Part shown: positions 1 through 64,000 of the stretch, one piece after another | How the letters are laid out: every line of letters begins with the position of its first letter | Position numbering within the stretch: the stretch's first letter is position 1 | Source: Astropecten irregularis | Taxonomy: Eukaryota > Echinodermata > Asteroidea > Paxillosida > Astropectinidae | Length of the DNA stretch: 64,000 nt | Direction: 5' to 3' | NCBI GenBank assembly: GCA_963971285.1 | Contig: OZ020254.1 | Location: 11,532,001 to 11,596,000 of the forward strand | The notes under the pieces: generated by a model | What the model saw: only the letters and a program-made list of their open reading frames with translations | What the model was told of the DNA's origin: nothing | Databases searched by the model: none | Program-made: the position numbers and the translations under genes

Positions 1-81
1 AAGAATTCCACTGACGGCCATGACGGAAACATGGTTATTTCAAATAACCCTGTTTCCGTCATGGCCGTCAGTGGAATTCTT
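1..81. repeat. Near-perfect 81-bp hairpin, MITE end
   Basis: Bases 1-31 are the exact reverse complement of 51-81, and the inner GGTTATT/AATAACC arms also pair, leaving only TCA as loop and one mismatch. The terminus AAGAATTCCACTGA is shared with the MITE ends at 41112 and 41341, so this is likely a folded member of that family. Confidence 0.8.
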
Positions 82-939
82 TCCAAATCCTGCCCTCTTT
101 CCACAAAATTAATGACAGAGTAATCTACATTACTAGTATGGCTAAAAGTATTATATCAGTATCGTAGTATTAAAGCCAGGCAAGTTTGTAGGTTTAAAAT
201 TAAGTTTCCGTTCTGTTATTATATTTTATAAGCCTACTGAGTGATACTGATAGGGCCTTCTTTAGAAACATTCTATGCTATTGTAGTATTGTTAATGTTA
301 GTATTATTAACCAATGCCAAGTTTGTTGTTATTTTAACAGTACTGAGTAGGCATGGTAGGTAACTTTGTGTGTTAAATGTTTACCACGATTAGATAGTCA
401 GATAGTCATACTAATTACTAGTGGTCGGGCTTACTTAGTGGAAATTAAATGGCACCAGGAACTATATCATACATCTGTACATACATGTGTAATGTTAAAA
501 TATCCACTGTCCCTGACTAGTCTGTACAGTATCTGTACATCTGACTACACGTTATGCTTATTTTGCTGGACTTACATGTACTTTAATACAGGCCAGTCAT
601 GCCAGTTGCTACAATTTCATTCCCATTGTTTCTCTATTTGCTTTGACTTTGAATCTAATAATACATGTTGTAATAAGACTACGTATATAACCTTGTGACC
701 CCTGACCTCTGACCTGTACCACCATTACATGTGTATCAGTATCAGTATCAGTATGACATGAACATGAAAGCACTCCATAGTATCCAGTATTATGTGTCTC
801 TGTATTTCATTTTACCTGCCTTGCTTTATCACACATGTATGCTTCCAACATGTCCAATCAAGTGATCAATCCATTTTAAATAATTCAATGTTTGTACTTT
901 GTTTACATTCTATCTCAGCTCAGGGTTTGACTTGAGTTG
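82..939. other. Upstream of NCAPH, no gene recognised
   Basis: AT-rich. A 110-codon open frame at 366-698 has no recognisable motif and is probably chance. The promoter and any noncoding first exon of NCAPH should lie here, but no clear TATA or CpG-rich core is visible. Confidence 0.5.
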
Positions 940-963
940 ATGTGTATGAGCTTTGTTAAAACA

Positions 964-1250
964 ATGCCAGCAGCTATGGACGTCACCCCAACCCAGCGGG
1001 GCACCTCTGTGTTCAGGCATCCCAGTGCCACCACGACGAGCGTCACCACCTCCAACACGCCTACTGACTTCATCTCCCCTTCCACCTCCTCCCGACGCCA
1101 CCCATCCCATCTGACGAGTCAGTCGTCCCTTCACGGTCACCATGTCACTGTGCCTGAGAATGACGATGCTGCGGAGCGTCGGCAGAGGAGAAGGTCTAAG
1201 GTCCTGGAGCTACAGAGACAGTTTCAGAGCCCCGGAACCCCTAGCGACAG
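964..1250 (+). CDS. NCAPH: NCAPH coding exon 1
   Basis: Encodes residues 1-96: a Ser/Thr/His-rich disordered head with TP/SP sites, then the basic [16 protein letters not shown] block shared with other CAP-H proteins. The donor GTGAAT begins at 1251 (phase 2). A pyrimidine-rich stretch ending in CAG near 911-922 suggests this exon also has an upstream acceptor and that a noncoding 5' exon lies further left. Confidence 0.9.
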
Positions 1251-4200
1251 GTGAATATTGCAAGCCAAAAGTTTTTCATTCTTGAGCGTGAGTATGGTTA
1301 TGTTCAAGTGCAGTACTCCGGAGACCGAAAAAGGTCTAGTACCCTTTGCGGTCACAGCGGGAGGTAAACATTTCATCCCAAACCTCTTGTGTCCATACTA
1401 CACAGGGTTAAACTGAAAACAGTCTACATGTACATGTATCTCTGGTGTTTACAGGTCACTCGTTTTGCATAACCCTGAAACCGAACTTCCCTTAATTCAC
1501 AAGTATTGACATAAATCACTGGTGAGTTATGCACCCGCTCAACAAAGGTCTCTCTCAACCAGATGTGGTTGAGATAGACCGTTCATACATGTATGTCTTA
1601 ATGCCCATTTGTAGACCGGTCTACGTAGTCAACAGGTCTAAGTTTTCGATCGTAGACCGTTCAGACACAAGTAGGTACTGTAGACCCTTTTCAGTTTAAA
1701 CCGAAGATGGACCACTTTTAGTACCGTGTCTGAATGCCCCATTCTGCTTTTATCTTGTTCATGGAACAGTCTTGATCAAGGCATTGGTCATTATTAAACC
1801 CTAACCCATTTCCATACCACACATGGTTTTTCCCTGTGGCAAGTGTGATATTCTGCTGCATACCATGATGCTTTATGATCCAGTCCCCCTGTAGAGACCT
1901 TAGTAATGTGTGGTAAGCAGCTTGTCCTGTGTGCTACGTGTAGCTGCGAAGGGGTTAGCCCTGACTTAATATGGTTAAACAAGGATTATCATCTTGAGTA
2001 GATGGGACCACAGATAGAGGCCAGGCATGCCAGGGGGATCGTTGGTCAAATTGATCGCAGGAGACAAGATTTTAGATTAATCTGGAAATACCCGGTAACT
2101 AAATTCTCAAGTGCTTTACAGAAACATACATTTTCAGTTGGTGTATGAGCAGTCCAGAATTTTTATCAGTCACGTTCGAAGTGATGCTCCCTCAGAGCTT
2201 TTCAGAGTACCAGATCCAGATCCAGAATGAAGTTTCCTAACTTTGACTCTCACTGAAAGAAACACACCCTGTCAAAGTTTCTGTGTGCAACTTACTTCAA
2301 CTGTTCAAGGACAGATCAGTGTGCCCAAAGACAGCTGGCCACCTCCTTAGCTACAACCTTTGTAGACTTGGCTGGTGCTGGTCTCAACTAGGCTTGGGCA
2401 ATTTACCGGTTTTTCGGTTTTACTCGGTTTTTATTTTCCAGTCAGTTTATTTCGGTCAGCATTTTACGAAAACTGAAAAACCGTCTGAAACATATTTTTA
2501 TTATACAACTTGCTGAAAATCGTAGAACTTTGTAATTACTGCAAAAGGCAACCAGAAATAGGCAGATAAATGCGAAAGAAAAGGCCACCTTTTCAGTCGT
2601 AAAACGCCAAAACACCATCGTACATGTAGCGTATCAAATCCTCCATTCTGAGTTTCATTTTAGCCTGAGCTAAGCAAGGGTGGCAGCACTATATTTCGTA
2701 TGGTTTTTCTAATTAGGCCCTGTTAATATATTTTGGGTCTTTTTCCTGATAGACGGCGATCAGTGTCCCTCAATCAAGGCCTCAATGCTGCACAGGTGAC
2801 TGATCACTATGCCAACTGCATCAAGTTATCAACGGAAAACGTGAGTCACATTGTCAATTTGTACAAGTAATAAACTGTTGCAAACTGCTCATCTACTGCT
2901 GAGTATTTTTCGAAAAGGCGCTTTATGATTGTAATAATTATTATTGTCAAATTGCTCTATTCACCCTGAAGTCATTCAAATTGATCCAAATGTATGTTTT
3001 GGTTAGGCTCTATTGGTTTTTAATTTGTAAGGAAAATCTTATATTGCGCCCTTAAAATAAGTTGTAGCTCAGTAGTAGGGAGGCTCCATCATAGGGCCGG
3101 AAAAGTTTGGTTGAGCATGTTTAGGGTTCATTTTCCACTCAGCTCAACCAAATGGTCTTCCGGTGGTCGCTGGTTCAAATCCTGCTCCAGTCAGCTAGTC
3201 AATTATTCTTTATTCACTTTTCAATGACTTGAAATTTGGTCAGTTTCCTTTGTGGTTATTTGATAATGTCTTGTCACTGAAGAAATTGTTTCAATAGTTC
3301 CTATTAAACTTTTCCATATATCGAATCTCAGCTTCTTATTAGGTTGAAATGCAGTTATGCTTGAATTTTTGTCCCCCTTATTTTAACAGAAAATCAACGC
3401 TAAGAATGCCTTTGGCTTGCACCTGATTGACTACATGGCAGAGCTCCTCAAAGAGAAGACAGGCGAGATGACCAATTTCCAGGTATTCAAGGCATCTGCA
3501 ATTATTAATGTCTTTGCGGGAATAAATAGGAATAATTTTTACCAAGAGTGAGATTGTGAGTGGGGTGCTGCACAGAAAAACCATTGGCATAATGGACAGT
3601 TTTTCTTTAAAGGGCATGTGCAACATTGGTAACAAACCAAAACAGAAATGTTCCCAGATTTATGTATAACTTAAAGGGAGCATATAGGATTTGCAAGGCC
3701 TCCCAAAAAAATTATTGAGTTTGAGACAGAAAATGGACTCAACAGTTCTTTAACATTCCAAACAGTCACCATAGGAAATCTTGGTTCATCAGATGCTGAG
3801 TAAAACCAAGCCGACCAATCTTAGAAAGATCAGTCAGGTGCAGTACCAGACCTCCCCACCCCCATATACTCTCAATGTCACAATTTTGATATTTCCTTCT
3901 TGGTCTCAAATTCCTCGATCACATCCACAGTGATATGTGTTTTATGATTCCTCCTTGGTTCCCTGCCCATTCAGGTGGCTAGCTGTACCCTGGACGCCAG
4001 TGCTAAGATCTACGCTGGCCGTGTGGATGCTATACATGCTGATACCTACAAGATGCTAGGGGGATTGGGCCATGGAGACAGGCAAAGCAAAGGTAATTAT
4101 ATCCACTCAATTGACAGGTGAACTTAGAAAAGTTGGGGTTCGAACCTGGGACTTCCAGAATAAAGCAAGCTCATTCAAAATGCCGAGAAACTTAGACGAT

Positions 4201-7200
4201 GAAGGAGATTGACTCCCTAGCTAGCTATGGAGTGAAAGAGTCAGTTTAATAGCTGATGTACTTAGCCAAAATGATAATTTTGCATTTGTTTTGTCAAGTG
4301 TTCCACGGACAGCTTGCAAAATACGTACATTTATTGAAATAGACATGACTCCTTTTAGGAATGATCAATTTGTTTCATTCTTTTTTTCTAATAAGCAGAA
4401 GAGAGTGCTTATCTGGAACATCTGAGTCGATGGCGCCGTAATATGATGGCGACACGGTGTTGCCAGCTCTGTTTTAAGCTTGCAAGACCATAATTAATTT
4501 GAATGTACATGCTGAATACAAATGACTATAAAATTAAATTGAATTGAATTACCGTAAAGGTAGTATCATACTTTGGTAAGAGACCAAAACAGAAATGTTT
4601 ACAGATATACGTTTAACTTACATGGTATGAAGATGGTGGTGGTAGAAACACACCGTCAAAATTTTTCCGCCTGAAATGGTGTTTTTATCAAGAAATTAGT
4701 AAAAACAACGACCGAAAATCTTTTTGATCTTTTAAAAGATCAAATATATAAAAGAAAAGACTTAACAAATACTGTGGCTGTTTTCCACTGTTTTCTCAAA
4801 AAGTGGGCAACGTATTGGACTGAAATTTTCACAGATGACTGTTACTGTATCTTCCTTGGTTTTTTTGCCCATTAATCTGTATAATTTCTTTGATAAAAAC
4901 CAAAGTATGATACTACCTTTAAATTGAATCCAAATCAGCAGTCCTCACGATCTGAATCCTATGTCTTCATTCTCCGCCCCTCTTTCTTTTCCTCTTACAG
5001 AAGGTGAGGATGGACCCAATGATGCGGGAGAGCACGGAGCAAACCCGACCAAGAAAAGCAAAAAGGTGAAGCTTTCTCCTTCTCATCATAGACGAACTAT
5101 CTACATCGTGCTCTTCAACCCTGGTCCTGTATCCATATTCTGTCTAAAGTAAAAATAATGAAAAATAATTAGTAAATACTTGTATAGCGATCTAGTTTAA
5201 TACAAAAACTACTCAGAGCGCTTATTATTATTATCCCTGGTCATCGGGTTCCATTTACATTCCTAAAACCGACTCAACTCCCTGGGGAGTATACAGCTCC
5301 CGGGCTGCCTGCAAAGCCCACTAGAACGCTAATCAAACCACAAACAGACAAAGCCATCTCTACCCTAACAGGTACCCATTTAGTCCTGGGTGAAGAGGAG
5401 CAATGTGTGACAAAGCGTCTTGCCCAAGGATGCAAGCACCACTAGCCCATGGCTGGACTCGAACCCACAATCTGTAGATTGACCACAAGATTTCGAGTAC
5501 GACACGGCAGACCACTAGGCAATGGTACCCCACATAATAGGTTATTTTGCGGTATTAAACACCATGAGACATAGGCCTACATAAACTCTCTTGTGAGTAT
5601 TAACTCAACGTTACCGCCAGTATGCTGCTTGTTGCTTTTTCCTGAAGACGGCCAGAGCATACTGGCCAGATTCTTGAGTTAACCGGCAGAGCCACCCCAT
5701 ACACACAAAAGAGTTTTTCAGTGTGTTACCGCAAAAACCTATGTACTTCCGTCATGCATAAAATAGAATTACAATACTAATTGTACTTTTTTTTTTTCTT
5801 CAAACATTCAGCGTCACTCCAACACCATCGAAAGCAACCTGAAGAATATCAACCTGAACAAGCTGGATCTTGGATTTGAAGTAAGATTTAAAGTTTGCTA
5901 GGAAAATTTCTACCACAGTTTGCTCCAAGAAGGTTAGGGAGACTTGAATCGATTGAGTTAACCAAAATTCTGCATAAGCATCAAATAACCACAAGGGAAA
6001 CTGACTGAATTTTAAGTACTTGAAAAGTGAACAAAGAAAAATTTACTGGAGTGGGATTCGAACCAGCGACCTCCAGAACACCGTACCGATGCTCTTACGA
6101 ACGGAGCTACCCAGCACCTCTGTCCCTAATAATCAATTATCTTTTCAATTACTTAAAATTCTGTGAGTTTTCCTTGTGGTTTTTTGATGATTATATTCAT
6201 TAAAAAGCCGCATCCCCCATCTACTGATTCTCAGATTGCAGCATTGCCAATGCTGCGTGTATCTTACACGATCCTTGGGATACAGCAGTTAGTGTGTGGT
6301 TTCATCGTGGCTTCTGACTGTCAAACGAACAAAGATAATTGAGTATTATCGACACTACCATCATAGGATTGGATAGCTCAGTTTGTTTAAATCCCACTCA
6401 AGTCAATTTGTCTTTGTTCACTTTCCAATGTTTTAATGCTCTGTTATCATGGTTATATCACGCTTGCATATTTTGATTTCTCGTGGTCAGATGGATCCTC
6501 TCTTCAACAAGACCTCGGCAGCGTTTGACGAGGGCGGCACGTTCGGTCTCCTGCTGAATCACCTGGCCTGCCGAGATGATACCTGTGAATTGCTCCTGGA
6601 CTCGGCCACGGTGGCCAGCTCCGTGGGTACGCAGACCGAGGAGGATGAACCCGTAGACGCAGCCAGGCAAGAGATGCTAGACCTGTCTGACGTCAAAGGT
6701 ATGTAATTCTGAGCCGTAGATAGACAATTGGAAGAGTCTAAAGAGGGGTTTACATGGGGCACGCGAAAGATCTGCAAAGGACGCGAATGTCGAAAGACCA
6801 AAATTCGCATAAGTTTTTTTCAAAATGTCTTGCGGCAATGTAGTCGCAAACTATTCTTGCGCAGTTTGTGCGAAGTTCTTACAACACATGTGCCAAAGTT
6901 GTGGACACCGTGGTTAACTGCGCACAGGTAACATACACGAAGAACACGCGACTTAAATGCAAACAACAGGAGAAATATTCATGCGAACTTCGCTGCTTGC
7001 GTGAGACAGCAAATGGTTGGGATCCAGTTGGGGATTTACGAAGATTTTGCGCACATCTCATGCGTCTAAGGTCGTATGCATATGACAGAGCTTTGAAGAT
7101 ATATTTGAGAACAAATCATGACTAAAACATGACCCGGGATGTGTGAAATGTTCACAAGAAATTAAAAACTTTCTTGAAATTCCCGCCGAAGAAAAAACGA

Positions 7201-10200
7201 TACCCACGAGCAATTGATGACATTCTGAACCCCTGCGATGGTTTTGCGATCTTTTCCGGCATAAAAAGCGACTATTGGACATTTTTTTTACATTCCCGTC
7301 CTCCGTAAATCTGTCGCGTGCTGCGTGTAAACCCCCTGAAGTTGAGTACCGGTGTCTTTAAGAATGGGCTGTTACCAACCAGCATGCTTCCTTGGTGCAT
7401 GTGCTGCCATCCTGATTCTAAACTCTGCAATTGTCTCTATGCTCTCCAATTTACTGACTACTCTGTGAACTCGGAGAAGGATCTAAACATCTACAAAGTG
7501 AACAAAGAAAAATTGACTGGAGTAGGATTCGAACCAGTGATCCCTGAAGTACTGCCAGTGCCCTTCCAACTGAGCTATCCAGCCCTATGTTGATAGTGTC
7601 CCTATTAATCATCATATTAGTATGAGCTGTCCAATCATAATGTAATTGCCTTTTTTAAGGATAAAAAAAGTATTTTGAATTGAATTGAATTGAATTAAAT
7701 AGCGCTCCGCACTTGCGCTAAAAATAGCACACCGGATCTCAGACAAGCATTGCAAACGCGTGTGGTGTGTGTGTGTGCATGTATGCATGCATGAAAAGTT
7801 TGTCTGACATCCGGGGATTTTGTACTCGTGTGATGTCATAAGTGCGGAGCGCTATTGAATTATCTTTGTTCGTTTGGTATGGTGTGGTTGTACTTTTTTT
7901 CTTTGCCACTGTGAAATCTGTTCAGGTTGACTATTCCTTCCCCTTTTCTCTACCATTGTTAGATGTGTATGCGGGCATGAATTTTGAAGGACTGCAGGTC
8001 TGTCCACAGTTTGCTGACTTTGAGTTCACTAACTGGAGCCAGGATGGCAAGGTACACAATAAACTTGGATTATGACATTTCAGGCTCTGCAAGGAGGGAG
8101 TCGTACATGCCAAGGTTTTTCAGTGGCTCAAGTATTGAAGGGTCCTCTACTTTCCAATGTTTCCAGCATACTGGGCCCAGTTTCATAGCTTTGCTTACAG
8201 AAGCTGAAAAACTCTGTGTGCTTGCCTGCGAGGTTGTGTTTGAAGGGAATAGTTTGGAAGTCTTGGTTGTTGGTGTGAGTAGTTAATGTAATTATAGGCT
8301 TCCTATCTCTCTCACCCTGCAAGTGAAGAGTGATTTTTCAAAAGCACAGAATTCGGCAGTCTCCTGAACTGGAGTGGCGTAATTGAAGAAGAAAATATCT
8401 ATACAAGTACAACTACAAGTAATAAACTGCTGCAAACTGCTCATCAGCCAAAATGACCTGAAATATATGGAGTGAGGAGGGCCTGACGTGTTTCAATCCT
8501 ACCAGAATCTTTCTTTTCTTTAGCTTTTCTTTAGCCTGCGAGGATCAAAACACATCAGGTCCTCCTAACTCCAAGCAAGAAAATATATATCTCAATTTCC
8601 AGTTCAAGTTATAAACTGTTGCAAACTGCTTATCAAACAAAATAATGATTTGAAAAATATTATGTTGAGAGTTGGGCAGGTTATAAAGGTACTGTACTTT
8701 GGTAGCATACTGGAACAGAAATCTTCACAGAGTTACCTATAACTTGCAAGGTATAAAGATGGTGATGGTAGAAACATACCGTTGACATTTTTCTGCATGA
8801 AATGCTGTATTTATCCAGAAAAGAGTAAAACCAATTAACCAATAACAATTTTGATCCTTGGAAGATCAAAAACCTGTGAAAAGATTTTGAAAATTCTGTG
8901 AGAGTTTTTCTCAAAAAGTGGGCACCGTATGGGACTGGGAATTTCACAGATGACTGTTACTGTATCTGTCTTGATATTTTTGCCCATGAATTTGCTTTTC
9001 TTTGACAAAACCCAAAGTATGATATTACCTTTAAGATTCTGATGTTTTAACCAATGACTGCAATCACTTGTCTGATTCAATCAACACAATGGTCTCAGAT
9101 GAGACAATGTATTTGACATACATTTGACATTTTGGTCTCTCTCTCTCCATGAAGGATGACTTTACGACCATGATCAGCAAGATGACCCGGAGTGACCAGG
9201 CCTTTGACGTCAACGCCATCCCGGAGCCCTTGGAGGAGGTTGCGGCAACAGCAGCGGCCGGTGACAGCGGTCAGCAGGACTTTGGCAGCGACCACTACGC
9301 TGCGGGTGGCTTCAGTGACGATGACGGGGACTATGACGGCGGTGAAGGCCCTGGGTCCATGGGCGAGGCGTCAGTATTCATGGCAGATGGGCAAGAGGCT
9401 CAGTTGGTGGGATCTAGCGGGTAGGTACCCTCAGTTTGAGGTTATTTTCAGTTTGAGGTTTGATCTGAGGTCTGTTCAATTTATCACCATTACTGTGATC
9501 TTGGCTTATGGTGCCATCCTAAATATGGCGAGAATATTTTCAGTATGACGTTTGGCTTGAGGTCTGTTACAATCAACTTAGCTTATGGTGCCGTCCTAAA
9601 TATGGTGAGGATATTTTCAGTATGACATTTGGCTTGAGGTCTGTTACAATCAACTTAGCTTATGGTGCCATCCTAAATATGGCGAGGATATTTTCAGTAT
9701 GACGTTTGGCTTGAGGTCTGTTACAATCAACTTAGCTGATGTTGCCGTCCTTAATATGGCGAGGATATTTTCAGTATAACGTTTGGCTTGAAGTCTGTTA
9801 CAATCAACTTAGCTGATGTTGCCGTCCTAAATATGGCAGGGATTTTTTCAGTATGACGTTTGGCTTGAGGTCTGTTACAATCAACTTAGCTTATGGTGCC
9901 GTCCTGAATATGGCAAGGATATTTTCAGTATGACGTTTGGCTTGAGGTCTGTTACAATCAACTTAGCTTATGGTGCCGTCCTGAATATGGCAAGGATATT
10001 TTCAGTATGACGTTTGGCTTGAGGTCTGTTACAATCAACTTAGCTTATGGTGCCGTCCTAAATATGGCGAGGATATTTTCAGTATGACGTTTGGCTTGAG
10101 GTCTGTTACAATCAACTTAGCTTATGGTGCCGTCCTAAATATGGTGAGGATATTTTCAGTATGACGTTTGGCTTGAGGTCTGTTACAATCAACTTAGCTT

Positions 10201-13200
10201 ATGGTGCCATTCTAAATATGGCGAGGATATTTTCAGTATGACGTTTGGCTTGAGGTCTGTTACAATCAACTTAGCTTATGGTGCCGTCCTAAATATGGCG
10301 AGGATATTTTCAGTATGACATTTGGCTTGAGGTCTGTTACAATCAACTTAGCTTATGGTGCCGTCCTAAATATGGCGAGGATATTTTCAGTATGACATTT
10401 GGCTTGAGGTCTGTTACAATCAACTTAGCTTATGGTGCCGTCCTAAATATGGCGAGGATATTTTCAGTATGACATTTGGCTTGAGGTCTGTTACAATCAA
10501 CTTAGCTTATGGTGCCGTCCTAAATATGGCGAGGATATTTTCAGTATGACGTTTGGCTTGAGGTCTGTTACAATCAACTTAGCTTATGGTGCCGTCCTAA
10601 ATATGGCGAGGTTTCAGTATGACGTTTGGCTTGAGGTCTGTTTCTATCAACTTAGCTTATGGTGCCATCCTAAATATGGCGAGGATATTTTCAGTATGAC
10701 ATTTGGCTTGAGGTCTGTTACAATCAACTTAGCTTATGGTGCCATCCTAAATATGGCGAGGATATTTTCAGTATGACGTTTGGCTTGAGGTCTGTTACTA
10801 TCAACTTAGCTTATGGTGCCGTCCTAAATATGGCGAGGATATTTTCAGTATGACGTTTGGCTTGAGGTCTGTTACTGTCAACTTAGCTTATGGTGCCGTC
10901 CTAAATATGGCGAGGATATTTTCAGTATGACATTTGGCTTGAGGTCTGTTACAATCAACTTAGCTTATGGTGCCGTCCTAAATATGGCGAGGATATTTTC
11001 AGTATGACGTTTGGCTTGAGGTCTGTTACTGTCAACTTAGCTTATGGTGCCGTCCTAAATATGGCGAGGATATTTTCAGTATGACATTTGGCTTGAGGTC
11101 TGTTACAATCAACTTAGCTTATGGTGCCGTCCTAAATATGGCGAGGATATTTTCAGTATGACGTTTGGCTTGAGGTCTGTTACTGTCAACTTAGCTTATG
11201 GTGCCGTCCTAAATATGGCGAGGATATTTTCAGTATGACGTTTGGCTTGAGGTCTGTTACAATCAACTTAGCTTATGGTGCCGTCCTAAATATGGCGAGG
11301 ATATTTTCAGTATGACATTTGGCTTGAGGTCTGTTACTATCAACTTAGCTTATGGTGCCATCCTAAATATGGCGAGGTTTCAGTATGACGTTTGGCTTGA
11401 GGTCTGTTACAATCAACTTAGCTTATGGTGCCGTCCTAAATATGGCGAGGTTTCAGTATGACGTTTGGCTTGAGGTCTGTTACTATCAACTTAGCTTATG
11501 GTGCCATCCTAAATATGGCGAGGATATTTTCAGTATGACATTTGGCTTGAGGTCTGTTACAATCAACTTAGCTTATGGTGCTGTTCTAAATATGGCGATG
11601 ATATTTTCAGTATGATGTTTGGCTTGAGGTCTGTTACAATCAACTTAGCTTATGGTGCCGTTCTAAATATGGCAAGGATATTTTCAGTATGACGTTTGGC
11701 TTGAGGTCTGTTACTATCAACTTAGCTTATGGTGCTGTTCTAAATATGGCGAGGATATTTTCAGTATGATGTTTGGCTTGAGGTCTGTTACAATCAACTT
11801 AGCTTATGGTGCCGTTCTAAATATGGCAAGGATATTTTCAGTATGACGTTTGGCTTGAGGTCTGTTACAATCAACTTAGCTTATGGTGCCGTCCTAAATA
11901 TGGCGAGGATATTTTCAGTATGACGTTTGGCTTGAGGTCTGTTACTGTCAACTTAGCTTATGGTGTCGCCTTAAATATGGCGAGGATATTTTCAGTATGA
12001 CATTTAGCTTGAGGTCTGTTACAATCAACTTAGCTTATGGTGCTGCCCTGAATATGGCGAGGATATTTTCAGTATGACGTTTGGCTTGAGGTCTGTTACA
12101 ATCAACTTAGCTTATGGTGCCGCCCTAAATATGGCCTCGTAGAGTGTGAGGTTTGGCTTGTGGTCTGTTCAGTTTATGACCATAACTGTGATCTTGGCTT
12201 ATGGTGCCGTCCTAAATATGGCCTGATAGAGTGTGAGGTTTGGCTTTAGGTCTGTTCAGTTTATGACCATTACTGTGATCTTGGCTTATGGTGCCGTCCT
12301 AAATATGGCCTGATAGAGTGTGAGGTTTGGCTTTAGGTCTGTTCAGTTTATTACCATTACTGTGATCTTGGCTTATGGTGCCGTCCTAAATATGGCCTCA
12401 TAGAGTGTGAGGTTTGGCTTGAGGTCTGTTCAATTTATTACCATTACTGTGATCTTGGCTTATGGTGCCGTCCTAAATATGGCCTAATAGAGTGTGAGGT
12501 TTGGCTTGAGGTCTGTTCAGTTTATTACCATTACTGTGATCTTGGCTTATGGTGCCGTCCTAAATATGGCCTCATAGAGTGTGAGGTTTGGCTTGAGGTC
12601 TGTTCAGTTTATTACCATTACTGTGATCTTGGCTTACAGTGATGTCCTAAATATGGCCTCATAGAGTGTGAGGTTTGGCTTGAGGTCTGTTCAGTTTATT
12701 ACCATTACTGTGATCTTGGCTTACAGTGATGTCCTAAATATGGCCTGATAGAGTGTGAGGTTTGGCTTGAGGTCTGTTCAGTTTATTACCAGTACTGTGA
12801 TCTTGGCTTGTGGTGCCGTCCTAAATATGGCCTCATAGAGTGTGAGGTTTGGCTTGAGGTCTGTTCAGTTTATTACCATTACTGTGATCTTGGCTTGTGG
12901 TGCCGTCCTAAATATGGCCTCATAGAGTGTGAGGTTTGGCTTGAGGTCTGTTCAGTTTATTACCATTACTGTGATCTTGGCTTATGGTGCCGTCCTAAAT
13001 ATGGCCTCATAGAGTGTGAGGTTTGGCTTGAGGTCTGTTCAGTTTATTACCATTACTGTGATCTTGGCTTGTGGTGCCGTCCTAAATATGGCCTCATAGA
13101 GTGTGAGGTTTGGCTTGAGGTCTGTTCAGTTTATTACCATTACTGTGATCTTGGCTTGTGGTGCCGTCCTAAATATGGCCTCATAGAGTGTGAGGTTTGG

Positions 13201-16200
13201 CTTGAGGTCTGTTCAGTTTATTACCATTACTGTGATCTTGGCTTACAGTGATGTCCTAAATATGGCCTGATAGAGTGTGAGGTTTGGCTTGAGGTCTGTT
13301 CAGTTTATTACCATTACTGTGATCTTGGCTTACAGCGATGTCCTAAATATGGCCTGATAGAGTGTGAGGTTTGGCTTGAGGTCTGTTCAGTTTATTACCA
13401 TTACTGTGATCTTGGCTTACAGTGATGTCCTAAATATGGCCTCATAGAGTGTGAGGTTTGGCTTGAGGTCTGTTCAGTTTATTACCATTACTGTGATCTT
13501 GGCTTGTGGTGCCGTCCTAAATATGGCCTCATAGAGTGTGAGGTTTGGCTTGAGGTCTGTTCAGTTTATTACCATTACTGTGATCTTGGCTTACAGTGAT
13601 GTCCTAAATATGGCCTCATAGAGTGTGAGGTTTGGCTTGAGGTCTGTTCAGTTTATTACCATTACTGTGATCTTGGCTTTTGGTGCTGTCCTAAATATGG
13701 CCTTATAGAGTGTGAGGTTTGGCTTGTGGTCTGTTCAGTTTATTACCATTACTGTGATCTTGGCTTATGGTGCCGTCCTAAATATGGCCTCATAGAGTGT
13801 GAGGTTTGGCTTGAGGTCTGTTCAGTTTATTACCATTACTGTGATCTTGGCTTTTGGTGCTGTCCTAAATATGGCCTTATAGAGTGTGAGGTTTGGCTTG
13901 TGGTCTGTTCAGTTTATTACCATTACTGTGATCTAGGCTTGTGGTGCCGTCCTAAATATGGCCTCATAGAGTGTGAGGTTTGGCTAGGTGACATCTAGAC
14001 CCAGCAACTGGCGTGCTGTATTCCCTTTATTAATTTTGGGCCTTTACATTTGTAATAGAGCCCCAGAAAATCCTATGATCATTTGAGAAAAATTGTACTG
14101 AAATTGTCCCCAAATCAAAAATCTGTCCAGTTTTCTATAAATTCACCACTCACTTAATCAAGTACCGGTAATATTTTGTTCTTTCATCCTGTCATTGTTG
14201 CAGGTGTAGGACCCTCTCCACAGCCGGTCAGCTATGCCTACAGCTGTCCCTCCAACCAACGGAGTACTCCTACTTCAACATGGATAAGCTCAGCACCTGG
14301 GCCGGCCCACAACACTGGAAGATCAAGCCCCACTCCAAAGGTCAGTACAGACTCCCCGAGCTTCCTCCCGTTGGGAAGGAATGGCCAGGGTATTCCCACT
14401 GGATGGTGGAGTTCCTTCCCAACCCAGTCTGTTTCCAGTCCCAGGAGATGTATTCACGCCCTGCTCCGTAAAAATCCTTGCCACGTTATGGACCGTTCCA
14501 ACTTTGCTTTTAAGTCCCACGTGTGTTTTACATACCACATGTGACCGAGTTTGAATGAGGTTTTCGTGTTTACCTGGGGTGCGTTCCGCTTGCGCGAACA
14601 TATGTGAACATGTTCGCGACGTTTGTGTTACGCTTGGATTTTGAAGTGGAACGCACACGCAACAAATGGTGAACATGTGTTGTGTATTGCGTCCATCTTT
14701 CATTCAATGTAGTTAGCCAACTTCAGCAAACACCTCCTCTACACTGTCAGCTATGTTGTGTTTGGCGAACAGTGCGTTCCGGTTTCAAAACGGTGCCGCA
14801 CATTTCGCGCCGTGCGCGTAGTTAGCTGGAGTAGAACGCACTCCTGATTGAAATTCGTCCTGCGATTGGTCAATGTGCACAGTTTGATTTACAGACCGGA
14901 AGGGTTCATCGGGTCCCTCCTATGCCAAGCCTCTAAAAATCATTTCCATCACTTTCTTGTCTCAGATTTTTTAGCAGATGATCAAATAATCCAGAAAGAC
15001 CCCTTTGAAAAAAAAAAAAATGTTCCTAGTCCTTTCCCTAGTTATTTCCTCTCGCACTTTATCTAAAACAACTGTCCGACAGGCTTTCAACCAACAGGCC
15101 TTACAGGAGTAGCTTGATTGAAAAGTTAACAAAGACAAATTGACTAGAGCGGGATTTGAACCAGTGGCCTCTGGAACACTGTACCAGCCTACCAGGGCTG
15201 TACCAACTGAGCTACCCAGCCTATACCCTATGTTGGTGGTGTATCTATTAGTCAATTATCTTAGCGTGGTTTCATGGCTTCTGACTGTCAAACGAGCAAA
15301 GATAATTGACTAAATAGGGACACCACCAACATAGGGCTGGAAAGCTCAGTTGGTAAGAGCACTGGTACGGTATTCCCAAGATCTCTGGTTCGAATCCTGA
15401 TCATTTTTTCTTTGTTCATTATTCAATGACTTCATTCAGTTTCCCTTGTGGTTATCTGATCAAGATAATTTGAATAAGATTGATTTTTGTATGTCAATTT
15501 GCCATTAGCCCATGTAGTTATGCTTTTTTTTTCAGGCATGAACTTTGCACCTGTTGCACATATTTGTCAGTTCTCTTATTAGTGGTTGTACTGATTTTGT
15601 TTGTTTTTAACAGACTCAGCCTTATCAGGCAACGGAGATGACAGTGACAAGAAAGCAAAGACTAAGAAGCCTGTGTTCAGGATAGACTACGAACAAGACG
15701 TGGACTTTGACAAGTACTTCTCAGAATCCAAGGTAGGAAGATGCAAGCCCCTAATCCAGACAGTCCCTTGCAGTCAGTTTCCGTTCCCGGGGTTGATTTC
15801 ACCAAGCCCTGAGTTTCGAAGGATAACCCATCACATTGGACCTATCCCACGTAGGGCTTCAATGCATCATAAAACCTACGATTGATAGTAAGTTACGAAG
15901 AGTTTGGTGAAATCAACCCCTTTTCTGTTTACCCCTGTAGGCCTTTTCTCTTTTCGATCTGTGTTGAAACCAACCCAGATCCACCCCGGTTTCTGCCTGA
16001 CAATTTTTGAACTGGATCAAAGAGACGCAATGTTCACGCTATGTTTTTGGAGAACCGGTTCATATGACGCAGATCAAGTCGAAAAATGCAGTTTGGAACT
16101 GGGTTGAGATTTTCACCCCTACCAGGGTTGTTTTCTTTAGAAGAGAGGTTTCGCAAGCGAACGGATACGGTTAGCGCGCCGGATACATCACCAGTATTTG

Positions 16201-19200
16201 TGTACTTCTGACGTCACAGCTGTTCCGCTATCCGTTATACGTTTTCGATGCACGTATATCTTGCTCGCTATGCGTAAGTGTTACATGTAAACGCGTAGCG
16301 AATATCAGTATTTTCGTAATTCTCTGTTCATTTTTTGTCATGTGCATGATTAGATTAAAACGAAAGGATTTGCTGAATAAGAATATGTCATTTCTATGCA
16401 TTTCAAAACTTAAGAATAAGTCAAAAATCAGCCTCAAAGTCAGGTACAAAAGTGGTTCTCAATTGTCGGAAATAGACTTCACTGTTGCGAAACATCGGAT
16501 CGGCTGTTGACGTTTACGGATAGCTAAACGTATGCGTATCCGTTCGCATGCGAAACTTCCCTATTGCTAGGCAGTCCTACCCGGGTTAGCTTGGGGTTGA
16601 CAATTTTCAATTGTGAAAAAGGTTGAACAAAATCTCGGGGTTCGATCCAGTTCCAACCCTGAGATTTTGGATAGTGTGAAAAGCCCTTATCACTCTAACA
16701 TGTCCAATAAGGCAAGACAAGAGCTGTTTACCACACCACACATCACCACAGGGGGAAATGGATCATAATCAACGAACTACCACACAAAATGCACCGTGTT
16801 GTTTACCACAGGAAAACAAATATGTGTGGTGAACTGTGGTATGCAAGTGAGTTAGGGTCAATTAATAGAAACGTAGTTGCTCGTTTCACCTTCTGAGAAA
16901 TTGCCTCTTGGATTCAAGGATTAGAACCTGTGAACCTTTGGCTTAAAATTGCTGGTGACTTTGACCAGACCAGCCCTCCAACATCAGCTGGTGTATTCAC
17001 ATTAACTTAAGGATACAAATTCAGACTCATGCAAAGGCAGCTGCCGCAAATATCGAAGAAATTGAAGAGCCGCTGACTGAAGCCCTGGGGAGGCGACTTA
17101 ATGTTTTCAGTACTGGGTCTCTGAGGAGGATCCTTGGGTTCTGCTGGTCGGACCATGTGTCTAAGGAGAGGTTACTCACAGAGAGTCAGATGAGACCTAT
17201 TACCTGCATGATACATTAAGCTTCAGTTGCGACTGTACGGTCATGTGGCTAGACTCCCTGCGAGTAATCCTGCCAGGTGGATTATCTCTATATGAGAGAA
17301 CCTACTGGTATGACTCGACTCGCCCAGTAGGGCGTCGGCATGACACGTGGTTGTGTCAGGTAGATCGTTATTTTGCTGCAGATCTGTTTTGCTGGGATGG
17401 GGATGGGTCGCGTGGCTGCCTGGGGAAGGCTATCAGGAGACCGAAGGAGTACCGCTCAAAGGTAGATGCGGCAACACGCTGTCGCAGCGCATGCTCCCAC
17501 TGATTGATTGATTGATTGCTGACTGTTCAGCACGTTCTGAGATGAATTGACTCCGAAATAGTTCTTTCCGACTTACATTCAGACTGACTCTCTTCAATTA
17601 ACCACCATATCTCCCTTTCTCTCCCCATCTCTTCACCCTACAGGCTGCAACCACACTGTCCAAAGCCACGCTGGACAAGTACAGCAAGAGCGTCACCACA
17701 CTGCCTGGGGATCTCCACTACAACCCGGACGCCCTGTTCAAGCTCTTCCTCAAGCCCAACTTTGTGGTGAGTCTCCTAACCTCCGATCGGTTTCTCAGAG
17801 AGCAGTTTTTTCATAGTATCAAATACTGCTGAGTACCAAGACAGGTCGAGTACTAAGACAGGTCAAGTACTTCGCAGGCCGAGTACATGAACTGGTTTCT
17901 CACGAGTGCGAGTACCAGTACTTCTAGGCCAGTTCTTGTTTTTTACAAAAACTCATTGAATCCCAAACTGTACAACAATCAATGCAGATGACATGGCTAC
18001 AGGTGAAATGGTAACAGGTCAACTCACCATTACCGGTACATGTGGCTACGTGTTGCAGCAGTTGTGTTACCATATCGATTCTATCGGCTCTTTTGGGTCA
18101 ATATTTGTTGTACCTTTGTAATAATGGCCGTGGTAAGTTAACTTTAAAGGATTTTTGTCATCGAGTACTATTAATCAAGGACGAGTGCTTAGATGCGTCA
18201 AGTATAATTTTTGTATGTCGAGTTCCGAGTATTTTGTAGCCCGCGTACAAGAATAGTAGTTCAAGTGTGAGTACTTGGACGTTCGAGTACAAGTACTCTG
18301 AAAACAGTCCTCGGGGAGTACGAGTACCGAGTACGATTTCAGATTTCAGATTTAGCATTCCACCGTTCTTCTCTGGATAAAAGTTGATCGGAAAATGTAG
18401 GCCTACAACTTAGTTTTTAGTTTCTGGTATCTGTGTTTTGCAGGTCAGAAGGCAAGTGGATAACAGCGATAGTGTGGATGATGGAATCGGTAGCTATGAC
18501 TACAACAACGCCAACGACTGCGCAAACTTCTGCCCAGGAGCTGAGGTAAGGCTTGCATGATTGTTGTATTCAATTAATCTCAACTAAAACAAATGCGGAA
18601 TTCGGTTGTTGAAATGAAAATGGTTGTGAAATCTGGCCCAACCCATACCATCTTGTAGGAAACATCTGCAGCTACATTTTCGTACAGGTTTCAGCTTGAT
18701 AGCCTCAGTATTGAGAGAGTAATTTCCAACTCTAGCGTAAAAAGTGTATCATACTGTTCCAAAGCAGTGTTTATGACGCCAGCTCGGCAGTTTTCTTGCG
18801 TTGTGTGTCACGCTGTACTTGTAATGCCAGTAGATTTCGGCCATGAAAATGGATTTGAAACTTGGCCCAACCCATACCATCCTGTAGGAAACATTTGCAG
18901 GTACATTTTCGTACAGGTTTCAGCTTGATAGCCTCAGTATTGAGCGAGAAATTCCCAACTCTAGCATAAAAAGTGTCTCATACTGTTTTAGTGCAGTCCT
19001 TATGACATCTTTCTGTTGTTGCGTGTCATGCTATACTATACCACTAAAATGGCTTCAAAATCTATGGCTACATTCTCGTACAGGTTTTAGTTTGATAGCC
19101 CCAGTATTGAGGGAGTAATTCCCAACTCTAGCATAAAAAAGCCCAAGTAAAGTTCATGCAAATATTTTTTTTTGTGAACAAATTTCATGAGAAGATCAGT

Positions 19201-22200
19201 TTCTACCAGCCCCATGGATGTAAAACTTCCGATTTAAATATGAATTCTGATATTTTGGTTGAGATTTTACCTCAGAACTTCCGCTTTTTTGTATATATAC
19301 CTGCTCTGTACAAAAGTATAGGAATTTTAGCTTTTTCCTTGGTGTTTTCAGATGTTTTTTCTGTGTGGCCACTCACATCCCTGCAGCTATTTAATAGTTT
19401 ACGTGTAACGTTTTGGCCCGATTCCTTGAACAGGTTGATGATGATGATGACCATGAAGCACCTGGTGATTTCACTTCTGGCACAAGTGACTTCAGCCAGA
19501 CATGCTCTCAGAGTAGCTACATCAATGACAGCGTCTTTGATGCCACCATCCTGCAAGGAGATCGACTAGTAGCCCAGCCCCACAAGGTAAATAAAAAAAA
19601 CCATAAAAGATCCATATGATTAATGCATGTAGGTCCATAGAGGTAACTTCATACTTAAGTTTTTGCCAAAGAAATGCAGATTCATGGCCAAAAATATCAA
19701 GTATACAGATTCAGTAACAGTGCCCACTTTTTTGAGAAAATTGTGAGAAACACCCATGGTATTTTCAAATCTATCTACACAGGGGTTTTGATCTTCCTGA
19801 GATCAAAATTGTTTTTGGTCATTGGTTTTACTCTTTTCTGGTTAAAGGGATTGCATACGTTTGGTAATTTGAGCCTACTGTTTGTTTCAAACCAATATAA
19901 TTGAATATATATACCATAAAACTAACCTGTGAAAGTTTCAATTCAAAAGGTGGTAGCGTTTTTGAGATTTTGGCGACAAACTAGAGCGGTTATTTCACGC
20001 CAGAGAACAGTTAGTCAATAGCTGAGAAGCGTTACGGCCATAACGCTTCTCAGATTCATACTTTTTGGAGATAAAAAGTGACATATTTTTCAATAACCGC
20101 GGTACTTTGAATTGAACGTTTCTCAATATGCATTATACTATCCAAAGCAGCTTTACTTCTCACCAAGTAAGTTTTTATTGCCATAAATTTTCAGAGTCAT
20201 TACCAAACGTATGCAATGCCTTTAAATACATGATTTCAGACAGAAAAAAATAATATTTTTAGTGGTATGTTTCTACCATAACCATCTTTATACCCTGTAA
20301 GTTATAGGTAAATCTGTGAAGATTTCTGTTTTTTTAGTATGCTACCAAGGTATAATGTTACCTTTAAAGATGGTATTATCAAACAATCACATGTGCAGTT
20401 TTGTGCGGGTGCACACCAGCTCTTGTTTTACACACTTTCTGGGGACAAGGCTTAGTCTTTTCTATTGTCCCTGTACTTTAATACCCTCGAAAAGACTACA
20501 GTATAAAGCACACTTTTGTGCATCCAAGGAAACCTTGGAACAAAAGAAGTCTGTTTCATTGCTCCTCTATCCTCTTGGATTAGACCAATTTGGGTCTTAA
20601 GTGTCCTTCTGTGAGTTTGTGAGATACAAACTGCTTGGAAAGTCCATGGTAAAACAAAACAAAGTACAACGTCTCCGTAGCTATGATTCTGCATTGATTG
20701 TTGAATTTATTGTCGTTTTTTTTGTGGACAATGCAGGTGAACAAGATTGACATCCAATATGCGAGGACCGCCAAGAAGATGGATGTAAAGAAGCTGAAAT
20801 CTCTCATGTGGCAGCATCTGACCACTGACAGGGAAGCAGACAAGGTGAGGCCATCCGTCTGTCTCTCATATTAACTGACTGCATTCACCCCCTGAGGACA
20901 CAAGCTAGTTAATGTGATATGACTATAGAGCTATATTACTAGAGCGCTCACTGGTGTTCACCCCCCTGCTGGGCGCATCCATGTTTGGAAAACACAAAAT
21001 TTGGTACGTCTTTTGTACATCTTTTTGCATTTGCATTTGTTTTCTATACAGTTCGTCCAAAATCTGACGCACCTTTGGTAAATGAGCATTCCACCAATAT
21101 GCGCTTCCGGTATCAATCGTTCCCTCATACGGCGTACTTGTGCGTTGCATGTAGACATGGTAGAGTACATTCTTCGAAAGGCATTCCAGGCAAAGTTCAA
21201 TTGTTTCACAGACACGCATACAAATTCAAAATGACTGTGCCCAGGACGTCTTCAAAGCATCTCTGCTCTCGAGAACACAAAGTCTGCGCTCTTGTAATTT
21301 AATTTAGCTCTATGGACATGACACAAAAACCATGATAAGTTAAGATATTTGGACTTTCTCCTCCAAGCCCTAGCTAGTTCTGAAAGAATTGTTGTGTTGC
21401 TCGTCAGAAACACAAGAGACCAAGGAAGGAAATTCAACCCAAACCTTTCTATTCATTTCCGATGTTTGTACATCTGACAATGAGGCTTGGCTTCCGTGAG
21501 ACACAAAACAAAAATGGTGTTCTTTCTTTTGAGTCAGGGGTCGATTTCACCAAACTCATCGTAAAGTGCACCTCGTCTTTTGATGGTGACTAGAGCAGGC
21601 TAGTCGAAACGCTGAGACGTTTACGAGAAGTGCGAATAATATAGAAGTGTGAAAGTATGAACGACTCTTACATGGTGTTTCCGCAAACCGATCCACATAC
21701 CAATTGTCACCATGCAAAGCATTATAGGACTTATGATGCACTGCAGTCCTACATGGGATAGGGTTCCTACGATGAGTTATTCTTCGTAACTCAAGTTACG
21801 ATCGATCGAAGGGCTTCGTGAATTCGACCCCAGGGGTACAACTGAATTCATTTGCTAGCTACATGTACACCAGTAGGTAGAGATTGACTGGAATTCCTTC
21901 TCACTTTTTTGCTTGGAGTTAGGAGGGCCTGACACATTTCGATCTTAGCAGGATCTTTCTTTTGTGAGAAAACTTCTTAAACATCTCCTTTCCCGCTTCC
22001 ATCCCCCTCAGGAGAACATCTCGTCTGAGGTTGATGATACAGCCAAGAAGACGTCCTCCGTAGCTGGCCTGCAGACCTTCAATGACATGTACCAGAACCT
22101 TCCCAGCAAGCTATCTAAGACCATGTCCAAGAATCTCAGCATACCCATCGCCTTTGTCTGCCTCCTCCATCTCGCCAACGAAAAGGTTTGTCACTGTCTC

Positions 22201-23432
22201 ACTAACACAATCACCAAAATTGGCCAAAGTTTGTAGAGAAAGAATGATTGTTTTCAAACTTTATAGTCGGGGGAGGGGGGGGATTTCTGCTTTGCATCAT
22301 GCATTTGAAGCCTTTACAAAACCTGGGGTCGTTTCATCAAACTCATCGTAATTTACTATCAATCGTAGGACTTGTGCCGTGGCATACGTGGCAAGTGCGT
22401 TACTCAATTGACTCCCACCAATGTGGCCCGGGTTCAAATCCGGCCTAGGTCATATGTGAGTAGAGTTGTGCGTTGGTTCTCTCCTATGCTACGAGGGTTT
22501 TCTCCGGGTTCTCAGGTTTTCCTCCCTCCACAAAAATCAAACACTTTCGATCTCAGGCTGTACTCCGTAATCATATATGGGTTGATGTGGCTGGATTCAA
22601 TGGGTTATCCTTCGTATCTCGAGTTGTGATCGATCGTAGGGCTTCGTGAAATTGACCCCTTGGGTTGATTTCACCAAACCCGTCGTAACTTACTATCAAT
22701 CCTAGGACATGCAGCCCTATGTATGCCCTCTACATACATGTAGGCATAGGCCCCCCTACGATACTTTGTAACATGAGTTACTATCGATTGTAGGTTTGAG
22801 GCTAAAATTAGGACTTAGTTTGCTACTGCCACTTTAGGCTCACAAAACGAAACGAAGGGACGAAGCCGAAGAAAGGCTCCAGCTTTGCCATGTCGTCCCA
22901 AGCCATTTAAAAGGCCCTATAGATTCTGTGACCACATAAGATCCGGCCTGGTTTATTTATGGTGCACATTCATGACTCTCTCATTAGGGTAAAATTATCA
23001 AAATGGCAAGGGGCACCCCTTGTCATTTTTATAAATTTTGGCCTTAAACTGACTTTTTTCAGAAAAGTGTGTTATGTTCCTAAAAGGTATTTATGTGACT
23101 ATAAGGAACACATTTCGAGCAAAGAAAATGTCTTTTTTACTCCTAGAGGCAAATTGATGAATTGATTTGAAGACATTTTATTTTTCAGTGAAAATTAAGA
23201 AAATGTCGTTTTCATCAATTTTTGCCCAAAACTGACTTTTTTTTTCAGAAGAATATCAGACACTACCTCTTCTTAAGTCACTAGGGGCACAGAGCACAAG
23301 CCTTGCATCCAGACCTTTTCCAAACCCAAGAAACTAACCTAGATTAACCTTATATCGTTCCTCCTCTTGTACCTTGACCAGAGCTTGCAGATTGTCCGGA
23401 ACGAGGAGGATCTCGTCATCACCCAGAACTGA
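964..23432 (+). CDS. NCAPH: Condensin complex subunit 2 (CAP-H / Barren, gamma-kleisin), 17 coding exons
   Basis: Kleisin of condensin I. In the family it bridges the SMC2/SMC4 ATPase heads and recruits the HEAT subunits CAP-D2 and CAP-G to compact mitotic chromosomes. CDS = join(964..1250, 2753..2840, 3390..3482, 3975..4092, 5001..5065, 5812..5880, 6491..6698, 7963..8051, 9155..9420, 14204..14340, 15614..15732, 17644..17766, 18444..18545, 19434..19586, 20737..20844, 22012..22185, 23382..23432). All introns are GT..AG, phases agree, and the sum is 2250 nt = 749 residues plus TGA; vertebrate CAP-H is about 740. Diagnostic stretches seen: [12 protein letters not shown] (SMC2-binding N-terminal region), [26 protein letters not shown], a [12 protein letters not shown] block and [17 protein letters not shown] (C-terminal winged helix, SMC4-binding in the family). 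ATG 964 has A at -3; in-frame ATGs at 940 and 946 are alternatives, with an in-frame stop at 928. Identification is firm; the exact start is not. Confidence 0.96.
1795..1980. mobile_element. MITE, family with AACCCTAAC termini (degraded)
   Basis: Starts AAACCCTAACCC and ends near GGGGTTAGCC. Contains the TTTTTCCCTGTGGCAAG and TGTGTGGTAAGCAGC blocks also found at 44068-44255 and, inverted, at 16690-16865. Confidence 0.55.
2753..2840 (+). CDS. NCAPH: NCAPH coding exon 2
   Basis: Residues 96-125, ending [15 protein letters not shown], the start of the conserved N-terminal kleisin helix region. Acceptor GATAG before 2753, donor GTGAGT at 2841, phase 0 out. Confidence 0.95.
3060..3290 (+). repeat. 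tRNA-derived SINE
   Basis: A-box-like TAGCTCAGTAG, B box GGTTCAAATCC, then the shared tail CAATGACTTG...TTTCCTTTGTGGTTATTTGAT. In NCAPH intron 2. Confidence 0.7.
3390..3482 (+). CDS. NCAPH: NCAPH coding exon 3
   Basis: Residues 126-156, [20 protein letters not shown] and onward, the most conserved N-terminal CAP-H segment. Acceptor TTTTAACAG, donor GTATTC at 3483. Confidence 0.96.
3975..4092 (+). CDS. NCAPH: NCAPH coding exon 4
   Basis: Residues 157-196, containing [19 protein letters not shown], strongly CAP-H-like. Acceptor CCCATTCAG, donor GTAATT at 4093, phase 1 out. Confidence 0.96.
4556..4921. mobile_element. TTAA-type MITE, AAAGGTAGTATCATAC termini
   Basis: Inverted ends AAAGGTAGTATCATACTTTG and CAAAGTATGATACTACCTTT. 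Homologues at 8684-9033, 40130-40482 and 45514-45868, with partial copies at 19640-20370 and 41840-42210. The 40130 copy has TTAA on both sides. Confidence 0.8.
5001..5065 (+). CDS. NCAPH: NCAPH coding exon 5
   Basis: Residues 196-217, an acidic then lysine-rich linker (TKKSKK) that precedes the RHSNTIES segment. Acceptor CCTCTTACAG, donor GTGAAG at 5066. Confidence 0.88.
5220..5540 (-). repeat. SINE with conserved central domain, antisense
   Basis: The block AGGTACCCATTTAGTCCTGG...GTCTTGCCCAAGGATGCAAGC followed by an inverted B box (GACTCGAACCC) resembles widely distributed metazoan SINEs that share a central domain. In NCAPH intron 5. Confidence 0.65.
5812..5880 (+). CDS. NCAPH: NCAPH coding exon 6
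   Basis: Residues 218-240, [19 protein letters not shown], matching the conserved block in which family members have a similar HRTIE..LNN pattern. Acceptor after a T-rich tract, donor GTAAGA at 5881. Confidence 0.93.
5990..6445. repeat. Head-to-head tRNA-SINE pair
   Basis: Antisense copy 5990-6125 (inverted B box GGATTCGAACC, inverted A box GGAGCTACCCAGC), a spacer with GCTTCTGACTGTCAAACGAA, then a sense fragment 6355-6440 (GGATAGCTCAGTTTG, tail TTTGTTCACTTT). Same architecture as 15125-15460 and 61600-62190. Confidence 0.75.
6491..6698 (+). CDS. NCAPH: NCAPH coding exon 7
   Basis: Residues 241-310. It begins [20 protein letters not shown], the conserved DP.F.KT.A.FDE motif, and continues into an acidic linker ending DLSDVK. 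Acceptor GTGGTCAG, donor GTATGT at 6699, phase 1 out. Confidence 0.95.
6745..7335. mobile_element. MITE/DNA transposon remnant, GGGGTTTAC termini
   Basis: Left end GGGGTTTACATGGGGCACGC and right end GCGTGCTGCGTGTAAACCCC are inverted repeats; the 591-bp interior is CG-dinucleotide rich and noncoding. In NCAPH intron 7. Confidence 0.75.
7495..7610 (-). repeat. tRNA-derived SINE, antisense
   Basis: GGATTCGAACCAGTGATC (inverted B box) and CCAACTGAGCTATCCAGCCC (inverted A box), with the family tail at 7495-7525. Confidence 0.75.
7700..7854. mobile_element. Short MITE with TAGCGCTCCGCACTT ends
   Basis: Left TAGCGCTCCGCACTT and right AAGTGCGGAGCGCTA are exact inverted repeats 155 bp apart, next to a short GAATT tandem run. 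Confidence 0.8.
7963..8051 (+). CDS. NCAPH: NCAPH coding exon 8
   Basis: Residues 310-339, including [18 protein letters not shown], a conserved short motif with the invariant-looking FTxW. Acceptor at 7961-7962 chosen because it alone keeps phase; the AG at 7996-7997 would break it. Donor GTACAC at 8052. Confidence 0.92.
8410..8650. repeat. Inverted-repeat family with GGATC(G/A)AAAC core
   Basis: Two inverted halves, each with ATAAACTG.TGCAAACTGCT and a GAGGGCCTGA...GATCC segment. Related pieces occur at 2865-2900, 21905-21965, 60095-60170 and 63735-63945. In NCAPH intron 8. Confidence 0.6.
8684..9033. mobile_element. TTAA-type MITE, second full copy
   Basis: Ends AAAGGTACTGTACTTTGG and CCAAAGTATGATATTACCTT; interior matches the 4556 and 40130 copies (for example TGAAATGCTGTATTTATCCA). 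Confidence 0.8.
9155..9420 (+). CDS. NCAPH: NCAPH coding exon 9
   Basis: Residues 340-428. [19 protein letters not shown] is the conserved part; the rest is an acidic, glycine-rich linker of low complexity. Donor GTAGGT at 9421 opens the satellite-filled intron, phase 2 out. Confidence 0.93.
9430..12130 (+). repeat. Satellite, 77-bp period, in NCAPH intron 9
   Basis: About 34 tandem copies; the marker GTATGACGTTTGG recurs every 77 bp (9851, 9928, 10005). Several units lack 4 bp (GAGGTTTCAG for GAGGATATTTTCAG), giving 73 bp. The first, partial unit at 9430-9530 is of the 87-bp type. Confidence 0.95.
12131..13985 (+). repeat. Satellite, 87-bp period, in NCAPH intron 9
   Basis: About 21 copies; GTGAGGTTTGG recurs every 87 bp (12668, 12755, 12842). 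Shares TTTGGCTTGAGGTCTGTT and GTGCCGTCCTAAATATGGC with the 77-bp unit. Some copies carry CTTACAGTGATGTCC in place of CTTATGGTGCCGTCC. Because 87 is divisible by 3, it reads as a 29-residue repeat, which I regard as non-coding. Confidence 0.95.
14204..14340 (+). CDS. NCAPH: NCAPH coding exon 10
   Basis: Residues 428-474. The correct frame reads [20 protein letters not shown] then [14 protein letters not shown], the conserved EYSYF..WAGP.HW signature of CAP-H. Acceptor TTGTTGCAG, donor GTCAGT at 14341. Longer open frames over this exon are shadows. Confidence 0.95.
14576..14848. mobile_element. MITE with GGTGCGTTCC ends
   Basis: Left GGGGTGCGTTCCGCTTGCG, right TAGAACGCACTCC; homologous to the inverted copy at 53112-53370 (shared GTGGAACGCACACGCAACA and ATCTTTCATTCAA on opposite strands). 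Confidence 0.75.
15125..15460. repeat. Head-to-head tRNA-SINE pair
   Basis: Antisense head 15150-15222 (GGATTTGAACC; CCAACTGAGCTACCCAGCC), spacer with TTCTGACTGTCAAACGAGC, then sense head 15335-15400 (AAGCTCAGTTGGTAAGAGCA; GGTTCGAATCC) and tail TTTCCCTTGTGGTTATCTGA. In NCAPH intron 10. Confidence 0.85.
15614..15732 (+). CDS. NCAPH: NCAPH coding exon 11
   Basis: Residues 474-513: a KKAKTKKP basic patch followed by [15 protein letters not shown], conserved in the family. Acceptor TTTTTAACAG, donor GTAGGA at 15733. Confidence 0.95.
15791..15920. mobile_element. MITE, GGTTGATTTCACCAA termini
   Basis: Ends GGGGTTGATTTCACCAA and TTTGGTGAAATCAACCCC; body has CCTACGATTGATAGTAAGTT. Family members at 21538-21832, 22325-22665, 22663-22800, 24148-24860 (interrupted), 48928-49074, 62890-63080 and 63080-63300. 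Confidence 0.8.
15940..16686. mobile_element. MITE with GGCCTTTTC ends, interrupted by a second MITE
   Basis: Left GGCCTTTTCTCTTTTCG, right GATAGTGTGAAAAGCCC; same family as 51740-52303 (GGACTTTTCACACTATCC...GATAGTGTGAAAAGGCC). The interior is split by the element at about 16143-16563. In NCAPH intron 11. Confidence 0.75.
16143..16563. mobile_element. Nested MITE, TTTCGCA.GCGAACGG ends
   Basis: Left GGTTTCGCAAGCGAACGGAT and right ATCCGTTCGCATGCGAAACT are inverted repeats; the interior is noncoding. Confidence 0.8.
16690..16865. mobile_element. MITE, ACCACAC-rich family, inverted copy
   Basis: Reverse complement of the 44068-44255 repeat; it carries GCTGTTTACCACACCACACA and ends GAGTTAGGGTCAATTA. 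Confidence 0.6.
17030..17518 (+). mobile_element. LINE 3' end fragment with TGAT tail
   Basis: Broken frames read [20 protein letters not shown] then HVSKERLL, typical of the C-terminus of a non-LTR reverse transcriptase ORF, followed by a GC-rich stretch and a terminal TGATTGATTGATTG microsatellite, a common LINE tail. In NCAPH intron 11; multiple stops, so dead. Confidence 0.75.
17644..17766 (+). CDS. NCAPH: NCAPH coding exon 12
   Basis: Residues 514-554, with [19 protein letters not shown] and KPNFVV, the conserved TTLP.D..Y....L..L.LKP block. Acceptor CACCCTACAG, donor GTGAGT at 17767. Confidence 0.95.
17815..18350. repeat. GAGTAC-rich degenerate repeat
   Basis: Dense in CGAGTAC/GAGTACT and their inverses, for example GAGTACTAAGACAGGTCAAG and GGGAGTACGAGTACCGAGTA. 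Looks like a decayed element folding on itself; class unknown. In NCAPH intron 12. Confidence 0.45.
18444..18545 (+). CDS. NCAPH: NCAPH coding exon 13
   Basis: Residues 555-588, ending in [17 protein letters not shown], one of the best conserved CAP-H motifs. Acceptor TGTTTTGCAG, donor GTAAGG at 18546. Confidence 0.96.
18615..19140 (+). repeat. Triplicated 229-bp tandem repeat
   Basis: Landmark TACATTTTCGTACAGG at 18673 and 18902 (229 bp apart) and a shortened third copy at 19069. Also GGCCCAACCCATACCAT at two positions. In NCAPH intron 13. Confidence 0.85.
19434..19586 (+). CDS. NCAPH: NCAPH coding exon 14
   Basis: Residues 589-639. An acidic VDDDDDHE run starts it and [10 protein letters not shown] ends it, matching the family's LVAEP.KV block. 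Acceptor CTTGAACAG, donor GTAAAT at 19587. Confidence 0.94.
19846..20221. mobile_element. TTAA-flanked MITE nested inside another MITE
   Basis: TTAA at 19842-19845 and 20222-20225 flanks inverted ends AGGGATTGCATACGTTTGG and CCAAACGTATGCAATGCC. It sits inside an inverted copy of the AAAGGTA MITE (19640-20370), whose broken sequence resumes after the right TTAA. TTAA duplication is typical of piggyBac and Kolobok superfamilies. Confidence 0.85.
20737..20844 (+). CDS. NCAPH: NCAPH coding exon 15
   Basis: Residues 640-675, [20 protein letters not shown] then KSLMW, the first half of the C-terminal kleisin winged-helix region. Acceptor ACAATGCAG, donor GTGAGG at 20845. Confidence 0.96.
22012..22185 (+). 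CDS. NCAPH: NCAPH coding exon 16
   Basis: Residues 676-733, including [19 protein letters not shown], the near-invariant C-terminal motif. Acceptor CCCCCTCAG, donor GTTTGT at 22186. Confidence 0.96.
22425..22570 (+). repeat. tRNA-like SINE fragment inside a MITE
   Basis: CCCGGGTTCAAATCCGG (B box) then GGGTTTTCTCCGGGTTCTC and TTTTCCTCCCTCCAC. Interrupts the MITE 22325-22665 whose halves flank it. Confidence 0.6.
23382..23432 (+). CDS. NCAPH: NCAPH coding exon 17 and stop
   Basis: Last 16 residues, [16 protein letters not shown], then TGA at 23430-23432. Acceptor CTTGACCAG. The acidic EEDL.. tail resembles other CAP-H C-termini. Confidence 0.94.
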   Translation, partial: SLQIVRNEEDLVITQN

Positions 23433-24288
23433 ATCTGTCCCAGATGGAGCTTCCACCCAGCCCTCTCAGCAACCATGTACCCCCAGCTGCTTGCCCATGG
23501 CTTAGACAACAGAAAGGAGCAAGCCCATCAAACAACAGGACCAAGTAGCTGAAACAAAGTTCAAAACTAAACCAGAAGCCGTCTCAAATTTCGTCAAGGT
23601 AAAAGCGTTCCCACTTGTCACCATCCGCGACTGCCAGCAGATTATCAAACTGCCACGCCTTGATTTAATTTGATTTAATACAGTTGGACTTTGACGTGGA
23701 ACATGTCTGAAGCTCTTGGACTTTGTTCTTATATCGGTATGAGGTATGGCTGACACACTGGATTGATTGTAAACCTGCTTCTCGACACTGGGTAAAAATT
23801 AGCACAAATTCACAAGACAAAATTGAAATTAGAATTTACAATTTGATGGGGCAGGAAAAAGAGTTTTGCAATGTATGCAACATTCTAGGGGCTCCTATCT
23901 TACACTACCGTTGTTGCACCCTAACATTATACCATGTATACAGGATAGATGGAACAAAGTGCACCATTTTGAAAAATCTGATCAGCCACAAGGACTCAAT
24001 GAGTCTTGGTGACGCGTGGTCACATTTGCAAAGATGTAGGCAGTTTACAGTTGGGTTAATAGTCCCACATTGCAGGATTTGATTTTATAGCCAGTGAAGT
24101 AAATTTCAGAGCCTTGGTTTAAGTGCCTGACACTATACCAGGCCAGTGGTCGATTTCACAAAGGTCTACAAGCGATCATAACTTGAGTTACAAAGGATAA
24201 CCTGTCGTATCCTATGTAGGGCTGCAGTGCAATCATAAGTCCTACCATTGGTAGTACATTGTAAGTTATGATGAGTTTGGTGAAATCA

Positions 24289-24839
24289 TGGAAGAAGGAA
24301 TAGAAGGAGTTCGAACAAACCAGAGATAAAACAATTAGACCCACTCGCCGAAGCATTACCATAATCCTTAAAATCGGGCCAAATAAGCCACAAAAAGTAG
24401 GGACCCAGATGTGATCTACTGTCCAGTCGCAAGCATAACAATAGCGGTGCGCGTAGTGCATACGAGAACGAATTTGCCGATATGTTTTACAACGTACAAA
24501 ACATCCATTTTTATTTGGCAAATCAAACAAATGGATCAGTTCGGACCATCTAACAGTTCGGCAATCCAAAACAACTAGAATTTATTTCCTGGTGTCTCTG
24601 ATTCTTGCGAAAAAAAAAAACAGGTTAATATGAGATCTTTTTCTAAACAAATAGTACGTTTGAGACTGAGGTGCCGTACGTCATCAAACAATTCCTTACT
24701 CAAGTGCGACCGCAGAGCAGCGAGGTGCTATATGCACAAAGACACTTAGAGTGTGGAGGAAGAATTTAAAAGACAATTGCTTTGGCGAGGGGGTCGTTTG
24801 ATCTCTGGTTTGTTTGAACTCCTTCTATTCCTTCCGCCA
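24289..24839. mobile_element. 551-bp TIR element inserted in an older MITE
   Basis: Ends TGGAAGAAGGAATAGAAGG and, inverted, CCTTCTATTCCTTCCGCCA with arms of about 40 bp. Direct repeat TGGTGAAATCA occurs at 24278-24288 and 24840-24850; deleting the element and one repeat restores the standard MITE end. Noncoding interior. Confidence 0.85.
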
Positions 24840-25869
24840 TGGTGAAATCAACCCCTGGACCCTGACTCAAGAACCTATATGGCACCACATCGTCCCAATG
24901 ACATCAGCAACACTAGTCTGTAATCTGTACACCAGACCACACCCCACTCTCGGCTCCCAATGGGTCTTATAGGCCAATTACATGTACCATCAAAAAGATG
25001 AATTATTAGACTGTATTGCAATTTGCCAGACATTGCGGCAATTACATGCAATGCACGCTGGCAAATCACAGACAGTCAGACAGTGTGAATCCATTCAGTC
25101 GTAGCATAACAAGGCAGTCGCAGTCATTCATCTTTTGCATCATTACTGTCACTGCCGAGTATTTTGTTTCTATTTTTGTGTCTAAACTGACACTATTTCC
25201 AACTGTTAGAATTCGCTCAAACAAATTCCTTGCTTGTTTTTCTTGTCCATGTTATTTGGACCAGCAAAGGTCATGATTTTTTACATGTTAAATAATGTAT
25301 ATAAGCTGTCATATTTGTCCCAATTAATAATAGTATTCTTTCAAAAACTGTACAAATATTTTTTAGCAAACAATGATATAATTTTCTTTCTCTTTTTTTG
25401 TTACTCACTTTTTTTTCATTGTTGTATATATTCAGTCAGTAGAGCGTGCGCATTATATATTTGAAATCGTGAGTGCTGCTGCAGAAATTTTGCTTTTAGA
25501 GTATTTTGTTTTTCTTTCCCATGATTAGTTTAGCGTCAATTTTAATTTCACTGGGACTTTATGGTTTATTGTAAATAAGCACTTGCGGTGCGTTTTGAGT
25601 GTTTCTCGAGTGTCGTTTCGTAGAGGATTTCTGGCTGGTAGAAACGAGAGAATAATTGGTTTGTTTGTACGAATTATAAAGGCAGCACGATCTTTTGGAG
25701 GAGCCAAAATTCCCTTTCAGTAGAAATCTGTGCTGTTTGGTCGAGGCAAACTGTTATCAATGTAATGTACTATATTTATTGCATGTTGATTTCATTTCGT
25801 TTTCTCTCGAACTGTCTTCTTGCAGCTGCCGATTTTAGCTGAATACATGTAGACAAGTAGATGCATTTG

Positions 25870-25875
25870 AATAAA
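25870..25875 (+). promoter_or_regulatory. Candidate NCAPH polyadenylation signal
   Basis: AATAAA in the context GCATTTGAATAAAACC, 2.4 kb after the NCAPH stop and about 100 bp before the satellite complex starts. Confidence 0.45.
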
Positions 25876-25979
25876 ACCAATAACACATGAAACGAGAAAG
25901 CCTTGTGTAGTTTACGAGTGAAAATCTTTTTGCTTCACAGGAAACGTAGAGTATGGGCGCAAATAATATGATTCTACGA

Positions 25980-26219
25980 TCTACTGATCAATCACACACA
26001 GGGCTTCATACGTATAGCTACCATCTACTGATCAATCACACACAGGGCTTCATACGTATAGTGACCATCAATCACACACAAGCTTCATACGTATGGCTAC
26101 CATCAATCATACACAAGCTTCATACGTATAGCTACCATCTACTGATCAATCACACACAGGGCTTCATACGTACAGCTACCATCTACTGATCAATCACACA
26201 AAGGGCTTCATAGTTCATA
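25980..26219 (+). repeat. 44-bp satellite, left edge
   Basis: Units of CTACTGATCAATCACACACA plus GGGCTTCATACGTATAGCTA, partly shortened to about 35 bp. Same family as 33999-35228. Confidence 0.9.
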
Positions 26220-26222
26220 GTT

Positions 26223-26952
26223 TCCCCAGTAGTTCCTCCAATATAGAGTAGTGCCCCCCTAGTAGTAGTTCCCCCAGTAGTGCCCCCTAGTAGTTCCCCC
26301 AGTAGTTCCCCCAGTAGTTCCCCCCCAGTAGTGCCCCCCAGTAGTTCCCCCAGTAGTGCCCCCAGTAGTGCCCCCTAGTAGTTCCCCCAGTAGTGCCCCC
26401 TAGTAGTTCCCCCAGTAGTGCCCCCTAGTAGTTCCCCCAGTAGTTCCCCCAGTAGTGCCCCCAGTAGTGCCCCCTAGTAGTTCCCCTAGTAGTTCTCCCA
26501 GTAGTGCCCCTAGTAGTTCCCCCAGTAGTGCCCCCAGTAGTTCCCCCAGTAGTGCCCCCCTAGTAGTTCCCCCAGTAGTTCCCCCAGTATGGAGTAGTTC
26601 CCCCAGTAGTGCCCCCAGTAGTGCCCCTAGTAGTTCCCCCTAGTAGTTCCCCCAGTAGTGCCCCCTAGTAGTTCCCCCAGTAGTGCCCCCAGTAGTTCCC
26701 CCAGTTTGGAGTAGTTCCCCCTAGTAGTTCCCCAAGTAGTGCCCCCAGTAGTTCCCCCAGTTTGGAGTAGTTCCCCCAGTAGTGCCCCCAGTAGTTCCCC
26801 CAGTTTAGAGTAGTGCCCCCAGTAGTTCCCCCAGTTTGGAGTAGTTCCCCCAGTAGTTCCCCCAGTTTGGAGTAGTTCCCCCAGTAGTGCCCCCAGTAGT
26901 TCCCCAGTTTGGAGTAGTTCCCCTAGTAGTTCCCCCAGTAGTTCCCCCAGTA
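26223..26952 (+). repeat. 12-bp minisatellite AGTAGTTCCCCC / AGTAGTGCCCCC
   Basis: About 60 units, with occasional GTTTGGAGTAG interruptions. The complementary strand has runs of 4-5 G every 12 bases, a canonical G-quadruplex pattern. Confidence 0.95.
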
Positions 26953-27280
26953 CAGAGTACTGACAATGAAATCAATTCCATTGCATTTTAAGACACCAAT
27001 ATTGATTATTTACAAGATAACGTGATTTAGTATGTCATTTTATCATCTGGTCATTTCTTATGTTAGTTTCCCTTAATTGACGTTTTAAATGATTAAATAG
27101 TTGTGTTCTCAGTGAAGTAATTACAATGTAACAAATAAAAATCACTTTCATTGAGATAATCGATTGTGGTTTGAGTATTTTATTCAAAATGAGCGTTTTT
27201 CTGTGAAATGTTCATAAGATTAGATTGACAGTTATAACATTAATAAGTACTGGGTATAGGCCTACATACATGTGGTTATA
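26953..27280. other. Non-repetitive island inside the satellite complex
   Basis: AT-rich, no ORF or motif recognised. It contains an AATAAA at about 27136. Confidence 0.5.
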
Positions 27281-30200
27281 CCATCAATCACACACAGGCT
27301 TCATACGTATATCTATCATCAAACACATCCAGCTTCATACGTATATCTATCATCAATCGCATACAAGCTTCATACGTATATCTATCATCAATCACATACA
27401 AGCTTCATACGTATATCTATTATCAATCGCATACAAGCTTCATACTTATAACTATCATCAATCACATACAAGCTTCATACGTATATCTATTATCAATCGC
27501 ATACAAGCTTCATACGTATATCTATCATCAATCACAAACAGGCTTCATACGTATATCTATCATCAATCACATACAAGCTTCATACGTTTATCTATCATCA
27601 ATCACATAAAAGCTTCATACGTATATCTATCATCAATCACATACAAGCTTCATACGTATATCTATCATCAATCGCATACAAGCTTCATACGTATATCTAC
27701 CATCAATCGCATACAAGCTTCATACGTATATCTACCATCAATCGCATACAGGCTTCATACGTATATCTATCATCAATCACATCCAGCTTCAAACGTATAT
27801 CTATCATCAATCACATCCAGCTTCATACGTATATCTATCATCAATCACATACAAGCTTCATACTTATATCTATCATCAATCACAGACAAGCTTCATACGT
27901 ATATCTATCATTAATCACATACAAGCTTCATACACATATCTATCATTAATCACATACAGGCTTCATACGTATATCTATCATCAATCACAAACAAGCTTCA
28001 TACGTATATCTATCATCAATCACATACAAGCTTCATACACATATCTATCATCAATCACAAACAAGCTTCATACGTATATCTATCATCAATCACAGACAAG
28101 CTTCATACATGTATGTATATCTATCATCAATCACATACAAGCTTCATACTTATATCTATCATCAATCACAAACAAGCTTCATACTTATATCTATCATCAA
28201 TCACATACAAGCTTCATACTTATATCTATCATCAATCACAAACAAGCTTCATACTTCTATCTATCATCAATCACAAACAAGCTTCATACTTATATCTATC
28301 ATCAATCACAAACAAGCTTCATACTTATATCTATCATCAATCACAAACAAGCTTCATACTTATATCTATCATCAATCACAAACAAGCTTCATACTTATAT
28401 CTATCATCAATCACAAACAAGCTTCATACTTATATCTATCATCAATCACAAACAAGCTTCATACTTATATCTATCATCAATCACAAACAAGCTTCATACT
28501 TATATCTATCATCAATCACATACAGGCTTCATACTTCTATCTATCATCAATCACAAACAAGCTTCATACTTATATCTATCATCAATCACAAACAAGCTTC
28601 ATACTTATATCTATCATCAATCACATACAGGCTTCATACTTATATCTATCATCAATCACAAACAAGCTTCATACTTATATCTATCATCAATCACAAACAA
28701 GCTTCATACTTATATCTATCATTAATCACAAACAAGCTTCATACTTATATCTATCATCAATCACAAACAAGCTTCATACTTATATCTATCATCAATCACA
28801 AACAAGCTTCATACTTATATCTATCATCAATCACAAACAAGCTTCATACTTATATCTATCATCAATCACAAACAAGCTTCATACTTATATCTATCATCAA
28901 TCACATACAGGCTTCATACTTATATCTATCATCAATCACAAACAAGCTTCATACTTATATCTATCATCAATCACAAACAAGCTTCATACTTATATCTATC
29001 ATCAATCACAAACAAGCTTCATACTTATATCTATCATCAATCACAAACAAGCTTCATACTTATATCTATCATCAATCACAAACAAGCTTCATACTTATAT
29101 CTATCATCAATCACAAACAAGCTTCATACTTATATCTATCATCAATCACAAACAAGCTTCATACTTATATCTATCATCAATCACATACAAGCTTCATACT
29201 TATATCTATCATCAATCACAAACAAGCTTCATACTTATATCTATCATCAATCACAAACAAGCTTCATACTTATATCTATCATCAATCACAAACAAGCTTC
29301 ATACTTATATCTATCATCAATCACAAACAAGCTTCATACTTATATCTATCATCAATCACATACAAGCTTCATACTTATATCTATCATCAATCACAAACAA
29401 GCTTCATACTTATATCTATCATCAATCACAAACAAGCTTCATACTTATATCTATCATCAATCACAAACAAGCTTCATACTTATATCTATCATCAATCACA
29501 AACAAGCTTCATACTTATATCTATCATCAATCACAAACAAGCTTCATACTTATATCTATCATCAATCACAAACAAGCTTCATACTTATATCTATCATCAA
29601 TCACAAACAAGCTTCATACTTATATCTATCATCAATCACAAACAAGCTTCATACTTATATCTATCATCAATCACAAACAAGCTTCATACTTATATCTATC
29701 ATCAATCACAAACAAGCTTCATACTTATATCTATCATCAATCACATACAAGCTTCATACTTATATCTATCATCAATCACAAACAAGCTTCATACTTATAT
29801 CTATCATCAACCACATACAGGCTTCATACTTATATCTATCATCAATCACAAACAAGCTTCATACTTATATCTATCATCAATCACAAACAAGCTTCATACT
29901 TATATCTATCATCAATCACATACAGGCTGCATACTTATTATCTATCATCAATCACAAACAAGCTTCATACTTACATCTATCATCAATCACAAACAAGCTT
30001 CATACTTTTATCTATCATCAATCACATACAGGCTTCATACTTATATCTATCATCAATCACAAACAAGCTTCATACTTATATCTATCATCAATCACAAACA
30101 AGCATCAATCACAAACAAGCTTCATACTTATATCTATCATCAATCACAAACAAGCTTCATACTTATATCTATCATCAATCACAAACAAGCTTCATACTTA

Positions 30201-33200
30201 TATCTATCATCAATCACAAACAAGCTTCATACTTATATCTATCATCAATCACAAACAAGCTTCATACTTATATCTATCATCAATCACAAACAAGCTTCAT
30301 ACTTATATCTATCATCAATCACAAACAAGCTTCATACTTATATCTATCATCAATCACAAACAAGCTTCATACTTATATCTATCATCAATCACAAACACGC
30401 TTCATACTTATATCTATCATCAATCACAAACAAGCTTCATACTTATATCTATCATCAATCACAAACAAGCTTCATACTTATATCTATCATCAATCACAAA
30501 CAAGCTTCATACTTATATCTATCATCAATCACAAACAAGCTTCATACTTATATCTATCATCAATCACAAACAAGCTTCATACTTATATCTAGTATCAATC
30601 ACAAACAAGCTTCATACTTATATCTATCATCAATCACAAACAAGCTTCATACTTATATCTATCATCAATCACAAACAAGCTTCATACTTATATCTATCAT
30701 CAATCACAAACAAGCTTCATACTTATATCTATCATCAATCACATACAAGCTTCATACTTATATCTATCATCAATCACAAACAAGCTTCATACTTATATCT
30801 ATCATCAATCACATACAAGCTTCATACTTATATCTATCATCAATCACATACAAGCTTCATACTTATATCTATCATCAATCACAAACAAGCTTCATACTTA
30901 TATCTATCATCAATCACATACAAGCTTCATACTTATATCTATCATCAATCACATACAAGCTTCATACTTATATCTATCATCAATCACATACAAGCTTCAT
31001 ACTTATATCTATCATCAATCACATACAAGCTTCATACTTATATCTATCATCAATCACAAACAAGCTTCATACTTATATCTATCATCAATCACAAACAAGC
31101 TTCATACTTATATCTATCATCAATCACATACAAGCTTCATACTTATATCTATCATCAATCACATACAAGCTTCATACTTATATCTATCATCAATCACAAA
31201 CAAGCTTCATACTTATATCTATCATCAATCACAAACAAGCTTCATACTTATATCTATCATCAATCACAAACAAGCTTCATACTTATATCTATCATCAATC
31301 ACAAACAAGCTTCATACTTATATCTATCATCAATCACATACAAGCTTCATACTTATATCTATCATCAATCACATACAAGCTTCATACTTATATCTATCAT
31401 CAATCACAAACAAGCTTCATACTTATATCTATCATCAATCACATACAAGCTTCATACTTATATCTATCATCAATCACATACAAGCTTCATACTTATATAT
31501 ATCATCAATCACATACAAGCTTCATACTTATATCTATCATCAATCACATACAAGCTTCATACTTATATCTATCATCAATCACAAACAAGCTTCATACTTA
31601 TATCTATCATCAATCACAAACAAGCTTCATACTTATATCTATCATCAATCACAAACAAGCTTCATACTTATATCTATCATCAATCACAAACAAGCTTCAT
31701 ACTTATATCTATCATCAATCACATACAAGCTTCATACTTATATCTATCATCAATCACATACAAGCTTCATACTTATATCTATCATCAATCACAAACAAGC
31801 TTCATACTTATATCTAGTATCAATCACAAACAAGCTTCATACTTATATCTATCATCAATCACAAACAAGCTTCATACTTATATCTATCATCAATCACAAA
31901 CAAGCTTCATACTTATATCTATCATCAATCACATATACAGGCTTCATACTTATATCTATCATCAATCACAAACAAGCTTCATACTTATATCTATCATCAA
32001 TCACAAACAAGCTTCATACTTATATCTATCATCAATCACAAACAAGCTTCATACTTATATCTATCATCAATCACAAACAAGCTTCATACTTATATCTATC
32101 ATCAATCACAAACAAGCTTCATACTTATATCTATCATCAATCACAAACAAGCTTCATACTTATATCTATCATCAATCACAAACAAGCTTCATACTTATAT
32201 CTATCATCAATCACAAACAAGCTTCATACTTATATCTATCATCAATCACAAACAAGCTTCATACTTATATCTAGTATCAATCACAAACAAGCTTCATACT
32301 TATATCTATCATCAATCACATACAAGCTTCATACTTATATCTATCATCAATCACAAACAAGCTTCATACTTATATCTATCATCAATCACAAACAAGCTTC
32401 ATACTTATATCTATCATCAATCACAAACAAGCTTCACACTTATATCTATCATTAATCACATATACAGGCTTCATACGTATATCTATCATCAATCACAAAC
32501 AAGCTTCATACGCATATCTATCATCAATCACATACAGGCTTCATACTTATATCTATCATCAATCACATACAGGCTTCATACGTATATCTATCATTAATCA
32601 CACATACAGGCTTCATACTTATATCTATCATCAATCACAAACAAGCTTCATACTTATATCTATCATTAATCACATATACAGGCTTCATACGTAGGCCTAT
32701 ATCTATCATCAATCACAAACAAGCTTCATACGCATATCTATCATCAATCACATACAGGCTTCATACTTATATCTATCATCAATCACATACAGGCTTCATA
32801 CGTATATCTACCATCAATCACATACAGGCTTCATACGCATATCTATCATCAATCACATACAAGCTACGTATATCTATCATCAATCACGTACAAGCTTCAT
32901 ACGTATATCTATCATCAATCACATACAAGCTTCATACGTATATCTATCATCAATCACATACAAGCTTCATACGTATATCTATCATCAATCACAAACAAGC
33001 TTCATATGTATATATATCATCAATCACAAACAAGCTTCATATGTATATATATCATCAATCACATACAAGCTTCATATGTATATATATATATCATCAATCA
33101 CATACAAGCTTCATACTTATATCTATCATCAGTCACATACAAGCTTCATACGCATACTATCATCAATCACATACAGGCTTCATACTTATATCTATCCTCA

Positions 33201-33528
33201 ATCACATACAGGCTTCATACGTATATCTACCATCAATCACATACAGGCTTCATACGCATATCTATCATCAATCACATACAAGCTACGTATATCTATCATC
33301 AATCACGTACAATTAGCTTCATACGTATATCTATCATCAATCACATACAGGCTTCATACTTATATCTATCATCAAACACAAACAAGCTTCATATGTATAT
33401 ATATCATCAATCACATACAAGCTTCATATGTATATATATCATCAATCACATACAAGCTTCATACGTATATCTATCATCAATCACGTACAAGCTTCATACG
33501 TATATCTATCATCAATCACATACAAGCT
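27281..33528 (+). repeat. 35-bp satellite array, about 178 copies
   Basis: Unit: TATCTATCATCAATCACAAA then CAAGCTTCATACTTA, with a HindIII site in nearly every copy. The core (about 28140-32440) is highly uniform with ATACTTATA; the flanks carry ATACGTATA and more variation. The unit lacks TAA, TAG and TGA on the + strand, so frames of 827 and 1234 codons arise; they end where TCTAGT or ATTAAT variants occur. No promoter or protein character, so not annotated as CDS. Confidence 0.97.
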
Positions 33529-33619
33529 TAATATGCAAATTAGGCTTGCCCTTCACCGACGTGGATGAGCACTGTATACTCAGTGCTTGTGAGAGCATGT
33601 GAGAAAAAATCACATGCTT

Positions 33620-33691
33620 GCTCGGGTGGGATTCGAACCCACGACCTCCTGCTTACTAGTGCAGATGCCTTACCTGCTAGGCCACCGAGCT
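33620..33691 (-). tRNA. tRNA-like sequence / tRNA pseudogene, left arm
   Basis: On the - strand it reads A box TGGCCTAGCAGG, B box GGTTCGAATCC, a perfect 5-bp T stem and a 4-bp D stem. Acceptor pairing is 6 of 7 and the anticodon loop seems to be 8 nt, so a functional tRNA is doubtful; more likely a SINE head. Confidence 0.5.
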
Positions 33692-33892
33692 AGCTGGGGT
33701 CTGCAGGGTGAATCGAATCCAATATCGCGGCGGGTACCGCAGTAAATCATGAATATTAATTGATTTTGGTCGGGAAATAGATAATATGCAAATTATAGGC
33801 TTGCCCTTCACCGACGTGGATGAGCACTATATACTCAGTGCTTGTGAGAGCACGTGAGATATTGGATTCGATTCACCCTGCAGACCCCAGCT

Positions 33893-33964
33893 AGCTCGGT
33901 GGCCTAGCAGGTAAGGCATCTGCACTAGTAAGCAGGAGGTCGTGGGTTCGAATCCCACCTGAGC
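33893..33964 (+). tRNA. tRNA-like sequence / tRNA pseudogene, right arm
   Basis: Mirror copy of the left arm: AGCTCGG acceptor, GCCT/AGGC D stem, GTGGG/CCCAC T stem and TTCGAAT T loop. The anticodon stem closes only with an 8-nt loop (ACTAGTAA). Confidence 0.5.
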
Positions 33965-33998
33965 AAGCATGTGATTTTTTCTCACGTGCTCTCACAAG

Positions 33999-35228
33999 CA
34001 CAGGCTTCATACGTATAGCTACCATCTACTGATCAATCACACACAGGCTTCATACGTATAGTGACCATCTACTGATCAATCACACACAAGGCTTCATACA
34101 TATACAGCTACCATCTACTGATCAATCACACACAGGGCTTCATACGTATATCTACCATCTACTTATCAATCACACACAGGCTTCATACGTATAGCTACCA
34201 TCTACTGATCAATCACACACAGGGCTTCATACGTATAGCTATACCATCTACTGATCAATCACACACAGGGCTTCATACGTATAGCTACCATCAATCACAC
34301 ACAGGCTTCATACGTATAGCTACCATCAACTGATCAATCACTCACAGGGCTTCATACGTACAGCTACCATATCATGATCAATCACACACAGGACTTCATA
34401 CGTACAGCTACCATCAACTGATCAATCACACACAGGACTTCATACGCGTACAGCTAGCTACCATCAACTGATCAATCACACACAAGCTTCATACGTATAG
34501 TGACCATCAACTGATCAATCACACACAGGCTTCATACGTATAGTGACCATCTACTGATCAATCACACACAAGCTTCATACGTATAGTGACCATCAACTGA
34601 TCAATCACACACAGGGCTTCATACGTATAGTGACCATCTACTGATCAATCACACACAGGGCTTCATACGTATAGCTACCATCAACTGATCAATCACACAC
34701 AGGGCTTCATATTCATACGTATAGCTACCATCTACTGATCAATCACACACAGGGCTTCATACGTATATCTACCATCTACTGATCAATCACACACAGGGCT
34801 TCATACGTATAGCTACCATCAACTGATCAATCACACACAGGGCTTCATACGTATAGTGACTATCAACTGATCAATCATACACAAGCCTCATACGTATAGC
34901 TACCATCAACTGATCAATCACACACAAGCTTCATACGTACAGCTACCATCTACTGATCAATCACACACAGGGCTTCATACATATAGTGACCATCAACTGA
35001 TCAATCACACACAGGGCTTCATACGTATAGTGACCATCAACTGATCAATCACACACAGGGCTTCATACGTACAGCTACCATCTACTGATCAATCACACAC
35101 AGGGCTTCATACGTATATCTACCATCTACTGATCAATCACACACAAGCTTCATACGTATATCTACCATCTACTGATCAATCACACACAAGCTTCATACGT
35201 ATATCTACCATCTACTGATCAATCACAC
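33999..35228 (+). repeat. 44-bp satellite, right edge
   Basis: About 28 copies of CATCTACTGATCAATCACAC plus ACAGGGCTTCATACGTATAG, with CAACTGATC and GTGACC variants. It is the 35-bp unit plus an 8-bp TACTGATC insertion. Confidence 0.95.
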
Positions 35229-37270
35229 ATGGTTTCTGTCGCATAGAGCAGTGATGGTAGGACTGTAGTGTTGTATATCATAATCTTGGTCTTGAGTTTG
35301 ATGTTGTGTCGTGACCAGAGGCGCTTATACAGTGCTCCAAATGCTCTGGAAGCTGAGTTTATAGTACGGTGGTCAATCTCCACATCTGATGAGTTGTTGT
35401 TGGTAACAGTGCTGCCAAGATATGTGAAACTGTCGGAGCATTTTAGGATCTCACCATTGACTTAATTGTACTTCAGGTTGCTGCGGGTTGTGATCCAGTG
35501 GTGACTGCTGGTGTACTTACTCTGTTTTAGTTGTGTTTATTTTCAATCCAAATTGAGTGGCTGCTGCAGCGAAACGGTTGACTACCGGTATTTCTTGGAT
35601 GTATTATCTAGTTCGGTTTACCATCCAACCGTGTGCGGATGTATACACATTTGGTCATGTTGACACTCATGGTTTCAACCACAGCAGCCAGGTACAATGT
35701 AAAGAGTGATGATGCGAGCACACAGCCTTGTTTCACCCCGTGACGTACTGGGAAGGAGTCACTGATATCCCCATCAATAGACACTCTAGCTGACATATTG
35801 TCATGGAGTAGTGTGACCATTTTTACAAATTTCTCTGGGCAACCGTAAGCATGTAGGACCTTCCATAATGTTGACCTATCCACTGTATCAAAGGCCAATA
35901 CTGAAGTTGACAAAGACTATGTATAAAGGCTGGTTTTGTTGTACTGTGTAAAGAGTAAAGATCACGTCAGCTGTTGACCTTGATGTTCTTAATCCGCATT
36001 GGCTCTCTGGTAGTATACTCTCAGAGACAGTCTTAAGACGATTTGAAAGGATCTTTGCAAATATTTTCCCTGATAGTGATAGCAGAGATATTCCTCGCTG
36101 GTTTCCACATTCACACCTGTCACCCTTTTTCTTGTAGATGGTAACTATGAGGGCATCCTTGAAATCTTGAGGAAGATCTTCATTGTGCCAGCAGAGGTCA
36201 TACAGGTGAAGGAGTTGACGCTTCAGTTCCTGGCCACCATGTTTCAGGACGTCTGCTGTTATACCATCTTGACCTGGTGCTCTCCTGTTTCTAGTTGATT
36301 TTAGAGCTTTGTCAACCTCTTCAAAGGATATGGGATTATCTAGTTCCTCTCTTGCTGAACAGACAGTTAGCTGACATGTTGCGTTGACATCAACATTTCC
36401 GTTCTGGTTTAGCAGTTGGTAGAAATGCTCTTTCCAACGGTTGTATATGCTATCCATATCTGTAAGCAACTGGCACCCATCAGCAGACTTCACTGGAGAG
36501 ACTGTGTTTGTGCGAGAGCCAAAGATCACCTTAAGTGCTGAAAAGAGTCCCTTTGAGTCATTACTGTCTGCAAGCATCTGTAATTCTTCTGCTTTCATAC
36601 TTCACCAGGTGGTTTTCATGTTCCTAATTTCTTTTTGCACCTTGGCTTTTATGTTGCAGAAATAAGCCTAATGCTTGCGGCAGTATTTTCCTTCAAATGA
36701 CACAGGTATATGCCCTGTGCTTCTCCTCTAAAAGTGCTTGAATTTTGTCTTCATTGTCACTGAACCAGTCTGTTGTTTTCCGTTTTGGGTGACCGAGAAC
36801 CTTACTAGATGTTGAAGACAACGCTTCCTTTAGATCACTCAATGTATCTTCAACGCTGAAAGGTTCCTGCATTTCCTGTTCCAGTAGTACTCTGTCAATT
36901 GCTTGTGCAAGGGCAATTTGGTGGTGTTCTTTAGCCAGTTTCTGGATATCTATCTTTTTAGAAGTAGAAGATGCAAGTTTGCATCTTGGTATTGTGACGG
37001 AAAGCCGGACTAGGCCTATGGATCTTACATGTACAAGATAGTGGTCTGTTGAGCATTCTGCACCCCTCATATCTCTTATCACCAGTACTTCCTTTATATC
37101 CTCTGAATGGGTGATCACATAGTCCAAAAGATGGAAGTGTTTGGACCTTGGGTGCGTCCAAGTGTAGAAGTGTATGTCAGGTTCATTGAAAAAGGTGTTT
37201 AATAGTGATGCTGAGATGATGCTGTGTGCAAAAACTGATTAGAAAGGTCGCAGTTAGAATTCTTTTTCCC
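35229..37270 (-). pseudogene. Decayed non-LTR retrotransposon (LINE): endonuclease and reverse transcriptase
   Basis: On the - strand, from 37250 downward: FFNEPDIHFYTWTHPRSKHF, LLDYVITHSED and ECSTDHYLV (C-terminal APE-type endonuclease); then RAPGQDGITADVLKHGG, IYKKKGDRCECGNQRGISLL, FDTVDRSTLW, and HGVKQGCVLASSLFTLYLAA in place of the catalytic (F/Y)xDD block; then FTYLGSTVTNNNSSD and LYKRLWSRHN. Frames break several times (for example near 35900 and 36650), and the copy is cut at both ends, the 3' side at LLYATET against the 44-bp array. Clade not resolved. Confidence 0.9.
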
Positions 37271-37274
37271 TTTC

Positions 37275-37304
37275 CCTACCATTAATCATACACAGACTTC
37301 ATAC
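37275..37304 (+). repeat. Stray satellite unit beyond the LINE
   Basis: TACCATTAATCATACACAGA then CTTCATACC is a diverged copy of the array unit, 2 kb from the array, on the far side of the LINE. Confidence 0.7.
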
Positions 37305-38527
37305 CGTTTAATACAATAGACACCAATAAAGGAATGGCACAAGACTAATCGTTATACTAGTGAACACAAGTACAATGCTCGTTTCTTTTAATTAGGCACA
37401 TGATTTGAGTTTCTCTGTACGTGTTATGTTTATAACTTCCAATACACCATTATTAACTATAGCACACTCTTTAAAATCACTTGATGGTACTGTACTGTCC
37501 GTACCTTTCGGGATAAAATATCAGGGTGAAAAACCCGATTCAAATGGACAAACTGATAACTGTGCTATAACGATTCCAAGCAAAAATAATCGGGCAAGTT
37601 GAAATGCGATGACGAAATCCCATTGAAGAATGTTTCAAGAGTTAAATACAGACAATTATCTCCTTTGACAAACTGATAAAATGACAGCAGAATGAACAGA
37701 GCAATAGTCCATCATCAGCTAGTTTTTCCCTCTTTTTCTTTTCAGTTTGCAGAGTCAATAAAATTGACCAGAAAACACTGCCAGGTTTTTCCTTGTCTCA
37801 CAAATATGTCACTCTTCCTTTTTGGACTAATCATGTTAGACCCTTGTTAATCACAATCAAATTGTATTTTAACAACACTTGCTCAAGTTACATGTCTTAA
37901 AGTACATGTACATGTATTTGCAAAGACATGAACATGAAAAACCATTCAAATTATCACGTCAAACTATACTCTGTTTTAAAGATTGTCTTTGCTACAGTAT
38001 TTAAAATTGGAAAATTCCGTGACAAAGTGGCCCTAGTTCCCAAGCCTTGGCTTTAGGCTCTGACCCTGACTTTGCCTCCATTTCTTACATCGGTTTATAT
38101 CAAAATAGATGATTTTTGGCTATGTTTTTGAAGTAGATGAGGCCTAGTCTGTTTTAAACAAGAAAATTTAGCTGTTTCTTCAATGAAAAGCCACAACCTT
38201 TAATTTTAAGGATTGTTTTAAGACAAGGCCTGAACTAGCGCCTCAGTCAAGTTTTCTAGCAACCATTCATAGAAGTTTCCATGGGAAAATACATCATTTG
38301 AAGCCCGATATAAACTTTTCCGAATCTTTGCTCATGCTGTCAATTTGTCACTTGAATCTATTTCTTTTCCATTCTGAAAGTGCTCACAAAAAGAGCACAA
38401 AACAGTACATGTCTGCTGAACTACTCCAGAAAAAAAATTACAAAAGAAAAAAAACCTACATAGATAATACAAGTCTAATTTCTCGTCATCTTAACCAAGC
38501 TAAATTGTATTCATTTTGAACAACCAC

Positions 38528-38775
38528 AGTGCCAATTTCATAGAGCTGCTTAAGCAAAAAAAATAATGCTTAAGCATGAAAAGTCTTCCTTGATGAAACA
38601 GGATTATCAACTAAAATGTTCATGTGATGTTTACTGCATTTGTTTACGGCCATTGTTTGCTGGGTATAACATTCACAGGGAGTTTTGGCTGGCATACTGA
38701 TTTTTTTGTACCAAGGTTTTTGGTGCTTAAGCAAATTTTGGTGCCTATAAGCAGCTCTATGAAATTGGCCCCTGG
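38528..38775. mobile_element. MITE with GCCAATTTCATAGAGCTGCTTA ends
   Basis: Left CCAATTTCATAGAGCTGCTT, right AAGCAGCTCTATGAAATTGG. Diverged relatives near 41465-41690, 48285-48495, 50090-50310 and 53988-54415. Confidence 0.8.
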
Positions 38776-40129
38776 TCTAGGTGTCAGTTTTGCTTAAGTC
38801 AATTTCAAATTACTGAAGGTACAGATTTGATCGGCCAGGATAGACTGACTACAATATAGGTACCGAGACGAAATGTTTCGTTCAAAATTATTATGTAATT
38901 CCAAAAATTCACACAAATTTCAATTTTCTGACAAAAAAAGAAGAGATCTTCATTTAGTGTCTGTTTGTTGTCTTTGATAAGAATAAACCAAAGATATTAC
39001 ACTGCTACCTCGGCTACTATTACACAATACATGTAATGACAATTACATACATGTATGAGCATGTACATTACATAGCAATGTACATGTACCTGTACCTACA
39101 TTGTACAATGTACATGTATGATGACATTCTACAGCCAAAATTGCACATTCTTTATCCATATAGAATCTTATCTGCTTAATGGAAATAATAATAATAATAA
39201 TAAATACACTGCCCTTTCAGCAGATGCAGCCTATTAACATAATCTGGAGACGTAAATTTAACATAAATTAACATAAATACAAATAAATAGGTGCATCCTT
39301 TTCAATCCATATATATATATATATAGATATTACACTGTGTACATGTGTATGTTATGCACTTGCAAAATTACCCAAGTACTAATAGAAGAAACTATCGTTT
39401 GTAAAATGACAAATAAATTAATATAAATAGTCTATTTTCTCTCAGTATATCTCCTTTTCAATGCGTTTTTTTATGAGATATTTTTGCAAGGAAAGGCAAG
39501 ACAATGGGTTGCTTTGTTTTCATCGATCATTAATTATTCATGGCGAAAAAAAAGAACTTGAGGGGATTGAGTTGGTTACATGTACATGTACACATGGACA
39601 CTGCCACTTTAGACTGTTAGTGCCATACAGCAGCTGCCTGTGTGTGTTAATTAACAAACATCTGTAAATTCAATATGTGCCATATGGCTTCATTTCACAA
39701 ACAAACAGCTGACATTTATCACAATACAATTATTCCACATTGGTGATCAAATTTTGGATTTTGCATTAAGGACACAAACATTACAATCCAAAATTTTCAC
39801 TTATACATTTTTGTTTAAGGATACTGCACAGGCTTAAGTGAGGTGTAACTGAGTGAGATATTTGTTACTTTTGTCATCTTTTTTTTGGTTCTTTTCGTTC
39901 TGGCAAGGTGAAAGGTACATTAAGTTAAAAAAAATCCTTATCAGGAAAATTGAAACACACAGATGCCACTGTTACAGTTGTCCAGTACAAACAACCAAAG
40001 GCCTGATGCTTATCAGGGCTAGGGAAAGCAAAGCACACATTCTTATCTTTGGTGAAAATTCACACAAGGATATACATACATGTATTACCCAGTGAACACA
40101 TTATTATATGCATTTACTCACTTATTTAA

Positions 40130-40482
40130 AGGTACAGTACAGGATTGGTAACATACTCAAACAGAAATGTTGCACAGATTTACGTATAACTTACAGGGTA
40201 TGAAGGTGCTGCTGGTAGAAACATACTGTTAAAATATTTCCGCCTGAAATGCTGTATTTATCCAGAAATTAGTCAAAGACCAAAAACAGTTTTGATTTTG
40301 TAGATCAAAACCATTCTTTATGTTTTATAAAAAAAAAAAAATAAAATGGGTTTTCGCTGTTTCTCGTGACTCAGATGTCCGATTGAGCTCAAATGTTCAC
40401 AGGTGTATTATTTCATGTACATGTTTGATCAGACAAAGTATGAGTGCTAATCTGTGACTTTTACCAATCATGTATTATACCT
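40130..40482. mobile_element. TTAA-type MITE with both target copies
   Basis: TTAA at 40126-40129 and 40483-40486 directly flanks AGGTACAGTAC and GTATTATACCT ends; interior matches the 4556 family. Confidence 0.8.
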
Positions 40483-41109
40483 TTAAGCAAGAAATGATTC
40501 CTCTGATGTCATCATACCATATCATTAAACAAGAGTGGAAACTTCACACAATTTTTTACATCTAACATGTCATGACTTAAATTATGCATTTTACTGCTCG
40601 AGTTGTACGGCATGTACGGGTGCAAGTTTCATTAATTCTTAATCGGTGATCATGTGCACACATTACTTAATTTCATACACACTTAACAATCACATAGTGG
40701 TTTTCTTTCTTGTGTTTTTTTTTCCTTTTTTGTTCACAACATCCATATAGTGCAGCCATTCATGGTTGGTTTAACAGTGAAACACTTCTCTTTTTTTGGT
40801 TTAGTTTTTGTGATTTTACTTTCATAATACAGTGTGTTTGATACAAACAATTTTTTTTTGAAGTTTCACATGACACCAAAAATGATCAATGATTAAAAGG
40901 TGAAGGACACAAGAATATGACAACTGTGGACACTGAAAACAAAAAAATTGTGACTTTTTTTGGTCCTTATTAGTATTAAACAATTACATTGACACATAAT
41001 ATGACAGAGAAAAAAAAGGTTCATTTTTTGTATTTTTGTGTTTTGTTCAATCACAATCATTATGCATTGTGGCTTTATGGTCACCAATGAGGGTCACTGT
41101 GAAGTTTAG

Positions 41110-41341
41110 CGAAGAAATCCACTGATGACCACCACTTTATGGAACCAACAGAGGGCGTTTTGAGAAAAATGGCTGCCGCTGTATTGGAAGTGTACAATTT
41201 GTAGGTAAAAAAAACCCCGTAAAAATCACTTTTCAGATATGCTACCCCAGTGTAATACAGCTGGGATTGAAGTTCATCATAACTTGTATCCAGTAAGGTA
41301 AGGATATAACCCTTTCTCTGTCATCAGTGGAATTCTTTCCA
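41110..41341. mobile_element. MITE with AATCCACTGATGAC ends
   Basis: GAAGAAATCCACTGATGAC at the left and GTCATCAGTGGAATTCTTTC at the right are inverted repeats; the interior includes ACCAACAGAGGGCGTTTTG. Same terminal motif as the hairpin at 1-81. Confidence 0.8.
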
Positions 41342-43527
41342 AAGTTTATGATAGGGATTGTGTCGTTAGTGTCCCTGAGAAAGACACTTTACCACTACTT
41401 GCATCTCTTCAACCAGGAGTCAAAGAGTACATGTACATGTTGTACAATTGCAAGTGTACCATGAGTTCTGTCAGCCTAGCTTAGCACAAAAATGTCTTGC
41501 CCAATAAAACAAACCACCATTGAAAATTCCATTTGATATTCATGGTCAGCAAACAACAGCCAAAGAACAATTGCAAGTGATACATACATGTAACACACAG
41601 AAATTTGGTTGTTAATCCTGTTTTCACTAAGACAGAAATGTCATGCTTAGCAAATTTTTGTGCTAAGTAGCGCTGCAAATTGGCCCCGGGCAGAAGCTGC
41701 CCAGAGAGTTGAGTTGATTTATAGAGTGATAATTTAGCCCTGGACCCAAGAATAGATTATTATTCATTCATTATGAATAATTGTCTAAATCAAAATCATC
41801 GCTGCAGGCAAAATACAGCAGAACGGCTAAGATGGCATAACATTGGTAACAAACCAAAACAGAAATGTTCACAAATTTAGGTATGACTTACAGGGTATAA
41901 AGATGGATCTGGTACTACAAACAAACTGTAAAATGTTCTTCCCTGAAATGCTGTATTTATCAGGAAAAGAGCAAAACCAAACACTAAAACGTTTTTGATC
42001 TTGGGAAGATCAGATATGCGACAGTTATTGCCACAAAATTTGGCGTAACAATTGCAACGGTTTTTCAAAGTTTTCTACTGTTTCCAATGATCAATTGAGC
42101 TGAAAATTTTACACGCTTGTTTTCACTCCATGACAAATCAAATTATGAGCAGCCTGCAGCTTCTCTGTCACCTTTACCAATGTTTACCAATGTTGTACAT
42201 GCCCTTTAAACAAGCAGATCTTAATATTGGAATTAGGTTTCTTAGCAAAAAAACTGCCATTCTGGTTTGTACATGTACAATGTATATTGCACAAATGACT
42301 ATAAAGACATGAAATCAGACCCTATTACTATGCGTACGTGTACACGTATACATTCTCATTACCTTTATCAGTTTGCAAGCTGTTTGTCAAATCATTTTTT
42401 TACGAAGATTTATAGTTAATTCCAATGATGCATTAGAGCAGGGAGTCGCATATGCGCAAAAAGGGGCTAAAATGTCTGTACACAACTTCACATAATCATA
42501 TGAACATGTTGCAAACAAACCGTACAAGTGCAAAATGTGATCTCGACTCATTAATAAAAAAACAAACAATAATAACCAAAAAAACTTCATCATAATTATT
42601 TCACTTTTGTGTCTACAAGTATTACCTACATGTTACACGTACTTACATTTCAGATCAAATATCCGAAGGAAAAAAATCTAAATTCATTTTAATAATACTA
42701 CGAGTTGCACACCGTCGTCTATAATCTGATAATTAGACTCATTAAGAGTTTCAGTTGATTTTTTTCATAAAACATATATTTAAGAAAAACAAAACAAATG
42801 TCATTAATACAAATTTTGAATTTTTGCACACGGACATCCATGTATTAAATTGTCTGTTTACCAACGACAGTTCAGGATGCTGAAAAAAAATTAAGGACTA
42901 AAAATATATATAATACCATACTACAACCAAATAATTGTTTTTCAAAACGGACGCTATATTGCACTAAAAATATCATCCACAGATCAAGATAAAGACTATT
43001 TTCGACTAAAACAGAAAGAACTTTCAAGAGATAATAAATATAACATCCCACTTGAGACAAGCGAAAATAGAATTACTATTTTACACATTTCTTTTTTTTT
43101 CTTTTACCTATGTAATACTTCTTTTTTTTTTTTAATATAAACGAGGTAAACATGAAGATACAACTACACTATTACAAGATAGTATATCAACCTGATTCGA
43201 AGCCTACAAAAAATAAATAAATAAATAAATAAATAAATAAATTGAAATTCAACGAAGAAAAAGTGAACATCCATTTGAAACACGATCAAATCTTTGTAAG
43301 TTTGTAGGCCTTAAAAAAAATTCTGGCAAAATAAACAGTATTTAATGTCTGTTCAAAATTATTTCCGTTATTTATAATCTCTCATGAGTTGGGTTTTTTG
43401 GTTGCGTCTACAATGTACAATTTCTGAGTGTAATGTACTACAAAAAAGACGAAAAGGTTTGCCATGTACCTATGTGTACATATAACAACAACTGCAAGTT
43501 CAGTGTTTTTAAATGCCCATAATAATT

Positions 43528-43592
43528 TCACGTGCTGGCTTGGGTTGGTTTCGAACCCGTGACTTTGTGCTTACCAGTGCAAACTTACAGAC
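43528..43592 (-). repeat. tRNA-like fragment, same family as 33620
   Basis: GGTTTCGAACCCGTGACTTT and TGCTTACCAGTGCA correspond to the B-box to anticodon part of the 33620-33691 sequence; degraded. Confidence 0.5.
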
Positions 43593-44067
43593 CCGTCCGG
43601 ACCACAGATGACATTTCTCCCTATGGAGGATGCATATAATCTACCGACACTGAGCACAAAAACTAAATGCAATGGCAAGTCCACAACAAGCCAAAACCTT
43701 ATGGAAATACTAACCCCAATCATGCCAATCCAACTCCATACCACAGTTTACTCAGCCTTTGCGACTGGTACTCGAGATGAAAAATCATGTTACCGACTGG
43801 CACAAAAAATCTTGCAAATCACAGAAAATGCACAAGCTACAACATAAATGTTGTGTTTTTTCACTTACAGTAAGATTTTGACTTGGAGAGAAATTTGGAA
43901 AGATAAATTGACCAGATCCCTGATAACAAAACAGAATATTGCTGACGCGCTCAAGTACATACGGACTTGCATTTAGCTACCCTGTCCCAGCCGTGAGGGG
44001 CGAGAGCTCCGCTTGCTATGCTTCACAATAAGTAAATTTAACAGGCACTCAAAATGGGCTAGCTATA

Positions 44068-44255
44068 ACACAGTCAGTAACCACTAATGGTTTTTCCTGT
44101 GGTAAGTGTGGTTTACTAAATACCACAATACACCGCAGTGTGGTTTTTGTGGTAATGCACGGTTCACATGTATGATCCAGTCCTACTGTGGAGACTGTGG
44201 TAATGTGTGGTAAGCAGCTCTTGTCTTTTGTAGGTGTGGAGGGTTAGGGTTAACA
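44068..44255. mobile_element. MITE, ACCACAC/GTGTGGTAA family
   Basis: Internal GTGTGGTAAGCAGCTC and an end GGTTAGGGTTAA; related to 1795-1980 and 16690-16865. Confidence 0.6.
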
Positions 44256-44580
44256 ACTATACTATTGTTCAGTTGTTGGAAAACAACGATCGTTTCAAAC
44301 ACCGCTGTGTTTGTCCTTGTTTCTTTCACATAAATCAGTAGAATCTTATATCACCCAAGGACCGACCACATCACTTCACCAGAAGAAGAACCTAAAGGCC
44401 TATACTGATAGGGATGTCCACTTTTCACAACTACAGAATGCGACTCAAATGAGTTCAATGCTTTAACAACCAAGAAAAAACTACATGACTCCTTCCCCAA
44501 CTAAATCACAAACGACTCTGGCATATTTCATTTAAGTGCCAGAAAAAGTCCCGTTTTCAAGGGGGGGTTAGGCTCTAGTA

Positions 44581-44981
44581 TTAGCGCCACTGATTTTCCG
44601 TTTCAGAAAAGTACAAATTCCATTTCCCAAATCCTTGGATTCCATTTAAGGCTGAACAATTTGGTTTCAGACTGAACAAAATCTGTTTCGTGCTATTCAG
44701 TTCCAAAAAGTTGTAGAACATGCAGTAAATCGCATACTGGGCATGCACTGGAAAAGTGTCGCAACTTTTGCACAGTGAAGACTAACTTGTCAGACTGTAT
44801 TTTGTCACCAAAAAAACAGTCAACAATTGCAAGACTAAACCATGATTCAGTTAGCCTGGGAAATGTATCGCAATCAGTTCACATAAATGATGCATTTTGT
44901 AAATTTAATTGGTGAATTAACTTAGTTCTGTGATTCTGTGAATTCCGTCCGTTTTCCGTTTTTTTCCGAAAATCAGTGGCC
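44581..44981. mobile_element. hAT-like MITE with 8-bp target duplication
   Basis: CTCTAGTA occurs at 44573-44580 and again at 44982-44989. Inside are inverted GCCACTGATTTTC and GAAAATCAGTGGC. An 8-bp duplication is the hAT signature. Confidence 0.75.
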
Positions 44982-45513
44982 CTCTAGTATGTCTAGTAAA
45001 ACAGAATGAAAAAAAAAAAATTTAAAATCAAAAGTAGGCCTATATTGTAATACATGTATGTCAAAAAATGAAATATAATGTTACATGTACATGTATAACA
45101 TGTAAACATGATTTTTCTTCATTTTCTCTTTAATAAGTTCTGAAAGTTTTAAAAATTGTATATAATAGAACTTGATTTTATTTCAAGAATGTAGAAAAAA
45201 ATGTTGTTCACCTATTAGTATCAATTTAAGTATTGAGCTCTATTCAAACTGTACGTCATTCTACTGTTGCTTACAAGATAAACGGTTAGGGTTAGCACCT
45301 TGGCTACTATGCTTAGTGACTAATTCAATCAAATGGGACAAGATGCCAGTACAATGACAACATTCGTTAAGCAAATTGTTGTCGATAGCCGCTTAATAGC
45401 AATACATGTATTCTGACATGTCTGAAGATGGTTGCATGATTATTAACATGTTACGTTTCCTCTCATTAAAACAAATTTACTTGAAAGTTGAAACAAGTGT
45501 AAAAGGTTGACGT

Positions 45514-45868
45514 AAAGGTAGTATCATACTTTGGTAGGAAACCAAGACAGTACACGTTTAACTTATAGGGTGTAAAGATAGACCTGGTACAAACGTACAC
45601 GTATGTTAAATTTCTTTTGCCTGAAATGCTGCATTTTTCCAGAAATGAGTAAAAAACAAAATACCGAAAACAGTTTTGATCTCCGAGATCAAAACCTAAC
45701 AATTACAATTACTTCACAATTTTGTGTAAAAATTGCAACGGTTTTTCGCTGTTTTCTAGAGTTTCCAATGATCAATTGAGCTGAAAATTTCACAGGTTTG
45801 ATTTTATTTCATGACAAATCAAATTTTGAACAGACCGCAGCTGACCAAAGTATGATACTACCTTTAAA
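45514..45868. mobile_element. TTAA-type MITE
   Basis: TAAAGGTAGTATCATACTTT to AAAGTATGATACTACCTTTA; interior as in the 4556 copy. Confidence 0.8.
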
Positions 45869-46060
45869 TTAGCGTTGAGTGAGAAAAAAAAAGCCTTAAC
45901 TGAGTTGTTGTTTTGTTGTTGTTTTTGTTTACTCAACAGACGAGGGCAACTCATCCTAATTGTGGTCCATTTTCATTTGTCAAACTCTTAGAGATAGTTA
46001 CATACCTAAAATGTTGCTGCAAACTTTAAGTATATACAGATATACATAAAGTAGCTATCG

Positions 46061-47915
46061 TTAATCCTTACCGGAACGCGGTATTTTACTGGCACTGTGT
46101 GGTGCTTCACCATCTGATGCATGCGATCTCTTCTTTGACCCTTCACTTGACCCATAACCTCTGACCCCATCGGGTGACGCGGCATCTTGCATGAGACTGG
46201 ACGTGGACGGTCCGGAATCCAGCGCCTCTCTGATTGAGGCTTCTATTTGACTGGCGGCGCTGCTTTCACTCTTACCTGAGGCTCTTGGCGTCTGGGTCTG
46301 GGAATCCGCTCCGTACAGCGAGTCGTATATCTGGGCTTCCACCAGACGATTGATGGCATCGCTGACTGATGAATTCCGCATGCCGACTAGGTCGGGAGCG
46401 GCAGCGTACAGGACGGCCGACGATCCATTCAGACCATCCTTCAGGTGAGGATAGGCTGCCGATTTGAAGGCTGGGTGTAGCGGCCAGCCAATCCACTGTT
46501 TGGTCAAGCCTAGAGAGTGGGAGGCCAGAGAAGCAGCATGCTGACCATCCAGGACATAGCATTTATCGGTCAGTTCCGGGCTGATGCCCAGACCAGGGGC
46601 CAGCAAGGTCTGCGCAAGGTAGGCCGTAGGCTGCTGGTGAGGAGGAGGCTGCTGCTGCTGCTGCCCGGCTAGGCTCTGCTTCAGAAAACTGAAATTATTA
46701 TGCATTGCTTGCTTCTCGCTCATGGCACGCAGCCTCTCGGCGAAGCTCTCAAACGGCCGGTGTATGGCACTGATAGCCGACATCTGCTGGGCCTCCTGTT
46801 GGTACACACTGTTGGGCAAACTCTGTGAGTTGCTGCCCTCCCCAGAGTCATACTCTGTCTTGATCTTCTGGGGACCCATCCGCTTGCCGAGACGTTTTAG
46901 GTGTCGCTCCTTGACCTTGTACTCCAGCGTAGAATGAGGAACACCGTAGACGTTGCCCGCACGGGTAACAGTCATCTCTCCTCTCTGGACAGCATTAACT
47001 GCCTGCATCAGGCAATCACGGTCGTAGCAGCGATAGCGCCCCCGCTTAGGACGTTTCCCCGACGCATCTTGAGAGCAGCCGCTTCTCTGCGAGGACTGAG
47101 GAGAAGAGGGCTTGCTCGAGCCCAAACTGTAGCCCTGTCGCCAGCTCTGCATATCCATGCCGTCTAGACCATCAGACTTCCTGTTGTCATCATCGGAATC
47201 CTGGTTCTCCGAGGAAGAGTTCATGGGCTTGTACAAGGGGATCTTGAGGTCAGGAAGGGCCTGTGGGAGCGGCTGCTTGATAGATGTCTTCAAGGCTTTG
47301 GGGTCGCAGCCGTTAACCTTTGCACAGGCCTGTTCTGCAGTCAAATGACAATGGACAAGTGTCTCTAACAGGTGCTGCGGCAGCTTGGGCTCACTGTCCT
47401 CATGCTGCCTGCTCTTCACGATGTTCTCCTGATGTAACCGATCGGCATCCAGACCTGCCACCAGACTGAGCCGGACGCAGGAGGACACCAGGTCCTGGAG
47501 AATCTCCTGACTGATGCCATTCTCCAGTTCTTGATCAAGGTGTTTGACGGGGATGGTGTGGCTAACCAAGAAGCTGCGAAGCCTGGCCACGATGTCCTCA
47601 CCCTCATCCTGAGGGCGATACCTGTCGGAGAGGTACTTCCCGTCGGGGAGAAGGTCACCATCCAGGCCAGCTTTCCCCCGAAGGTCAACCATGTCTTGCA
47701 CATCAAGGACGTCACTGTCATCCTCCATCACAAGGAAGCTGTGCCGGTTGAGATGGTTGCGGATGGTGGAGCGGGGGATGCCAAAGAGCATAGCTGCCCG
47801 TCGAGTTCCGACCTTCCCCGAACGTACCTCCTGTAGAGCAAGCTTCAGGTCATCTTGGGTGTAGGACGCTGACCCATAGCCTTTGGACGGACGACCCATT
47901 TTGTTCTTACTTGGC
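46061..47915 (-). CDS. Mblk-1: Mblk-1/LCORL-like terminal coding exon with two pipsqueak domains
   Basis: A single 1855-bp exon. Counting from MGRPSK (ATG at 47899), pipsqueak 1 is about residues 13-52 and pipsqueak 2 about 285-336; between them is an acidic/Ser-rich linker with KRPKRGR just before domain 2, a likely nuclear signal. [13 protein letters not shown] patch lies near 425. The ATG at 47899 sits inside the exon because the upstream acceptor (TTTGCAG, exon from 47915) keeps the frame open, so it is probably not the start codon, though a short isoform could use it. Confidence 0.93.
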
Positions 47916-50900
47916 CTGCAAACAACAAAAATCCAGTCAAACCAATGAACACATTCTGATTATCAAATCTCCATATCAATGGACATGACAGCACAAAGAG
48001 GAAACAAATTCCCTCTCTTTTCAGAGACACAATACTAATTTCCTCCCTTAATCCTGACACCCAGGGGTATTCCCCCAAACCCTCCAAGAGGTAGTAGAAT
48101 GAAACCAAAACCAAAGGTGGATTTTAATGCTCTGTACAGTGAACTATTAATACTGTACATTACAGCTTTGGTAGTGAGAGCATAGTCAACTAAAACATGA
48201 TTGAATGCAGGGGCGGAGTCTTTTTTTAATGCACTGTGCATTGAAAATAAATTACACGTCTGTGCTTTGCTGTGGGTCACTAGTCCTGGGGCCAATATCA
48301 CGGCCCTGCTTAGGACGAAAATTTGCTAACCATGAAATTTCTGTCTTAATAAAAACAGGATTGACCACCAAACTTCCGTGTGTTGTTGTGACCACGAAAA
48401 TCAAAATGGAAATCTTAATAGTGGTTTGTTTATAGAGCAAGACATTTTGTGCTAAGCAATTTGTTTGTGCTTAACAACCCCATGAAATTGGCGCCAGGAC
48501 AACGGCGGGTATAAGTTCATGGATGGAGCCATAATAAATGCATCCACACCACGGCTCTGAGAGTATTGATGAGATATTGACGAGATCGACAAGACTAAAT
48601 TGACAAGATACTACTAATCCTATCAGCACCACATGACCACTAGCAAGTTGTCCACTAACTGACTAACAAGCTAGTGGACACGAAAGAAGACAAGATAGAC
48701 AGGCATGCAACTTTTCCTCGGATCAGCTGATTTCCTCTTTTTTTTTCACTTCAATTTTATGCCATTGAAAATAGAAAAACACTGCACAAAATCTTGTAAA
48801 GATTGGAATTTCCTCGTTTTTTGTTAAATCTGAGTTGCATGCCTGGATAGATGAAGCATCATGGACACTGTCACACTTATCCATCTGACCAAGCAGAACA
48901 ACCACCAAGCCATCGGCTACAGTCACCAGGGGTCAATTTCACCAAACTCATTGTAACTAACTTTCAATTGTAGGACTTATGATGCATTGCAGCCCTACAT
49001 AGGATATGATGGTTTATCCTTCATAACTCAAGTTACACTCGATCATTGGGCTTCGTGAAATCAACCCCAGGGCCTCCTGTCATCCTAACTCCGGGCACTC
49101 ACCTGTGAACCGTGATGGAGGGAACCTTCAGCATGTGTTGCTTGTTGGACATGCCCAGCATCCCGTCCGCGATGGAGGCCTCCCGGTCTAGGTAGCCCTG
49201 CCGACTGAGGTCCAGGGGCTGGTTCTGCTCCCCGTCCGAGCCGTACTCCACCTCGTGGGTGTGGATATCATTAACTGTAGAGAAACAAAAAAATAGACAT
49301 AACATTTCAATTTTGCCTTGAACAGTAAAAGGCTTTCAGGAATTCACTGACTACCTTACTTGGGGACGAGGGCCCTTTTCCAGACCTCGGCTCTGGTTCA
49401 AGCTTCGGTTCCGGTTTGAAAAGGAAAGCAGAACTTCAGCTTCAATGAAAAAACATAACCTATATTTTCAGCATGGAGCCGGAGACAGAGCTAGAGCCGA
49501 GGTTTGGACAATGGGCCTAGGTACCCTCTTCTTATTCGATCCTTGCCATGAAGAGCCTTTACAAGTCTTGCTTAATTCAGATTGAGTAGGAGTGGTTACG
49601 CCAAGTGGAATCTGTTATGGCCTTTTTGTGCTTACTAGAGCTGCTACGCGTGAAATACAGGGTGTCCCAGAAAAAAACGCAACACTGTGACGGGACCCAT
49701 ATTGTTTATCACTTCAAGATTCAGATATGTGATACAACCATGTCTTGGCTATCACCATGTAGAATTTAAGCATATTGGGGCTGAAATTGGCGAAAATATG
49801 ACCAATTGAAAGAGTACTTCCTAAAAACAAATTTGCAAGGATAACACGCACAGTGGTCAATACGCACATAATGTGTATAGAAGATGAAAATCGGGTTTTG
49901 AGGTTAGGTGATTCAGTCTTAGTTTTTTCACTTAATATTAGTCCAGATGTGCTCAAATTGTACATGGTGATAGCCAAGACATGGCTGTATCACATATCTG
50001 AATCTTGAAGTGATAAACAGTTTAATTTTCATATAATAGTTCTTGACACAAGTGTTGCGGTTTTTTTGGGACACCCTGTATATTTCATGGAATCCGTAAG
50101 CAAGAATTTTGGTTAGAGAAGAATTTATAGGCTGACGGTGATTATTGTCTGTTAACACACTGACATAAGCATTCTGCAGAAAGCGAGAAAGAAGACTCTC
50201 CCTTTAACTACGCTTTAATAACGTAACGTAATGTAAAGCAAAAACAGTCTGCTATCATACTTGCAAGTGGAGAATTTTTGCTTATGGTAACAGATTCCAT
50301 GAAATTGGGCCCTGATCATTTTTATTAAAAAATCTTCCCAAATTTAAATGAAACTGCCAAGAGCCTACATTATTTTTAATATATTGAGCATGGAGAATTT
50401 CACTGAGCCAAACTTTCCAATAAGCAGCATAAGCAACAAACGCGCCACATGATTTACATTGATTGATGTCGCTTCCATGAATGTCTACAGGAGTGATTGA
50501 TCGATTGATCGTGACCGTACCTGATTTTGCCAGCCACTGCTCGGCTCGGAGTAACCTCTGCTGCTGAGACGTGTGCTCCGAGCGTCCAGGGCGCCCATTG
50601 GTCAGCCCACAGTCGAGCTTGTCTATGTAGGCCTGATGCTGTGCGATAGTGTCCTGGAATGGGGGAAGATACGAGAGATTACGTTGAGGAGGTTTCTCAA
50701 GACTATAACAATGGTTAGTCCTGATATCCAAGGCTGACTGTCCGGCGATTTGATATCAGCAGGCAGAAACACTACAACACAGCAGGTGCACAGCCTACAC
50801 TCACACAGCTTATTACAAAATCCCAATGGCATGGGGTCCTGGACCCACTTAGGGACACATCCGGACACAAGATGCTCAGCGGTGCAATCTAAATACTTCC

Positions 50901-53900
50901 TTGTAATCGCTGTCCTCAGATCTGAAGAGAAACAAACCGTCACGATGATATGACGGCAACACAAACATCAGGCTACCGAACAGACTTTCTCGATACGTGC
51001 CCAATGTAGAGGGTGGGGGGGGGAGAGGATAGAGAAAAAAAGGCAAAAAAAAAATACTGACAACGCCAGCGAACTTAGGATGCTGACAATTTCGGTCTAA
51101 TCAGTTCCACTCCAAGTTTATTTCCTCCCTCCAGCAATTGCTGAAGGCATCAGGTCCTGCAGTGACTGAACACCTGAGGAGTCGGCCGCAGAAAGAGAGA
51201 CCACGTTAACAACAAGAGGATCCTGATCACGGAGGGAGGGTAGGGGAAAGAGAAGGGGGGGTTAGGGTTCCGTCAGGGTTTCTTATCGGTTCCTCCATCA
51301 GGAACCGACTGGAGGAAGTTCAATCAGCCACAAAAGATCAAAAGGCCACGGCTGTAAGTGACCATTTCCAAGCCCAATGAATAAGCCTGCATGCCGTTGT
51401 GCACATCAACCCCCATTTCTATCTCATCAACGGAACCGATCGGTCAGAGGACAACAGACTGGTCGTCCGTTGAACGTTGTCTCTCTCTACCTCAAAACCC
51501 ATCCAATAATTTATAGACAATTTCCTATAACTATCAGCATGATTGACAGCTACGTGTACCAGGTGCACAAAATACAGACTACCCAGGCATGCCAGGTTGA
51601 AAAAACAACAACTCTTACAAGTTATCCAGTATAATAAAGATCAACCTCAAGTTTGTAAAATTTGAGGTTTTTTCGTATTTTCACGTATTCCCATTTGATA
51701 ACCTCTTGTTTTGAAGTCCTCAAACAAATTACTGAGTATGGACTTTTCACACTATCCAAAATCTTGGGGTTGAAACCGGATCGAACCCAGAGATTTTGTT
51801 CAACCCTTTTCACACTTGAAACATTTCAACCCCGAGCCAACCCTGGTAGGATGGCCTATTAAACCATAGAGGAAGGAAACAGACCAGATCGAAATCAACC
51901 CTGGTAGGGACCAGGGTTGAAAATCTCAAACTGGTTCCAAAATGCATTTTCGCCGTGATCCATGTTGTTATGAGCCAGTTCACTGAAAACGTAGTGTGAC
52001 AGAATCGAGATTTTTTCAACCCTTTTCACACTTTCACAAAAAATTCAACCCCGAGCCGTCCTGGGTAGGATGGTCTATTCCGTATTGAAATCAACCCTGG
52101 TTGAGAGCAGTGTTGAAAATCTCAAACCGGTTCCATAAACTGTACATTTTTCCCAGTTATCCATGTCGCATGAGCTAGCCAGTTCACAGAAAACGTAGTG
52201 TGAACATTACATCTCTATGATGCAATTCAAAAATCTGCCGTGCTGAACCATAGATCCAAGTTGGTTTCAACATGATTCGAAAAGGAGATAGTGTGAAAAG
52301 GCCAATACAGTACACTGTCATTTGATATGGTCATGATGGTGTTCTGAACATAATATAGCTACTCCTCGCTTTAATGACGGTGAGAATTTGGTTCCTGTCC
52401 AGCAGGTTTTGGAGGGACTTGTCCCAAGTTGCACTCCCTCCCCTCCCCCTGTAATGGAAGCCTGATGTACCATCTGTTCACAGACACATTATGAAAGACT
52501 TTGGACTTGGAGTTTAAGAGTTATGTACTGTATATGTGTTTCTGATGCATAATATATCATACTTTCTACATATAGTCCTACATGTAACTGTGCGTACAGT
52601 ATAAGTATTAAGTTGTACAGTGCACTAGTATGCATGTACAAGTGCGCATTAAGTTTTCTCTTCTTTTTATTTCCTCCACAAATTAGAACCTCATCAATCA
52701 CCGTAGGGCAACAGGAAAACCAATTTCATGATGTTTATGAAGAGTCGCCACGGACGATAATAGATGGGGCATGTCCCTATATTACAGTTTGAGGTTTCAC
52801 CAAGTGTGAATCTAGCTCCCACTGAGTTACATGTAACCCGATAACCCCAAACATGTACATTGTACAGTATTTAATATGACTGCATAATATGGAGTCACGA
52901 GACTTGGGGTCGCTTCACAAAGCACTAAGATTGAGCAGCTTAAGTGTTTGAAAATGTACATGTACATGTACATGTAGCTAAGCAAAGAGTGATGTCACAT
53001 TACAAATCACTATATGGTGATAATGGACTCAAAGTTATGAAGAATCTAAGTAGTGTTTTGTAAAATTCACCACCAAAACGGACACCATCCACCGAGTGAC
53101 AAGTGAACACAGGGGGTGCGATCCAATCCAGCTAACTACGCGCACGGCACACGATGTGCGCCACCGTTTTCAAACTGGAACGCGCTGTTCGCCAAACACG
53201 CACACAACGTTCACCTAACATAGCAAACGGTGTAGAGAGGGGTGTTTGCTGAAGTTGGCTACCTACTTTGAATGAAAGATGGACGCAGTATGCAACACAT
53301 GTTCGCGGTTTGTTGCGTGTGCGTTCCACTACAGAATCCAAGCGTAACGCAAGCGGTAAGCACCCAGGGTGTGGCCATATGCAGGACCAGTACCCCACAT
53401 CATCCAAAACAAAACTTTCCCGGCAACTTCATACTTCATACTTCATACTTTTTTCACAGTTTTCTCAAAACGTGGGCACCATATGGGACTGGGAATTTCA
53501 CAGATGATAATTTCTGCCCATTAATCTGCATTTCTTTGACAAATGTATCGTGTCCATGCTGTACAAGTGTACAGTATACAGTGTACACTGGCTGCACAGA
53601 AAGATTTGGGGGAAATTTGCCACACATGTCCATGTATAAATCAAAAACTAAACCACTGTATCGTTCGTAGTTTCACAATCTATTGATGATTCCTTTCGTT
53701 TCTTTTGACTTTTGGATTGTAATTTTTTGGGGGAGATTTGGTTTTCTCAGTTGTATTCTCTGTTTCAGTCTTGATCAGTGTATGGGAAAGTCCCTTACCT
53801 CCACCGCTTGTTGCCTAGCCTGGCAAAGTAGACACTTTTCCTCGCCCTTCCAATCCTCGCAGATTTGGTCTTCATCGTCTTCATCTACACAAAACAAGCA

Positions 53901-55883
53901 AAAATACATCATACAATTGACAATAAAATTACTGTATGTCTGTGTAACCAAATGCTGCAAACAGCTCACCAAGCAAAGAAATGACCAGCGCCCAATTTCA
54001 TGGTTCTCTGTTCGTCTTCAGGAGGGTGACGAACAGAGCACACTGCACTGAACGTCAAGAGTTCTTCTCAGAACCACACACTCTCACAGAAGAGATTACA
54101 TGGTATCAACACAAACCTACCTAAACTACTTCCACCATGCATAGTGGTCTTATTCATAGAATCTGTTACTATATTAAGCAAAAATTATTTTCTTATGACA
54201 GCAGACTGCTTTACGGTTAGCATATCTCACAGGAGAGTCTAATTCACTCTATGCTAGGACTTTCTGCAGAATGCACGTGACAGCTCATTAGCAGAAAAAA
54301 AAACAATGTTAGCCTAGAAATTCTTTGCTTACCGATTAAGCGCCGAAAGCGCATACATGTAGCAGTGACCGCAAGCACAAAAATAGGCCGAAACTGATTC
54401 CATGAAATTGGGCTCAGGGATAAACGCTTTTAAAAATGAGTTTTTAAATGCTTGATGATCATGTTTTACAATCCTCGCAGGATCTTTCCAGAGGGTCACC
54501 TGAGCAACACAGCCATTCAAATGGGACGGTGAAGGGAGAAGGGGGGAAGTCCAATGGCATGATCATGATGATCAGGAAATTCCAGAAAGGTGGGCATTCT
54601 TTTTTTTCACCACCAAAAAAAAAAACCTTTTTAAAGGGCAAATCAGGAAACGTGCCAACACCGGGCATCCAAAATAGGAAATTTAATATGCATCATCACA
54701 GGAAACTCTGCCAACTGTAGCTTCAGTCCAATTCTCAAACAGGTCAGAGGTTTGCAAAGTTGTCAATATGATCTACAAACTCTGCAGGGATTTTACTGGT
54801 AAACACGTATCCCAAAAAAAGAGAGAGATAGTCTTAGTGATCACGGAACTTAGAAAAATGAAGGACTGATGATATGAGAAATTTAAGCAAGATTATAAAG
54901 GGTCTCTGCAATGGGAATATTATGGCTTGAACATGTGCCAATAAAAAAACTGTATATGGGGACTGTGATTTTACCCACTTCCTCACACTGATTCAGGGTT
55001 AAAAACAGGTTTTTTGGTTTGTATGCTAATTAGCATTTCCATATTCATGAGCGAAACTGTGATGTCATCTGGGGAACTGAGAGCAGTAGCCCAATTAATT
55101 TGTGCACACAAAGTTGCGGTTGTTTTATAGGTTTTCTGACAGACCTTTTCCTCCTCAATGGGTTTTATTTTGCCAAATATGTTCCTTTCACTCAACTGGT
55201 CAGTGTAATTTTTTTACCAAACCATTTCTGTAGGTTACGTTTGCCTCTTCATTTCTTAATGTTTTTTCGTTATATTTTTGCTGTTGGTTCCCTATGTGAG
55301 TATGCGTGAAAATCCCCCGTTTTACAAAGCCATTCAAAGGAAAACCAAACGCTGATTTAAAACCTAAAATAAGACTTGCCATTCATTATTTGTCAGTATT
55401 CTCTGTATGAAGGCAATAAAATAACCTGACTGAAAAAAGCACTGCAGCAACCCTTTAAAGACTACCGATACCGGTAACAGCCTGCCCGATAAGTGTTGTC
55501 CAAGAACCCACTCTCATTCTTACAAAATGGTCAATAATAATCTTAAGACATGTGTTTTACACAATTTGATGATTTTTACAATTATTCCCAAATCATGAGA
55601 CATTCCACTGACTTCTGATCATTTGAAGGACTTAAACTTACTGTTCTGATATGTTTATAATTTCTTCCGAAACTGCAAGTGGGACTTATGCATAGTGTTC
55701 ATTTAATGTTTACCCCTTGAAATCCATTACAGGGATGTGAGTGGCCACAAAAATAAAATATAAATCGGAAAACACTATGGAAAAAGCTTAAATTCAAAAA
55801 TTCCCATGTACACGCACCTTTAAACGGGGATATCTTCTTCACAAAGTCCTCACCAAACAGGCTCTCCACCACACATTCAAGAC
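46061..55883 (-). CDS. Mblk-1: LCOR/LCORL/Mblk-1 (E93)-family transcription cofactor, 5'-incomplete (last five coding exons)
   Basis: Nuclear DNA-binding corepressor family: insect Mblk-1/E93, nematode MBR-1, vertebrate LCOR and LCORL. CDS = complement(join(46061..47915, 49103..49274, 50521..50653, 53799..53884, 55818..55883)); all phases agree, giving 769 residues after a partial first codon. In order: [20 protein letters not shown], then [19 protein letters not shown], together matching the LCORL N-terminal domain with its C..DW...KC..C pattern; a Gln-rich linker; the CtBP-type motif QNQPLDLS; pipsqueak HTH 1 ([14 protein letters not shown] to [10 protein letters not shown]); and pipsqueak HTH 2 ([17 protein letters not shown] to [16 protein letters not shown]). 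A Gln/Pro patch and a basic C-terminus follow. Two pipsqueak domains resemble Mblk-1 rather than single-domain vertebrate LCOR. The first exon must end in phase 1 and was not found before 64000. Confidence 0.9.
47916..49102. other. Intron D-terminal of the Mblk-1-like gene, repeat-filled
   Basis: No exon seen. Holds a decayed MITE of the GGGGCCAAT-terminus family (about 48285-48495) and a MITE of the GGTCGATTTCAC family (48928-49074). Confidence 0.7.
49103..49274 (-). CDS. Mblk-1: Mblk-1/LCORL-like coding exon D with CtBP motif
   Basis: Encodes [20 protein letters not shown] then [14 protein letters not shown] and on to [14 protein letters not shown] is the classic CtBP-recruitment motif found in LCOR-family proteins. 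Acceptor TCTCTACAG, donor GTGAGT; joins in frame to the terminal exon as [12 protein letters not shown]. Confidence 0.92.
49658..50078. mobile_element. Tc1/mariner-like MITE with TA target sites
   Basis: CAGGGTGTCCCAG at the left and GGGACACCCTG at the right, flanked by TA at 49656-49657 and 50079-50080. The ends continue as inverted AAAAAACGCAACACT / AGTGTTGCGGTTTTTTT. A second inner inverted repeat (TTATCACTTCAAGATTCAGA) extends the hairpin. Lies in the intron between exons C and D, inside an older MITE. Confidence 0.85.
50521..50653 (-). CDS. Mblk-1: Mblk-1/LCORL-like coding exon C
   Basis: 44 residues, [20 protein letters not shown] to [11 protein letters not shown], rich in Gln, Arg and His with no recognised domain; probably helical. 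Acceptor CATTCCAG, donor GTACGG; phase 0 in, 1 out. Confidence 0.85.
51740..52303. mobile_element. MITE with GGACTTTTCACACTATC ends
   Basis: Inverted ends as stated in the call and GATAGTGTGAAAAGGCC; uninterrupted relative of 15940-16686. In the intron between exons B and C. Confidence 0.8.
53112..53370. mobile_element. MITE, inverted copy of the 14576 family
   Basis: CCAGCTAACTACGCGCACGG and GTGTGCGTTCCACTACAGAA match the 14576-14848 copy on the other strand. Confidence 0.75.
53799..53884 (-). CDS. Mblk-1: Mblk-1/LCORL-like coding exon B
   Basis: Encodes [20 protein letters not shown] then QARQQAVE. The three cysteines (C-x9-C-x2-C) and the DW pair match the putative metal-binding domain of LCORL. 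Acceptor TTGTGTAG, donor GTAAGG; phase 1 in, 0 out. Confidence 0.9.
55818..55883 (-). CDS. Mblk-1: Mblk-1/LCORL-like coding exon A (first seen)
   Basis: Encodes [20 protein letters not shown] plus K, the counterpart of the FES..EGL.G...RDL..F segment of LCORL. Acceptor TTCTTGCAG on the - strand, donor GTGCGT; phase 1 in and 1 out. Confidence 0.88.
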
Positions 55884-57173
55884 CTGCAAGAACAAAAAAA
55901 CACAAAATGGCATCTTAAGTTACCGAGTCCACAATAAAAATAAGGCTCATGGGTACGCGTGTACATTGTATGCACTACAGACAACTGAACCAGTGGCACA
56001 TTATTGTTTGCCTACATGAACATTTTAAAGTTGTCAATTAAGCAAGGCTTTAGGGAGGGTCTGAAATTAGGGTTTCTCAAATACATGTTAGCTGAAAAAG
56101 GGTGAAGGGTGTCCGAAACAGCAAACACTAACAAGGTGTCCAAAATATGCCCACACACACAGCTAAAACCATGCACTAGACGTACATGTAAGTTGTTTCA
56201 AACCAGTTTTCAGATTACTCTTAAGAAAAAAGTTGGACTGGAGTGGAATTTAAAAAATGTCAAATTACACACATAACCAAGAAACAGTACAACCTACTCA
56301 AGTCAAAATTTACATGCAACTTGAACAATATTTTCTGAAGTGTTTATTTTTTATGAATCTTACTAAAAATTAAGGAACATTGTCCATGCGAATTTACCAA
56401 AAACAAAAACAAAATTGGTACAAGCGATAGGCCTCCATGTACGGTACATGTAACTCCTTCAATAAGGGAAAAACTCAGTGAAAAGTTGAAACGATAAAGA
56501 AACATATGCGCAGGTGTGACTTGTAACCTGAGTTACATGTATCGTGAACTTGGTCATAGATACAGATACAACGAACGATATGTATGTAGGTGGTGGTGGG
56601 ATGGAACAGTGGGAACAATTGCCACAAAGCTGAGTGCTCATTCCATCCCTCTTTGACATTTAATAAATATGTCTTAGTCAATTCCCATTGATGTCATGGA
56701 TACTGTGTAAAATGTACATTGTAAATTGTGTAATTCAGCAGATCTCTAAAAAAGAAAAAAAAAAATTTTTCAAAGAGGGAGAGAGAGAAAAGATTGTGTA
56801 CAACGCAGTGTGTATTGCATATTCTCCTATCGGACGTGATGGAGCAAAACTGACTTTTTGCTAAACCATGTCCATGTTTTACATTGTACATGTACATACT
56901 GTATGTATACACTGTACTCAACATTTTTGCAAAGTTAGTATTTTTTCATGAATGCTATTTATAATTCAATGTGCATCAAATCAAACTGCATACATGAACA
57001 TATGTACATGATGTATTTAACACAATGTTTAAATAGTACATGTAGGCCTGAAGGCACAGCCCAGTGTTTTTACAATACATGGATAGGCCATATTATGTAT
57101 TTTTCCCTAAGTTTTCAAGTGGTTCGCAAAAGCCCAATGCCTTCGTAAAAAGTGTACCGTACTATAACACGCC
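55884..57173. other. Repeat-poor intronic sequence
   Basis: AT-rich, ACATGTAC-rich; no exon or repeat family recognised. Confidence 0.5.
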
Positions 57174-59231
57174 GGGCAATTCCACGCAAGTGCGACATGA
57201 GGGTCAAAATTTCAAAATGCTTTTCTCCCAAATATCTTTTGCAAAAGTGACAGGGTATATGCTGAAGCTTCTAGAAATAAAAAAAAAATTGTCTCTAGAC
57301 CAATTATTTTGTAAGTTACGGCACTCTGAAGTCGATGGGCTACATTTATACTGCAAATTGGAGGTAAGAACAGAAAATGTATTTCTTTTCATATTTTTCA
57401 TCAATCTGATGATATCTAATTTAATTTTGTGTTAAAATACCAGGTTTGAGTGTATGTTTTAAGGAACATAATTTTTATTTAAATAGATTTTGTAAGATAC
57501 CCATGATGCATGATCAAAATAATTGCTTAGGGTTGATGTAATGTCAGTCACGAAAAACAAAATATTTTCCTATAAAAGTAAGCAAGATAGTAATTAGAAT
57601 CTGCCCTTCATTATTTTCTTGGTTTGGGCTGTGGGTAGTGCAGTAGTGTTATAAAGTGACCTGATGATTGTTATTTATAGATTTGGTAAATGGTACAAAT
57701 GTGTAATGTCAGTCACAATGTAATGTCAGTCACGATAAATTGTGATATTGTAATGTCAGTCACGTCAATACTTTTAGTCAATGGAAGAAATTTTGAACAG
57801 TGAATGGGCTGATAACTTCTCTAGTATAGTACCCACATTCCTACAATGACATTTAATCATGCTGAAATAATGCTCTTAGATCTAACATACTTGTTTTTGG
57901 TATTTTAAACCCACCATCTTCAATGTTATGCTTGTAAGTGAATAATAAATGTGTTTTTTTTGTCAAATGCACCCCATTTTAACACTTCATTCAACATGAA
58001 TAATTATTTACATTTGATTGAAGTAAAAGTAATTTTATGCAGTCTTTTACTTTTTTGAATAGGGGCATGACATTACAAGGGTCTCACACTACATAAGTTG
58101 TACAAGAGAGTCAGGAGGATGCCAAAGACAGCAGCAGAGAGACAGGCTGAGTGCAGGAAAAATGTGAAAGAAAGAGGATTAAATGCAACATACAAGCAGA
58201 CAAGGAAAGAAATGCGGAGGAACAAAGGTCACCAAAAAGAGAAAAAGACGACAAACTATCTAAGACTGGTCAGAGAAAATTGTGAAAGGTGTTGATACAA
58301 TTGCAGTCAATGATTGGTGTGTTATTGACTAATTATAAGGTGAGCCCTTCCCTGGGGCATTAATTTAAGTTGTGTGTCCGAATGACAACTCCGAAGTGTC
58401 GTCATGGTAAAAGCTGGTGATAATACAAGAAGTGGCCATTGAGATAGGACAAAATACACTATAGTACACCACAGACACAATAAGGAGAAAGTTGGAAGCA
58501 CAAATGCCTGTGAACATAACTTTGATGGCTTACAGCAATGCTTAATTTTTTTTAATATACATGTACATGTATACATAGGTATACTATGTACATAATATAT
58601 CAATGTACACTGTACATGTACTGTACATGTACACGTACACGTATACAGGTGTACAGGTGTGTAGCCTTTTTTTCTCTCATTTCCAAGCTTTAATCATCTT
58701 AGAATTGTAATTATTCCTTTAAATATAGTATAAACAGTCAATTGATACTTCTCTTGTTGACAGAAAGTGTATTATTTAAGTGTTGAATTGTTGCTACTGT
58801 TAACATCTGTTATGGATCAAACACGTAATGTCAGTCACGGTAATGTCAGTCACGGAGGTTAATTTGCATATTTGTTAAGAAATTAATTAAAAGTTTTTCC
58901 CATCTTACTACATTTGTTTGTAACCACATTAGCAATAATGTCATATGGATTTAGACCTGCAGCACTTTTAACTTGAAGAGAAATTTTAAAAATATGTTTG
59001 CCCTTTTTGGGTTGCGTCGCTTTTTGTAATGTCAGTCACGGCAATAAACAACCCCCCTGGTCGGAAGAGCTGAACATGAAATTTCAAAGTTTGATTACTG
59101 TAATGTGTATTGAGGTCCCAGTATCCCTCATGCCAAACATGGTTCTGCTGGCTGTAATTGTTTAGACATCAGAGCTGATTTGATATTCAAAATGTGTAAA
59201 AAATGTAATGTCAGTCACGGTGGAATTGCCC
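57174..59231. mobile_element. 2.06-kb TIR element with eight TAATGTCAGTCAC iterons
   Basis: Ends GGGCAATTCCAC and GTGGAATTGCCC, both next to CGCC on the outside. TAATGTCAGTCAC occurs at 57539, 57704, 57721, 57751, 58826, 58841, 59027 and 59206, all in the same orientation; the last runs straight into the right end. One short basic ORF lies inside. Superfamily not recognised. Confidence 0.8.
58122..58295 (+). CDS. Small basic ORF inside the iteron element
   Basis: Starts MPKTAAERQAECRKNVKERG and ends NYLRLVRENCERC (57 residues; an in-frame ATG at 58098 would add eight). Very rich in Lys/Arg. The MPKTAAERQ...R opening resembles short basic N-terminal regions I associate with some invertebrate transposon proteins, but that is recollection, not a match. 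It may be the first exon of a transposase now lost. It is the only sizeable open frame in the element. Confidence 0.4.
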   Translation, partial: PKTAAERQAECRKNVKERGLNATYKQTRKEMRRNKGHQKEKKTTNYLRLVRENCERC

Positions 59232-60740
59232 CGCCTCTTTTTTTAATAGCAAGATCAATATGAAAAATATACGTGTACTGACTCTCATGTGCATATTATT
59301 GATAATCTTCTGGCTTTTCTAATTGAACAAGTGACATTGAATTTCATGTACGTTGTATGATTCATGTCACACGACCAGATGACGTACACACATTTTTAAT
59401 GACTACATACAGACATATATCTTAATTATGCACTGCAGAGTCTGGTGTACAATTGTATAATTTCCATGTAAACTGTATACAGTCCGTATGTTACACAATC
59501 GCACATTGCAACGTGCACTGAACTGTATTAAGTTTTTAATATTATATTTAGTATGAAGTGTGTGCACAATACAATGTATTTTTGTATAATGTTTACATAA
59601 TTTTTGTATCAAGTTTTGTACTCAATGTAAAAACTATCAGACTACGTGTACATGTACATGTATAGGACATGCTTGGAGTTAGAACATGTAACTGTTTTTT
59701 TGCATTAGTCATTTTTGTACGTGTATCTGAATTTGTTAACATCAACGGTTAATAGTTTGTTACATCCCCTCTGTTTGTCTTGTCTTCCTGTCTGTCCTCA
59801 TCTGTGTTCTTGTATCTGTCCATTGTTCTTGTTTATTGTTTTAGGCTGTCTCCTACAAGCTCTGCTTATTACGACGGTCTCATACTTCCACTTTCTCAAT
59901 GTTCACATACATGTAGGTCATTGTATTTATCCTTTATCTATTTGTTTTTGCTTTCTTTGCTTTACAAACTATATTTCAAATATTTATTTTCCAATAACTA
60001 TGTGTTCTGCTGTACTTTATTTCATTTCATTGAGCAGTATGAAATAAATGTTTATCTGAATACTGTGTAGGCCTGTACAGTAGCTAAGGGTACGTGTAGC
60101 ATTAGCAGGATCCCCGTCGTAGGATCGAAACGTAAGCCCCTAACTTTCTAATCTCCAACTCCAAGCATTTTATATACATGTACATGAATTCCAGGTCATC
60201 ATTTTGGTTTTATACGCAGTTAATTAAGTTGTATTGATTTAATGTATAGTGTATACACGTGTACATGTATTATAAACATGTGTATGAACAGCATGATATG
60301 CAATGATGAACACAGCTTTGTACAGGTACCATACAGTGTATACTAATTAGTGACACTGTATGCATTCTACAGAGAGAGACCTGCATACTCAAAGGGACAT
60401 TTGCAGTGCATTATGCGATTTTTCATTTCTCGGCCCATTGTTTGTCATGTTTGTGCATGCAATAGGCAAACAATAGCAGACATGGTAAGCAATGGCAAGC
60501 TGGACTGGGATGATAATTTGCAGGTCACTACCCTGAACAAAGGATCCCTTGCCCCATATGGGGGACATTGGGGGCCAGTGTCTTTCAAAATTACGTTTCT
60601 CTTAAAAGTGTCAATGCTTTATTACATGTACTTGTTATTTTACCGTCTCATGTTCATTTCCTTTTTATTTATTATCTGAAGCAAACAGGCTCAGTACAAA
60701 AAACATGGTGTTACATGTATGTTCAAAACATTCAACAATG

Positions 60741-60876
60741 GGAGACTTTTGAGAACCGGTCTTCAAGTCAACAGCGCACTCGCACGCAATTGTGAGCATG
60801 CGCGCATTGTTTTGCGCCTGCGCTGTTATGCGTGTGCGTACGCTGTTGACTTGAAGACTGGTTCTCAAAAGTCTCC
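60741..60876. mobile_element. Palindromic 136-bp MITE
   Basis: 36-bp ends GGAGACTTTTGAGAACCGGT... pair with 60841-60876 with one mismatch; the core is unusually CG- and GCGC-rich. Confidence 0.85.
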
Positions 60877-61599
60877 AATTGAAAACACCCCTGAGGATTG
60901 CCTAAAAGCGAACCGAATCACTGTGAAGAGGCTCTCCTATAATGTTAACAGATACAATACAAGACACTATAAAAACAGATTAGTATTTAAAGGGTGGCCG
61001 ACTGGCCGCAATTTGTGTTTTGCTTATTGATGGAATAAAGTCTTTAAATCGCAGTTGTGTGGCTGTCGTAGTTTTAGCCTCCCTTGTTTTGGTGTTTTTA
61101 TTAACTGGGAGGGGAAACGCCCCGCCCACAAATGGCCATCCCGTTGTGACATCATCTCGGGAACCTGGTAGCTAGTTCACAAGCCATCGAGTAATGGTAA
61201 GCTGGTTCCCACGTCACTGACGGCAATCAAAATCCCGTACTAGGGGTGGGGGCGTGGACACAAAATGCTAATGGGGTGCGGTTTATTTTGAGAAAAAAAT
61301 ACCAGATGGCTGGATGGGGGGGAAAACAAAAAACAAACTTAAACCAAATTTAATATATTTTTAAAAAGTTCATTAAATTATTTCGGTGGATTTTATTAAA
61401 CATCATTGCAGCCACCCTTTAAGTTATAGATCAATAACATAATAATTCAAGTGAACTGTATATAAATAGTTTACCAGTCTACATTAGCTGTTTGATAACC
61501 AGCAAGCAAATTTATATGAGCACTGTACCATAGACACGATAGAAGGTTTTAAGCTTTGGGTCATTCCACAAAGGTTAGACAAGTTTGTGTCCTGCTCCA

Positions 61600-62190
61600 G
61601 TCAATTTTTGTTTGATCACTTTGCAATGACTTAAAATGTAATCATCAAATAACCACAAGGGAAACTGACTGAAATTAAAGTCATTGAAAAGTGAACAAAG
61701 TTGCCGGTTCGAATCCCGCTCCAGTCAATTTTTCTTTGTTCACTTTTCAATGACTTAACATTTATATTCGTGAAATAACCACAAGGGAAACTGACTGAGT
61801 AATTTTTTTAAGTCGTTGAAAGGTGAACAAAGAAAAATTGACTGGAGCGGGATTCGAACCGGCGACCTCCTGAATACCGTACAGGCGCTCTACCAACTGA
61901 GCCATCCAGCCCTACGTTGGTGGTGACCCCAATAGTCAACTATCCTTGTTCGTTTGGCAGTCAGAAGCCATGAAACCACGCACACACCGCCACACCCCAG
62001 GGATCGTTTCAATGATACACGCAACAATGCTGCAACCTGGGAACGGCACATGGGGGATCACTCAAAGAGGATACGGCTTTTTAATTAATATATTCATTAA
62101 ATAACCACAAGGGAAACTGACTGAGTTAAGTCGTTTCAACGACTTAACATTTAGTAAGTTTCCCTTGTTATTTGGTTATTCAATGACAAA
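61600..62190. repeat. Tandem/inverted tRNA-SINE cluster
   Basis: A sense tail (61590-61630), a sense B box at 61707 (GGTTCGAATCCCGC), then an antisense full head at 61840-61915 (GGATTCGAACCGG; CCAACTGAGCCATCCAGCCC), then the 62000-62090 linker shared with 6200-6330. Confidence 0.8.
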
Positions 62191-62889
62191 ACAAATATAT
62201 AAATTAGTTAATTAATTCTTTTAAGCCTTCAAACATTTAAATCTTTGAAAGATGATATACATGTACAACACACATGTACAGGTGTATCATCATCATGCTA
62301 GGACTGAAATGCGTGCATACAGTATGGAGATACACTATGTACATGTACATATGTACAATGTAACTCGACGCAGATTATTATATTTCAGCCCATCACACAT
62401 GCTGGTTGATGAGCAAAATCGCAGTGCTCGTTTTATTAAAACTTTTATTAGTACAGAGTACAATGTATTATATAGCTGTAAAATGATGACTACGTATCCA
62501 TGTAATTTTAATAATGATAATACATGTATGTGTATGAATGGTTATTCACATGTGTTCATGATGGGTAGACAGTGTATAGTGCACAATATGCCCCAGGCAT
62601 TAACAATCTGAGGTGATAATATCATTAAGCATTGTGGGCTCTGCAGCTCACTCTGACTGAGTGTTAGCCATGTTAGCAAGGATAGATTTGTACTTGTACA
62701 TGTGAACATTTACATTCTATCCTCCATGTATTCCCTCTGATAAACAGGTACATGTACATGTACAATACATTACATGCACTATGTACATCTACATGTATAG
62801 TATGATAGGCAAGTGATATGCCCCGTATAGATCCCTAATGGACTATGAAATTTTGCATCGTTTGTTGGGTTTATCATATTAGTGATCAG

Positions 62890-63300
62890 GGTCCAATTTC
62901 AAACTCATTGTAATAGATGCACTGCACATGTACATCATGTTCTATCAATCCTGTACACTGTAGGACTTATGATGCATTGCAGCCCTACTGTACATGTACG
63001 TAGGATACGATGGGTTACAGTGTATATCCTTCGTAACTCAAGTTACGATCGATCGTAGGGCTTCGTGAAATCGACCCAAGACCAAACTCATCGTAACTTG
63101 CTATCAATCGTAGGACTTGCAGCCCTATGTATGCCCTCTACATAGGCATAGGCCCCCTACGATGGGTTACCCTTCGTAACTCAAGTTACGATCTATCGTA
63201 GGGCTCTTTGAAATTGACTCCTGGGGTCGATTTCACCAAACTCTTCGTAACTCAATTTACGATCGTTCATCATGTTCATAGGGCTTTGTGAAATTGACCC
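62890..63300. mobile_element. Two adjoining MITEs of the GGTCGATTTCAC family
   Basis: Repeated TCGTAACTCAAGTTACGATC and GGGCTTCGTGAAAT blocks; the second copy begins at about 63080 within the end of the first. Confidence 0.7.
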
Positions 63301-63734
63301 GTCCCTGTGTGTAATACACATCATGTTCATACACATGTTAACCACAACAAGTACAATGTAGGAAGTGTTACAGAAAATAAAAACCACCAAGATAATGAAC
63401 TTGTAAGCACAGAGAAGATTCAATGTCCACTCAATACATACTGTACACATACAAGTCTGTTCGAACTTCTTTCTACATGAAAACCTACCAGCATCTAACT
63501 ATACTAGGCCTACTTGTAAGGGAAACTCCATAGTGAATGTTGTTTCATGATCAATGTTACAAAAATGCCAATAATTATGGATTATACAGTACAAGTTTGT
63601 GTGTATATATATAAGTAAACACATAGCCGTGTACAGTACCGGTATATGACTAATTGTAAAGACAATCAATTTTTCTTTTCTTTTTTGTTTCATACGTATG
63701 TGTTTAACAATTTATACATGAATTTATTTTCAAT

Positions 63735-63945
63735 ATTTTGCTTGGAGTTAGGAGGGCCTGACGTTTCGATCCACGCAGGATCAATCTTTCTCAAAAGCCA
63801 TAGCCTTTGAGAAAGTTTCTGCTAGGATCGAAACATCATGCCCACTAACATGACTATAAACTCTGAGCATTTTATATTTCATTTCAGGTTATTATTCTGG
63901 CTGATGAGCAGTTTGCTGCTCAGTTTATTACTACATGTACAGTAT
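63735..63945. repeat. GGATCGAAAC inverted-repeat family
   Basis: GAGTTAGGAGGGCCTGACGT and GCTAGGATCGAAACATCATG around a TTTGAGAAAG stem, then CTGATGAGCAGTTTGCTGCT. Related to 8410-8650 and 60095-60170. Confidence 0.6.
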
Positions 63946-64000
63946 GTAACTTGTATAATTTTATTATAACAGCCACTTCATTTGAAAATATCCCGGTATC

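Follow-up and report, generated by a model that had tools for sequence, protein, structure and literature searches.

We identified an element of 2058 bp (57174..59231) in a 64-kb window of Astropecten irregularis DNA, the window being the whole stretch of 64,000 nucleotides that was analysed. The element is bounded by inverted repeats, flanked by a short direct repeat and occupied by eight near-identical iterons in a single orientation, and it is probably a non-autonomous DNA transposon of the cut-and-paste type, in which the iterons serve as binding sites for one of the system's own proteins. Because only one copy is known, mobility is something that we infer, and the binding of a protein to the iterons and the action of an enzyme in trans are likewise proposed.

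Inspection of the termini bore out the inverted ends, GGGCAATTCCAC, that a sequence-only reading had proposed. The pair is exact, starting at 57174 and, inverted, at 59231, and such exact 12-bp terminal inverted repeats are what a cut-and-paste transposon of the terminal-inverted-repeat type has. The element ends read GGG...CCC, and past the 12-bp repeat the two ends aligned no better than shuffled sequences. The CGCC found directly outside each end is plausibly a 4-bp target-site duplication (Table 1).

Table 1. Coordinates of the features of the element and its immediate flanks, numbered along the window.
Feature	Position	Strand	Remarks
CGCC, left copy	57170..57173	.	Candidate 4-bp target-site duplication, directly outside left end; flank inspection
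Left terminal inverted repeat, GGGCAATTCCAC	57174..57185	+	Exact, 12 bp
Iteron 1, GTAATGTCAGTCACG	57538..57552	+	Sequence match, alignment
Iteron 2, GTAATGTCAGTCACA	57703..57717	+	Only variant; last base A replacing G of CpG
Iteron 3	57720..57734	+	
Iteron 4	57750..57764	+	End of left cluster
GGGCATGACATTAC	58063..58076	+	Possible relic of inverted right end (13 bp missing); tentative
58-aa ORF, MPKTAAERQ...	58119..58295	+	Coding unsupported: length and K/R share no greater than chance gives
Iteron 5	58825..58839	+	
Iteron 6	58840..58854	+	Tandem with iteron 5
Iteron 7	59026..59040	+	
Iteron 8	59205..59219	+	Touches right terminal repeat
Right terminal inverted repeat	59220..59231	-	Exact, 12 bp
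CGCC, right copy	59232..59235	.	Candidate target-site duplication, directly outside right end

The eight direct copies of TAATGTCAGTCAC claimed earlier were all recovered as exact matches on the + strand between 57539 and 59218 (starts at 57539, 57704, 57721, 57751, 58826, 58841, 59027 and 59206), and no further exact copy was present in the 64-kb window outside the element. Alignment of the copies showed that the true unit has 15 bases, GTAATGTCAGTCACG, with the leading G present in all eight and the complete 15 bases in seven. The trailing G, which had been assigned to six copies, is actually found in seven; the sole exception, the 57703 copy, carries a CpG to CpA change at 57717. When up to two mismatches were allowed, TAATGTCAGTCAC matched ten places in the window against 2.90 expected, a number reached in none of 100 shuffles, and the only matches other than the iterons were at 24123 and 61665, with two mismatches each. 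The commonest 13-mer of the element occurred eight times; when the element was dinucleotide-shuffled 1000 times, no 13-mer occurred more often than twice.

We then considered the placement of the iterons, four of which lie on each side of the element middle. Their spacing is irregular (165, 17, 30, 1075, 15, 186 and 179), with 1.67 kb from first to last. The tandem pair at 58826/58841 and the abutment of the last copy on the right end were present as described, that copy ending at 59219 and the right repeat starting at 59220 (gap 0). The left end had been described as iteron-free, and indeed no iteron with up to four mismatches was detected on either strand of 57100-57538; when gaps were allowed, no degenerate inverted iteron was recognised at that end either, 50% of 5000 shuffles scoring equally high. 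Beyond the 15-mer the flanks have little in common, except for the pair 57748/59024, which is alike in 22 of 23 bases. Near-identical 15-mers with dissimilar flanks would be expected either of a young element or of a binding site under selection. An extra G follows the iteron in all four right-hand copies (58840-59220) and in none of the four left-hand copies; in two of the right-hand ones this G begins the feature that follows, another iteron or the terminal repeat.

The expectation for the ends was estimated by counting inverted pairs. With satellites excluded, the window contains 109 outermost exact 12-bp inverted pairs spanning 200-5000 bp, of which one, this element, has a 4-bp direct repeat outside and four others have one of 3 bp. 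As a control, the last 28.7 kb was shuffled 30 times; 4 of the 367 inverted pairs obtained had a direct repeat of at least 4 bp, which corresponds to about one per 109 pairs, so that the ends and the 4-bp repeat alone are close to chance, and the inverted ends on their own are weak evidence. The fit of the ends around the iterons exceeds chance. With the iterons fixed and the remainder simulated, a 12-bp pair enclosing all iterons, with an arm no more than 5 bp from a terminal iteron, arose in 3 of 3000 simulations, and the same pair with a 4-bp direct repeat in none of the 3000, in a post hoc test devised after the arrangement was seen.

According to the mechanism that we propose, the transposase of a full-length relative would pair and cut both GGGCAATTCCAC ends, and the eight 15-bp iterons, four each side of the middle, would act as loading sites for a ligand, either the DNA-binding domain of the transposase or a TNPA-like accessory protein. 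The iterons would raise the local concentration of this ligand and mark the right end, where one site touches the terminal repeat, and they may also regulate transcription of the element. The contact between iteron and repeat at the right favours a connection with recognition of the end. The sequence-only reading had suggested a DNA transposon with transposase-binding iterons. Its transposon with protein-binding sites stands as the best reading, given that the right repeat touches the last iteron, that the ends enclose all eight, that 4-bp repeats flank them and that no simulation reproduced this arrangement; the iterons cannot act symmetrically as transposase sites at both ends, because all of them point one way. 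Since one-way clusters on the left and right argue against symmetric synapsis, an accessory, end-marking or regulatory role was assigned to the iterons, accessory or regulatory action being no worse a fit than transposase binding. Several points speak against the transposon reading: a single copy is known, the terminal repeat plus duplication is at chance level for a scan of the window, the five frames tried gave no transposase remnant, the one-way iterons would leave the ends unequally bound, and the left end has no adjacent iteron.

The main rival to this reading, which we consider unlikely, keeps the transposon and makes its iterons sites for a host factor, a transcription factor or an insulator protein, comparable to the Su(Hw) row in gypsy. 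The single orientation, the irregular spacing and the absence of iterons by the left end are easier to reconcile with regulation than with end synapsis, and the reverse complement of the iteron contains TGACTGACAT, which we take to resemble TALE-homeodomain composite sites. However, the exact contact of one iteron with the terminal repeat suggests a role in end recognition, and a site for a host factor ought to turn up in other places too, whereas no match with zero or one mismatch was present in the rest of the 64-kb window, a small sample.

Two further explanations dispense with either the transposon or the binding function. A single-copy host regulatory cluster, with no transposon and with inverted ends and a flanking repeat acquired by chance, is very unlikely: although about one inverted pair with a direct repeat is expected in the window by chance, and a weaker candidate with a 3-bp repeat does occur at 49893-51500, the pair described here fits the iteron array to the base, and none of the 3000 simulations gave such a fit together with the 4-bp repeat. 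Slippage or gene conversion from the short tandem array (58825/58840) within a transposon, leaving by-products with no binding function, would bring neighbouring sequence along, but the flanks of the other iterons are little alike and the sites are up to 1.67 kb apart. We regard such an origin as highly improbable, even though two iterons are in perfect tandem, the copies are nearly identical and one pair also has common flank bases (22/23).

We investigated the coding capacity of the element. A Lys/Arg-rich ORF had been put forward as the only coding candidate, which was not borne out. The element contains four ATG ORFs of at least 58 aa, the longest of 84 aa. ATG ORFs of this minimum length also arose in 76% of 500 shuffles, and lysine plus arginine make up 31% in all three forward frames across the stretch of the 58-aa ORF. 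This ORF had no match in Pfam or PDB. Within or across the element, four more stop-to-stop frames were compared with Pfam, and no match came near a curated cut-off, two frames having weak ones (E 0.084 and 0.12), and a transposase remnant was detected in none of the five frames tried against Pfam. Non-autonomous copies lack a transposase by definition, and this copy was treated as non-coding. A possible likeness of the MPKTAAERQ... ORF to the N-termini of uncharacterised animal transposon proteins was dropped as evidence. A peptide pattern hit 13 stretches of viral contigs, none of which encodes a relative. Of two fragments of such a protein, one matched no family and the other matched OmpH at E 3.3; a search with these fragments matched one stretch, which contained no relative.

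The arrangement of the iterons was compared with that in known mobile elements. CACTA/EnSpm elements have many copies of a short identical TNPA-binding motif in both subterminal regions, where the motifs occur in both orientations. The element resembles them in having a repeated short motif on both subterminal sides, but its copies all have one orientation. A one-way row of near-identical binding sites inside a mobile element is known from the gypsy insulator of Drosophila, which consists of Su(Hw) sites. The likeness lies in the one-way row, the sites of this element being putative; the difference is that gypsy is an LTR retrotransposon, whereas this element has short inverted ends and lacks long terminal repeats.

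In Repbase, the length of the duplication and the match of the termini decide where a non-autonomous element is placed (PMC4455052). The element was compared with several known groups. The Sola2 families of Dictyostelium have 12-13-bp terminal repeats and 4-bp AT-rich (AWWT) duplications (PMC3627910). Both lengths agree with those of the element, but its candidate duplication is CGCC; the AT rule comes from Dictyostelium families, and here there is one insertion. No Sola2 transposase was seen in the element. Kolobok has a 4-bp TTAA duplication and ends of the form 5'-RR...YY-3' (PMC9587614); the candidate duplication of the element agrees in length and its ends in form, with CGCC in place of TTAA. 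KolobokP is described with a 3-5 bp duplication, with echinoderms and lancelets among its hosts, and with terminal direct repeats that measure about 450 or 660 bp (PMC9587614). That range covers the 4 bp found here, and the group occurs in echinoderms, as the element does, but long terminal direct repeats are absent from the element. Further groups are described in one source (PMC12730594). IS3EU is given there a 6-bp duplication and TAYGG...CCRTA ends, from fungal families, against the 4-bp CGCC and other ends of the element; Zisupton has an 8-bp duplication and hAT one of 8 bp, also 5-7, against 4 bp here; and EnSpm has CAC...GTG ends and a 3-bp duplication, against GGG...CCC ends and 4 bp here.

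The element seems an unassigned member of a common kind; lack of an assignment does not make it new, though it may plausibly represent an undescribed family. That it is the founding member of an undescribed lineage of animal DNA transposons, with GGGCAATTCCAC ends, a 4-bp duplication and directional iteron arrays that would let the transposition complex distinguish the two ends, is a speculation that we think quite unlikely to hold. If other copies exist, the 15-mer would offer a direct way to track down the autonomous element together with its DNA-binding protein, and would open the question why a transposon keeps its binding sites one-way. As a single copy, the element is one more unassigned animal transposon.

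Searches for related copies were carried out in the window and in sequence collections. No second copy was found in the window, blastn against the rest of it returning three matches of 21-28 bp (E 0.11-0.38). The 15-mer occurred once each in 15 contigs of a viral collection, and none of these 15 stretches had a second iteron core or the terminal repeat; we read these occurrences as chance. The 23-mer spanning the right-end junction was found in no viral and no genome contig, and an 18-base piece of the junction that includes the terminal repeat in one viral contig, which lacks iteron cores. Paired iteron cores no more than 30 bp apart were found in no viral contig and in four bacterial contigs, more than a naive base-frequency estimate gives. 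Three of the bacterial stretches contain two cores and one, L018, contains three; they were set aside as unrelated, being local bacterial repeats with other flanks, none of the four with the terminal repeat. Plasmids and phages searched by blastn had no match to the element. Because the collections are mainly prokaryotic and viral, these negatives say little about an animal element. In a literature text search TAATGTCAGTCAC had no match, and judged by title none of the matches listed for two shorter strings concerned such an element.

Within the element, GGGCATGACATTAC is possibly a relic of an inverted end, perhaps nested or rearranged, and this assignment is tentative. It is identical to the inverted right end except that 13 bases are missing; this match was tested after it had been sighted, and 0 of 300 shuffles gave a match longer than 10 bases. 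In gapped alignments of the surroundings of 58063, the score for the right end was matched by 4 of 3000 shuffles, a figure uncorrected for the prior choice of the site, and that for the left end by 659 of 3000. Because these tests came after the sighting, we drew nothing from the relic. Comparison of the left and right halves in forward orientation gave a score of 243 against a maximum of 230.5 in 200 shuffles, which the common one-way iterons may explain; in reverse orientation the score was 205.5, below the shuffle maximum of 237.5.

Elsewhere in the window, the 46061-47959 (-) frame contains a Psq-type helix-turn-helix domain and the 35888-36601 (-) frame a reverse transcriptase match (both Pfam), and two other window frames that were tried had no Pfam match. 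At 49893-51500, an exact 12-bp inverted pair, GGGTTTTGAGGT, has an ATC 3-bp direct repeat outside and may be another, weaker transposon candidate or due to chance. Two abutting satellite arrays at 9500-13985 have consensus units of 77 and 87 bp, which are alike in their first 30 bases but one and have a further stretch in common. At 25974-35229, a 35-bp unit forms an array of 6.2 kb, accompanied by arrays of a similar 44-bp unit on the left (25974) and right (33999), and the GC skew across these arrays is very strong (about -0.78). Five tRNA matches were detected in the window, two of them barely over the cut-off; those at 33618 (-) and 33893 (+) lie in the gap that separates the 35-bp array from the 44-bp array on its right.
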